A stretch of 40,198 nucleotides of DNA from a virus: the IMG/VR virus record IMGVR_UViG_3300045977_000165, positions 1 through 40,198 of that record; one strand, written 5' to 3'. The notes under the pieces were generated by a model. The model did no database searches, had not been told where the DNA came from, and saw only the letters and a program-made list of their open reading frames with translations. The position numbers and the translations under genes are program-made. Shown in pieces: positions 1 through 40,198 of the stretch. Position 1 is the first letter of the stretch. Each line of letters begins with the position of its first letter.

Positions 1-127
1 GGGAGAGACTAGCGATGTTCTACGGCAACAGGGATCCTCGAATGATGGGAAACATGATGGGGAAGTCGGCGCAGATGGCGCCGGCCAGCCGCGGGACGCC
101 TCAAAAGTCGCCCATGGGCGCCGTTGC
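1..127 (+). repeat. Left copy of the 127-bp terminal direct repeat
   Basis: These 127 bases are identical to 40072-40198. A length of exactly 127 equals a common largest assembly k-mer, so the duplication is best read as the overlap left when a circular contig was linearised, not as a biological terminal repeat. It covers the first 113 bases of the gene at 15-827 and the ribosome-binding region before it. Confidence 0.95.
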
Positions 128-827
128 GGGCGTGTTCGGGCGTCAGTCTCCCCCACCCGCGAAGCCCATGGGGCGCGTCGCTGGTACCTTCGGCGGTGGC
201 GGGGCCTCGCCGTTCGCGCGCAGCGTCGGTAGCATGTTCGGCGGATCACGCCCGGCGATGGCTGGTTCTGCCGGCGGCACGATGGGTAGCGCTTTCGGCG
301 CACGACCCATGATGCAGCAGCCCGGCGGGTTGTCGGCGATGCAGGGCGCCGCGGGGCTCATGAGCGACCGGCACAGTAAGGAGCGAATCGCCGAGCTCGA
401 CGACGAACTCGAAAAAACCTACGCAGCGCTCGAGGAGGCTCGGGCCGAGTATCCGGCGACGGGCACGCCGCACCACCTCGACGACGAATTCCAAAAGCCG
501 AGCGCGAGCTCGTTCGAATACAAACCCGAGTTCAGGGATCGGCCCGGAGCTGGGCGCGGACGGTTCGCGGGACCCATGACCGACGAGCTCAAGGGGATCC
601 CGGGCGTCGTTTCGCGCGGTGCGGATGGGATGGAGCGCGTGAACGAGCCTCGGCTCACGATGGCGAACACGAGCCAGATCGGGAACCTCACGCGGCAGAT
701 GCGCAGCGCGCAGCAGCAGGGCTCGGTTACGCAGGCCGAACTCGACCGGCTGCGCGAGCAGCTCGACGCGCTCGAGGGCGACCCCGACGCGGTGCTCGAT
801 CGCGCGGCAGGGAGGCGTCGACGGTAG
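15..827 (+). CDS. Virion-associated protein, probable internal/ejection protein, 270 aa
   Basis: I do not recognise a named family. The N-terminal third is rich in Met, Gly, Ala and Pro with repeated 'FGG' and 'MG' patches, so it is probably flexible. A motif GLMSDRHSKERI at about residues 114-125 is followed by a charged stretch ending in TYAALEE. The upstream neighbour at 39070-40083 ends in nearly the same motif. The motif resembles the SDxRLKxxI signature at the start of S74 intramolecular chaperone domains, but no full chaperone domain follows. The C-terminus is helical and coiled-coil-like. The ATG at 15 follows GGGAGAG, which lies inside the end of the upstream gene. Position after the nozzle gene suggests a T7-gp14-like role, by inference. 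Confidence 0.85.
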   Translation: MFYGNRDPRMMGNMMGKSAQMAPASRGTPQKSPMGAVAGVFGRQSPPPAKPMGRVAGTFGGGGASPFARSVGSMFGGSRPAMAGSAGGTMGSAFGARPMMQQPGGLSAMQGAAGLMSDRHSKERIAELDDELEKTYAALEEARAEYPATGTPHHLDDEFQKPSASSFEYKPEFRDRPGAGRGRFAGPMTDELKGIPGVVSRGADGMERVNEPRLTMANTSQIGNLTRQMRSAQQQGSVTQAELDRLREQLDALEGDPDAVLDRAAGRRRR

Positions 828-833
828 AAAGCC

Positions 834-2684
834 ATGGCCGGCACGTATCAGTTGCAGCCCGACGGTTTGGCGCTCGTGGAGACGCCAGCGGGACCGATGC
901 GCCTGGCGGTCGCAGAGGAGCAGCTGCAGGCGATGGGATACACGCCGGCACCGCTTCCGCCGGAATTGAGCATGGTGGGGCCTAGCTCCGGAGCCTTGGC
1001 CGAAGCCGCACCATTCCGCATGACGGGCATGCTGCCGGAAGAGCCGTTGGTGCTTCGACAGGAGACGGGCATAGACCCGCGGGAGCTTGCAGCGCGGCAG
1101 GGGAATGAACGGCCCGGAGCGAGTGGCACGGTGCGTGGACTCCCCGATCTAACCGAAGGCGGACGCGACGCGCGGGCGCTGGCGGCCGGGGCCCCGGAGA
1201 GTGAGGGCGTGCGTGTCGCACGCGAACAGCGCGAACTCAACGAGACAAAGCGGCGCGTGTCCGATGCAGAAGCCGATCGGCTGCAGGCCGACTTTGACCG
1301 GCGCAACGCAGGCGTGAAGATCATCAGCAAGCAGGAAGAGGCCGAAGCTAAAAAAGCAGCACTACGCGGCGGCGGAGAGATTAGCAACGTTGCGAATGGT
1401 GGCGGTGGTGAGCCGCCACCTGAGCGTCCGCGTTTCGCGCGCGTCGGTGGTAAGGACATTCGCGCGGGCTTCACGCGACAAATCGGCGTGGGGCGCGAGC
1501 TGCTCGACGAAACCGAGGAATCACTCGCCGACGCATCGATCGACAAGAAGCTCGCGGCGCAGGGACTTTCGGAGAAGGAAGCACAGCGTTCCGAACGGAT
1601 GAGCGGGGCACTCGGGCGTCAGATCCGCCGCGAGGAAAACGCGATTCGTGAGCAAGAAGAACGCAACCGGCTCATGAACGAGGATTATGCGCGCCGGCAG
1701 GGAGAGATCGACAAGGAGCGCAAGGCTATCGAAAGCCTCGAGATCAAGCCCGATACCCTTTTCGACCGGGAGGACTGGGCAAAGGTGATCGGTGCAATCG
1801 TCTCGATCGTTGGTTCTTTCGCGCACGGGGCGTCGGGCTCGAAAGGCCCGAGCCCGCTGGACCGTCTGCGCGAGGCTCAAGATCGCTCTGTCGATCTGCA
1901 GGTGCGGCGCCGAGATATGCGCCGACAAAACCTCGTCGCTCGCGAGACCGAGCTCGAGCGCCTCGAAAAGCATTACGGCGATCCGCGCCTTGCGGAGGCG
2001 GAGCTACGAGATCGGCAGCGTGCGCTCGTGCAGGCGTACGGGGAAAAGATGCTCGTAGATGCGGGTGCCACGGACGCGGCCGACAAGCTGCGCATGAAGT
2101 TCGCCATGTGGGACGAGGAGCGCGCGCAGGGACGCCTCGAGCGCGAGCAGCAGCTAGGCGACAAGGTCGTGGAGCAGTGGCAGTACCAGCCCGAGCGCGT
2201 CGTGCAGGTCGGAGGACCGAAACCGCTTTCGGAGGACGCGCGAAAGCGAATGGTGCGTATCAACGGGCGTACGGGCTTCGTGGTGGACGGGTCGGATCGG
2301 CGTCCGGTGCAAGAGGCGGTTTCGAACCTCGAGCACATTGGTGGGCAGCTCAATCGGCTTGAACAGATCGTCAACGATTCGAGCCTGTCGGATATCGAAA
2401 AGCAGCGGCAGATCGAATCCCTCGCGGGCTCGCTCGGGCCGGCGCTTTCGGTCGCGCAGGGTCAAGGCGCGATGAGCGACGATGAGCGCAAGCGCATGGA
2501 GAGCCGACTCGGTGACGCGCAGGCGCTCCTCGGCAGCAAAGAGCGCGCGCGAACGCTGATCAACGAGACGAAGCAGTTTTTCGGAGCCAAGAAAGACTCG
2601 ATCGTCCGGGGCTCGGTGTACGCGGACCCGGACGCGGGGCAGCCGTTCCAAGGTGCACCGTCTCGGAACCGGAGGTACGAATAA
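834..2684 (+). CDS. Large coiled-coil virion protein, probable internal/ejection protein, 616 aa
   Basis: The middle of the protein (about residues 120-310 and 345-460) is very rich in Arg, Glu, Gln and Ala with long heptad-like helices. A short hydrophobic patch, VIGAIVSIVGSFAHGASG, lies near residue 320. The C-terminal part (about 470-590) is again helical. Large helical proteins between the nozzle gene and the fibres are typical ejection proteins of short-tailed phages (T7 gp15/gp16 type), which leave the capsid to build a DNA conduit across the envelope. I see no lytic transglycosylase motif. It begins 7 bases after the previous stop and its TAA overlaps the next ATG (TAATG). Confidence 0.85.
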   Translation: MAGTYQLQPDGLALVETPAGPMRLAVAEEQLQAMGYTPAPLPPELSMVGPSSGALAEAAPFRMTGMLPEEPLVLRQETGIDPRELAARQGNERPGASGTVRGLPDLTEGGRDARALAAGAPESEGVRVAREQRELNETKRRVSDAEADRLQADFDRRNAGVKIISKQEEAEAKKAALRGGGEISNVANGGGGEPPPERPRFARVGGKDIRAGFTRQIGVGRELLDETEESLADASIDKKLAAQGLSEKEAQRSERMSGALGRQIRREENAIREQEERNRLMNEDYARRQGEIDKERKAIESLEIKPDTLFDREDWAKVIGAIVSIVGSFAHGASGSKGPSPLDRLREAQDRSVDLQVRRRDMRRQNLVARETELERLEKHYGDPRLAEAELRDRQRALVQAYGEKMLVDAGATDAADKLRMKFAMWDEERAQGRLEREQQLGDKVVEQWQYQPERVVQVGGPKPLSEDARKRMVRINGRTGFVVDGSDRRPVQEAVSNLEHIGGQLNRLEQIVNDSSLSDIEKQRQIESLAGSLGPALSVAQGQGAMSDDERKRMESRLGDAQALLGSKERARTLINETKQFFGAKKDSIVRGSVYADPDAGQPFQGAPSRNRRYE

Positions 2685-5002
2685 TGGCCGAAGCGGTAGT
2701 CAAAGACGGCCGGGCGTACATGCGCGACGAGTCGGGTGCGGCTTTTTCCGTGCCCGTCGAGGACGTCGACCGGGAGCTCGCGGCGGGTGCGCGGCTCGAG
2801 GCGCCGGACGAGTATTCACACCGGCAGATTCAGCGCGAGCGCTCGACGCTCGGGCAGAAAGCAATCACGGCCGGTGAGGGTGCCCTTCGCGGCGCGACGC
2901 TCGGGCTCGGAACCGCGGCGCTAGCCGAGCTCGGTGGCGAGGAGTACAGGCAGGCGGCCCTCGAGCGAGCGGAGATCAACCCCGTCGAGGCGGGAGTCGG
3001 CGAGTTCGCCGGCATGGTCGCGCCGACGCTCGTAAGCGGCGGCTCGGGGCTCGTTGCGCGCGGCGTCGGTGCCGTTGGTGCGCCGGCGCGGATGGCAGCT
3101 CGAGCGGGCGCGCTCGGTGAACGCGCCGTCGAGGCGGGGGCACGGGCGCTCGGCTACGCGGGCGAGGGCACGCTCGCCCGCGCGCTCGTGAGCGGCGCGA
3201 AGATGGGCACCGGTGGAGCAATCGAGGGCGCCGCGTACGGGCTCGGCTCGTCGCTCGCCGACTCGGCGCTCGAGGGGACCGAATGGACCGCAGAGCGGGC
3301 ACTCTCGGGGCTCGGTGACGGGGCCTTGTACGGGCTGCTCGGGGGCGCTGCCGTCGGTGCGAGCGGCTCGCTCGTGGGGAGCGCCGGCAAGCGCGTTGTT
3401 TCAGCAATGACGGACGGGAAGCCGTTCCGGCAGGCCGTGCGCGAGTTCGCCGACAAGCGCGTGGTGAAGTCGGTGATCGGGAACGACATCAAGACGTTCC
3501 GAAAGCTCACGAACGACGGCGCGAACATGGGCGCGCTGGAAGAGGTGGCGGTCAAGATGCGCGAGCGGCGGATCCCGCTCGACGATCACGACGCCGCGCG
3601 CCGAGCCCTGAACGTCGAGCGGCAGAACGCCGGCAAGGTGATGGGTGACGTCGCGGCCGAGCTCGATACGGCGGGCGTACGCGCGAACATCCCGCAGTTT
3701 CTCGAGCGCGTCGACGCGCGGCTCGCGGACATTCGAGCGTCCGGGGTCTCGGGCAATCGACGCCTAGCCGACCGCGTCGAGCGGCAGCTCGAGCCGTACC
3801 GCCTGGCGGCGGAAGAGGGCCGCGACGTAGCGTTTACGCGGCTTTGGAAGGACTCCACGTTCATTCGGAAGCTCGACGAGGAGGCGGCTTTCAAGCGCAA
3901 CCCGGCGGCCGAGCAGTGGACGAAGCTTTATCAGGATATGCGCACGACGCTCGACGAGGCGGTCGACGGTGCGGCCCCCGATCTCGGGGCGAAGTGGAAG
4001 GCAGCGGAGCGCGACTACGCGCAGTTTTCGACACTGCACGAGGGGGCTCGACGCGAGGGGCAGCGGCGCATCAAAAACCGCTGGACGAGCCCGAGTGACT
4101 ACGGCGTAGGCGGCGTCACTGGCAATCTGATTGGGACTCTGGCGGGGCTCGCAACGGGCTCGATCCCGCTCGGTGCGGTCGCTGGGCTCGTGACCGGCAG
4201 CGTCGCGAGCGCAGCCCACAAGCTCGTTCGGGAGCGGGGCTCGGCAGCGATCTCTCGCCTCGCCGACCGCGTGGCGTCCGTCGAGATGCGCGCAGACACG
4301 GCGGCCCGCGTGCTCGCCGGCCTGGACAACGTGCGAAAGCTTCCGGTGCGTGGGGCGATCGTCGCCGCGACGTCGAAGGATCGCGCCGAACGCTTTCAAC
4401 AGGTGCGCGAAACTGTGCTACGGGCGCAACGCAACCCGGCAACGCTTGCGACGCTCGTCGAGGAGCGGATAGCGCCGCTCGCCGCAGAGCAGCCCGAAGT
4501 GGCTTTCGCCATGGGGCGGCGGATTGCCGAGGACTACGCGTGGCTCGCCACGAAGATGCCGCAGCCGTACTCGACTTTCGGGAAGTCGCTGCAGCCGCAC
4601 CTCGACCCTCCGATCGTTCCGCCCCACGAGCAAGCGAAGATCGTGCGGTACGCGGAAGCGCTCGCCGATCCGCCGAGCGTGCTCGAGGACATGGCGCGCG
4701 GGCAGGTGAACTGGGAAGGGATCGAAGCGCTCAAGGAGCGTCGGCCGGACGTGTGGGAAGGCATGCGATTCATGGTCGCGACGCGCGTCGCCGAGTCGGG
4801 CACGAAGCTCGAATACCGTAAGCGAATCCTCTACTCGCTCGCGTTCGAATTCACGGGAGACCCGATGCTCGAAAGCGTCGGCGATCTCCAAGCTACCGGC
4901 GTCGTGCCACCTGAGCCGTCGTCGGGCAACGTGAACACGAAGGCGCTGGAAACCACGACCGAGCAGCAGACGCCTTACCAGCAGGCGATGGAGGCAGCAT
5001 GA
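2684..5002 (+). CDS. Large virion protein with glycine/alanine-rich hydrophobic segments, probable ejection protein, 772 aa
   Basis: The N-terminus (about residues 60-260) alternates Gly/Ala-rich hydrophobic stretches such as GATLGLGTAALAELGG with amphipathic helices. A long charged helical region spans about 260-470. A second hydrophobic region near 475-510 (GNLIGTLAGLATGSIPLG onward) could insert in a membrane. The C-terminal 250 residues are mixed helical. Size, composition and place fit the largest internal core protein of short-tailed phages, which enters the host envelope during DNA ejection. The function is inferred from context. The ATG overlaps the preceding stop and the TGA overlaps the next ATG (ATGA). 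Confidence 0.85.
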   Translation: MAEAVVKDGRAYMRDESGAAFSVPVEDVDRELAAGARLEAPDEYSHRQIQRERSTLGQKAITAGEGALRGATLGLGTAALAELGGEEYRQAALERAEINPVEAGVGEFAGMVAPTLVSGGSGLVARGVGAVGAPARMAARAGALGERAVEAGARALGYAGEGTLARALVSGAKMGTGGAIEGAAYGLGSSLADSALEGTEWTAERALSGLGDGALYGLLGGAAVGASGSLVGSAGKRVVSAMTDGKPFRQAVREFADKRVVKSVIGNDIKTFRKLTNDGANMGALEEVAVKMRERRIPLDDHDAARRALNVERQNAGKVMGDVAAELDTAGVRANIPQFLERVDARLADIRASGVSGNRRLADRVERQLEPYRLAAEEGRDVAFTRLWKDSTFIRKLDEEAAFKRNPAAEQWTKLYQDMRTTLDEAVDGAAPDLGAKWKAAERDYAQFSTLHEGARREGQRRIKNRWTSPSDYGVGGVTGNLIGTLAGLATGSIPLGAVAGLVTGSVASAAHKLVRERGSAAISRLADRVASVEMRADTAARVLAGLDNVRKLPVRGAIVAATSKDRAERFQQVRETVLRAQRNPATLATLVEERIAPLAAEQPEVAFAMGRRIAEDYAWLATKMPQPYSTFGKSLQPHLDPPIVPPHEQAKIVRYAEALADPPSVLEDMARGQVNWEGIEALKERRPDVWEGMRFMVATRVAESGTKLEYRKRILYSLAFEFTGDPMLESVGDLQATGVVPPEPSSGNVNTKALETTTEQQTPYQQAMEAA

Positions 5003-5385
5003 GAACCGAAAGCGCACCGCGATTCCCCACCGATATTGGCCGCACCCCGAACAACTTCGGGGGACTCCTGATCGATAGCGATACGGGACACAAGCTGACC
5101 CCGCTCCCGCTCGACTGGTCCGGCCGGCGGATCCTTCTGCAGTGCGTGACGAACCCCGTCACCATCGCGGGCACTCTCCGCGTGCTGGCCGATGTGCCGG
5201 CGCCGGAGGTGGATCGCACCGCCGCGGCATCGGACGCCGGCACCGCGGATAAGGTCGGCTTCACCATGGCGCCGGGCGTGCTGTACGAGTTTCAGCTGCC
5301 TTCGTGGAGTGCCGGGCAAACGCTCGTGCTGATTCACGAGGCGACGGTCGATAACACCGTGCTCTTCGCAATGCTCGCAAACTGA
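4999..5385 (+). CDS. Small beta-rich structural protein, 128 aa
   Basis: There is no family I can name. The protein looks beta-rich, with alternating hydrophobic residues (RILLQCVTNPVTIAGTLRVL), and has no signal peptide or membrane segment. It sits between the ejection proteins and the fibre and is coupled to the upstream gene by ATGA. Such proteins are often small tail or capsid accessory components. The ATG at 4999 is chosen because of that coupling. Confidence 0.8.
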   Translation: MRTESAPRFPTDIGRTPNNFGGLLIDSDTGHKLTPLPLDWSGRRILLQCVTNPVTIAGTLRVLADVPAPEVDRTAAASDAGTADKVGFTMAPGVLYEFQLPSWSAGQTLVLIHEATVDNTVLFAMLAN

Positions 5386-5400
5386 ACAGTGAGAACCGCC

Positions 5401-5637
5401 ATGCAACTCAAAGTCGAACGCGATCGAATCCTGCTAGTTCCCGAAAGCGCGCCCGAGGAGCTCTACCTCGAGGCGATTCTCGGTGCGTCGCACGGCGCGC
5501 GGCTCTTGCGCGTCAAGGCGCCGGACGGCTCCGCGGGGGCGTGGGGCGCTCTTGCACTGGCTCCCGCGCCTCTTCCCGCACCGAAGCCCGCCGCACCTCC
5601 CGCACATGAAACCACCACGGAGGCAGCGCCTAGCTAG
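5401..5637 (+). CDS. Small protein of unknown function before the fibre gene, 78 aa
   Basis: The N-terminal half (MQLKVERDRILLVPESAPEE) looks like a compact alpha/beta fold. The C-terminal third is Ala/Pro-rich and probably disordered. The ATG at 5401 is preferred. A GTG at 5389 in the same frame would add four residues and cannot be excluded, since neither has a strong ribosome-binding site. Its TAG overlaps the GTG start of the fibre gene (TAGTG), so the two are probably translated together. Confidence 0.7.
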   Translation: MQLKVERDRILLVPESAPEELYLEAILGASHGARLLRVKAPDGSAGAWGALALAPAPLPAPKPAAPPAHETTTEAAPS

Positions 5638-8069
5638 TGTCTTTCGGCTCCGTTGAACTCAACCCCGGCACCGGGGGATCCAAAGTCGCGGCGGATATCG
5701 TCACGGAAGGCGGAGAGCCGCGCGAATTCCAGCGGATCAAGCTGGTTTGGGGCCCGGAGAGCACGATCACCCCGGTCGACGTCGGGGCGAACGCGCTTCC
5801 GGTGCAGGACGGCGGCAACTCGCTCACGGTAGACACGCCGCAACTGCCGGCCGCGCTCGTGAGCGGGCGGCTCGACGTGAACATCGGCTCGGGCGTCTCG
5901 GGGACAGAATACACGGAGGATGCTGCGGCACCTGCGAACCCGACTGCTCCGGCTGTGATTGTCGTGCGCGACGACGCCCGAGCGGGTGGGCTCACGAGCG
6001 CCGACGGCGACAACGTCGCGCTCCGCGGCACTAACGCTGGCGAGCTCTACGTCAAGCACTTCGATTCTGTTCGCGTGCAAGGCATGGCCGGCGTCGACGC
6101 GGCGCTGTCCGGGAACCCGGTGACCGTCGGCGGGCGCGCTTCGACGGCATCCCCCACGGCCGTCAGCGCCGATGATGAATCGCAGGTCGTTTGGATGAGC
6201 CGACGCGGCGCCGTCCACGTTGCTTTGCGTGACGACGACGGCGATTCCGCGATGGACAACACGCTCGCCGCGGTTCGCGTGACGCAAGTCGCCGCCGCCG
6301 GCACGTCGCTCGCGGACAACACGGCGAACCCGACGGCGCCCTATGTTGGATCGTTCCCTCACTGGTTCGACGGCGCGACGTGGGATCGCGCTCGCGGTGA
6401 TTCCGCCGGGGGCGCGTTCGTCCAAGGCCCGGCGGCGATCGACGCGGTTGTTGCCGGTAACCCGATCATAGCCGGAGCGCGCGCGTCGACGGCCACGCCC
6501 TCGGTGGTCTCGGCTGACGGCGACGTCCAGTCCATTTGGATCGATCGCGTGGGGCGCGTGAAGATCGACTTGAGCACGGCGACGGTGACGATCCCGGTTC
6601 AGGGCAATGCGGCGCACGATGCCGCCGCGAGCTCGTTCGGTAATCCGTTTCTTACGGCGGGGCGCGCCTCGGACGCGGTCCCCTCGGCGGTCTCGGCGGA
6701 CGGGGACATCTCCTATACCTGGCTCGATCGCCGCGGCGCCACCATGGCACGGCTCGTCGATTCGGCGGGTGATTCGGCGATGGACGACACGAACAACTCC
6801 GTTCGAGTCTCGATCGTCTCCGGCAGCGTTTCTGTCAGCGGGACCGTCGATACGGAACTCCCCGCGGCCGGGGCACTTTCCGACGACATGGCGAACCCGA
6901 CGACGCCACTGGTTGGTTCGTGCCTCATGGTTTATGACGGCAACTGGGACCGTGCTGTCGGGACGAGCGGGAGGCTCGCAGTACAAGGAGCCATTGGGAA
7001 CGATGGCGCCCTTGGGTCCTTCAATCCAATCAACGTATCAGGCCGAGCGAGCTCTACGGCGCCGGCCGATGTGAGCGCGAACGATGACGCGGTTTACTTT
7101 TGGCTCACCCGTAAAGGCGCACTGAACGTTTCGCTCCGGGATTCCGCCGGTGACTCGGCGATGGATGACACCAACAACGCGGTTTGGATTAACCCCGTGG
7201 CGGGCTCCCTAATCGGCGTCGTGGGCGTGACGCCGCACGATGGCGCGATGGGCGGAACGCCGGTAGCCGTTTCGGCTTACGCGAGCGACGCCGCTACTAC
7301 GCCCGTTTCAGCGGATGGCGACGCGACGTACGTTTGGGCGAATCGGCGCGGAGCTTTGCAGGTGGGCATTCGCGATGGGTCCGGCGATTCGTGCATGGAC
7401 GACACGAACAACGCGCTACGCGTGAACGTGATCAACCTCGTCGACGAATACGTCGAAGATGCCGCGGCGCCGGCGAACCCCGAGGGTCCGGCGATGATGC
7501 TCCGTCGGCGCGACACGCCCTCGACGAGCGAGGTGAGCGCCGATCTGGACTGGGTCACGGCGAACGGGAATTCCGCCGGTGGGATGTACGTCGAGGTTTT
7601 GGCGGGCGCCACGAAGCTAGGGAACGCGTCGGGGCTCACCGTGCAGGGCGCCGCGGCAACCGATGCGGCGGTCGCCGGGAACCCGCTTTACGTCGGCGGA
7701 CGCGCGTCGGCGGCGGAACCCACGGCGGTGTCGGCGGATGGTGACGCGGTTCCGGAATGGCGTGATCTCAAGGGTCGCGCGATCGTTACGATGCAGTGCG
7801 GAACGTGCTCGTTTGGGTCTGTGTCGGACACGACGACGAGCGCCACGCTCATCTCGGCGAACACGGCACGCAAGGGCGCGACGGTGACGAACACGAGCAC
7901 GGCGGACCTCTACATCAAGTGCGGCTCCACGGCTTCGGCCACGTCGCACAACGCGATCGTGAAGGCCGGCGGGACGTGGGAATGTCCGTTTGGTTACACG
8001 GGCATCATCACTGGCGTGTGGGCGACCGACCCGAACACGGGCGCCGCAAACACGGGGGAGTTCACGTAA
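5637..8069 (+). CDS. Repeat-containing tail or head fibre protein, 810 aa
   Basis: The central part contains about six degenerate copies of a module of about 55-75 residues. Each has the pattern 'G-RAS---P--VSADGD----W--RRGA', usually followed by 'GDSAMDDTNNAVRV'. Copies start near residues 165, 280, 340, 468, 546 and 686. The last 110 residues (from about GSVSDTTTSATLISANTARK) resemble a beta-sandwich common at the end of phage fibres, with 'N-S---LYIKCGS-AS' and 'PFGYTGIITGVW'. I infer a trimeric fibre involved in surface recognition. The start is GTG at 5637, overlapping the preceding TAG. The stop TAA overlaps the ATG of the glycine-rich tip gene. Confidence 0.85.
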   Translation: MSFGSVELNPGTGGSKVAADIVTEGGEPREFQRIKLVWGPESTITPVDVGANALPVQDGGNSLTVDTPQLPAALVSGRLDVNIGSGVSGTEYTEDAAAPANPTAPAVIVVRDDARAGGLTSADGDNVALRGTNAGELYVKHFDSVRVQGMAGVDAALSGNPVTVGGRASTASPTAVSADDESQVVWMSRRGAVHVALRDDDGDSAMDNTLAAVRVTQVAAAGTSLADNTANPTAPYVGSFPHWFDGATWDRARGDSAGGAFVQGPAAIDAVVAGNPIIAGARASTATPSVVSADGDVQSIWIDRVGRVKIDLSTATVTIPVQGNAAHDAAASSFGNPFLTAGRASDAVPSAVSADGDISYTWLDRRGATMARLVDSAGDSAMDDTNNSVRVSIVSGSVSVSGTVDTELPAAGALSDDMANPTTPLVGSCLMVYDGNWDRAVGTSGRLAVQGAIGNDGALGSFNPINVSGRASSTAPADVSANDDAVYFWLTRKGALNVSLRDSAGDSAMDDTNNAVWINPVAGSLIGVVGVTPHDGAMGGTPVAVSAYASDAATTPVSADGDATYVWANRRGALQVGIRDGSGDSCMDDTNNALRVNVINLVDEYVEDAAAPANPEGPAMMLRRRDTPSTSEVSADLDWVTANGNSAGGMYVEVLAGATKLGNASGLTVQGAAATDAAVAGNPLYVGGRASAAEPTAVSADGDAVPEWRDLKGRAIVTMQCGTCSFGSVSDTTTSATLISANTARKGATVTNTSTADLYIKCGSTASATSHNAIVKAGGTWECPFGYTGIITGVWATDPNTGAANTGEFT

Positions 8070-9031
8070 TGCCCGTGTACAACCCGCCGTTCCGGCTCAT
8101 CGAGCAATTCGTCTCGTCCACGTCGGGGACCTACACCCCACCGGGGGGCGCGATCCTTCTCCGAATTCGCGTCCGCGGTGGTGGTGGTGGCGGCGGCGGC
8201 GGTCGAGGCGGCGCCGCTGCAAGCGTGAGGCAGGGCGGTACGGGCGGCGGCGGCGGCGGCTATCTGGACCTCTGGTGTCACCGGGCGATGTTCGGGGCAA
8301 CGGTGAGCTACACGATCGGGGCCGGCGGCTCGAGCGGCGGCGGCGGCTCGTCCGCGGACGGAAGCGACGGCGGCGTTGGTGGCGTTACGTCATTCGGAAG
8401 CAGACACTTCGCCTACGGCGGCGGCGGCGGCGGAAAGGGCTCGTCGGCGACGGCGCGCTTCGGCGGCTCCGGAGGCGGACTCATGAGCGCCGGAAACACC
8501 GGGGGAACCGGAACCCCTATCGGCGGCGAGCCAACAACCCAGAATGGCGCTCCTGGCCATGGTTGGGGCGGCGGTGGTGGTGCGACTGGTTCAACCGGGT
8601 ATTGGGCATTCGTTGGCGGCGCAGCTGGCGGCGGCTGCAGCTCTACCGGCGGAAAGGGCGACACGGGCGCGCTCAGCTACTACGGCGGTGGCGGTGGTGG
8701 TGGGGGTGGTGGTGTCACGTCGGGCAACGTAGAATCGGCTGGCGGCGCTGGCGGGACGAGCGCTCCACGTGGAGACGGCGCGTTCACCGGCGGCGGCGTG
8801 CCGGGCGGCGGCACGAACGGTGGAGCTGGGAACGCTGGTAACAATTCCACCGACGAGCTTGGCGGCTACGGCGGCGGCGGCGGCGGCTCGCAGGACTCCG
8901 GAACGGGAGGCAAGGGCGGCACCGGTGGCACTGGCGGCGGTGGGGCCGGTGGCGGCGGAGCCGGGACGACAGTCGGAGGAGCCGGCGGTGTAGGCGGCTC
9001 CGGTGAGATTCGGATCGACGCGTACGGGTAA
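8069..9031 (+). CDS. Polyglycine-rich fibre tip / receptor-binding candidate, 320 aa
   Basis: The N-terminus ends in the strand FRLIEQFVSSTSGTYTPPGG and then ILLRIRVRGGGG. Most of the remaining residues are Gly in runs of 3-9 separated by Ser, Thr, Ala and a few aromatics. The C-terminus closes with GSGEIRIDAYG. This layout matches glycine-rich phage tail proteins. In phage S16 gp38 comparable runs form polyglycine-II helices that present receptor-binding loops. Being directly downstream of, and overlapping, the fibre gene supports a distal tip role. The ATG at 8069 overlaps the fibre stop (TAATG). An upstream extension of the same frame is antisense-like noise inside the fibre gene. Confidence 0.85.
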   Translation: MPVYNPPFRLIEQFVSSTSGTYTPPGGAILLRIRVRGGGGGGGGGRGGAAASVRQGGTGGGGGGYLDLWCHRAMFGATVSYTIGAGGSSGGGGSSADGSDGGVGGVTSFGSRHFAYGGGGGGKGSSATARFGGSGGGLMSAGNTGGTGTPIGGEPTTQNGAPGHGWGGGGGATGSTGYWAFVGGAAGGGCSSTGGKGDTGALSYYGGGGGGGGGGVTSGNVESAGGAGGTSAPRGDGAFTGGGVPGGGTNGGAGNAGNNSTDELGGYGGGGGGSQDSGTGGKGGTGGTGGGGAGGGGAGTTVGGAGGVGGSGEIRIDAYG

Positions 9032-9039
9032 AGGAGCCA

Positions 9040-9333
9040 ATGAATCGCTGGGCAGTAGTTCGTAATGGTCGCGTCGAAAACGTCGTCGTGTGGGACGGCG
9101 ACCTCGCGAAGTGGCAACCGCCCGAAGGGTGCGAGGTCGTCGCGGACGATCCAGACCCGGAGCGTCCCGAGAAGGGACAAGCTTCGCCGGGCGACACGTT
9201 CGACGGGTCTGTTTTCACTCCTGCACCCGGGCCGGTGGGTCCCGAGAAGTCGGAGCTCGCCCTAATCCGCGAGGAGCTCGCCGCAGTGCGCGCCGAGCTC
9301 GAAGAGCTTCGGGCACAGAGAGGAAGGCCGTGA
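9040..9333 (+). CDS. Small fibre-associated protein with C-terminal coiled coil, 97 aa
   Basis: The N-terminus (MNRWAVVRNGRVENVVVWDG, then W-PP-G-EVV) follows a pattern seen in many short proteins encoded next to phage fibre genes: an antiparallel beta unit with conserved Trp, Asn-Gly and Asp. Residues about 70-95 form a coiled coil (SELALIREELAAVRAELEEL). It may be a fibre chaperone or a fibre-attached subunit; both are inference. A clear AAGGAG lies four bases before the ATG. Confidence 0.8.
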   Translation: MNRWAVVRNGRVENVVVWDGDLAKWQPPEGCEVVADDPDPERPEKGQASPGDTFDGSVFTPAPGPVGPEKSELALIREELAAVRAELEELRAQRGRP

Positions 9334-10026
9334 GTGGCGAAACGCCTTCAAGGCAGGAGATGGCCGCGTTTCAGCAGCGGCCCCTCAACGACGCCTTCTT
9401 GGATCGCGTCCGGCACTGCTTCGGCAGGAGCCGGAAACAAGACGCCGGCGTACGGAACGAACGCGGCCGGGGACTGCTTTTTGGCGCAGATCCACAGTTA
9501 CAACGAGACTTTTGCCACGCCAGCCGGGTGGACGCTCGAGCTTCTTGTCGCGGAAGGCGACGGCTTCGGAAACACGATGCGAAACTACGTGTTTTCGCGC
9601 AACGCGCGGTCAAGCGGCGGCGAGTCGGGGACGGTCACGTTCACGGCCACGGGGTCCTTCACCAGCGTCGCCGCAATTCACACGTTCCGCGATGTGGCTC
9701 TAACGTCTTTCATCGAGGCCGCTACCACGATCGCAAACCAGGGTGCCGGGCCCGTGAATTGCGCGACGGTGACGCCGCTCGGCGCGAAGCGCCTGGCGTG
9801 CATGTTCCTTGGGGGTTCCACGTTCGGCGGGAACGTAGCTTCGGCGACGGGCGAAAGCGGCGGCGATTGGACCCGTGTGCAACACGACAACGACGGCGCG
9901 GGTTCGGCTTACATCAGTCTTCAGGTTTCCGATCAGTCAGGAGGCGGCGCTATCTCGGGCGGCACGGCCGCGTGTACAAGCATCTTTTCAGTCAACGCTC
10001 ACGCGTTCGCTCTTGTGGGCGCGTGA
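9334..10026 (+). CDS. Fibre-like beta-rich structural protein, 230 aa
   Basis: The sequence has the look of small phage fibre or carbohydrate-binding-like proteins: SGTASAGAGNKTPAYG, then GDCFLAQIHSYN, then P-GWTLELLVAEGDG, with regular Thr/Ser/Gly beta strands to the end. No catalytic motif is visible. The GTG start at 9334 directly abuts the TGA of the previous gene. Another frame starting at GTG 9330 gives a plausible first 30 residues but degrades into Arg-rich sequence, so this frame is preferred. Confidence 0.78.
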   Translation: MAKRLQGRRWPRFSSGPSTTPSWIASGTASAGAGNKTPAYGTNAAGDCFLAQIHSYNETFATPAGWTLELLVAEGDGFGNTMRNYVFSRNARSSGGESGTVTFTATGSFTSVAAIHTFRDVALTSFIEAATTIANQGAGPVNCATVTPLGAKRLACMFLGGSTFGGNVASATGESGGDWTRVQHDNDGAGSAYISLQVSDQSGGGAISGGTAACTSIFSVNAHAFALVGA

Positions 10027-10042
10027 AGAAAGGCAAAGAACA

Positions 10043-10327
10043 ATGAAACTAAGAATGCGAGTGACCGAAGATCGTCTCGAGAAGGACGCGCCGGGGGCGC
10101 CCCGTCGTAAAACGGTCGGGCTCGAGCTCGCGAAGGAGAGCGACGCCAAAGACGACAATGGAGCCGTCGCCGCGTCGAGCGGGCTGCTCATCCTGCACGG
10201 CGCGCATCAGGCCGGGTGGATGCCCTTCGTCGAAGGCGGCGACTACTACGTCACGATCACCAAGGCGCCGCCCGTCGAGGTGCCGGAACCAAAAGAAGAC
10301 GCCGAGCCGGAGGCGCCGGCCGCGTAG
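10043..10327 (+). CDS. Small acidic-tailed protein of unknown function, 94 aa
   Basis: It starts at ATG 10043 after the purine-rich GAAGAAAGGCAAAGAAC. The N-terminal half is charged, the centre (GLLILHGAHQAGWMPFVEGG) suggests a small beta fold, and the last 20 residues are Pro/Glu/Ala-rich. I do not recognise a family. Its place among fibre accessory genes suggests a minor virion protein. Confidence 0.72.
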   Translation: MKLRMRVTEDRLEKDAPGAPRRKTVGLELAKESDAKDDNGAVAASSGLLILHGAHQAGWMPFVEGGDYYVTITKAPPVEVPEPKEDAEPEAPAA

Positions 10328-10334
10328 GTGATGC

Positions 10335-10571
10335 GTGATCTTCCTGCTGATTCCGCTTCGGCAGAACCTGCAAAACCAAGGGGTGCAGGAAAGGGCCGGG
10401 TGTGCCCATGCCGAAGCGGTGGCACCGGACGCGCGGCAGTCGTTCCGCGCGCTTGGGGCGCGGCAGGAATTCGAGAGCTCAAGCGAGCAAACCGCTCAGG
10501 CATTCGTCGGCAGCGCTACGCGGCAGGAGTTCGCGGCCGGCAGCGCAAAGCAGACCTTCGTGAGGTGCTGA
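10335..10571 (+). CDS. Small protein with RQ-x-F repeats, 78 aa
   Basis: The frame starting at GTG 10335 encodes a protein whose second half repeats a short pattern of RQ or AQ followed by F at spacings of about 8-12 residues (ARQSF, ARQEF, TAQAF, TRQEF, AKQTF). A competing frame at 10328-10576 gives an Arg-rich peptide without such a pattern. The repeated pattern is why I choose this frame. No function is assigned. It ends one base before the next ATG. Confidence 0.55.
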   Translation: MIFLLIPLRQNLQNQGVQERAGCAHAEAVAPDARQSFRALGARQEFESSSEQTAQAFVGSATRQEFAAGSAKQTFVRC

Positions 10572-10572
10572 C

Positions 10573-10875
10573 ATGAACAGCGGCGTGGGCAACCGAATCT
10601 ACAGCAGCGTGGAATTCCGTGACGCCATCACGCAAGCCTTCGCGGATCCCACTACGGTGAAGTTCAAGGTGCGCGCCCCGAGCGGCACCGAAACCGTGTA
10701 CACGTTCGGCGTCGACGCGAACGTCACGAAGCAAGCGACGGGCCGCTATCGCGGCTACTTCGACGTGGGGAACGCGGATGGCGATTGGTACGCGCGGTGG
10801 ACGGGCGAGGGCGCCCTCGTCGCCGCATGCGAGGACCCGGTGCCCATCGAAAAGAGTGTGTTTACCAGCCCGTAG
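10573..10875 (+). CDS. Small beta-sandwich-like virion protein, 100 aa
   Basis: The layout (VKFKVRAPSGTETVYTFG, TGRYRGYFDVGNADGDWYARW, then a final strand) resembles small Ig-like or 'P-G---Y---D----TG-Y' proteins frequently found near phage fibre and lysis genes. It has no signal peptide or membrane segment. It is probably a minor structural protein. The ATG follows an AGG about 8 bases upstream, inside the preceding gene's end. Confidence 0.75.
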   Translation: MNSGVGNRIYSSVEFRDAITQAFADPTTVKFKVRAPSGTETVYTFGVDANVTKQATGRYRGYFDVGNADGDWYARWTGEGALVAACEDPVPIEKSVFTSP

Positions 10876-10886
10876 GAGGCCGGATC

Positions 10887-11522
10887 ATGAGAGCACCCGT
10901 CGATTACCGCAAGATGGCGGCCGAACTCGTGGAGTTCGCTTGCAAAGTCGGACCCGGACGCCCCGAGACCGACCCCGTGTATCAAGCCGTCACCGAGGGA
11001 CGCGACCGACCGCCCTACCCGAACAAATACAGCTCGTGCGGGGATCTGGCTCATTGGATGCTCTACCGGCTCGGGGTGCGGCTCCCGCTGATCAATCGCT
11101 CCGAGCACATCGGATGGACGTCGGGCGTGAACGTCTCGCGCCTCGCCTTCGACCCGCTGGCAATCCAAAAGCCGCCGACGACGGCTCGCTTCGAGCCGGG
11201 CGACGTTGGGATCCTTTGGTCGAATCACGGCGCCACCGACGCGCACGTGTTCGTTTTCCTCGACGATCAGCAGCCCTCGGCCGTGCTCGTCGGCGAGTAC
11301 GGGCAGCCCGGCGGACGCGTGAACACACGTCGTGTGGGTCAGTACGGCGGCACCATGAGCATCGGGACGCGCGGCCTAATGCGCGTCCTGCGACTGAACG
11401 AGGTGATCGACGCGGCCGACGCCGCGGGGCACCTCGAGCAGCCCGAAACCGCGGACAGGTGGGCGCGTCGCGTGCTTCCACAGCTGTACGCAGGGACCGA
11501 TCCACCCCCGGAGGCAGCGTGA
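10887..11522 (+). CDS. Candidate endolysin, NlpC/P60- or CHAP-like cysteine peptidase fold, 211 aa
   Basis: An NlpC/P60- or CHAP-like core is suggested by C51 in KYSSCGDLAHWML at the start of a helix and H120 in DAHVFVFLDD after FEPGDVGILW. In this fold the Cys and His form the catalytic pair that cuts peptide or amide bonds in peptidoglycan. The protein lacks an obvious signal peptide, so release would need a holin. A candidate holin lies two genes downstream. The ATG at 10887 has a strong AGGAGG seven bases upstream. The third catalytic residue is not assigned. Assignment rests on motif spacing and gene order. Confidence 0.72.
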   Translation: MRAPVDYRKMAAELVEFACKVGPGRPETDPVYQAVTEGRDRPPYPNKYSSCGDLAHWMLYRLGVRLPLINRSEHIGWTSGVNVSRLAFDPLAIQKPPTTARFEPGDVGILWSNHGATDAHVFVFLDDQQPSAVLVGEYGQPGGRVNTRRVGQYGGTMSIGTRGLMRVLRLNEVIDAADAAGHLEQPETADRWARRVLPQLYAGTDPPPEAA

Positions 11523-11845
11523 GCATTCGTCGCAAGGTTTTGGCAGTCCTGAACGGTGTGCACCGTCGGCTCTTGTCGGTCGAAAACGACACCGAGCGCA
11601 ACGCGGTAACGCTGGACCGCAACGAGCAGGTTCTTTCACGGATCGAGCAGAAACTCGACGAACGCTTCGACCGGCTCGAGCGCGCGCTCGTCGAGCACGG
11701 GAAGACGCTCGGCACGGTGCTCACGCGGCAGGCTCAGGACGCCTCCCGCACGGGTACCGAGCTCAAGCGCCACGAGGAGACGCTTTTCAACCACGAGGGT
11801 AGGATCGGGCACATCGAGCGAGCAGGGGCCAATGGCGCGGAATGA
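11519..11845 (+). CDS. Coiled-coil protein of the lysis cassette, 108 aa
   Basis: Almost the entire protein is predicted by eye to be a long amphipathic helix with heptads (RNEQVLSRIEQKLDERF, then LERALVEHGKTLGTVL). No membrane segment or signal peptide is visible. It lies between the endolysin candidate and the holin-like gene and overlaps both (GTGA with the first, 14 bases with the second). It could be a holin partner or lysis regulator, but a virion function is also possible. The start is GTG 11519. Confidence 0.75.
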   Translation: MSIRRKVLAVLNGVHRRLLSVENDTERNAVTLDRNEQVLSRIEQKLDERFDRLERALVEHGKTLGTVLTRQAQDASRTGTELKRHEETLFNHEGRIGHIERAGANGAE

Positions 11846-12128
11846 CGACCGGCGCCGGATGCGCGAGGACACCGAGCGGGGGCTGCGCGAGCTCGCGGAC
11901 GCCGATTGGGACGAAACGAGCGAAGTCGTCGCGAGCGCGGCAGCGAAAGCGGCAGCGAAGACGGCGCACCGCATGAGCCGACCCGACACCGACTCCCCTG
12001 ACTCTATTGCGGCAAAACCGCCGTGGCACCGTACGCCTGCCGCGAAAGCAGGCGGCGCGATTGCTGCCGTTCTTACGGCGCTCGCGAGCCTGCTCGCAGC
12101 TCTGCAGCAGGCCGGCCTTTTGAGGTAG
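11832..12128 (+). CDS. Holin-like small membrane protein, 98 aa
   Basis: The first 65 residues are hydrophilic and charged. Residues about 72-97 (AKAGGAIAAVLTALASLLAA onward) form one strongly hydrophobic helix at the extreme C-terminus. A short protein with one membrane helix beside an endolysin fits a class III-like holin or a pinholin, although those usually have an N-terminal anchor. It is the last gene of the late operon, facing the leftward early genes. Holin function is inferred. Confidence 0.65.
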   Translation: MARNDDRRRMREDTERGLRELADADWDETSEVVASAAAKAAAKTAHRMSRPDTDSPDSIAAKPPWHRTPAAKAGGAIAAVLTALASLLAALQQAGLLR

Positions 12129-12167
12129 GCCGACGGAGCCCCTATACGCCCTCTAGGCGGCCTTACC
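12124..12167. terminator. Possible bidirectional terminator between convergent operons
   Basis: GGTAGGCCG at 12124-12132 pairs with CGGCCTTACC at 12158-12167 (nine pairs with one bulge). A smaller CGCC/GGCG hairpin lies inside the loop. The structure spans the stop codons of the rightward late operon and the leftward early operon. There is no long T-run, so intrinsic strength is doubtful. Confidence 0.35.
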
Positions 12168-12395
12168 CTGCTTGGATGCACCCTGGACGCCCGAACAGGC
12201 CTCAGGACGCTCTACAGGGCTATTAGGGCCCCCGAGGCCGGCAACGTCAGGGAGGCGCTCGATCTGGTCCGCAACCCGGGGGTCGAGCGGGCGCAGAAGC
12301 CGGGCGTGCCGCCGAAGCGCGCGGATTCGCTCGTAACGGTCGCCCGGGTACCGGCGCGCGTACAACTCCCACAACTCTGCTGCAGCGTCGCTCAT
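12153..12395 (-). CDS. Small protein of unknown function, last gene of leftward operon, 80 aa
   Basis: The N-terminal 45 residues are helical and Arg-rich (AAELWELYARRYPGDRYERI). The C-terminal part is loose and Gly/Pro-rich. The ATG at 12395 overlaps the stop of the upstream gene (ATGA), which supports translation. I do not recognise a family. Confidence 0.65.
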   Translation of the reverse strand: MSDAAAELWELYARRYPGDRYERIRALRRHARLLRPLDPRVADQIERLPDVAGLGGPNSPVERPEACSGVQGASKQGKAA

Positions 12396-12688
12396 GCGCC
12401 CCTTTCGGCGTCGAATCGAAGCACGACGGATTGAAGCGCCGGACTCACCGAGTAGTCGCTACGACTCACGACCATGTCGCGGAGCTCAAGCGCTGCCCGG
12501 AGGCACGGGATCAGACGCACGAGGTCCCGCACGTCACGCGCCGGAAGGGCAACCCGCGCTTTGTCCGGCGTGTCGTCGTCGACGCTGAACGTTTCAAGCT
12601 CGTCGAGCCGGTCCTCGTCGAGCAAGAGGCGCGCGCCGGCGCCATCCCTCGGCACCGGCGCAGACAGCGATCCGAGCTCGTCGGTCAT
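12392..12688 (-). CDS. Small acidic protein of unknown function, 98 aa
   Basis: An acidic N-terminal half (LLLDEDRLDELETFSVDDDT) is followed by a helical segment (ARDVRDLVRLIPCLRAALEL). No motif is recognised. The start ATG at 12688 lies just inside the end of the DUF669-like gene, and the stop overlaps the next start. This is the coupling seen along the whole leftward operon. Confidence 0.7.
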   Translation of the reverse strand: MTDELGSLSAPVPRDGAGARLLLDEDRLDELETFSVDDDTPDKARVALPARDVRDLVRLIPCLRAALELRDMVVSRSDYSVSPALQSVVLRFDAERGA

Positions 12689-13167
12689 ACCGGCGGCCCG
12701 TCGCCGCTCGGCGCGCTCGCGCCAGGCGGGAAGCTCGTGTCGCCTTCGGCCGCCTTCGACTCCTTGCGCGCGAGCAACGCGCCTTTCAGGCGCTCGTTCA
12801 ACGCGGCGACCCCGCCGGCGTCCAGGGTCTCGTTCATCTTGGCACCGCCGCCGATCCTGTTGACCCAACGGACGCGAACGAACTCCCGTCCGTCTTCGCC
12901 CTGCTCGAGGCCGACGTCGAGCTCGACTTCCTTCGTGCCGAAGCCTTTCATCTCGACGAGCGAAGCCCCGTCCCACCCGCAATGCTCGAGGCTTTCGAGC
13001 GTGCGGTCGGCCGTCTTGTCGGTGAAGTGCCCGTACCAATAGACCTTCTTATTCTTGTGCGGGCCGTCCTCGGTGATCGCGAAGGTGACGAGCACCTGCT
13101 CGTTCCCCTTCTTGCTCTTCCCGAACTGCCGATCGATCGCCTTCGCCTTGTACTTTCCAGCTTCCAT
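12685..13167 (-). CDS. DUF669-like candidate single-stranded DNA-binding protein, 160 aa
   Basis: The N-terminal 110 residues (EAGKYKAKAIDRQFGKSKKG, then NEQVLVTFAITEDG, KKVYWYGHFTDKT, and LEHCGWDG) match the pattern I associate with DUF669, a phage family encoded beside RecA-like ATPases and RecB-like nucleases and thought to bind ssDNA. The C-terminal 50 residues are Ala/Gly/Pro-rich and end acidic-poor. The ATG at 13167 overlaps the TAA of the nuclease-ATPase gene (TAATG), so the two are expressed together. I infer a role in phage recombination or replication. Confidence 0.75.
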   Translation of the reverse strand: MEAGKYKAKAIDRQFGKSKKGNEQVLVTFAITEDGPHKNKKVYWYGHFTDKTADRTLESLEHCGWDGASLVEMKGFGTKEVELDVGLEQGEDGREFVRVRWVNRIGGGAKMNETLDAGGVAALNERLKGALLARKESKAAEGDTSFPPGASAPSGDGPPV

Positions 13168-14789
13168 TACGCTGCCTCCGTGCTCTGAGCTGCCGTCGTC
13201 GTCGTGCTCTGCACCTTGCCGCGGAGCCAGTCCGCGAGCTGCGAGAGCTTCCGTGCATCCTTGCCGCAACGCTCGCGGCTTTCGGCCGCTTGCTTCTTGA
13301 CCGCTTCGTCCGTTACGAGCGCGAGCAGCGCGTCGACGTCCTTTGCGATGGCGTCGGCGTCGGCCGGCTGCCCCGTGCGCGCCGCGCGCTCGAACTCTGC
13401 CCAGTCGAGCGGCATCTCGAACGGGAGCCCGTACCGGTTTTTAGCGTCGAACGCCGGGCGGTGCTCGGTGTACATGACGCGCGAGCCGTCCCCGAGCACG
13501 CGGGTTTTCCCCTCCTTCTCGTGGGTGTACGTCTTGTAATTCGCGAAGAGCACCGCCTTCGGCCACTCCTTCAACAGCGCCGCCGCTTTCTCGTTCAGTT
13601 TCAAGCGATACCGGTCGTAGTCGTCGCCGGCCGGGTTGTTGAACATCTTCACCTGAGCGTGCGCGAGCAGGACGACGTGCATTCCCTTCGCGTGGATTGC
13701 GTTCAGCTTCTCGATGAACGTGCGCCAGTGGTCGAGCGCGTACTGAAAGCCCTTCCCATACCCGAAGTCCTCAATGCTTCCCTTCTTGTTCGCGCGGCAC
13801 ACCTCCCGGTGGATCAGCGCCTCGAGCGCGTCGGCGGTGTCGAGCACGAAGGTTTGCCGATCGTGCTTTTCGTTCAGCAGCGTATCGATCGCTTCGATGC
13901 ACTCCGCCCACGTGTCGGGCTTCGGGAAGCGGGCGACGTCGAGCTCGCCGGTCCCGACGTCCGCGTCGAGGAAGATCGGCGCGGGGGCGCCGGCACCGAA
14001 GGTGCTCTTTCCGATACCTTCGGTGCCGAAAAGCAGGACGCGAAACGGCTCCTCGAGCTTGCCCTTCGTCACGTTTTTCATAGTCATTCGTCCCATGGGT
14101 CTCTTCTCCTTTTCCTTCTCGAACGCTTCGAAAGCGTTGCAAACAGTGCGGCCCGGACAGTAGAGATCGCGACAGTGCGCGCCCGGCTTCGGCGCGTTGG
14201 GCCCGTGGAGCACGGTGTCCATGAGCACGACGAGGCGGTGTCGGTCGGCTTCGACGTCCGCGGGCGTCGCTTCGTGACGGTCGACGTCCACCGACCCGTC
14301 GGCGGCGACGTAGTGAAAGGCGCGCTTGCGCGTTCCGGTGACGACGTTCCCGGCGCGGAGCTGCCACGCTTCGGCGGCCGGGCGCAGCCGGCGCCCCGTC
14401 TTGTAGTCCACGATCTCTTCGTCGCCGACGACGTCGATCGTCATGGAGATCCCCACTTCGTCGCCGTACTGCCGATCGATGTGTTGACCGATGACCGCCA
14501 CGGTGCCGTCGGGCTTGATTCGAAAGGCCACCTCTTCGCGGTACGTCGCTGGCAGGAGCGGGCGCCCCTTCTCGAGCCAGCCCGTGAACCGCTCTTGCGT
14601 GAGGTACTCTTCGTGCGCGTCCGCGAGCGGAGCGTGCCCACCGGCGGCGGCGTCCGCGTGGAACGGGTTGCCCATGATCTCCGCCGAGCGGCCCATGCGG
14701 TCGGGGGGAAGCGACAGCGTGAGCCAGTGCGTGCACTCCATTCCGAGATCGAGCTTCGACCCCGTGAGCAGCCCGAGGGGATTCACCAC
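13167..14789 (-). CDS. Fusion of Cas4/AddB-like Fe-S nuclease and RecA-like (AAA_24-type) ATPase, 540 aa
   Basis: Residues 1-225 look like a PD-(D/E)XK exonuclease: E85/E86, D119 in SMTIDVVGDEE, and D128-Y-K130 in VDYKTG. C19 near the N-terminus and C206, C211 and C217 near the end of the domain have the one-plus-three layout of the Fe-S cluster in AddB and Cas4. Residues 232-540 are a P-loop ATPase with Walker A GTEGIGKST (255-263) and Walker B-like TFVLDTADALE with D317. Such ATPases usually occur as separate phage genes. An in-frame ATG at 14096 (residue 232) has AAGGAG nine bases upstream, so a free ATPase may also be made. The start is taken as GTG 14789; a second GTG follows directly. 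Confidence 0.82.
   Translation of the reverse strand: MVNPLGLLTGSKLDLGMECTHWLTLSLPPDRMGRSAEIMGNPFHADAAAGGHAPLADAHEEYLTQERFTGWLEKGRPLLPATYREEVAFRIKPDGTVAVIGQHIDRQYGDEVGISMTIDVVGDEEIVDYKTGRRLRPAAEAWQLRAGNVVTGTRKRAFHYVAADGSVDVDRHEATPADVEADRHRLVVLMDTVLHGPNAPKPGAHCRDLYCPGRTVCNAFEAFEKEKEKRPMGRMTMKNVTKGKLEEPFRVLLFGTEGIGKSTFGAGAPAPIFLDADVGTGELDVARFPKPDTWAECIEAIDTLLNEKHDRQTFVLDTADALEALIHREVCRANKKGSIEDFGYGKGFQYALDHWRTFIEKLNAIHAKGMHVVLLAHAQVKMFNNPAGDDYDRYRLKLNEKAAALLKEWPKAVLFANYKTYTHEKEGKTRVLGDGSRVMYTEHRPAFDAKNRYGLPFEMPLDWAEFERAARTGQPADADAIAKDVDALLALVTDEAVKKQAAESRERCGKDARKLSQLADWLRGKVQSTTTTAAQSTEAA
14097..14111 (-). promoter_or_regulatory. Internal ribosome-binding site for a possible free ATPase product
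   Basis: On the minus strand AAGGAG (14111-14106) precedes the in-frame ATG at 14096-14094 by nine bases, exactly where the ATPase domain begins (MGRMTMKNVTKGKLEEPF). The linker upstream is Glu/Lys-rich, so part of the purine tract is explained by coding. The ATPase-only product would be 309 residues. Confidence 0.5.
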
Positions 14790-15088
14790 GGCGACTCCGC
14801 CGGGAGGACGTCCGCGGGGAGCCCCGGCACGGGGTCGGTTTCGCGCTTCTCGGGGCTACTCGCGCGTTCGGCCTGGTCAAGCACGCGGTCGATCGCTTCG
14901 GGCACCGTGGGCTCGTAGGCGACCGCGTAGCAGGCACCAGGCGCCCCGAGATCGAGCTTCAACGCGATCGCGTGGTCGTCTTCGTTGAAGTGCATCTCGA
15001 CGCTGCAGCGCCGTCCGTTCGCGCGCGCGTGCGCCTGGAAGTCCAAAAGCCTATTGATTGCGTTGACGTCGCTGGGTGTCAGTTGCAT
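14783..15088 (-). CDS. Small protein of unknown function upstream of the nuclease-ATPase, 101 aa
   Basis: The start ATG at 15088 has a strong AAGGAG seven bases upstream. The fold looks alpha/beta (NAINRLLDFQAHARANGRRC, then VEMHFNEDDHAIALKLDLG), ending in a disordered Pro-rich tail. The stop overlaps the GTG start of the next gene by seven bases. No family is recognised. It may be an accessory factor of the recombination module. Confidence 0.78.
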   Translation of the reverse strand: MQLTPSDVNAINRLLDFQAHARANGRRCSVEMHFNEDDHAIALKLDLGAPGACYAVAYEPTVPEAIDRVLDQAERASSPEKRETDPVPGLPADVLPAESPW

Positions 15089-15187
15089 GTGAGCTCCTTG
15101 GGAAAAGGGTGACGGGCCGAAGTGGCGCGCGCGTGGGCAGGGCTTGGGGTAGTGGGGTTCCGGCCCACACGCGCACCCCTCGAACCG
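15089..15187 (-). other. 99-bp gap in the leftward operon
   Basis: The gap lies between the zinc-binding gene and the next small gene. I see no convincing short gene. It contains the strong ribosome-binding site for the gene starting at 15088, and GC-rich repeats of GTGGG/CCCAC type that could form weak hairpins. Confidence 0.4.
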
Positions 15188-15409
15188 TTACCCGGCGGCG
15201 GCCCCCTTCTTTCGAAACGTGTTCGCCTTCGGGCACGTGGCGAAGTGCGAGACGTAGGTGTCAATGACGCGCGCGAGTGGTGCGTCGTCGCCCGTGCGCA
15301 CGTCGTCGAGCACGATGCGCTTCTCCGGAGTCGCGTCGACCGGCATGCGCTTCCCGTTCGGTGTGAGGGCCCACCGGATCGCCGCACCGCACCCGCTGCA
15401 GTGGTTCAC
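15188..15409 (-). CDS. Small zinc-ribbon-like protein, 73 aa
   Basis: C4 and C7 (CSGC) at the N-terminus and H55 with C59 (SHFATC) near the C-terminus make a plausible four-ligand zinc site. The phrase IRWALTPNGKRMPVD is typical of small phage zinc proteins of unknown role. The start is GTG 15409 overlapping the stop of the lipoprotein gene (GTGA). Nucleic-acid or protein binding is inferred. Confidence 0.75.
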   Translation of the reverse strand: MNHCSGCGAAIRWALTPNGKRMPVDATPEKRIVLDDVRTGDDAPLARVIDTYVSHFATCPKANTFRKKGAAAG

Positions 15410-15744
15410 GGCAGAGCCTCGGCCCAGAGCGGGCAGAGCTTCTCACCCGTTGCGACGTCAGTCGTCGTGATGGTGACGACGCGCGTCGGTTCGTAGAGGT
15501 GGAATGCAGTCCAATCGAGCTCGCTCGAGATCCACGTGCCCGGTGACGTCGAAAACGCGAGCAGTCGCTCGGGCGGCGACGCCGGCGGGTATTCCGCGCG
15601 TACCTCGGTGATCTCGTCGCCGCGTACGCGAAGAGTACCGCCTTCGCAGCTGATGGCCTGCGGGGGACGGTCCCCGCCGTCGACGGAGCTCCCGCAGGCG
15701 TTCAGAACCAAAAAACAGAGCCCAAGCAGTTTCCCTGTGTCCAT
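15406..15744 (-). CDS. Predicted lipoprotein, first gene of the leftward operon, 112 aa
   Basis: Residues 1-16 are a signal peptide and C17 is in a lipobox (LNAC). The mature part is a small beta-rich domain of about 95 residues with two further Cys residues. It would be anchored in the host envelope. The ATG at 15744 has no ribosome-binding site and lies only a few bases downstream of the predicted start of transcription, so the mRNA may be leaderless. A phage lipoprotein expressed early or from the prophage could block superinfection or alter the host surface. This is inference. Confidence 0.75.
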   Translation of the reverse strand: MDTGKLLGLCFLVLNACGSSVDGGDRPPQAISCEGGTLRVRGDEITEVRAEYPPASPPERLLAFSTSPGTWISSELDWTAFHLYEPTRVVTITTTDVATGEKLCPLWAEALP

Positions 15745-15753
15745 GGTCCATGC

Positions 15754-15793
15754 ATTCTTATCATTCTGAAAAACTTGTCAAGATGATAATAAT
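15754..15793 (-). promoter_or_regulatory. Leftward early promoter overlapping an 11-bp inverted-repeat operator
   Basis: On the minus strand TTGACA (15781-15776) is followed after 15 bases by TAAGAAT, a usable -10. Flanking it are the arms ATTCTTATCAT (15754-15764) and ATGATAATAAT (15783-15793), complementary at 10 of 11 positions. One arm covers the -10 region and the other abuts the -35. This is a good candidate operator for one of the adjacent XRE-type regulators. The 15-base spacer is short, so promoter strength is uncertain. Confidence 0.55.
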
Positions 15794-15836
15794 GCCGGCG
15801 CACGAAACTGGTCCCACCAGAAGCATCGAACCCCCG

Positions 15837-16106
15837 TTATTGCGTTCGCGGTGGACGACCGGGACGACGCCGCTCGATGGAACCAGGCGCGACGAGCAGG
15901 CTTGAAACGTTCACCCCGAGTGCCACCGAGAGTTCGACAAGTGACTCGATCGAGGCGTTCGCTTCCCCCGCTTCAACGCGTTGCACCCGTCGCGGGTGCC
16001 ATGAGAGCCGTTCTGCGAGCTGCTCTTGCGTGAGCTGCGTCTGCAATCGCAATTCGCGCACCCGCTGCCCGAATGCTTTCAACACCTTCCGCGCGTCAGC
16101 CTTCAC
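15837..16106 (-). CDS. XRE-family transcriptional regulator (repressor candidate), 89 aa
   Basis: A complete helix-turn-helix of the HTH_3 type spans about residues 12-68 (FGQRVRELRLQTQLTQEQLA, ERLSWHPRRVQRVEAGEANA, then the ELSVALGVNVSSLL helix). The tail is basic. No cleavage or dimerisation domain is visible, so it is shorter than CI-like repressors. It lies immediately downstream of the inverted-repeat operator in the divergent sense of control. The start is GTG 16106; no clear ribosome-binding site precedes it. Confidence 0.85.
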   Translation of the reverse strand: MKADARKVLKAFGQRVRELRLQTQLTQEQLAERLSWHPRRVQRVEAGEANASIESLVELSVALGVNVSSLLVAPGSIERRRPGRPPRTQ

Positions 16107-16243
16107 GGCCCCAAGTAAAAGACGTCGACGCGTGTCGAAACACGCTTCACAGCGTCGTGTTTTTGGGGAATGCTGTTCGGCTTGGAGTCGTTCGAACTCA
16201 GATGGGCAATGGGCTCGCTTACATGCACGCGAGGTGACTAGCC
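16107..16243. promoter_or_regulatory. 137-bp control region with three CGTGT/ACACG elements
   Basis: CGTGT at 16131, ACACG at 16140 and CGTGT at 16156 can pair as two mutually exclusive hairpins. The distal one (AAACACG 16138-16144 with CGTGTTT 16156-16162) is followed by more T residues on the plus strand, as in a terminator or attenuator. The right end carries a strong GAGGTGA ribosome-binding site at 16231-16237 for the gene starting at 16244. The elements could equally be operator sites. Confidence 0.35.
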
Positions 16244-16483
16244 ATGCAACGGGGGCAAGTCGGTGTTGTTGGTGTTGTACAAGAAACCGCGGACGAATAC
16301 GAGCTAACGCTGTATTCCGTGAGGGAGCGCAAACCGATCGCGATCGTGCGCGGATCGGTGGCGTACGTCGCGCGGGCGTTAGTCGCGTCGGGGCTTCCGC
16401 CTCTTATCACGCCCCTCGTGGAAAACGGGGATCTGCCCGAGCTCGCCCTCGTCGGCGGCAAGCCATCCGACCGGGGCACCTAG
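16244..16483 (+). CDS. Small rightward protein of unknown function in the control region, 79 aa
   Basis: The ATG at 16244 has one of the best ribosome-binding sites in the region (GAGGTGA, spacing six). The protein is alpha/beta-like (GQVGVVGVVQETADEYELTL, then IAIVRGSVAYVARALVAS). Its last 105 bases are antisense to the end of the XRE gene at 16379-16693. It has no known family. It may be a small regulator, or the frame may be a by-product of GC-rich DNA. Confidence 0.55.
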   Translation: MQRGQVGVVGVVQETADEYELTLYSVRERKPIAIVRGSVAYVARALVASGLPPLITPLVENGDLPELALVGGKPSDRGT

Positions 16484-16693
16484 TGCGCGCGCGAGTCGGA
16501 TAATGGTCGCTGCTTCGATTCCGGCGACGCGTTCGCCTGCTTCGAGCCGAGAGATCTGCGGCAGGGCAACGCGCGCTTTCGCGGCAAGAGCCGTTTGCGT
16601 CATCTGGGATCGCTCGCGTGCGTACCGCAGACGGGCCGGGAGTGTGGCGAGCTCTGGTGGTGGAGGAATCCTCTTAGGCACGGGTATCCCCAT
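16379..16693 (-). CDS. Second XRE-family transcriptional regulator, 104 aa
   Basis: An HTH_3 domain runs from about residue 16 to 70 (LPARLRYARERSQMTQTALA, then RVALPQISRLEAGERVAG, and ATIIRLARALGAPVGWLA). The C-terminal 25 residues are basic. It reads left, divergent from the Cro-like gene, as repressor/cro pairs do. The ATG at 16693 is preferred because GAGAAG precedes it; ATG 16714 or TTG 16720 in the same frame would extend it. Its 3' end overlaps the convergent gene at 16244-16483 by 105 bases. Confidence 0.8.
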   Translation of the reverse strand: MGIPVPKRIPPPPELATLPARLRYARERSQMTQTALAAKARVALPQISRLEAGERVAGIEAATIIRLARALGAPVGWLAADEGELGQIPVFHEGRDKRRKPRRD

Positions 16694-16702
16694 GCTTCTC
16701 TG

Positions 16703-16759
16703 TGTTGACGCCATTGGCAATATTTATTCTGTTGACAATCTTTTCTCTATGGTAATAAT
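16703..16759 (+). promoter_or_regulatory. Rightward promoter with paired TGTTGAC direct repeats
   Basis: TTGACA at 16732-16737 and AATAAT at 16754-16759 (16-base spacer) form a near-consensus promoter for the Cro-like gene at 16771. TGTTGAC occurs at 16703-16709 and again at 16730-16736, the second copy overlapping the -35. The palindrome GCCATTGGC lies between the two copies. The predicted start of transcription is only about five bases before the ATG, so the mRNA is probably leaderless. Confidence 0.65.
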
Positions 16760-16770
16760 CCTGCGGCAGA

Positions 16771-16995
16771 ATGAACCGCGGCGCTTTGGCACTGAAAAAG
16801 GCACTGAACAAGCGCGGCGCGCGAGCGAAGCTCGCGAAAGCGCTCGAGATATGGCCGGCCGTGGTGAGCCGATGGTTGAGTGGTGACCGGACCCCGGACA
16901 CCGTCCAGCGTGCGTACATCGAGGACGAATACGGGGTTTTCTGGCGCCTCTGGGACCAGGCTGCGCCCGGACCGCGGCGATCGGAGGCGGCGTGA
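16771..16995 (+). CDS. Cro-like small DNA-binding protein, 74 aa
   Basis: Residues 1-45 fit the Cro/YdaS-type HTH (ALKKALNKRGARAKLAKALE, then IWPAVVSRWLSGDRTP), the layout of short Cro proteins that read from the early rightward promoter. It is divergent from the XRE gene at 16379-16693. The promoter with consensus-like -35 and -10 lies directly upstream and no ribosome-binding site is present, which suggests leaderless translation. I infer that it represses the lysogenic regulator or its own promoter. Confidence 0.78.
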   Translation: MNRGALALKKALNKRGARAKLAKALEIWPAVVSRWLSGDRTPDTVQRAYIEDEYGVFWRLWDQAAPGPRRSEAA

Positions 16996-16997
16996 GC

Positions 16998-17564
16998 CTA
17001 CTGTCCGGCGCTCGCTTGGGTACGCGGCAGGAAGATCCATCCGTCGACGCCGGCGTGCACGCCCTCGAGCAGTCGCACCTTTGCGACGCCGGACGGAAGA
17101 ACTTCGATGAACCGGCACTTCGTTCCCGGTTCGACCCAAAGCCCGCCGCTGCGTTCGAAGAGTCGCAGCCGATCTTCGGCGCTGACTCCGGCTTGTCGGG
17201 CCGCCTGCAGGTCGGCGACCGCGTCGGGTTTTGTGAGAAAAGCGGTCGGCGCCGTCGGGTCGTTGGGCGTCCAGATTACGCAGCGGCTGGGTGTCGTCGG
17301 CTCCGGATAAGGCTGTTTCAGCGGCGGTTCTGCGGTCTGCGCGGGCGGCGGCGCGAGCCGCTCTGTGCGCTCTTTCTCCACGGCCATGGCCTCGGCGTGC
17401 ATCTGTTGGGCGGCTTCGCGGTTCGCGATTTGTTCGCAGTTACCGAGCTCAATCTGCCTGGCAACCGGGTCCTGATTGAAGGCGGCTGCAGTGCGGCACC
17501 GGTCGTACGGTGTTTGAGCGCAAGCCAGAAAGAGCAGCCCAGTCGAAGCGAGGAGCTTCCCCAT
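16998..17564 (-). CDS. Predicted lipoprotein, 188 aa
   Basis: The N-terminus MGKLLASTGLLFLAC is a signal peptide ending in a slightly unusual lipobox (FLAC, Phe at -3). Residues about 35-95 are helical and then Pro-rich, which suits a spacer crossing the periplasm. The C-terminal 60 residues (CRFIEVLPSGVAKVRLLEG, then VDGWIFLPRTQ) resemble an SH3-like barrel. It is transcribed against the surrounding early genes, as prophage-expressed accessory genes often are. Superinfection exclusion or surface alteration is a reasonable guess, not shown. Its ATG overlaps the rightward ATG at 17563. Confidence 0.78.
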   Translation of the reverse strand: MGKLLASTGLLFLACAQTPYDRCRTAAAFNQDPVARQIELGNCEQIANREAAQQMHAEAMAVEKERTERLAPPPAQTAEPPLKQPYPEPTTPSRCVIWTPNDPTAPTAFLTKPDAVADLQAARQAGVSAEDRLRLFERSGGLWVEPGTKCRFIEVLPSGVAKVRLLEGVHAGVDGWIFLPRTQASAGQ

Positions 17565-17706
17565 GCGGCCTAATCTACCACGGCCGCTTTACGAGCGGGT
17601 GCCGCTGTCGCTCGCCGACCGCCTCACCCTTGCCGTGCTTGGCGCGTTCGTCGTTGCTCTTTTGGCTGGGCTTGCGCTCGGCACACCACCGGAGATCCAC
17701 CCATGA
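17563..17706 (+). CDS. Small single-pass membrane protein, 47 aa
   Basis: The frame reads MRPNLPRPLYERVPLSLADR and then a hydrophobic helix (LTLAVLGAFVVALLAGLALG, about residues 21-40) before a short hydrophilic end. AGGAG at 17551-17555 lies seven bases before the ATG, and the TGA overlaps the next ATG (ATGA). The start codon shares the bases CATG with the start of the leftward lipoprotein gene. The role is unknown. Small membrane proteins at this place may act in exclusion or in membrane targeting of early complexes. Confidence 0.65.
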   Translation: MRPNLPRPLYERVPLSLADRLTLAVLGAFVVALLAGLALGTPPEIHP

Positions 17707-17960
17707 GCGAATCTATCAATACGCGGCAGAGTCTCGATCTCGACCCCCCGACGGCGCGGTGCGCGAGCGTGCTTTGGAAGCTGCTCGGGGCGCCGAAGGC
17801 GGTCGTATCGCACTTCGTGATCAAGGCGGACGGGCAGGAGCTTCGCGCCACGCCGGCCGAGCTCGACGCGGCGCTCGCGCGATTCCGTGGGCATTCCGAA
17901 GAGCAGCCCGAAGCGTACCTCGCGCGGTTGGCGTCCACGGTTCGGAGCGCGTTCCGGTGA
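17703..17960 (+). CDS. Small early protein of unknown function, 85 aa
   Basis: The protein is mixed alpha/beta and soluble (RCASVLWKLLGAPKAVVSHF, then a helical C-terminal half, ELDAALARFRGHSEEQ). The start ATG overlaps the upstream stop and its own TGA overlaps the next GTG, which supports a coupled early operon. No motif is recognised. Confidence 0.75.
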   Translation: MSESINTRQSLDLDPPTARCASVLWKLLGAPKAVVSHFVIKADGQELRATPAELDAALARFRGHSEEQPEAYLARLASTVRSAFR

Positions 17961-18193
17961 CGGACGCCGAGCTGCGCGCTCATCTCATTGCCGCTGGCGC
18001 CTTGCGTCCGGCCGGGGCTCGGGTGCGCGTGGGCGTGGTATCGATGGACCACGCCGGGAAGCGTTCGGCGGCGGCTGATATCTTCTTCGGCGAAGGGCCC
18101 GAGATGGCGCAATTCGTCGTCGAAAACCCGAACGCCGACCCGGAAGTGAAAGTGATCTTGCGGCGCTGGCTTGCCCGCCGGGAGGCGGCGTGA
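17957..18193 (+). CDS. Small early protein of unknown function, 78 aa
   Basis: It starts at GTG 17957 (GTGA overlap). The N-terminal helix TDAELRAHLIAAGALRPAG is followed by a beta strand with VRVGVVSMDH and an acidic helical end. No known domain is seen. Its end overlaps the start of the excisionase-like gene (GTGA), whose ribosome-binding GGAGG lies at 18181-18185 inside this gene. Confidence 0.72.
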   Translation: MTDAELRAHLIAAGALRPAGARVRVGVVSMDHAGKRSAAADIFFGEGPEMAQFVVENPNADPEVKVILRRWLARREAA

Positions 18194-18543
18194 GCGATGC
18201 CCTCGACTGCCTCACCCCTGCCGACGTCGTTGCGTACCTGCAGTGCGGAAACCGCGAGGCTTGCGCGCTCATGCGCGAGCTCGGCGGGTGGCGCTGGAAA
18301 GACTCTTGGCGGATCAGAAAGGCGACCTTCGAAGCATGGCTAAAAAAGCAAGAGACGGTCTCTTTAGACGCGGCGGCGTCTGGTGGATTCGAACCGACCC
18401 GATCGAACGCAAAGCCAAAACCACCGGGTGCCGTGATCTTGCGGCTGCCCGTGGGTACCGCGCGGAGCGCGAACGCCTCGCGAAAGATCCGACATACGCA
18501 GCCGCGCAGGCGGAAAACCTCCAAGCAGCCTGCAATCGGTTGA
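18190..18543 (+). CDS. Excisionase-like winged-helix protein, 117 aa, overlapping int
   Basis: Residues 8-55 fit the MerR/Xis-like HTH_17 pattern: CLTPADVVAYLQCGNREACA, then a helix, a W-containing wing, and the closing I-KATFEAWLKKQ. These small proteins bend attachment-site DNA and steer the integrase towards excision. The frame continues 62 residues past the domain, 208 bases into the integrase gene in another frame. That tail is basic and low-complexity and may be incidental. The start GTG at 18190 has GGAGG five bases upstream. Confidence 0.7.
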   Translation: MSDALDCLTPADVVAYLQCGNREACALMRELGGWRWKDSWRIRKATFEAWLKKQETVSLDAAASGGFEPTRSNAKPKPPGAVILRLPVGTARSANASRKIRHTQPRRRKTSKQPAIG

Positions 18544-19622
18544 GCGAGACGCGTGCCGGGCTCGGGAAGTCGAGCGAGTACCACGAGACGAAGCTCGGGC
18601 ACTGGCTGCGCCTGTTCGGGGACGACGCTGCGCTCGCGCGTGTGGGGAGCCCCGAAGGCTTCGACGAGTACGTGCGGCAGCGACGGACCGAGGAAGCGTC
18701 AGACCACACGATCACGAAGGAAGTGAGCGTCATGCTCACGGTGCTACGGATGGCGAAGCGCGTCGGGCGGTACACGGGAGATCTCGAGGTGCTTCGACCC
18801 TTCGACCTTTCCGCCGGCTACGTGCCACGGACGCGGGCACTCACGGCTGCCGAGCTCGGGGCATTGCTCGGTGAGCTCGCCCCGGAGCGGGGCGCCTTCG
18901 TGGCGTTGTGCGTCGGGCTCGGCGTCCGGAAGGGCGAGGCGTTCGGGTTGCTGCCGGAGCACGTCGACGTCGAGGCTGGGCTCGTCCACGTCGCCGGCAC
19001 GAAGACTGCCGGCGCTCGGCGCACCCTGCCGATTCTTCCCCCGTTCCGTGGGCTCGTGGCGGCGGCAGCGGCACACCTGCCGTTGAAGCCGTGGTCACGC
19101 GGAAACTACCTGCGCGACCTGAAAGCGGCGTGCACGCGTGCGAAGATCGACCCCTGCACCCCGAACGACCTTCGTCGGACGCACGCGACCTTACTCCGGA
19201 ACGCCGGGGTAGATCGCGACGTCGTGCGTGGGCTGCTCGGTCACACGGCCGAGTCGGTCATGCTCGAGGCGGTGTACGACGCGCCGAAACCGCACGAGCT
19301 CGCAGCTCGAGCGGGTGAACTTGTAACAATGACGCGACAGCTCGAGGAGGCGATCGGCGAAAAGCTGAGTGGGCGGGCGGGGTTTCGAACCCCGGACATC
19401 CGGCTTGTAAGGCCCAACCAGAACGAGCACGACGAGGAGTCTCGTGCACTTACGACGCCGAGTGAGGACGGGCAAGGTCAGAGCGAGGCGGCGGACGTAA
19501 CAGAGACGCGACACTCGGCGGCGGCGCACGCGCTCGCGCTCGCAGCCGAAGGGGTGCTGAACCGCCGCGTGTTCATGGTACCGGGGGTCCGGTACCGCGG
19601 GAAGGCGGCGCGCCGTGCGTAA
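18336..19622 (+). CDS. int: Tyrosine integrase with attP inside its 3' end, 428 aa
   Basis: The catalytic core runs from about residue 155 to 330. R198 lies in VRKGEAFGL, a Lys candidate in GTKTAGARRT, R280 in NDLRRTHATLL, H303 in LLGHTAES, and the nucleophile Y314 in LEAVYDAP. The first His of the usual HxxR is replaced by N277. The N-terminal 150 residues contain the SAM-like core-binding domain and probably arm-binding strands. Residues about 346-361 are encoded by a tRNA-derived segment, and the last 65 residues are low-complexity. The ATG at 18336 lies inside the excisionase-like frame. It mediates insertion at a tRNA-Val gene. Confidence 0.88.
   Translation: MAKKARDGLFRRGGVWWIRTDPIERKAKTTGCRDLAAARGYRAERERLAKDPTYAAAQAENLQAACNRLSETRAGLGKSSEYHETKLGHWLRLFGDDAALARVGSPEGFDEYVRQRRTEEASDHTITKEVSVMLTVLRMAKRVGRYTGDLEVLRPFDLSAGYVPRTRALTAAELGALLGELAPERGAFVALCVGLGVRKGEAFGLLPEHVDVEAGLVHVAGTKTAGARRTLPILPPFRGLVAAAAAHLPLKPWSRGNYLRDLKAACTRAKIDPCTPNDLRRTHATLLRNAGVDRDVVRGLLGHTAESVMLEAVYDAPKPHELAARAGELVTMTRQLEEAIGEKLSGRAGFRTPDIRLVRPNQNEHDEESRALTTPSEDGQGQSEAADVTETRHSAAAHALALAAEGVLNRRVFMVPGVRYRGKAARRA
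19371..19416 (-). other. attP: Probable attP core: 3' part of a tRNA-Val(TAC) gene
   Basis: On the minus strand this segment reads as the anticodon loop (CTTACAA, anticodon TAC), the 3' anticodon strand, the variable loop, a perfect T-arm (CGGGG-TTCGAAA-CCCCG) and the 3' acceptor strand CCCGCCC with discriminator A. The 5' half of a tRNA is absent: the anticodon stem loses pairing at its outer end, and no GGGCGGG acceptor strand lies at the expected place. That is the signature of a phage attachment core, which restores the host tRNA after insertion. It lies entirely inside the int coding sequence. CCA is not encoded here. Confidence 0.8.
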
Positions 19623-19782
19623 GCGGCGGCGTTGTCCCCACGAGCGGCTGACCATCGTTCGAACGGTTGACGCCCTCGTCCGGGTCATGGACGGCAATAG
19701 CGATCCGTCGCTCCGCGCGCGGTACGCGCGTGACGCGCTCGTCGAGCACCTGAAAGCCATTACGTGGAGGTCCCGGCGGTGA
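19615..19782 (+). CDS. Small basic protein of unknown function, 55 aa
   Basis: The frame begins at GTG 19615, overlapping the end of int, and reads VRKRRRCPHERLTIVRTVDA and then a helical segment up to the stop at 19780-19782. The next gene's GTG overlaps this stop. It has an Arg/Lys-rich start and one Cys-Pro-His. No family is recognised. Coupling on both sides supports it. Confidence 0.5.
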   Translation: MRKRRRCPHERLTIVRTVDALVRVMDGNSDPSLRARYARDALVEHLKAITWRSRR

Positions 19783-20015
19783 GCGCCCCGGTCGATCTCG
19801 CCGCAGTCCGGCGCTTCCGCGCGACCCGTGCCGAGCGCGAGCGCCTGCCGCTCGTCGTGCAGCAGGTCGACGACACCGTGAACATCATCGTGGGGAACGC
19901 CGACGACGGCGCCGAGCTTTGGATCGACCCGGACCTCGCCGACGAAGTGGCCGACGAGCTGCACCGGGTAGCGGCGGCTGCCCGCGCTCGGGCGAACGAG
20001 GTGCGTCGTGGGTGA
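19779..20015 (+). CDS. Small early protein of unknown function, 78 aa
   Basis: The protein is helical with an acidic middle (QQVDDTVNIIVGNADDGAEL) and an Arg/Ala-rich end. GTG 19779 is chosen over GTG 19764 because TGGAGG lies eight bases upstream and the start overlaps the previous stop. The next gene starts eight bases before its end. No domain is recognised. Confidence 0.7.
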   Translation: MSAPVDLAAVRRFRATRAERERLPLVVQQVDDTVNIIVGNADDGAELWIDPDLADEVADELHRVAAAARARANEVRRG

Positions 20016-20256
20016 GATCGGCGACGGGCTGAACAAGCTCGAACGGAAGTACGGCAAAGGCCCGACGTACGGGCGGGGCGACCGGGATCTCATCTTGAAG
20101 CACGGCGTGCCCGAGTGGCTGGTGCGCTGCCGGCTGCTGCTGTCGGGTGAAGCGGCGGCGCGGGCAGACCGCGCGATCAAGCAGCTCGAGGCGCTACATA
20201 AGGAAGTGTTTCCGCGCGTGGCCGACCCGCACGAGCTCGCGCCCAAGGGGGACTGA
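20008..20256 (+). CDS. Small early protein of unknown function, 82 aa
   Basis: A charged helical protein (LNKLERKYGKGPTYGRGDRD, then PEWLVRCRLLLSGEAAARAD). There are no motifs I can name. The start GTG 20008 follows a GAGG and overlaps the upstream gene by eight bases. A 48-base gap with GGAAAGGAA separates it from the next gene. Confidence 0.7.
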   Translation: MGEIGDGLNKLERKYGKGPTYGRGDRDLILKHGVPEWLVRCRLLLSGEAAARADRAIKQLEALHKEVFPRVADPHELAPKGD

Positions 20257-20304
20257 AAACGCAGACGGTGCCGGGCCTGGTGCCGGCGCCGTGGAAAGGA
20301 ACGC

Positions 20305-20769
20305 ATGGCATCGAAGATCAACGACGTAAAGATCGAACGGGTTACCCGGAAGCTCCGCGTGGAGCTCACGACCGAAGAGGTGGCGAAGCGTGCCGACCGG
20401 TGCGCGCATCTCGTGGCAGAACGCTCCTCGAAAAAGGAGGCGCAGAAGAGCGCGACCGCGCACGCGAACGCGGAGATCAAGCAGCTCGACGCGGAGCTTT
20501 CGTCGCTCTCGAACGAGGTGCGGGATAAGGCGAAGTACTCCGACGTCGACTGCGAGCGCCGGTACAACTACCGGCTCGGGCGCGTCGAGGAGGTTCGGCT
20601 CGACACCAAGGCGGTGGTGAGCGAACGCGCCATGACGGGCGCCGAGCGGCAGCTCGAAAACGGGCTGAAGGAGCCGAAGGGAAAGAAGGGCGACGAGAAG
20701 GAGCCCGAGCTCCCGACGCGCAAGAAGAGCGGACGCAAAAAGGCCGGCGCTGCCGAGGTGTCGCCGTGA
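20305..20769 (+). CDS. Coiled-coil early protein, 154 aa
   Basis: Residues about 18-75 form a long amphipathic helix (VELTTEEVAKRADRCAHLVA, onward to KQLDAELSSLSNEVRDKAK). A beta segment with RRYNYRLGRVEEVRLDT follows. The last 40 residues are Lys/Glu-rich and disordered. The ATG at 20305 has GGAAAGGAA upstream. No family is recognised. The layout is like small phage proteins of replication clusters. Confidence 0.75.
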   Translation: MASKINDVKIERVTRKLRVELTTEEVAKRADRCAHLVAERSSKKEAQKSATAHANAEIKQLDAELSSLSNEVRDKAKYSDVDCERRYNYRLGRVEEVRLDTKAVVSERAMTGAERQLENGLKEPKGKKGDEKEPELPTRKKSGRKKAGAAEVSP

Positions 20770-21461
20770 GCACGCCGCAGATTGACGAGGCTCGCCTCGA
20801 GCGGATCAACAAGCGCGAGCTGCGTTCTGGATCGCACCCCGCGCCTCCGAACGGCACGGTCGAAGCGTGCGTCATGGAGGCAGTCGCCTACGTCGCGGGC
20901 GAGACGTGGAGCGACCATCCGACGTGCGCGTGCCCCGTGCTCGCGGCGTTCATGCGGGCTTGGAACGATGGGCTGCCATCGGACGCCGACCGAACGCGCT
21001 TGCTTCGGCCGCTGATTCCGAAGCTCGTCGGGTCGAAGTCGACGCCTGAAGTCGAGCGGCGCCGCGCTGACATGGCGGCGGATTGGTTCATACGCGTTTA
21101 CACCCCGACATGGCTCGGGATGGTGGACGGGCTCAAACCCGAGGCGGAAAAGCTTCGCGCGCTCGCGCCGCTTTCCGACCGCGCTTCTTTCGAAGCGGCG
21201 GTGCCCGTCGTGAAAGAAGCACAGAGATCGAGTGCCGCCGCGAGGGACGCCGCGAGGGACGCCGCGAGGGACGCCGCGAGGGACGCCGCGTGGGCCGCCG
21301 CGTGGGACGCCGCGAGTGCCGCCGCGAGTGCCGCCGCGAGGGACGCCGCGAGTGCCGCCGCGAAAAAGAAGTTCGAGCCCATTACGCTCGATCTCCAACA
21401 GTCGGCGCTCGAGCTCGTGGACCGCATGCTCGCCATCACTCCCGAAACGCTTGCGGCCTGA
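20766..21461 (+). CDS. Early protein with an Ala-Ala-Arg-Asp tetrapeptide tandem repeat, 231 aa
   Basis: Residues 1-155 appear folded and helical, with conserved-looking Cys-rich (HPTCACPVLAAF) and Trp-rich parts. Residues about 158-197 consist of ten tetrapeptides AARD, AAWA, AAWD or AASA, encoded by a 12-bp tandem DNA repeat. A helical end follows. Such Ala-rich tetrad repeats occur in uncharacterised phage and bacterial proteins. They would form a long helix whose length varies by slippage. No function is assigned. Confidence 0.78.
   Translation: MSTPQIDEARLERINKRELRSGSHPAPPNGTVEACVMEAVAYVAGETWSDHPTCACPVLAAFMRAWNDGLPSDADRTRLLRPLIPKLVGSKSTPEVERRRADMAADWFIRVYTPTWLGMVDGLKPEAEKLRALAPLSDRASFEAAVPVVKEAQRSSAAARDAARDAARDAARDAAWAAAWDAASAAASAAARDAASAAAKKKFEPITLDLQQSALELVDRMLAITPETLAA
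21237..21356 (+). repeat. Ten-unit 12-bp tandem repeat inside a gene
   Basis: The unit is GCCGCGAGGGAC with variants GCCGCGTGGGCC, GCCGCGTGGGAC and GCCGCGAGTGCC. The first four units are identical, which points to recent expansion. A length that is a multiple of three keeps the frame after slippage. The peptide is a periodic Ala-rich helix. Confidence 0.95.
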
Positions 21462-21979
21462 TGGTTATCGTGGGCGTAGATTGCTCTTACACCGGGCTCG
21501 GCCTCGTTGCCGTGCCCGGTGACTGGGGCCTTGACTGGCGACGTGTGAAGCGCGCCACGCTGCAGACCAAGCCCGGCGTGCCGCTCGTCGCGCGTGCCGG
21601 CGCTCTCGCTCGAGACGCGTGCCGGTGGATCGAATGGGCCGCCCGACACGGCGGGCTCGCCGTGTACATCGAGGGCGGGCTTTCGCGCGGTGGCAAGGGC
21701 GATTCGGTGCGAACGCAGAGCCGCCTAATCGGCGTCGTCGAGCACGAGCTTTACCGAGTGTTCGGCGTCGTCGCCGAGCACGCCGAGCAAGCAGCAATCC
21801 GGAAGCTGCTGCTCGGGTTCGAACCGTTCCGGGACAAGAAGCACGCGGTGATCGGAGTGCTGAAACAGCTCACACCCACGACGTGGGACCCGAACGAGTA
21901 CGACGCCTTTGCGGCAGCAAACTACGGGCTTTCGCAGCAGGGGCTCGCGTTCATCAGCGTGGCATCGGAGGCAGCATGA
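21461..21979 (+). CDS. RuvC-like Holliday junction resolvase / RNase H-fold nuclease, 172 aa
   Basis: The RNase H-fold acidic residues are visible: D7 in VGVDCSYTGLGL, E71 in VYIEGGLSRGG, and a final pair, E146 and D148, in NEYDAFAAANYG. The middle (RTQSRLIGVVEHEL) matches the RuvC/phage resolvase pattern. It would cleave branched recombination or replication intermediates before packaging. The length is usual for the family. The ATG overlaps the preceding stop (TGATG) and the stop overlaps the next ATG. Confidence 0.82.
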   Translation: MVIVGVDCSYTGLGLVAVPGDWGLDWRRVKRATLQTKPGVPLVARAGALARDACRWIEWAARHGGLAVYIEGGLSRGGKGDSVRTQSRLIGVVEHELYRVFGVVAEHAEQAAIRKLLLGFEPFRDKKHAVIGVLKQLTPTTWDPNEYDAFAAANYGLSQQGLAFISVASEAA

Positions 21980-22914
21980 CCGGAGCCGAAGCAGCCCGCC
22001 GTCTGCGCGCGTGTGGGCGAATGGCGCTCGCGTTCGCGCAGCTGCCGGAGGTTGACGAGGCCGAGCTATATCGCCTCGCCTGCTCGGTTCTAGGCGTCAC
22101 GCCACGCGACCCGGCCCCGAAGCGTGGACCGAGGGGCGGCATGTCGAACGCCGAGAAGTGTCGGCGACACCGCAAGCGGAGTCGGAACGGTGTCGCGACA
22201 CCAATTGTCGACACTGTTGACCGGTGTCGAACGACACCGAACGACACCGAATCGACGCCGGTCTCGGTTCCCCCTTGTCCCCCCTCTGCACTCCCCTCTG
22301 ATCCCCCTCCGGATCAGGAAAAACATAACAAGAACGCGCGCGTGAGAGCCAACGACGGTGCCACCGAGCGCCGTCCTAGCTGCCTTCCGGAGGCTTTAGA
22401 ACTCGGCGTCTGTTCACGCGCAGAACTCGTGATCTCGAATGCACGAGATCCGGAATGGGTGCTCGCGGTGCAGCCGCAGAACTGGCCGGAGGTGCGGCAG
22501 GCGGCGGAGCGGTTCGCGAAGGGGACGGGGCGGCCGGGCGATGCGAAGCTCGGGACGTACGCGCGGGACGCGGGGACGCGGGCAATCGTAGAGCTTTTCG
22601 GGGCGGGTCACATGCCGAGCGTGGTGTACGCGGGGCTCGAACGGATCGCATCGTCGGAGTGGTACCGAAGCGGTGGCGCGAGCCGCGGGCTTTCGAGTAT
22701 CACGCCGGAGGTTTTCCGCCGTGAGGGGACCGAGGCGCCCGCGCCGGTCATGGAAGGGCGCCCACGCGCCGCGGAGACGTCGTTTCGCACCGGACCGGTC
22801 GTACCACCGCCCAAGGAAGTGAACGACGCCCTGGACGCCCTGGGGACGTCGCTCGGGGGCAAGGCTGGGATCGGTGTCGCTCGGCGTCGTCGAGCGGGAG
22901 AGGACGCGGCATGA
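21976..22914 (+). CDS. Replication initiator-like protein carrying the origin, 312 aa
   Basis: It lies directly before the helicase genes, where phages place initiator or helicase-loader genes. The N-terminal 60 residues are helical. Residues about 60-115 are low-complexity, Thr/Pro/Arg-rich, and their DNA is an iteron cluster. The C-terminal part (about 135-250, with AVQPQNWPEVRQAAERFAKG and GHMPSVVYAGLERIASSEWY) is a helical domain. The final 60 residues are loose. Lambda O is built the same way, with iterons inside the gene. I do not see a sequence match to O or DnaD families that I could prove. Confidence 0.65.
   Translation: MTGAEAARRLRACGRMALAFAQLPEVDEAELYRLACSVLGVTPRDPAPKRGPRGGMSNAEKCRRHRKRSRNGVATPIVDTVDRCRTTPNDTESTPVSVPPCPPSALPSDPPPDQEKHNKNARVRANDGATERRPSCLPEALELGVCSRAELVISNARDPEWVLAVQPQNWPEVRQAAERFAKGTGRPGDAKLGTYARDAGTRAIVELFGAGHMPSVVYAGLERIASSEWYRSGGASRGLSSITPEVFRREGTEAPAPVMEGRPRAAETSFRTGPVVPPPKEVNDALDALGTSLGGKAGIGVARRRRAGEDAA
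22158..22338. other. ori: Probable replication origin: iterons plus A-rich stretch
   Basis: GTGTCG and its complement CGACAC recur as GTGTCG-G-CGACAC (22158-22170), the perfect 14-bp palindrome GGTGTCGCGACACC (22189-22202), TGTCGACA (22206-22213), and GGTGTCG-aa-CGACACC (22223-22238). The direct repeat ACGACACCGA occurs twice (22231-22250), followed by a degenerate third copy. About 60 bases downstream is an A-rich stretch (GAAAAACATAACAAGAA), unusual in this GC-rich genome and suited to strand opening. The setting inside the initiator-like gene mirrors lambda. Confidence 0.65.
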
Positions 22915-23207
22915 AGTCTGGGCACACGCTACTGCGGGAGTGCGTGGAGTCGGGGAAGCTCGACGACAAGACGTTTGAGGCGTTCGCGGAGATGCTCGCG
23001 AACCTCGACGACAAGCGCTTCCAGAAGCTCACGAAGCGCCAATACGAGTGGGTGGCGAACATACACGAGCGGCTCGGGCTCGATCCGGGCGTCGAAAACC
23101 TGGTCACGACCGGCGCCGTCAAGGTTACCGACGAAGAGCGGGTGGGCCTTCGGACGTGGGCAGCGTCGCTCGGCCCCAAGGTGCTTAGACCACCGGGGCG
23201 GGTGTAG
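22911..23207 (+). CDS. Small protein next to the helicase, possible loader or accessory, 98 aa
   Basis: A helical N-terminal half (ESGKLDDKTFEAFAEMLANL) leads to a segment, LTKRQYEWVANIHERLGL, of a kind common in short phage proteins encoded beside replicative helicases. The C-terminus is basic. The function is unknown. A helicase-accessory role is guessed from position. The start ATG overlaps the preceding stop, and the next GTG follows its TAG directly. Confidence 0.75.
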   Translation: MKSGHTLLRECVESGKLDDKTFEAFAEMLANLDDKRFQKLTKRQYEWVANIHERLGLDPGVENLVTTGAVKVTDEERVGLRTWAASLGPKVLRPPGRV

Positions 23208-24572
23208 GTGTCCGACGTCCCTCGGCACGACCCGCACGCCGAGGCGGCCTGCCTTTCGGCGGCGTTGCTCTCGACCGACGCGGCCCTCGAGCTCGTCGAG
23301 CTGCTCGACCCCGAGGAGTACTACCTCGACGCGCACCGGTGCGTTCACGAGGCGATGCGCACGATCGCCGCACGCGGTGAGCCCGTCGATATCGTCACCG
23401 TGGCGAACGAGCTCCGCGCGTCGAACAAGCTCGAGCGGGTCGGCGGGCAGGCTTTCCTCGCGCGTCTCTCGGATGAGACCCCGGCGATTGCGCACCTGCC
23501 GAAGCACGCGGCGATCGTGCGCTCGTGGCACCGAGCTCGGCGGGCTACGGTCACGTGGGCACAGCTTCTCGCCGAAGGGCGTACGGCCGAGCTCCCCGAC
23601 GTCGACGCGTGGCTCGAGTCCTGCGAGCAGCGCGCGTACCTCGCGACCGAGGCACGACGCGAGGGTACCGACGGGCCAACGACGTACGCCGAGCTCGTGC
23701 CCGGCGCGTTCGAGCGCATTCGCGACAGCGGCCCCTCGACGCTCGGGCGCCCGACGGGCTTTTACGCCCTCGACACGCACGCCCACGGCATCTCCGCCGG
23801 GCAGCTGATCTACGTCGCCGGCCGCCCCGGCCACGGGAAAACCGCGTGGGCACAGCAGCTCGCCGAGCAGATCGCAATGGCCGATCCGAGCGCCGGCACG
23901 GTGTTCGAGTCCATGGAGATGACCAAAGAGGACCTCACGTTTCGGTCGCTCGCACGGTGGGCCAAGCTCCCGTTCAACGCCATCAAGTCACGGCAGCTAG
24001 ACCGCGACGGGTGGCACCGTCTCGCGCAGGCCGCCGGCGACCTGGTCAAGTGTCGGATCGCCGTCGAAGAGGCATCCTCCCTCACGCCCTTGCGGCTTCG
24101 TCGTCGCGTGCGCCGGCAGTACGCCGAGCTCCGGGCGAAGCACCCCGACACGAAGCTAGCGCTCGTCGTCGTGGACTACGTGCAGCTCATGACCGGCGAC
24201 GACGTAGCGAAGGGCACGACGCGCGCCGTCGAGCTCGGGATGATATCCCGGTCGCTCAAAAACCTTGCGAAGGAACTGCAATGCACCGTCGTCGTGCTCT
24301 CGCAGCTCGCCCGAAAGCAGCGCGGCGCCGCCAAGCGCCCCGAGCTCGACGAGCTTCGCGACTCTGGCGCGCTCGAGGCCGACGCTGATCTAGTGCTCGC
24401 CCTGCACCGCGAGGACGAATACCGCAAGCCCGGCGCCGAGCCGAACGGGAAGTGTGAGGTGCTGATCTTGAAGGGCCGTAACTGCGGCACGGGTGCTCAT
24501 GAGCTCGCGTTCGACGGGCCGAGCTCTCGTTTCGAAAACCTCGAACACCAGCAGGAGATGTACGCATCATGA
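23208..24572 (+). CDS. dnaB: Replicative DNA helicase, DnaB family, 454 aa
   Basis: The N-terminal DnaB domain (about residues 5-105) has the typical start HDPHAEAACLSAALLS and VDIVTVANELR. After a linker, the RecA-like motor carries Walker A GRPGHGKTAW (205-214), the FESMEMTKEDL motif, Walker B LVVVDYVQLMTG with D323, VVVLSQLARK (sensor), and DELRDSGALEADAD. Length and motif order are standard for DnaB. It unwinds the fork at the phage origin. The GTG start at 23208 directly follows the previous stop. Confidence 0.93.
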   Translation: MSDVPRHDPHAEAACLSAALLSTDAALELVELLDPEEYYLDAHRCVHEAMRTIAARGEPVDIVTVANELRASNKLERVGGQAFLARLSDETPAIAHLPKHAAIVRSWHRARRATVTWAQLLAEGRTAELPDVDAWLESCEQRAYLATEARREGTDGPTTYAELVPGAFERIRDSGPSTLGRPTGFYALDTHAHGISAGQLIYVAGRPGHGKTAWAQQLAEQIAMADPSAGTVFESMEMTKEDLTFRSLARWAKLPFNAIKSRQLDRDGWHRLAQAAGDLVKCRIAVEEASSLTPLRLRRRVRRQYAELRAKHPDTKLALVVVDYVQLMTGDDVAKGTTRAVELGMISRSLKNLAKELQCTVVVLSQLARKQRGAAKRPELDELRDSGALEADADLVLALHREDEYRKPGAEPNGKCEVLILKGRNCGTGAHELAFDGPSSRFENLEHQQEMYAS

Positions 24573-24883
24573 TAACCGTGCCACCCATCGAGAGAGTCAC
24601 CACGAAAACCCGCAAGTTTTTCTTGTGTCTGTTCGAGACGAGTACGCCGCCTTTAGGCGGTCCAGGCAGTTCGATACTACCGGTCACCGTGGACGATTTA
24701 TGCGACTTCGTGCGCGCGCTCCCGTCGCCCGATCGTTTTCGCTTGAGCGTGGCGCTCGAGGAGGCGAGACAGGCTGCGTTATCCGCGGAAGCGAACGAGC
24801 CCGACGCGGTGCGTTTCGCGCTCACCGAGAAGGGGCGTCAAGCGCTCGAGGAACACCAGCAGGCAAAGGCGAACGCGGAGTGA
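24569..24883 (+). CDS. Small early protein of unknown function, 104 aa
   Basis: The N-terminal 35 residues contain a hydrophobic aromatic stretch (KFFLCLFETSTPPLGG). The rest is helical and acidic, ending in a coiled coil (EKGRQALEEHQQAKANAE). The codon use of its first 100 bases is less GC-biased than its neighbours. The ATG overlaps the helicase stop (ATGA) and the TGA overlaps the next GTG. Confidence 0.7.
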   Translation: MITVPPIERVTTKTRKFFLCLFETSTPPLGGPGSSILPVTVDDLCDFVRALPSPDRFRLSVALEEARQAALSAEANEPDAVRFALTEKGRQALEEHQQAKANAE

Positions 24884-25401
24884 AGGAACCCGCGTCGACG
24901 TCCATCGCCGGCAGCGCGCAAGGGCGCGTCGTCGGCGAGCTCGCCGAGCTCAAGGTGAAAGCACCCGAGTGGGCGCTCGTCGCCCTCGTCGATCTCACCT
25001 CATCCCTCGCTGCAGAAGCGCTCCCACGCGAGGCCGACCCGCTGATCGCCTCGCAGGTCGTTGCGCTCGCCGCGGAGCTCGTAGCGGGCGCGTACGGCGA
25101 CGCGTCGAAGTGGCGCGAGCCCCCCGAGGACGGATGGCCACGTGGCGCCGGTCGTCGTCGTCGCCTCGGCGCCATTGCCGAGACACTCGCGCACTCCGCA
25201 GCGCTCACTCTGCCCGATCTCGACACCCTGCCCGCGCCTCTTCGGCACCGCGCACTGCACCTATCCCGTGCGGCGGTTGTCCTGCTCGCGCGGCACGATC
25301 CTCAGGTCGGCTCACGCCTCATCGCGCCCGAACGCGCCCGCGCGGTGCTTGAACGGGCCACGAACGCCGCTCGAAGCGCGCACGAGATGGGCGCGAAGTA
25401 A
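24880..25401 (+). CDS. Helical early protein of unknown function, 173 aa
   Basis: It is Ala/Leu-rich and almost all helical (VALVDLTSSLAAEALPREAD, then LIASQVVALAAELVAGAYG, and later PLRHRALHLSRAAVVLLARH). Hydrophobic helices are amphipathic, without a clear membrane span. It is the last gene of the rightward early operon and is followed by a strong hairpin. No family is recognised. The start is GTG 24880 (GTGA coupling). Confidence 0.72.
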   Translation: MKEPASTSIAGSAQGRVVGELAELKVKAPEWALVALVDLTSSLAAEALPREADPLIASQVVALAAELVAGAYGDASKWREPPEDGWPRGAGRRRRLGAIAETLAHSAALTLPDLDTLPAPLRHRALHLSRAAVVLLARHDPQVGSRLIAPERARAVLERATNAARSAHEMGAK

Positions 25402-25404
25402 TCT

Positions 25405-25442
25405 GCACGCGCGTGAGCCTGCGGGTGTGTGTGCGCGCGTGC
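25405..25442 (+). terminator. Hairpin at the end of the early operon
   Basis: GCACGCGCG (25405-25413) is perfectly complementary to CGCGCGTGC (25434-25442) with a 20-base GT-rich loop, starting four bases after the TAA of the last early gene. There is no T-run, so it may be a weak terminator or an mRNA-stability element. Confidence 0.4.
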
Positions 25443-25500
25443 TCGGGAAGGGGCGAGCGCCTGCAGATCTCGATGGACACATCGTGTTACCACTGAACGC

Positions 25501-25743
25501 ATGTGGAAAGTTACTTCCGTTCAGGTTTCGAACGAGCGGGGCACGATCGCGAGCACGCTCGGCACCATGTCCCGCTTCGCAGTCTCGGACGGCTGGACGA
25601 TCACCGTCGAGGATCGCGAAGTCATCGTCGTGAAGGACGACGATCGCCTTCGCATCCCCCGCGGGCTCGTTGTAATCCACGAAACTCGCGAACCCACCGA
25701 ACCCGCGACGAAGCCCGCCAAGCGCTCTCGCGAGGCGGCTTGA
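25501..25743 (+). CDS. Small protein of unknown function before the packaging region, 80 aa
   Basis: It looks beta-rich (MWKVTSVQVSNERGTIAS, then AVSDGWTITVEDREVIVVKD) with a disordered Lys/Pro-rich tail. It stands alone between the early operon hairpin and the 325-bp non-coding stretch, so it could have its own promoter. TGGACA at 25474-25479 is a possible -35, but the -10 is not convincing. No function is assigned. Confidence 0.65.
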   Translation: MWKVTSVQVSNERGTIASTLGTMSRFAVSDGWTITVEDREVIVVKDDDRLRIPRGLVVIHETREPTEPATKPAKRSREAA

Positions 25744-25847
25744 CGTTACAACGACGCGACAGCGTCTCAGCCGACAGCCGTTTTAGGCTTCGGCATTCGG
25801 CTCGCGGAGCCGACTCTCACTACGCCCCTCCGCTTGCCTGCCTTGCT

Positions 25848-25873
25848 GGTCTGTTGGATCCACCTGACAGACC
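25848..25873. repeat. Perfect 7-bp inverted repeat with palindromic loop
   Basis: GGTCTGT (25848-25854) pairs with ACAGACC (25867-25873). The 12-base loop begins with the palindrome TGGATCCA. It abuts the next inverted repeat by two bases, giving a compact double-hairpin element. Confidence 0.8.
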
Positions 25874-25906
25874 GATCGAGTGTCAAGGCAAATCGACACT
25901 GATCGG
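25872..25906. repeat. Long inverted repeat, 12 pairs with one bulge
   Basis: CCGATCGAGTGTC (25872-25884) pairs with GACACTGATCGG (25895-25906) around a 10-base A-rich loop. A symmetrical site of this size could be bound by a dimeric protein such as the small terminase, or fold in RNA. Confidence 0.8.
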
Positions 25907-25986
25907 AAGCACAGCCTCGGCACCGCTTGGCCAGCCGGCCAATTCCCGAGCGGCGCGGTGGTGGTTTAGGGCGGGCTGTCCCGGTT

Positions 25987-26002
25987 CCACCCCGGGGGGT
26001 GG
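25987..26002. repeat. GC palindrome CCACCCC-GG-GGGGTGG
   Basis: This is a perfect 16-base palindrome followed by a G-run and TTCTCTTT. On the plus strand it could be a terminator-like hairpin with a poor T-tract. Confidence 0.6.
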
Positions 26003-26068
26003 GGGTTCTCTTTGGGTCCCCCTCCGGCCATTCTCATCCACTCCCGCTGTAACCATGCAGGTTCACCA

Positions 26069-26257
26069 ATGACCGGGCTTGCCCGTCCTGCGCGGTGGAT
26101 GCGGCCCCCGAGCGGCTCGCTGGTGGACTACCAGTCGGCGCCCGAGCGCAAGCGGCCCCGGGTGGAAGCGGCGTCAGAGGGGCGCGGGTTTCGCAATCCG
26201 GGGCGGCGAGCGGTGCGCGACGCGGAGCGAGCACGCGAGCGGAGGATCTGGCCGTGA
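26069..26257 (+). CDS. Small Arg-rich protein at the start of the packaging operon, 62 aa
   Basis: The start ATG 26069 is followed by a Pro/Arg-rich sequence (WMRPPSGSLVDYQSAPERKR), ending in a basic helix (RRAVRDAERARERRIWP). The TGA overlaps the GTG start of the next gene (GTGA), and that gene's ribosome-binding site lies inside this one, which supports translation. A DNA-binding role in packaging is only a guess. Confidence 0.5.
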   Translation: MTGLARPARWMRPPSGSLVDYQSAPERKRPRVEAASEGRGFRNPGRRAVRDAERARERRIWP

Positions 26258-27147
26258 CCGGCGCGCGCTTCTTTGCGAAGCAGAACGAGCGGCGGCGCGA
26301 AGCGGGCTTGCGCGAGATGCGCGAGCGACGAGCGGCGGCGCGGCTTCTCTGCGAGGCGTGCACGCTGCCGGGCACCGAGTCGCTCACGATCGGATTGCTC
26401 GAGGCGCGACCATGCGACGTGTGCGGCGTCCTCGTCTCGCCGGAGGACAATTACACGTTCCTGCGGGGAGCGTTGGACGCAGGCGGGGCCCATACCCCTG
26501 CCGCACCCGGTTCGAATCCGGGCCCCGCGACCACGGCGAAGGTGTACACGGGCGACGCGGCATCGCTCACGCGCGACAAGCGGCCCTGGTACGACTACGG
26601 GAAAGACACGGGGCGGCGGCTGCGCGTGAAGGGACTCGTCGACGTCGATTCGCTGCCCGTGGCGAAGCCCGAGCCCGACCCGAACGGGCCGGACCCGCGC
26701 GAGGTGGAGGCGCTGCACCGGCAGAGCCAGGAGGCGATGGCCGAGGGCGACGACCGGAAGCTCGGCAAGCTCTACGAAGACTTGCTCGACGCGCTCCATT
26801 CGAACGATCTGCCGACGGACGAGGACCCGATCACGAAGGCGCGCTTTGACCTTCGTGCTCGCGAGCTCGAGGCGGCGCTCGGTGCAGAGCTTTCCGAGCT
26901 CGGGCGGGCCCGGCGGTGGGGCGTCGGGTACCGGCTTTCGGGCGCGTCTGGGCAAGTCGTGCTCGTGGTCGGAGTGCTCGACCGCGCGAGCGGTGCCGAG
27001 TGGCAGATCACGGTGGATCAGCGGGCGCTTTACAACGCAGTGAGGCGTGCCGGGGCAGAGATGCGGATGGCCGCGCGCGAGATCGCGACTCGCGTGCGTG
27101 ACCACGTCGACAAGGCGCGAGCAGGAGCAGTCATCGGGGTTGCGTGA
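26254..27147 (+). CDS. Zinc-ribbon protein of the packaging operon, small-terminase candidate, 297 aa (may be two genes)
   Basis: GTG 26254 has GGAGGA seven bases upstream. The N-terminus is a basic helix followed by two CxxC pairs, C33/C36 and C54/C57, a probable zinc ribbon. Residues about 70-94 are low-complexity because the DNA also forms a tRNA-like structure. After that comes a distinct region (KVYTGDAASLTRDKRPWYDYG onward) with long helices and a beta part near residues 225-260. No stop separates the halves. If the tRNA is real, the second half may be a separate gene starting at GTG 26542. Its place two genes before the large terminase makes a DNA-recognition role in packaging plausible. 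Confidence 0.65.
   Translation: MTGARFFAKQNERRREAGLREMRERRAAARLLCEACTLPGTESLTIGLLEARPCDVCGVLVSPEDNYTFLRGALDAGGAHTPAAPGSNPGPATTAKVYTGDAASLTRDKRPWYDYGKDTGRRLRVKGLVDVDSLPVAKPEPDPNGPDPREVEALHRQSQEAMAEGDDRKLGKLYEDLLDALHSNDLPTDEDPITKARFDLRARELEAALGAELSELGRARRWGVGYRLSGASGQVVLVVGVLDRASGAEWQITVDQRALYNAVRRAGAEMRMAAREIATRVRDHVDKARAGAVIGVA
26462..26533 (+). tRNA. Divergent tRNA-Met-like gene (anticodon CAT) with encoded CCA, inside an open frame
   Basis: A cloverleaf can be drawn. The acceptor TGCGGGG pairs with CCCCGCG (one G-U). A three-pair D-stem GCG/CGC has loop TTGGA. The anticodon stem is CGGGG/CCCTG (one G-U) with loop CCCATAC, anticodon CAT. The variable loop is CCGCA, the T-arm is perfect (CCCGG-TTCGAAT-CCGGG), discriminator A, then CCA. 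Odd points are the short D-arm, A at position 8 and C at position 33 in place of U. It could be a working phage tRNA, a tRNA-like packaging or RNA signal, or a decayed tRNA. Confidence 0.5.
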
Positions 27148-27443
27148 GAAAACGCCGGTGCGATCGGTACGCGGAGGAGAAGCGGCGCTTCGGAGTGAAC
27201 GAAGCGCTGAACGCGCTTCCGCCGGATCCGCACGACGACTCGCGGCTCGATCGCGCGCTCACGCTCGGGCTTCGCGGCGAGAATTCGGGGTACCACGGGT
27301 GCAACTGGTGCCACGGTCTGCCGCACCGGCGGAACGATCCGAAGTGTCGCGGGTGCGGTGAGCCGTACGCGCCGGAAGTCGTGGCGCTCGAGGTGCCTGC
27401 GCTCCGAAGCAGCTACCCGCACGAGGAGATCCACGGGTGCTAA
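27144..27443 (+). CDS. Four-cysteine zinc-finger protein before the large terminase, 99 aa
   Basis: C53/C56 (CNWCHG) and C68/C71 (CRGCG) form a probable zinc site. The first 45 residues are basic and helical. It overlaps the genes on both sides (GTGA at the start, seven bases at the end), so it is translated with the large terminase. Small zinc proteins are often encoded near terminases. A DNA-binding role is inferred. Confidence 0.78.
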   Translation: MRKRRCDRYAEEKRRFGVNEALNALPPDPHDDSRLDRALTLGLRGENSGYHGCNWCHGLPHRRNDPKCRGCGEPYAPEVVALEVPALRSSYPHEEIHGC

Positions 27444-28954
27444 CCGAGGAGCTTCTAACCTCGTCGGAGGCGTACGGGCTCAAGACGGCGACGCCGGTGC
27501 AGAGGATGATCTGCCGCGTCGCCGACGGGAAGCCGCTCGGGGCGCTGTGGAACGAGCCGGAGGTGCAGAAGGCGCTCGGCGGGGCGAAGCCGCCGGAGAA
27601 GGTGCCGCGGCTGCTCGTGGTGCTTGCGGCGATTCGCGGGGCGAAGAGCACGATCATGGCGTGTCGCGGGGCGCGGGCGGCGCTCTCGTGCGACGTCGAC
27701 GCGCTGTCGCCCGGCGATGAGCTGCTCGTGCCGCTCGTCGCGACCGAGAAGAAAACGGCGCAGCAGCTTTACGCGCACGCGATGGCGCTTTTTCGCACGC
27801 CCGCGCTTCGGGGGCGCGTCGTGAGGGAGACGGCCGAAGGGCTTTGGGCGCGGCACGATTCGGGGCGACCGGTCGAGATCTCAGTGATGGCCATGTCGCG
27901 CTCGGGCTCGACGCTCACGGCGCGATGGGTGGCCACGGCGGGATTCGATGAGGCGCCGCGCATGATCGGCTCGAGCGAGGGCGTGCGAAACCTCGACGAC
28001 TCCATGAACGCGCTCGAGGGGCGCGTGCGCGACGACGGGCTCGTGTTTTGGATCGGCTCGCCGTGGGCGCCGTGGGGTCCGGTGTACGACGTGACGCGGG
28101 ACCGCTTCGGGCGACCGGCCGAAGACGTCGTCGTGATTCGGGCGACGGGGCCGATGCTAAACCCGCAGTATTGGACGCCGGAGCGTTGCGCGCAGCTCGA
28201 GCGGTTCAAGCCTTCGGCGTACCGCATGAACGTGCTCGGCGAGTTCGCCGACGCGGACGAGGCGATGATTCCGAGCGAGTCGGTGATGCGCGCGATCGAG
28301 CGCAGCGTCACCGAGCGGCCCCGGCGCAAGGGCGTCGAGTACGTCGCGGCAATGGATCCGGCGACGCGCGGGAACGCGTGGACGCTCGTCGTACTCGGCA
28401 ACGTCGGGAAGAACGCTCACGGGGAAGCACAGTACGAGGTGGCCGTGGCCGAGGAGTGGCGCGGGAACCCGGGCACGCCGCTTCGGCCGCGCGCGGTGCT
28501 CGAGGAGATCCGCGGCATCTGTTCACGCTACGGCGTGACGACGGTGCTCACCGATCAGGCCGCGCTCGACGCGTACGCCGATATCGGGGATTCGGTGGGG
28601 ATCGGAGTCGCCGGCATGCACGTGCTAGCGGACGATCGTTGGGAGATGTGCGAGCTCGTGCGGCTTGTGCTCGTCGAGGAGCGGCTTTCGTTGCTCGACG
28701 TGACGAACCTTCGCGCGGACCTGTTGCGCGTGGAGAAGCGTCCGACGCCGAAGGGCTCGACGATCCGCTACCCGACGAGCGGCGACGGCCGGCACTGCGA
28801 CTTCGTTCCGGCGCTCGGGCTTTGCATGAAGTTTCCGCCGGGGGCGCCCCGGGATCCGAACGAGCCCGAGAAGGGCCCGCCGCGCAAGCGCGCGACGACT
28901 GCACGACCGCGCACGTACGACACGGGCGCGCTCGTGCGGCAACTGACGAGGTGA
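27437..28954 (+). CDS. terL: Terminase large subunit, 505 aa
   Basis: The packaging ATPase has a variant Walker A, AAIRGAKST (about 64-72), Walker B with the catalytic acid in TAGFDEAPRMIG (D171/E172), and the coupling motif WIGSPW (about 206-210). The C-terminal RNase H-like nuclease has D307 in YVAAMDPATRG, D373 in VLTDQAALD, and a late Asp in HCDFVPALG. It pumps DNA into the prohead and cuts it. The start is GTG 27437, preceded by GAGGAG. Replacement of the usual GxxxxGKS by an A-x-R-G-A-K-S form is seen in several terminases. Confidence 0.88.
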   Translation: MLTEELLTSSEAYGLKTATPVQRMICRVADGKPLGALWNEPEVQKALGGAKPPEKVPRLLVVLAAIRGAKSTIMACRGARAALSCDVDALSPGDELLVPLVATEKKTAQQLYAHAMALFRTPALRGRVVRETAEGLWARHDSGRPVEISVMAMSRSGSTLTARWVATAGFDEAPRMIGSSEGVRNLDDSMNALEGRVRDDGLVFWIGSPWAPWGPVYDVTRDRFGRPAEDVVVIRATGPMLNPQYWTPERCAQLERFKPSAYRMNVLGEFADADEAMIPSESVMRAIERSVTERPRRKGVEYVAAMDPATRGNAWTLVVLGNVGKNAHGEAQYEVAVAEEWRGNPGTPLRPRAVLEEIRGICSRYGVTTVLTDQAALDAYADIGDSVGIGVAGMHVLADDRWEMCELVRLVLVEERLSLLDVTNLRADLLRVEKRPTPKGSTIRYPTSGDGRHCDFVPALGLCMKFPPGAPRDPNEPEKGPPRKRATTARPRTYDTGALVRQLTR

Positions 28955-28957
28955 GCC

Positions 28958-29209
28958 ATGGACGTCGACGAAACCCTAACCCTGCTGCGAAAACACGGTG
29001 TCGCGTCGGCGACGTTCGACGGCGGCGGGTGCCTGCTGTCGGTGCAGTTTGCCTATGTCTCGCCACCGTCGCCCGAGGGCGCGACGCCGAAAGCGGGATC
29101 GATCGAAGAGGACGGGCCGCCGCTTTTCCGCACGGCGATGCACACGGCGGCGAGCGTTCTGCAGGGAAAGCTCACGAGCATGAGGGGCGAGGAGACGGCC
29201 GATGCTTGA
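28958..29209 (+). CDS. Small protein between terminase and portal, 83 aa
   Basis: GAGGTGAGCC precedes the ATG. The N-terminal 40 residues are alpha/beta (DETLTLLRKHGVASATFDGG), followed by a Pro-rich linker and a helical end. It overlaps the portal start by eight bases. No family is recognised. Head assembly is its likely setting. Confidence 0.75.
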   Translation: MDVDETLTLLRKHGVASATFDGGGCLLSVQFAYVSPPSPEGATPKAGSIEEDGPPLFRTAMHTAASVLQGKLTSMRGEETADA

Positions 29210-31139
29210 AAACGCGTGGTGGACGCAAAAGGATCCGAGAGACCTGGCGATTCGCGCGCGCGAATTCGCCGACGCGCTGCACAAGCGGCAGCACTTCGAG
29301 CGCCGAGCACGTGCCGAGGCGGCTCTTTTCCTCTACGGCGGTTCGACGCGGCTTTCGCTGTCGGGCGCGTCGTGGGAGCAGGGCTTGAGCGACGAGGACG
29401 TGCCTCCGTTCTTCAACCTGATCCAAACGGCGGTGGATTGGTTCACGTCGATGATGGTCCGGAACCGGATCCGGCCGTACTTCTTGACCGAGGCCGGGGA
29501 CAACGAGCTGCAGGAGAAAGCGCGTTGCGCGGGGCGTGCCGTCGAGGGGCTCATGCGGCAGCTCGGCGTCTGGGACGAGCTCGGCATGCTGCGTTGTCAG
29601 GACGGGCACCTATTCGAAGCGGGCGGAATCAAGTACGCGGCGGACTTCACGAATCGAAGGATCGTCGCGTCGCGTGTGCGCCCATGGGAGTTCTACGTTC
29701 CCGAGCGCGAGGCGCGTCTCGGCGTCCCGCGGCAATTCGTCCACGATCAGAACCCCGAGCGCAGCGTGCTCGCGTCGATGTTCGAGCCCGAGTCGGAGGA
29801 GTGGCAGGCCGTGATGGACGCGGAGCCCGAGCAGATCGACCCCGTCGAAAACGTGCCGGGCGACCATTCCGATCTCGTCCGTGCCTCCGAGCTCTGGCAC
29901 CTGCCGAGCGTGAAAGTCGATCTGAAAAACCCCGCGGCGTGGGGGCTCGACGATAACGGCGAACCCGATCCGGAAGTCGATCCGGGGCACGACGGCAAGC
30001 GGGTGATCGTGACGCGCGCGGGGCTGCTCGTCGCGGAGCCGTGGCCGCTCGATTACATCCCGGTCTCTTGGTACAAGCCGCGGCGCGACCCGGTGGGCTT
30101 TTGGTCGCGATCCATTCCCGAGACGCTCGCGGGGGCGCAGCTCGAGATCATGGACATCGCGCAGAAGATCCAGAGCATCATGCGCCGGCACGCGGTACCG
30201 CACCTCGTCGTTTGGAAGCAGGCGAATCTAAACCTGCAGAACGTGACGAACGACCACGCGGCCATTCTCGAAAGCTCTGTGCCGGCCGGGCAGGCCGCGT
30301 ACTACCTCACCCCGCAGGCCGTGCCGAGCGAGCTCTTCGCGCGCGAGGAGTCGATCATTCGGTGGGCCGAGAAGCAGCTCGGCGTGTCCGAGATGAGCCT
30401 CGCCGGCGTGAAGCCGCCGAGCATCGAGCACGCACCGGGTATGGAGCATCTCGCCGAGATGGAGATGATTCGGCACACGGCGGCTTTTCACTCGTTCGAG
30501 CGCACGCACCTCGACGACGCACGGATCATTGTTGATCTCTTGCGAATGCTCGCGCAGCGCGACGACGACATGGAGGTGGTTTTCGGCGAGTCGAAGCAGC
30601 TCGAGCGGTTCAAGATCAAAGACTTCGACATGGAGCGCGAGCAATACCACCTGAAAACGTGGCCGACGAACCTCTTCGCGCAGACGCCCACGGCGAAGTT
30701 CCGCCAGGTCAAGGAATTCCACGCGGCCGGGCTCTTCGCGAACACGCCCGAGGCGCGCGCGGCGCGCCGTGCGATGGGAACGCCGGACGTCGAGGAGATC
30801 AGCGGCGATATGGAAGCCGAGCAAGACAACATCGAGGAGCGGCTGCGCCTCGCGATTCAGGGTGCACCGGATTACCAGTGGATCCCGACGCCCGACATGG
30901 ACCTCGCGCTCGCCAAAACCAAGGCAAAGGCGCGAATCAATCGGCTCGAGGCAGAGCACGAAGAACCCGAAGCGATCGACCGCGTGCGGACTTTCTGGAA
31001 GCTCGCAGATCGCCTCGAAAAACAAGCAATGGCCGAGCAGGTGCAGGCGCAAGAGGGAGTCGCACCCGACGCGGCTCCACCCGAACCGCCGATCCCGCCC
31101 GAGCCGACGTTACCTAACGCCCCACCGATGGCCGCATAG
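29202..31139 (+). CDS. Portal protein (head-tail connector), 645 aa
   Basis: Position after the large terminase and before scaffold and capsid, size, and internal features all fit the portal of short-tailed phages. The N-terminal part has FFNLIQTAVDWFTSMMVRNR and the later RPWEFYVPERE. A central helical part has PETLAGAQLEIMDIAQKIQS. A long C-terminal helical region with IDRVRTFWKLADRLEKQ and a Pro/Ala tail follows. It forms the dodecameric DNA channel. The family match is by pattern, not by alignment. Confidence 0.85.
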   Translation: MLENAWWTQKDPRDLAIRAREFADALHKRQHFERRARAEAALFLYGGSTRLSLSGASWEQGLSDEDVPPFFNLIQTAVDWFTSMMVRNRIRPYFLTEAGDNELQEKARCAGRAVEGLMRQLGVWDELGMLRCQDGHLFEAGGIKYAADFTNRRIVASRVRPWEFYVPEREARLGVPRQFVHDQNPERSVLASMFEPESEEWQAVMDAEPEQIDPVENVPGDHSDLVRASELWHLPSVKVDLKNPAAWGLDDNGEPDPEVDPGHDGKRVIVTRAGLLVAEPWPLDYIPVSWYKPRRDPVGFWSRSIPETLAGAQLEIMDIAQKIQSIMRRHAVPHLVVWKQANLNLQNVTNDHAAILESSVPAGQAAYYLTPQAVPSELFAREESIIRWAEKQLGVSEMSLAGVKPPSIEHAPGMEHLAEMEMIRHTAAFHSFERTHLDDARIIVDLLRMLAQRDDDMEVVFGESKQLERFKIKDFDMEREQYHLKTWPTNLFAQTPTAKFRQVKEFHAAGLFANTPEARAARRAMGTPDVEEISGDMEAEQDNIEERLRLAIQGAPDYQWIPTPDMDLALAKTKAKARINRLEAEHEEPEAIDRVRTFWKLADRLEKQAMAEQVQAQEGVAPDAAPPEPPIPPEPTLPNAPPMAA

Positions 31140-31151
31140 GAGTGAACGACC

Positions 31152-32357
31152 ATGACCCAAGCAGCGCAGCAAGCAAAGACGAACGGCGCGGCCGCAAAGC
31201 CGGCGCCGGCTACGAACGAAGTCGAAACCGAAGCGGAGGCACCGAGCCTGATTGACATGCTGAACGGCTCCGCGGAGCTTCCAGAGCGCGAAGAGCAGGA
31301 CGAGACCGAAGCCACGGACGACGAAGCCGCGGAAGAAACTGCCGACGACGAGACCGAAGGCGAAGAGCCGAGTCAGCCCGAAGCAGCGGCGGCTGGCGAC
31401 GACGAAGCCGAAGGAGCCGGCGACGACGGGGACGAGCAGAACGACGAGGAGGTACGAAAGGCGTTTGCACCCGAGGCGCTCAAGACGGCGGCGGGGGTGA
31501 AGCGAGCCGCGGAGATCGCGACGAAGATGCGCGAGGCAGCCGAGCACCGGCAGAAGCGTCTCGATCGCTTTGATCGGCGCCTGCACAAGCGGGAACGCAA
31601 CTGGAACGCGAAGAAAACCGAGGAGCAGCAGGGCATCGAAAACGAAAAGGCCACGGGGCGTCACATGGTGGCGCTGCTCGGGCAGATGCGCCGGGGCAAC
31701 GCGCGCGAGCGGCTGGCGGCGCTATCGGCTCTGACCGGGGTGCCGGGCGTCGAACTGATCGAGGAGCTCAACACGGGGATCCTTGCCGACGGGAAGCAGC
31801 CGGCGCCGAGCCGTGAGGTTCTCGAGCTGCGCGCGACCGTCGAGCAGCTGCTGCAGGAGCAGGCAGCGCGCGAGGAGCAGAGCGCGCAGGCGCACGCGCA
31901 AGCGAACCGAAACGCGAAGATCGAGCGCATCGATCACCACCGGCGCGAAGCGGCCGAGCTCGGCACCGACGCGGAAAAGTATCCACTTGTTGCCGCGGAG
32001 ATCGAAAAGTGGGGCGAGCCCATGAGTGCGCAGGTTGGCGACTGGGTGGTGAAGTTCATCACCGATCACTACAAGAAAACTGGTGCTCGACTTGACAAGG
32101 CGACCGCTCTCGGTAAGTTGAACGCACGTTTGGCTGCAAAGTCAGGCGAGCCCCGCAAGGGGAGTTCGGTTCGGGACCCCGCAAAAAGCCCGGTAGCCCA
32201 GCGCCGGAGCGCTGGAAGAGGCGTAACGGTCACACCAGACCTCGCCGATCGCTCTACCGGCTCTGCTCGAGAGCTCAGTCGGGACGAACGGATCGACGAG
32301 CTTGCGCGCGACCCGGAGGCGCTTCGCGGGATGGGGCTCGGCGCGTTCATCGACTGA
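31152..32357 (+). CDS. Scaffold-like head assembly protein, 401 aa
   Basis: The N-terminal third is extremely acidic (about residues 40-105 are mostly Glu, Asp and Ala). The middle (about 120-270) is a long coiled coil with RQKRLDRFDRRLHKRERNWN and EVLELRATVEQLLQEQAARE. The C-terminal 70 residues are basic and disordered, suited to capsid binding. Position between portal and major capsid genes is that of a scaffold. AGGAG at 31138-31142 precedes the ATG by nine bases. Confidence 0.82.
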   Translation: MTQAAQQAKTNGAAAKPAPATNEVETEAEAPSLIDMLNGSAELPEREEQDETEATDDEAAEETADDETEGEEPSQPEAAAAGDDEAEGAGDDGDEQNDEEVRKAFAPEALKTAAGVKRAAEIATKMREAAEHRQKRLDRFDRRLHKRERNWNAKKTEEQQGIENEKATGRHMVALLGQMRRGNARERLAALSALTGVPGVELIEELNTGILADGKQPAPSREVLELRATVEQLLQEQAAREEQSAQAHAQANRNAKIERIDHHRREAAELGTDAEKYPLVAAEIEKWGEPMSAQVGDWVVKFITDHYKKTGARLDKATALGKLNARLAAKSGEPRKGSSVRDPAKSPVAQRRSAGRGVTVTPDLADRSTGSARELSRDERIDELARDPEALRGMGLGAFID

Positions 32358-32416
32358 ACAGCCAGTGAGCTCGGCACCCGCGGCGCGCGTCGGAGATCGC
32401 GCTCCCACGGGTTCCG

Positions 32417-33670
32417 ATGGCATCAGCGAGCAATACCGCGAACGTAAGCCTACTCCGCAGGCTGTTCGGGAACGACATGGCGGACATGCGGTGGAAGAAA
32501 GATCCGTATCTCCGCGACGTGAAGAAAGACACGAGCGGGTTCGGAGAAGGGCGCTACACCGTAGTGAGGATCGGGCAGACGACCGGTATCGCCGGCTCGT
32601 TCACCGAGGCGCTCAACAACCAAAACCCGACCGCCGAACGGCGCTTTTTCGTGACGGACCGCACGATCTATGCGGTTTTCAGCATGAAAGGCTCGTTTTT
32701 GCGCAAGGCGCGGGGCAAGCCGAATTCGCTGCTGAAAGGCTACGAATCGCAGGCGCGTTCTGCCATGTACGACTTCGACACCGTGCTCGCGGACGCGGCA
32801 TGGAACGACGTCGGTGGGTCGAAGGGCCAGATCAGCGCGTCGCAAAACCTGGCGTCGAACGTTCTGACGTTCCGAAACGCGAAGGCGCTTTTCGGAATGA
32901 ACTGGCTCGGCAAGAAAATCACGTTCGCTTCGGATAGCGGCGCGGGTACCTCGCCGGCGGGTGAGCGTGGCGTTGCGGGCGTCCCGACGACGCTCACCGT
33001 TACCGGTGTGAACCATTCGGCGAACACGCTCACTCTGAGCGCAGCGCTGAACACGGTGCCGGGAATCACGGTCAACGACTTCATCTTTGTGGCCGGTTTC
33101 TACGCGGTGTCCCTCACGGGAAAGCGCGGCTGGAACCCGATCACGGCCCCGACGGGTGGTGACTCGCACTTCGGCGTCGATCGCACGGAAGCGGTCGAGC
33201 AGCTGTCGGGCTGGCGCCAACCGTCGGCAGGTCTCCGTGAGCACACGTTGATCGAGGCGATGACCCTCGGCGACATGGCGAACACCGAGACGGCGCGTTG
33301 CTACACCAACGGCGTCGACTGGAAGGAGATCGTCAAGGAAGTCGGTTCCAAGTACGTGCGCGAGGTGAACGTCGGAAAGCAGGGCATCGGCGCGAAGGGC
33401 CTCGCGGTGTTTGCACCGCAGGGCGAGTGCATGGTGCTCGCGACGAACCGCGTTCCCGTCGGGAATGCGTGGGTCGGTGACCCGGCGCAGGACGTGCTTC
33501 GGAGCGAGGGAGAGATCCCGCAGATCCTGAACGAGGACAAGGTGGGGCCGATGCTGCGATCGGCTTCCGACGACGCTTACCAGAGCCGGCTCGGTGGCGA
33601 CGCGAACTTCATGCCGGACGACACGGCGAACAAGCTCGGGCCCGGCGCCTGGGTGATCGTTACATGGTGA
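32417..33670 (+). CDS. Major capsid protein, 417 aa
   Basis: Place after the scaffold, length and composition fit an HK97-fold capsid protein of the T7/P22 type. The N-arm has DPYLRDVKKDTSGFGEGRYT, alternating strands follow, and late segments include AQDVLRSEGEIPQILNEDKV and the final strand PGAWVIVTW. There is no upstream protease gene, so no processing is expected. The ATG at 32417 lacks a good ribosome-binding site, and an in-frame ATG at 32477 is possible. The 59 bases upstream hold no gene. Confidence 0.85.
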   Translation: MASASNTANVSLLRRLFGNDMADMRWKKDPYLRDVKKDTSGFGEGRYTVVRIGQTTGIAGSFTEALNNQNPTAERRFFVTDRTIYAVFSMKGSFLRKARGKPNSLLKGYESQARSAMYDFDTVLADAAWNDVGGSKGQISASQNLASNVLTFRNAKALFGMNWLGKKITFASDSGAGTSPAGERGVAGVPTTLTVTGVNHSANTLTLSAALNTVPGITVNDFIFVAGFYAVSLTGKRGWNPITAPTGGDSHFGVDRTEAVEQLSGWRQPSAGLREHTLIEAMTLGDMANTETARCYTNGVDWKEIVKEVGSKYVREVNVGKQGIGAKGLAVFAPQGECMVLATNRVPVGNAWVGDPAQDVLRSEGEIPQILNEDKVGPMLRSASDDAYQSRLGGDANFMPDDTANKLGPGAWVIVTW

Positions 33671-33677
33671 GGACGTC

Positions 33678-34220
33678 ATGGGTCAACCTGCAAACGTAAT
33701 CAAGAAGATCGGCGGAGAGCTCGCACAGGACGAGGGCGGCGTCGGAACGGCAAACCGGCTTTTCGACTTCGCTGTTTCCTTCCAAAAACCCGCGGCGGAC
33801 GGCGCGGCGGGTACTGCCACGGCGTCGACGAAGGGCAACGGTGTGAACGGAATCAACGGGTCGTTTTCGAACCCGTTCGACTTCGATCTCGCGGTCGTTG
33901 GTTTCCTCATTTCGCCGAACGCGGCGTTGGTCGCTGATAACGCGAACTACGCAACGATCGCCGTGGAAACGGACGACGCGGCGGACGGGGCGCCCGCGGC
34001 GGCTCTGTCGGTCACCACGCAAGTGGCGGCGCCGGGCTCGAACACGTGGGCAACGGACGTTTGCCAGCGTGTCGATCTCTCGACGGTCGGGACGAAGGGC
34101 GTGCTCGGAACGGCGCAACGGCTCCGCCCCGGCGCGAACCTCTTCCTGTCGATCGCGAAGACGGGTACCGGCGTGGTCGTGCCCATCTGCAACATCACCG
34201 TTCTCCTTCGGAGGCTGTAA
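33678..34220 (+). CDS. Head structural/decoration protein candidate, 180 aa
   Basis: It is beta-rich, soluble and Gly/Ala/Thr-rich (VNGINGSFSNPFDFDLAVVG, later TGTGVVVPICNITVLLRRL). It directly follows the capsid gene with GAGGACGTC before the ATG. Decoration or head-stabilising proteins usually stand here. The role is inferred from position. Confidence 0.75.
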   Translation: MGQPANVIKKIGGELAQDEGGVGTANRLFDFAVSFQKPAADGAAGTATASTKGNGVNGINGSFSNPFDFDLAVVGFLISPNAALVADNANYATIAVETDDAADGAPAAALSVTTQVAAPGSNTWATDVCQRVDLSTVGTKGVLGTAQRLRPGANLFLSIAKTGTGVVVPICNITVLLRRL

Positions 34221-34222
34221 TC

Positions 34223-34621
34223 ATGGGCGTGCCGATTCATAACCCCGTGCGCGGAAACGGCGTCGAGCGTCGGAGCGTGGCGATCTCGTTCTTCCCGAAC
34301 GGCGCCGCGAACCCGACGACTTGGCGGGACCCGAACGACGACGTGCTCGCGGTGACGCGCACGGGGCAGTCGGCATACGAGATCGAGCTGCAGTATCCGG
34401 TGCAAAAGATCCTCTCTTGCACCGTGACGCCGCAGCTCGCGGCCGGCGCGGACGCCTTCCCCCAGGTGGGCGTGACGAGCAACACGGAAGGCACCGCGAA
34501 TAACCTCAAGGTGCCGATCCGTCTCCTTGCCGGCGGCGCTGCTGCCGGCGAGGTGGCCGCGAACGCGGACAACAGGGTCAACGTGCAGCTCGAGCTCGAG
34601 CTTTCCACGGTGGCCGTCTGA
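34223..34621 (+). CDS. Small beta-rich structural protein, 132 aa
   Basis: Regular strands (RRSVAISFFPNG, YEIELQYPVQKILSCTVTPQ, VNVQLELELSTVAV) suggest a beta sandwich. It is coupled to the next gene by TGATG. It is probably a head or fibre accessory protein. The start ATG at 34223 is chosen after GGAGGCTGTAATC. No family is recognised. Confidence 0.75.
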   Translation: MGVPIHNPVRGNGVERRSVAISFFPNGAANPTTWRDPNDDVLAVTRTGQSAYEIELQYPVQKILSCTVTPQLAAGADAFPQVGVTSNTEGTANNLKVPIRLLAGGAAAGEVAANADNRVNVQLELELSTVAV

Positions 34622-34881
34622 TGGCGCTCGAGGACTTCGCAGGAAAGCCGGAATCGGACGCCGAAGGCGACGATCTGCCGGTCACCGAGGGCGGGAGCCC
34701 GATGGCGGCCAAGCGCCGGGCGGTGCAACGCATGTTCGCGGCAGCGAAAAAGGGCGACTGGAAAGCGGCCGCCCATGCTTTCGCCGACGCGTTTGCAGCC
34801 TGCGAAGAGTACGAGGACGACGACGACGACGAGGAGTCGGGCGGCCTGTACGACGACGAGGGCGACGACGAGGAGGCGTAG
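34621..34881 (+). CDS. Small protein with acidic C-terminal tail, 86 aa
   Basis: The central helix (AAKRRAVQRMFAAAKKGDWK, then AAAHAFADAFAACEEY) is followed by a tail that is almost only Asp, Glu and Gly. Short helical proteins with acidic tails are frequent in phage head modules. The role is unknown. The ATG overlaps the previous stop. Confidence 0.78.
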   Translation: MALEDFAGKPESDAEGDDLPVTEGGSPMAAKRRAVQRMFAAAKKGDWKAAAHAFADAFAACEEYEDDDDDEESGGLYDDEGDDEEA

Positions 34882-34887
34882 CGCACC

Positions 34888-35601
34888 GTGGCGAGCGTCA
34901 AGCTTTCCACGGTGCGGGACATTGCGCGGCTCTACGCGGACTCGCGCCCGGGCGGCGGCAAAAAGAAGTTCATCGAAAACCAGAAGGTGAACGGGCTCGT
35001 GAACCTCGCCCTGCGCGAGCTCTACGAGCTTTTGGTGCGTGCGCAGGGGCACGAGTACTACGAGACGGTCGACACGTCGCTTTCGACGGCGGCGGGCGTT
35101 TCCACGGTGGCCCTGCCGGCGACGTTTTTCCGGCTGCTCTCGCTCGCCTTGCGGTGGGGACCGAAGGATCTCGAGCCGGTGGATGCACTCGAATCGATCG
35201 ACGATCGGGCGGGGCTCGTCCGGTATGGCGTGTGGGGGCGGGATTCCGAGAAGGCGTTTCGCCTGCGCGGGTCGGTGATCGAGTTCTTCCCGACCCCGAC
35301 GGCGGTTGTTGCGCTCGAGATCCGCCACGTCCCGACGTTTTCGGATCTCACGACCGAAGACTCGACTTTCGACTCGATCAACGGGTGGGAACGCCTCGTG
35401 GGGCTTCGCGTGGCGCTCGAGATGCTCACGATCGGTGGAGACTCGACGACGGCGGTGCGGCAGCTGTACGACGGCGAGCTCGAGCGGATTCAGAGAATCG
35501 CGGGTGAGCGCGCGGCAGCGCATCCTGCGCGCGTGCGTGACGTCGTATACGAGGAAGGGCGGCGGCGTGGCTCGTGGCGCCGGCTCGGGGGTGTGCCGTG
35601 A
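34888..35601 (+). CDS. Head-tail adaptor-like protein (tail tubular A type), 237 aa
   Basis: An N-terminal helix bundle (VRDIARLYADSRPGGGKKKF, then VNGLVNLALRELYELLVRAQ), a beta part (VALPATFFRLLSLALRWG, IEFFPTPTAVVALEIRHVP) and a C-terminal helix (ERLVGLRVALEMLTIGGDST) resemble adaptor proteins placed under the portal in short-tailed phages, such as T7 gp11 or P22 gp4. The position between head genes and the nozzle gene agrees. The start is GTG 34888 with AGGAGG upstream. Confidence 0.7.
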   Translation: MASVKLSTVRDIARLYADSRPGGGKKKFIENQKVNGLVNLALRELYELLVRAQGHEYYETVDTSLSTAAGVSTVALPATFFRLLSLALRWGPKDLEPVDALESIDDRAGLVRYGVWGRDSEKAFRLRGSVIEFFPTPTAVVALEIRHVPTFSDLTTEDSTFDSINGWERLVGLRVALEMLTIGGDSTTAVRQLYDGELERIQRIAGERAAAHPARVRDVVYEEGRRRGSWRRLGGVP

Positions 35602-36005
35602 AGTACCGAAGCATTCGCGAATTCGCGACGCACGACCCCGTGCGCCTGCGTTCGGACCTGCAACGCCAGAGTCAGGCGCTCGAGGACGCCTTCGCCGACG
35701 TAAACCGCGACTTTCTGCAGCGGTGGCGCATCGTGAAAGTGACCGACGCGCTTTACCAGGCTGCGCACGGCGAGCTGATTCTCGCCGGATACAACACCGA
35801 CACGGTGATCGTGCTTCCGGCGTCTAGTGAGCAGACGGGCGGGCTCGCGGTGCGCGTGGTTTTCGCGGGCGGGTCCGGTTCTATCACCGTCCAAGCGCCG
35901 TCCGGGCAGACGGTGAACAGCGTGGAAACGCAAGCGTTCGGCGGGTCGTACGGGTTCAAGGAATACGTCGACGACGGGCTCGGCGCTTGGTGGGGGTCAC
36001 TCTGA
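35598..36005 (+). CDS. Small protein before the nozzle gene, 135 aa
   Basis: A helical first half (RLRSDLQRQSQALEDAFADV) is followed by a beta half (TDTVIVLPASSEQTGGLAVR, later GSITVQAPSGQTVN). It starts at GTG 35598 (GTGA) and ends in the TGATG that starts the nozzle gene. A helical stalk followed by a beta head suggests a small tail knob or fibre-adaptor subunit. This is inference. Confidence 0.75.
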   Translation: MKYRSIREFATHDPVRLRSDLQRQSQALEDAFADVNRDFLQRWRIVKVTDALYQAAHGELILAGYNTDTVIVLPASSEQTGGLAVRVVFAGGSGSITVQAPSGQTVNSVETQAFGGSYGFKEYVDDGLGAWWGSL

Positions 36006-39000
36006 TGGGACAGCCGATCTGGCCGATCCCGCTGATTCCCGGAATCCGGCAGGACGTCGATCGCGCCCTGTTGCCGCTCGGCTCCATTGTCGACGCGACG
36101 GGCGTGCGCCTGCGGAAGAACGCGATCGCAAAGGCGAACGGCATGGTGGACGCCGGGGTCACCGCGTCGGTGGGGGTTTTTTCAGGGCCGTGTGACGCGC
36201 TCGGGTACGCCGCGGGGCGCGAAGTGGCGGTCATGGCCGGGCGTGCGTGGGCTCGGCAGAACACGGGGGATACGTGGGTGGAAACGGGGCGGGCGTCGCG
36301 AGCGCGCCCGGTCAAGGCGCACTGGGGTGCGTTCACCGATGCCGCGAGCGGCGTGATTCATTCGGCGTGCGCGGCAATCGGAGACTACGTCGCGACCGCA
36401 CACTACGACGGCGACGGGGTGCAAGTCGCGGTTATGGATCCGAGCGGGCTCCGGCGGGCGGCGGGCACCTTTTTCGGGAACGATCGGCCGCGACTCTTTG
36501 CGGTGGGCAGCACCTTCGTGCTCACCATGCGGGACATCTCGACCGGCGAGCTCATCGGGGCGACGATCAACAGCACGACGCTCGCGATCTCGGGTGGCTC
36601 GCTGTTTTCGACCCAACACACTGCGGGCCAGATCTACGACACTGCGCCGTTCAACTCCACGCACTTTCTCTGCGTGCGCCGCACCGCGGCGACGACGATC
36701 CGCGTGAGCCTTTTCGCGCTCAACTTCACGGAATCGGCTTTCCAGACGGTCGCCTGCTTCGACAATGACGTAACGGCGGCATCGGTGTACGGGACCGACG
36801 GGGAAAACATCTTTGCAACCTTCTCGCAGACGGCGGCGAGTGTGCAGCAGATCGCCGCGTTCGCGGAAGATCTCTCCTCGACGATCTTCGCCCCGACGAA
36901 CTTTCAGACGAACGCACCCGGCTCTACGCCCGCGGTCATGACCAGGCGCGACGCTACGAGCGTTTGGCTGGTTTTCGAGGAGATCTTCAATTCCCCGACG
37001 CGGTATCAAACGCGGGTGCGAGCCTACGACACGTCGCTAGGGCTCATCCCTGCGGCGAATGCGTACGTGTGGCACACGCGGATCGCGTCTCGCCCGTGGG
37101 CCGGCGACACGTCGCAGATGAGCATCTGGTTGCAGACGGACTGCGGCGCCACTTGGCGAACGCAGCGACGCTACACGCTTGTGACGCTGTCGATGGACGA
37201 GGATGTGCCTTCAAGCTTTGGCATGTTCCTCGAGCCCGAGTTTTCGCCCGACGAGCGTTCGAACGAGCAGCAAAGCTTTCATCCACCCGAAGTGGCCTTT
37301 CGCGCGAGCACGCGCGGTTACTTCCCGGCGCTTGCGACGATTCGGACGCGAACGCCGACGTCGGCCGGCACGGCGGCTTTAGTCGTCTACGAGTGGGAAA
37401 CCGAGGCGGGTTTCGACGGACGCGGGCGGCAGGTCGGCGAGGTGGGAGGCTTGGGCGTTGTCTTCGGCGGTGGGCTGCAGGAATTGCCGAGCTCGCGGAT
37501 TAACCCGGTCGGATTGAACACGATCGCGCGCGGCTCCGAGAATGGCTTCATGTACGCGCCGGCGATCCTATCGGCCACGCCTGTCAACGGAGGGAGCCTT
37601 ACGACGAGCGCGCTGTACCAGTTCGTCGCCGTATTCGAGTACGTCACGCCGGACGGGCTGCGCACGCGCTCGGCGCCGTCGAACATCGCCACCGCAACGC
37701 CAAGTGGCACCGATCTTTCGGTGGAATTGGAGATCTCGACGGCGCCCACGACTGAGCGAGAATTCTCGTCGCCACCGAATAGAGCGGTCGTGCACGTGTA
37801 CGGAACGGTGGGCAACGGAAACACGTTCCAGCGGCTTACGGGTGACGCGGGGCTTACCCCCGGCGTCGGCGACTCGGCCAACGGAATCATCACTTTCACG
37901 GCGACGACGGGCGACGCCACGACGCGCACGCACGAACCCGTGTACACGGACGTGGGCGGAACGAAGGCGAATCAGCCGGCGCCGGCCCACCGTTTCGGGT
38001 GGGTGGGTGCGGGGCGCCCGTGGGTTGGCGGGCTGTTCAACCCGCAGATCGTGGAGTGCGGCAAACCGAGCGTACCGAACGAGCCGGCGCAATTCACACG
38101 GCACGGCGCGTTTCGCTGCCTTTTGCCGGAGGCGTGCACCGGTGGCGCGTGGCTCGATAACGCAACGGTGCTTTTCACGCTCACGGGGATCTACCTCGTG
38201 CCCGGAACGGGTCCGGAAGCGAACGGCTCGCCCGGCGTCGCGACGCCGCAACGACTCCCGTCGACTGTGGGGTGCATCGACTTCCGCTCGATTGTCGAGA
38301 TGCCTGCGGGGCTCGGATTTCAGTCGCGGCGCGGTTACGAGATCTTGCCCCGCGGCTTCGGGGAACCGCGCCTCATCTCGTCGCCGGTGCAGGATGCACT
38401 GCGCGGGCGTCGGGTGATCTCGGCGACGGTGACGGGACATGCCGGCTCTGACTTCGCCGACGCAGAGCGACTCGGCGAGCGGCTGCTCGTGCTTTCGGCG
38501 ATCGATCCGGCTCTTGCGAGCGACCCGGGCGTGCGGCTCGTGTTCGACCTGGACGCGGAGCGGTGGATCTCGATCGATCCAGCGTTCGCGGATTCTGGCT
38601 CAATCGGCGAGGTGCTCACGACGTGGGACGGACGTCTCGTGGCTGCATCGCGGACGGGTACCAACATTCGGATCGAGGACCCGACCGACTGGGGAAGCGT
38701 GGAGGAGGTACCAATGGCGATCACGGTCGCCGACGCTCGCCCGTTCGGAATCATGAGCCGAGGCACGGTGAAGCGGTTTCAGCTGCTCGGGGAATTCCGC
38801 GCCGAGTCCACGCTAACGACCGAGCTCTACGTCGACGGGCACTACAGCGACCCAACCGAGCTCGACGAGCAGACGTTGCACGACGAGACCGGCGACAAGT
38901 TCCTATGTGAGTGGGAGATGCCCGAACGGGACGTGAACGCCCTCGGCTGGCGTTTTTCGGTGTCGTCGGCGACGGACGAGCCGAACGAGGGCGTGGTGCT

Positions 39001-39070
39001 TCTCGCGCTCGGGCTTGAAGGTGATTCCCTCACGGGTCGGCCCCAAGTCGGTGCAGAAAGGCGGGCATAA
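36005..39070 (+). CDS. Large tail protein, nozzle-like (tail tubular B type), 1021 aa
   Basis: The N-terminus (GQPIWPIPLIPGIRQDVDRA, then LLPLGSIVDATGVRLRKN) follows the opening of nozzle proteins that form the distal tube in short-tailed phages. The body is beta-rich, with many blades of 50-70 residues and Trp-containing turns, compatible with beta-propellers. A fibronectin-like part is suggested near residues 530-640 (LYQFVAVFEYVTPDGLRTRS). The C-terminal part contains VFDLDAERWISIDPAFA. The family match is by N-terminal pattern and gene order only. Confidence 0.72.
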   Translation: MGQPIWPIPLIPGIRQDVDRALLPLGSIVDATGVRLRKNAIAKANGMVDAGVTASVGVFSGPCDALGYAAGREVAVMAGRAWARQNTGDTWVETGRASRARPVKAHWGAFTDAASGVIHSACAAIGDYVATAHYDGDGVQVAVMDPSGLRRAAGTFFGNDRPRLFAVGSTFVLTMRDISTGELIGATINSTTLAISGGSLFSTQHTAGQIYDTAPFNSTHFLCVRRTAATTIRVSLFALNFTESAFQTVACFDNDVTAASVYGTDGENIFATFSQTAASVQQIAAFAEDLSSTIFAPTNFQTNAPGSTPAVMTRRDATSVWLVFEEIFNSPTRYQTRVRAYDTSLGLIPAANAYVWHTRIASRPWAGDTSQMSIWLQTDCGATWRTQRRYTLVTLSMDEDVPSSFGMFLEPEFSPDERSNEQQSFHPPEVAFRASTRGYFPALATIRTRTPTSAGTAALVVYEWETEAGFDGRGRQVGEVGGLGVVFGGGLQELPSSRINPVGLNTIARGSENGFMYAPAILSATPVNGGSLTTSALYQFVAVFEYVTPDGLRTRSAPSNIATATPSGTDLSVELEISTAPTTEREFSSPPNRAVVHVYGTVGNGNTFQRLTGDAGLTPGVGDSANGIITFTATTGDATTRTHEPVYTDVGGTKANQPAPAHRFGWVGAGRPWVGGLFNPQIVECGKPSVPNEPAQFTRHGAFRCLLPEACTGGAWLDNATVLFTLTGIYLVPGTGPEANGSPGVATPQRLPSTVGCIDFRSIVEMPAGLGFQSRRGYEILPRGFGEPRLISSPVQDALRGRRVISATVTGHAGSDFADAERLGERLLVLSAIDPALASDPGVRLVFDLDAERWISIDPAFADSGSIGEVLTTWDGRLVAASRTGTNIRIEDPTDWGSVEEVPMAITVADARPFGIMSRGTVKRFQLLGEFRAESTLTTELYVDGHYSDPTELDEQTLHDETGDKFLCEWEMPERDVNALGWRFSVSSATDEPNEGVVLLALGLEGDSLTGRPQVGAERRA

Positions 39071-40083
39071 TGTCGATCTTCGGTGACATCGGCTCATGGA
39101 TGAATTCGGAGACCAAGCCGAAGCACGGCAAGTTCAAGGTGCCGGGGAGCCCGGAGCTGGACTCGAACATGTACCAGCTCGGACAAGATCCGAACTGGCT
39201 CGCAAACTTCAGCCAACGGAACGCCGGTACGCACGCGGACGCCGGCAAGATGCTCGGCTATGGGCAGGAGCTCACGGGTGCCGCACGCGGTGTTCAGGGT
39301 CGCGCGACCCCCGGAACGAACTTCGGGCGCTCGCAGGCGTTCGGTGGGCAGCAGGTCGGCGCCGCGAATTGGCTGCAGGACTTCGCGCAGGGACCGCAGG
39401 GGCCGAGTGCAGCGCAGGCGCAGCTGCAGGAGGGCGCGAACCAGTCGATGCAGCAGAGTCTCGCGCTCGCGCGCGCCGGTGGGGGCTTCGGCGAAAGCGC
39501 GAACTCGCTCGGTGAGGCGCAGCGCGCGAACGCAAACACGATGGCGGCAGCCGCAAACGACGCGGCGCAGCTACGAGCGACCGAGGATCAGGCGTTTCGG
39601 CAGCAACAGCTCGGGGCGATGGGTACGGCGGCCGATATCTTCGGAGCCACGGCGGAACGCGAGGGTGGTCAATCCCAGTTTCTCACCGATGCAGAGCTGC
39701 AGGCGCAGGCGCAGCGCGACGCGCAGGAGCTCGGGCTCGGGGCGCAGAGCATCGAGGCGATGGACCGCGGCATTCAGGGTCAACTCGGAACGGCGGGCGT
39801 CGATCTCGACGCGGCAAACGCGGGGATGCAGGGGCAGATCGCTCGCGGTGACCAGGCGTTGCAGCAGTACGAATTGAATCTAGAACGCTGGAAAGAACGG
39901 CTGCGCCGCGACGAAGCAATGCGGGAAGCCCGACGTGCAGATCGTGGAGAGGTGCTCGGCGGCGTCGGCCAGGTGGCGGGCTCAATTGTGGGCATGATGA
40001 GCGACCGCCGCTCGAAGCGGCGCGTGCGGAACGTGAGTGCCGATCTCGATGACACGTATGCGGCGTTGGAAGGGAGAGACTAG
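39070..40083 (+). CDS. Glutamine/alanine-rich virion protein, probable internal protein, 337 aa
   Basis: Most of the protein is helical and rich in Ala, Gln and Gly (SAAQAQLQEGANQSMQQSLA, ADIFGATAEREGG). A short hydrophobic stretch (GGVGQVAGSIVGMM) occurs near residues 298-312, followed by the C-terminal motif MMSDRRSKRRV and DDTYAALEGRD. This closing motif is shared with the next gene (15-827). The position after the nozzle gene suggests an ejection protein. Its stop lies within the ribosome-binding region of the next gene, across the circle junction. Confidence 0.82.
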   Translation: MSIFGDIGSWMNSETKPKHGKFKVPGSPELDSNMYQLGQDPNWLANFSQRNAGTHADAGKMLGYGQELTGAARGVQGRATPGTNFGRSQAFGGQQVGAANWLQDFAQGPQGPSAAQAQLQEGANQSMQQSLALARAGGGFGESANSLGEAQRANANTMAAAANDAAQLRATEDQAFRQQQLGAMGTAADIFGATAEREGGQSQFLTDAELQAQAQRDAQELGLGAQSIEAMDRGIQGQLGTAGVDLDAANAGMQGQIARGDQALQQYELNLERWKERLRRDEAMREARRADRGEVLGGVGQVAGSIVGMMSDRRSKRRVRNVSADLDDTYAALEGRD

Positions 40084-40198
40084 CGATGTTCTACGGCAAC
40101 AGGGATCCTCGAATGATGGGAAACATGATGGGGAAGTCGGCGCAGATGGCGCCGGCCAGCCGCGGGACGCCTCAAAAGTCGCCCATGGGCGCCGTTGC
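40072..40198 (+). repeat. Right copy of the 127-bp terminal direct repeat, with partial gene start
   Basis: Identical to 1-127. It contains the first 113 bases (from ATG 40086) of the gene annotated in full at 15-827, so the open frame at the edge is not a separate gene. Confidence 0.95.

Follow-up and report, generated by a model that had tools for sequence, protein, structure and literature searches.

The question raised by this locus is whether one phage gene encodes an exonuclease joined to its annealing protein and, from an internal start, the annealing protein alone. The window (the whole stretch analysed, a 40,198-base IMG/VR virus record; the fusion is known from this one metagenomic contig) was read on the minus strand, where the frame from 14789 to 13167 ran through 540 codons without interruption (Table 1). 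A sequence-only reading had placed here one open frame with a nuclease followed by an ATPase, and codon usage agreed: the fused frame was favoured in almost all 20-codon blocks, the one over the junction (residues 221–240) among them, and the only dip was at residues 201–220 (cysteine motif). The earliest GTG is at 14789; the next, at 14786, would give 539 residues and lies in a four-base overlap (GTGA) with the stop of the ORF upstream, through which the start could be coupled to that ORF; the GTG start sits in a strongly structured stretch of 74–75% GC. The linked pattern DYKTG...CX5C...GxGK occurred once in the window, in 0 of 100 shuffles and, being narrow, matched no other IMG/VR contig. 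The ORF is predicted to join an intact PD-(D/E)XK nuclease with one plus three cysteines to a full Sak4/AAA_24 ATPase. A 542-aa plus-strand frame (13290–14918) was rejected on codon usage as an antisense shadow of GC-rich coding DNA.

Table 1. Features of the fused ORF and its neighbours in the window (window coordinates).
Feature	Position	Strand	Remarks
101-aa ORF, function not assigned	14783..15088	minus	upstream of fused ORF; stop overlaps GTG 14786 (GTGA)
Fused exonuclease-Sak4 ORF	13167..14789	minus	540 codons + stop; likely start GTG 14789 or 14786
Predicted PD-(D/E)XK nuclease domain and linker, residues 1-231	14097..14789	minus	PF12705; alignment with 13 relatives; AlphaFold; PDB fold matches
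Cys19, first candidate Fe-S ligand	14733..14735	minus	nearly invariant in alignment A5
Cys206-X4-Cys211-X5-Cys217 motif (PGxHCxxLYCPxxxxC)	14139..14174	minus	all three invariant in A5
Shine-Dalgarno-like AAGGAG	14106..14111	minus	nine bases before internal ATG
Internal ATG (Met232), start of putative free 309-aa Sak4	14094..14096	minus	aligns with L008 Sak4 start
Predicted Sak4/AAA_24 RecA-like ATPase domain and C-terminal region	13170..14096	minus	PF13479; phrog_124
Walker A GTEGIGKST, residues 255-263	14001..14027	minus	G255, G258, G260, K261 invariant
Walker B region TFVLDTADALE	13821..13853	minus	D317, E323 invariant
DUF669 single-strand-binding protein	12685..13167	minus	PF05037, E 1.3e-6; phrog_378; TAATG overlap with sak4 stop

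Both halves gave Pfam matches. PDDEXK_1 (PF12705) matched residues 67–218 (E 7e-5; 23.4 bits against a cut-off of 22, marginal alone; relatives L370 and L373 score 31 and 48 bits); DUF2800 (PF10926) gave no match of the window protein at E ≤ 1 in the profile search, and L370 and L373 do match it. No relatives of the N-terminal half were obtained by tblastn against phages and plasmids or by peptide scans of IMG/VR; they were retrieved with DNA patterns derived from the motifs DYKTG-CPX4C and PGxHCxxLYCP (L370 scored best, at E 4e-12, followed by L373, L375, L354 and others). In alignment A5 (14 rows, the window nuclease and 13 relatives) C206, C211, C217, D119, K130, G132 and Q143 were invariant and C19, H44, E86 and D128 nearly so; the catalytic motif residues (H44, E86, D119, D128-x-K130, Q143) are kept, and C19, C206, C211 and C217 form the one-plus-three layout of Fe–S nucleases of the Cas4/AddB type, as the sequence-only reading had it. 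These four cysteines would bind a 4Fe–4S cluster. The first of the two C-terminal cysteine spacings is X2 in Cas4 and X4 in the window nuclease.

The AlphaFold model of the nuclease half built with A5 reached pLDDT 83.4 and pTM 0.82 (single sequence: pLDDT 33). Foldseek matched it to ACE1/Cas4 (E 7e-6), RecE, LHK-Exo and MGME1, the matches to Cas4, RecE and MGME1 lying at E 7e-6 to 1e-3 with modest TM (0.33–0.50); matches in BFVD were phage PD-(D/E)XK proteins, RecB-like exonucleases and DUF2800 proteins, and the nuclease profile picked up AdnB/AdnA, ACE1 and MGME1 among PDB sequences. The AddB/Cas4-like identity suggested at the outset is borne out by these matches; the half is assigned, from its sequence, to the phage family PDDEXK_1, close to DUF2800, and its nuclease activity and resection polarity are predictions of that assignment. 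The window copy is without the C-terminal tail of its relatives (roughly 60–150 residues), which was counted against the preferred reading, and it has also lost several residues past the Gln143 motif. Such losses would fit a degenerate by-product, the nuclease being inactive or irrelevant and Sak4 alone functional; this was judged quite improbable, the catalytic residues and cysteines being kept, the fold predicted well and the coding signal persisting through the domain.

The second half gave AAA_24 (PF13479) at residues 249–453 (Pfam; E 5e-51 to 2e-50) and the Sak4-like phrog_124 (PHROGs; E 6e-48), with the P-loop where it had been noticed; the proposed AAA_24 ATPase is thereby narrowed to a predicted Sak4-type single-strand annealing protein, for which annealing activity would be expected. 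The neighbour taken for a DUF669-like ssDNA-binding protein was recognized as such by Pfam and PHROGs; an SSB gene of this kind often, though not always, accompanies sak4. The Sak4 of HK620 anneals in an ATP-dependent manner and is stimulated by its own SSB, a DUF669 protein (PMC5928155); with this and other Sak4 proteins (PF13479/phrog_124) the window shares the RecA-like AAA_24 core beside a DUF669 SSB, but these are separate proteins, whereas the window Sak4 has an exonuclease joined at its N-terminus. Reported neighbours of sak4 in Firmicutes include SSB/DUF669, with sbcC as a further one in some streptococcal phages (PMC8093625); in BCJA1c and Javan59 the gene upstream of sak4 is SMC-like.

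The gene company of both halves was compared in relatives, and the recombination context that had been proposed was recovered. Nuclease relatives adjoin RecT (L356, L375, L373; L371 weakly, below cut-off), ERF (L369, L372) or AAA_24 plus SSB genes (L354), and L177 has a Sak4 gene with the nuclease downstream; by context, therefore, the nuclease is an exonuclease that pairs with annealases of several unrelated families. In these loci the nuclease family stays the same, most of its members carrying PGxHCxxLYCP, and the annealase partner changes. For Sak4, 218 distinct relatives, drawn from records of viruses, phages and genomes, were surveyed for split and fused forms, and 0 of the 218 were fused. 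At 16 loci with more than 1100 bases upstream, sak4 has a PD-(D/E)XK gene next to it on the same strand, as well as a DUF669 gene; these make up nearly all the closest Sak4 relatives whose upstream sequence is long enough, with L177 as the exception. Nuclease and ATPase are thus normally separate neighbours, as the sequence-only reading had held. The order in the closest relatives is nuclease upstream, Sak4, DUF669 downstream, all separate genes, so that the window has the usual exonuclease–annealase–SSB cassette with the first two proteins fused.

Among all fetched loci, a single ORF matching a nuclease profile (A5 or A6, which would miss fusions to other nuclease families) as well as a Sak4 profile was seen only in the window (locus L003). 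The nuclease of the split Sak4 loci (alignment A6) is another PDDEXK_1 subfamily, and this was counted against the preferred reading; the window nuclease matched it with a profile–profile probability of 91% (E 1.2e-6), and no direct homology to the L008-type nuclease was seen by sequence, the relation appearing only in the profile–profile comparison. Nuclease–ATPase fusions occur in defence systems, and the gene could on that general ground be a defence or counter-defence effector instead of a recombinase; the tight operon with a DUF669 SSB and the location of relatives of both halves in phage recombination modules make this very improbable. Long N-terminal extensions of the Sak4 frames L011, L164, L163, L027, L233 and L169 were rejected as fusions (arginine/proline-rich, without nuclease similarity); L011 and L169 have their nuclease in an ORF of its own upstream. 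YqaJ-type nuclease genes adjoin sak4 on the opposite strand in L012, L018, L023 and L211.

The internal ATG at 14096 and the AAGGAG nine bases upstream of it were confirmed at the positions first noticed. The stand-alone Sak4 of L008 starts MSNRMSLKN, and the window reads MGRMTMKN at Met232. The separate sak4 starts of split relatives L010, L014 and L017 are preceded by AAAGAGGAG; the window counterpart of this site is AAAAGGAG-N9-ATG, in phase 0. In L017 the AAAGAGGAG bases encode Lys-Glu-Glu near the nuclease end, and the nuclease stops in an ATGA overlap. A Shine–Dalgarno match of at least 6 bases was found at 4 of the 155 in-frame internal ATGs of the predicted genes of the window, ATG 14096 included. 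It looks as if the ribosome-binding site of a formerly separate sak4 has been retained in the gene. All 5 split pairs compared are in phase 2 and the window is in phase 0; a small phase change in an ATGA-type overlap would create the fusion.

The same phase difference (5 of 5 split pairs), together with a +1 frame that would end in ATGA like split relatives L008 and L017 and the dependence on a single metagenomic contig, would also fit an assembly or sequencing indel, by which two true genes had become an artefactual fusion; the nuclease would then stop at a TGA that overlaps the Met235 ATG. This was considered improbable: at the junction, codon usage strongly favours the uninterrupted frame (+5.2, compared with −21.1 for the one that ends in the ATGA), and no long homopolymer lies there.

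Of the 108 positions scored along the ORF, the four with the least structure fall at residues 226–241, the lowest-GC part of the ORF (about 50% GC against 66% around); shuffles assigned the low structure to base composition, not to arrangement. The internal ATG itself is predicted to be paired, and AAGGAG is also plain Lys-Glu codons in a charged linker; these two points, like the compositional origin of the low structure, were counted against the preferred reading. With the low structure following from composition, these points favour the view that only the fusion is made and that AAGGAG and the ATG are incidental codons of the charged Lys-Glu linker, where AAG GAG is likely in any case. That view was held to be unlikely, though the weightiest of the alternatives, since the ATG lies at the position of the stand-alone sak4 start in L008, its ribosome-binding-site-like context is shared with other relatives, and so long a Shine–Dalgarno match is found at so few internal ATGs. 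The Shine–Dalgarno-like site, the low-structure stretch and the structured, high-GC GTG start suggest production of free Sak4, perhaps in larger amounts than the fusion. Because the second protein's old ribosome-binding signal seems to persist, the annealing part may also be made alone, and a second product, the 309-residue Sak4 from the internal ATG, is plausible.

The preferred reading (probability roughly 0.68) is a phage recombination cassette with exonuclease and single-strand annealing protein (SSAP) in one polypeptide, in which the sak4 ribosome-binding site seems to have been kept and free Sak4 is probably also made. According to it, the N-terminal PD-(D/E)XK domain would resect double-strand ends to single-stranded DNA; the tethered Sak4 ATPase, directly loaded, would bind the resected strand, so that the fusion would deliver it in cis from nuclease to annealase; small numbers of fusion molecules sitting at DNA ends could seed a larger pool of free Sak4, spreading with the DUF669 SSB; and Sak4, helped by this adjacent SSB, would anneal the bound strand. 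A more specific version is offered tentatively, at somewhat below even odds: a single-gene, two-product recombinase, made up of an exonuclease–annealase fusion and free annealase from an in-frame internal start, with resection and loading physically coupled and the product ratio set by translation.

Lambda Exo/Beta, RecE/RecT and YqaJ/RecT are, like the window, exonuclease plus annealase cassettes; the window differs in that both components are one polypeptide, the nuclease has a cysteine motif like that of Cas4 and the annealase is of the ATPase type. PF12705/DUF2800-like phage exonucleases (L354, L356, L370, L371, L373, L375) share the catalytic and cysteine motifs and the SSAP neighbours, whereas the window copy has no C-terminal tail and runs on into Sak4. 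UvrD-Cas4-like proteins, AddB and AdnB also have a Cas4-like PD-(D/E)XK nuclease fused to a recombination or repair ATPase, but theirs is an SF1 helicase and that of the window an annealase; of the published systems retrieved, the UvrD-Cas4-like fusions came closest (PMC5704561). Searches of the open-access literature turned up no fused Exo-Sak4; all parts are known, and the joined form with a kept ribosome-binding-like site appears to be new among what was searchable. Phage Exo-SSAP pairs drive phage mosaicism and underlie recombineering, and the hand-over of ssDNA from exonuclease to annealase has so far been studied with separate proteins; a natural fusion, if true, would offer, ready for use, a system for testing loading in cis, and might serve as a single-gene tool for recombineering in GC-rich bacteria.

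Elsewhere in the window, a PHROGs scan of ten long genes (regions 834–5002 and 27437–40083 among them) gave matches at E ≤ 0.001 for 2 of 10, an integrase (18333–19619) and a DnaB-like helicase (23208–24569); with the other eight unmatched at this threshold, the phage looks very divergent. A tRNA-Met (CAT) at 26462–26533 (+) lies inside the long predicted ORF 26095–27147, which makes the start of this ORF doubtful. ORF 20766–21461 (+) has an Ala-Ala-Arg-Asp repeat (AARDAARDAARD...) near its end; the 810-aa ORF 5637–8069 (+) has repeated degenerate units with VSADGD and RRG motifs and a tail-protein-like look. In relative L375, a short distance downstream of the nuclease, ORF 1223–1552 (−) is a nearly pure Gly-Tyr-Gly-Asp/Ser repeat.

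Follow-up and report, generated by a model that had tools for sequence, protein, structure and literature searches.

A tRNA-Met-like sequence with an encoded CCA end lies within an open reading frame of the viral record IMGVR_UViG_3300045977_000165, which was analyzed over its whole length of 40,198 bp (the window), and the question it raises is whether DNA that is read as protein can also serve the virus as a tRNA. The record has a 127-bp exact terminal direct repeat (1-127 and 40072-40198), as would suit a phage genome that is complete and either circular or terminally redundant. Its genes include those for a tyrosine integrase (PF00589), a DnaB helicase and a Sak4-like annealing protein, and most of its other proteins match nothing. 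Tandem direct repeats with an Ala-Ala-Arg-Asp-type run were also observed at 21229-21363, within the gene at 20766-21461. The surroundings of the tRNA-like element were initially annotated as a packaging operon, which is plausible in view of the large open reading frames and the capsid-like gene downstream, although no terminase profile match was obtained. With respect to the gene that carries the element, profile searches of its protein returned no family match, and no relatives of this gene or of its neighbors were found beyond a near-identical twin contig. The features of the locus are as follows.

26254-27147, plus strand: host gene of 297 aa with a GTG start, open through the tRNA, with same-frame codon periodicity on both sides.
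26462-26533, plus strand: compact initiator-type tRNA-Met(CAT), 72 nt, CCA encoded (ARAGORN; held-out covariance model, 84.6 bits, E = 1.5e-18).
26462-26468, plus strand: acceptor 5' strand UGCGGGG, partner 26523-26529, first pair U1:G72 (direct reading, fold, covariation of helix 1).
26469-26480, plus strand: single linker A8 (26469) and mini D-arm of GCGU (26470-26473), triloop UGG (26474-26476) and ACGC (26477-26480) (direct reading, D-stem covariation).
26482-26502, plus strand: 7-bp anticodon stem GGCGGGG/CCCUGCC with loop CCCAUAC; CAT at 26491-26493, C33 at 26490, C38 at 26495 (ARAGORN, fold, anatomy).
26506-26522, plus strand: T-arm CCCGG-TTCGAAT-CCGGG, preceded by the 3-nt variable region GCA (26503-26505) (anatomy; helix 4 is 98.9% paired in relatives).
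26523-26533, plus strand: acceptor 3' strand CCCCGCG, discriminator A73 and encoded CCA (direct reading, anatomy).
27437-28954, plus strand: 505-aa gene whose resemblance to a terminase lies in position and motifs only, with no profile match.
29202-31139: large open reading frame downstream of the element.
32417-33670, plus strand: major-capsid-like protein, homologous to a region of contigs L152 and L100 (tblastn E = 8e-10 and 1.7e-9).

The sole ARAGORN call in the window is a tRNA-Met at 26462-26533 on the plus strand with the anticodon CAT at position 30, and these are the same 72 bases in which a fold with a seven-pair acceptor, CAT, T-arm and CCA had been seen by eye in the initial annotation. 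Two of its details were refined. The anticodon stem, described there as five pairs, extends to 7 bp with one G:U, and the D-arm, described as shortened, is indeed short yet regular, with a 4-bp stem and an NGG triloop. A lengthened anticodon stem compensates for a shortened D-domain. In DNA letters the 5' half reads TGCGGGG, A, GCGT-TGG-ACGC, A and GGCGGGG-CCCATAC-CCCTGCC. Every stem is complete, the only non-Watson-Crick pairs being U1:G72 and the one anticodon-stem G:U, and the predicted free energy is -38.5 kcal/mol. While the 7-bp acceptor, 5-bp T-stem and 7-nt anticodon and T loops are those of the ordinary cloverleaf, A8 alone and a 3-nt D-loop stand in place of two linkers (U8, N9) and a D-loop of at least 7 nt.

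An ARAGORN call alone is weakly significant, because three sets of 100 shuffled or simulated 40-kb windows gave 2, 6 and 3 calls, and the decision on the element therefore had to rest on relatives. The Rfam tRNA model RF00005 gave no match to the element at or above its cut-off (29 bits), and in the 201-bp neighborhood the tRNA clan gave sub-threshold tRNA-Sec-like matches only (13.8-14.5 bits).

Relatives were sought by scanning viral contigs with two patterns. The first required C33 in an anticodon arm and a T-loop after it. It matched at least 120 stretches of viral sequence, and of the matches listed nearly all resemble tRNA-Met; most of them are canonical in plan, and a subset shares the 71-73 nt compact plan of the window. 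U33 is nearly universal in tRNAs, and the C33 of the element had been likened to that of eukaryotic initiator tRNAs; the base is present, but these viral stretches show that it is not specifically eukaryotic. Initiator-type tRNA-Met genes with C33 are frequent among phages (viral contigs L013-L131). The second pattern covered the compact 5' half only (acceptor G2, C3 and G5; A8; GG in the D-loop; anticodon arm; C or T33), and nearly all of the 30 stretches that it matched supply a matching T-arm and 3' acceptor strand, both of which lie outside the pattern. The two scans yielded about 20 distinct compact relatives on contigs of 37-70% G+C, a breadth which is a lower bound, since members were found by sequence patterns. 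The class has A8 as sole linker, a 4-bp D-stem with an NGG triloop, GGG:CCC in a 6-7 bp anticodon stem, a loop with C or U33 and a variable region usually of 3 nt, conservation of the anticodon arm, A8 and the D-loop GG being built in by the search pattern.

A consensus query of named phages found no compact initiator. Other tRNA-like sequences were observed there: an unannotated, odd tRNA-Tyr-like sequence with A8 in Microbacterium phage Jovita (OP434439.1; L159:127-199), immediately before the first genes and the gene for the terminase small subunit, and a weak match (18.9 bits) in Escherichia phage HK75 (L160:1165-1229), between tR' and holin in the lambdoid late leader, which has a perfect T-arm and no ARAGORN call.

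A covariance model of the class was built from an 18-member alignment (A1) from which the window sequence was left out. Run on the window with filters off, it gave the element 84.6 bits and the next best match 15.6 bits. RF00005 misses nearly all compact members tested (L157 passes, with 35.1 bits), and gives canonical C33 relatives 55-63 bits. A very low covariance score had been named in advance as evidence against a tRNA; the score is low with the generic model and strong with the class-specific one, and because RF00005 misses most of the compact class, the low generic score does not refute a tRNA. Confidence is high that the element is real and a member of the compact class.

Covariation was analyzed in the same 18 members, the window again excluded. 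In this alignment 91.8% of cells are paired, and two-sided changes occur at 16 pairs (99 such cells), giving a covariation score of 0.612 versus 0.058-0.145 for controls whose partners were slid by 1-3 columns. Covarying pairs lie in all four helices, all four pairs of the mini D-stem show compensated changes, and most varying pairs lie outside the search pattern; TGCGGGG/CCCCGCG, CGCAGGG/CCCTGCA, TGCGGGC/GCCCGCT and CGCAGCC/GGCTGCA are examples of acceptors. The closest relative of the window is a 14-kb contig which shares 10.8 kb with two mismatches (99.98% identical) and carries an identical element. As this sole close relative is uninformative, the compensatory changes, which the initial annotation had proposed to look for in related phages, are seen across a class of unrelated phages and not within this phage lineage.

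The element also carries sequence hallmarks of an initiator tRNA. It has the CAT anticodon and three G:C pairs next to the loop (GGGG-CCCATAC-CCCT). In bacteria, formylation depends mainly on position 1:72 not forming a strong pair. None of 19 distinct compact members has G:C or C:G there (T:T in 5, C:A in 3, T:A in 3, and others), and the position is in neither search pattern, whereas GGG:CCC and CAT are both fixed by pattern. Bacterial initiators usually have a purine:pyrimidine pair at 11:24, but the second D-stem pair is C:G in the window and mixed across the class. The element lacks U8 and the second linker base that canonical tRNAs have, and it has C33 where they have U33. Members mostly have A73 and usually CCA, which is commonly encoded in bacterial initiator genes (PMC5143459); some end in ACCG, ACCC or ACTA, so that CCA is not always encoded. 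Confidence that the element functions as an initiator tRNA is moderate.

That the frame continues through the tRNA had been noted at the outset, and the codon usage on both flanks bears this out. The sequence GGAGGA (26241-26246) lies 7 nt upstream of the GTG start of the host gene, the protein has an N-terminal CxxC...CxxC, and its residues 70-94 (LRGALDAGGAHTPAAPGSNPGPATT) come from the tRNA region. By codon position, G+C is.68/.54/.87 before the element (69 codons) and.77/.48/.85 after it (203 codons), all in one frame. Inside the element it is.76/.80/.72, a pattern to be expected where the bases are dictated by an RNA rather than by a protein. A single-sequence structure model of the host protein is too uncertain to interpret (mean pLDDT 53), the tRNA-encoded stretch being among its lowest-scoring residues.

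Embedding of this kind is recurrent. At least four unrelated genes, the window's included, carry a compact tRNA in frame and always in the same register, which gives the peptide GAH(N/T/I)P...GS(N/T/I)P.PA. The genes outside the window are as follows.

L072, L100, L151 and L152: 337-aa gene upstream of a capsid-like gene, compact tRNA in frame, coding signal on both sides.
L153: a second low-complexity, scaffold-like gene, compact tRNA in frame, coding signal on both sides.
L155: gene of at least 2,787 codons, compact tRNA in frame, coding signal on both sides.

When one relaxed criterion was applied throughout, 5 of the 22 distinct compact members were embedded versus 0-2 weak cases among 92 canonical relatives (Fisher 0.0002 to 0.003, with members that are not fully independent); with strict thresholds only L155 was scored. 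None of the 92 canonical relatives gave a convincing in-frame case. The 337-aa gene was compared between L100 (to which L072 is identical across the tRNA) and L152, two contigs whose capsid protein is distantly related to that of the window. In this comparison 17 nt differ in the 42 codons before the tRNA, 3 in the 25 codons within it and 66 in the 268 codons after it. The three tRNA differences fall in the D-loop, at an unpaired stem-end position and in the variable region, none of them in formed pairs; paired bases would be spared in this way by chance with a probability of about 0.02. To test for gain or loss, tRNA-free relatives of the L152 gene were sought; the same four contigs came back and no others, and named phages yielded none. 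L024 has an ATG immediately before its tRNA, from which a gene might begin with tRNA-encoded residues. In Mesorhizobium phage vB_MseS-P1 (L012, PP232116.1), a canonical initiator-type tRNA-Met that is not annotated was also observed at 6210-6284, inside the annotated CDS gp13 (5861-6361) and in the same register (VAGSNPAPATT).

The reading we favor, with a probability of about 0.68, is that the phage has a minimal initiator tRNA that works, lies within a translated gene and is freed from the mRNA of that gene. A working unusual tRNA was among the options raised initially and is the best supported of them, all four stems being kept by compensation in unrelated phages. The analysis establishes the structure, the family, the covariation, the sequence hallmarks of an initiator and the overlap with coding sequence, whereas processing, charging, formylation and use in initiation are inferences. 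The same 75 bases, just upstream of the presumed packaging genes, would encode a tRNA as well as a flexible linker peptide. Most likely, host RNase P and 3' maturation enzymes would cut some of the polycistronic transcripts to give a tRNA with a ready-made CCA, which host MetRS would charge and which the formylase would be expected to accept (no G:C at 1:72). The charged tRNA would sustain phage translation initiation, either as a general supplement or in place of a host initiator tRNA that defence enzymes attack, and uncut transcripts would yield the 297-aa protein. A counterpoint to the working-tRNA reading is that an mRNA-borne tRNA would have to be excised at that mRNA's expense.

The element might instead be a tRNA mimic with no role in initiation. 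It would then affect the mRNA that carries it, for example as a switch for RNase P cleavage or decay between upstream and downstream genes, or it would bind tRNA enzymes. In-frame placement would suit an element carried in mRNA, head or packaging genes lie close to several members, and some relatives lack an encoded CCA. We nevertheless regard a mimic as unlikely, as free-standing members exist, some of them beside ordinary tRNA genes (L137, L138, L149), and as the initiator-specific features that are kept (1:72, CAT and, in most, A73) would be needless for mere cleavage. The initial suggestion of a signal near the terminase genes is unsupported as a general rule, several compact members being near head genes and others beside other tRNA genes or elsewhere.

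It is quite improbable, and already strongly disfavored, that an initiator tRNA was captured from host or phage, turned coding and is now decaying. The low-complexity linker in which the element lies, its atypical D-arm, C33 and C38, and the failure of generic models to find it would all fit decay, but it contains no broken pair, unrelated members share the compact D-arm with compensatory changes, and the changes between L100 and L152 avoid formed pairs. Because compensatory changes preserve four stems in unrelated phages, the element is neither chance nor a decayed capture; what stands of the earlier option of a tRNA captured in coding DNA is the location within coding sequence, which is recurrent and probably functional.

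Integrases often use tRNA genes, and given the tyrosine integrase of this phage the element could be an attachment-site copy of a host tRNA. This is very improbable, since the element lies 7 kb from int, its compact D-arm is common to unrelated phages, and a better att candidate is found inside the integrase gene itself. The candidate is a tRNA-Val(TAC)-like 3' half (CTTACAAGCCGGATGTC-CGGGGTTCGAAACCCCG-CCCGCCCA) at about 19370-19419 on the minus strand, at the 3' end of the integrase ORF (18171-19622). It is likely an attP within int, an arrangement described for myxophage Mx8 (PMC6070905). Bacterial genomes gave no match to it, whether exact or relaxed, and the 28-nt 3' end of the element was found, among viral contigs, in the near-identical twin contig only. 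Lastly, a chance cloverleaf arising in G+C-rich coding DNA, for which the 2-6 ARAGORN calls per 100 shuffled or simulated windows might speak, was rejected on the held-out model E-value of 1.5e-18.

A broader proposal can be put forward tentatively. It may represent an undescribed class of minimal phage initiator tRNAs, converging on the architecture of mt-tRNASer and tRNAPyl and lying in frame in structural and other genes, whose altered loop and D-arm would sustain initiation when defences cleave or modify the host initiator; we consider this possible rather than probable. No report of a compact phage initiator class was found in the open-access literature, subscription journals lying outside the scope of the search. 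Passages of eLife 85183 (PMC10264068) relate that VapC toxins cleave tRNA-fMet, that phage tRNAs with altered anticodon loops are proposed to evade host tRNases and that, in enteric cases, phages generally avoid encoding tRNA-fMet; a compact initiator is not described in these passages. Like those proposed tRNase-evading tRNAs, the element is phage-encoded and has a changed anticodon loop. Its C33 and C38 would fit evasion of host tRNases without proving it, and a counter-defence role is suggested with low confidence.

The element bears on why phages carry initiator tRNAs, because host toxins such as VapC attack precisely that tRNA. Mini-D-arm tRNAs, for which mitochondria and the pyrrolysine system have been the main known sources, also occur as initiator-type tRNAs in bacterial viruses, and the standard tRNA model overlooks most of these compact forms. 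The element is a piece of dual-use DNA that has to meet the demands of protein coding and of tRNA folding together, and it would provide a natural test of how little tRNA bacterial initiation needs.

Canonical bacterial and phage tRNA-fMet, including the C33 phage versions, has in common with the element CAT, GGG:CCC, a non-G:C 1:72 pair, A73-CCA and a TTCGA T-loop. The canonical form has about 74-78 nt and two linker bases, whereas the element has 72 nt, A8 alone, a 3-nt D-loop, the 6-7 bp anticodon stem of its class and a position in frame inside a gene. By published descriptions, its 1-nt linker, small D-loop, anticodon stem of more than 5 bp and 3-nt variable region place it with mt-tRNASer(UCN) and tRNAPyl, a topology which folds as an L and works in translation (PMC7609411); that review of non-canonical natural tRNAs mentions neither phage nor initiator. 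Mammalian mt-tRNASer(UCN), of atypical type I, likewise has a single base from acceptor to D-stem, a small D-loop with GG, a lengthened anticodon stem and a 3-nt variable region, and retains G18G19 and the TPsiC loop (PMC7609411). It is of another isotype and genome, while the element has an anticodon stem of up to 7 bp and initiator identity. The tRNAPyl of Methanosarcina and Desulfitobacterium shares the one linker base, small D-loop and 3-nt variable region, and its 6-bp anticodon stem is lengthened as in the element (PMC7609411, PMC11764691). Unlike the element, tRNAPyl is an elongator and CUA suppressor with G1:C72 and G73, and in Methanosarcina it lacks the G18G19 and U54-Psi55-C56 motifs.
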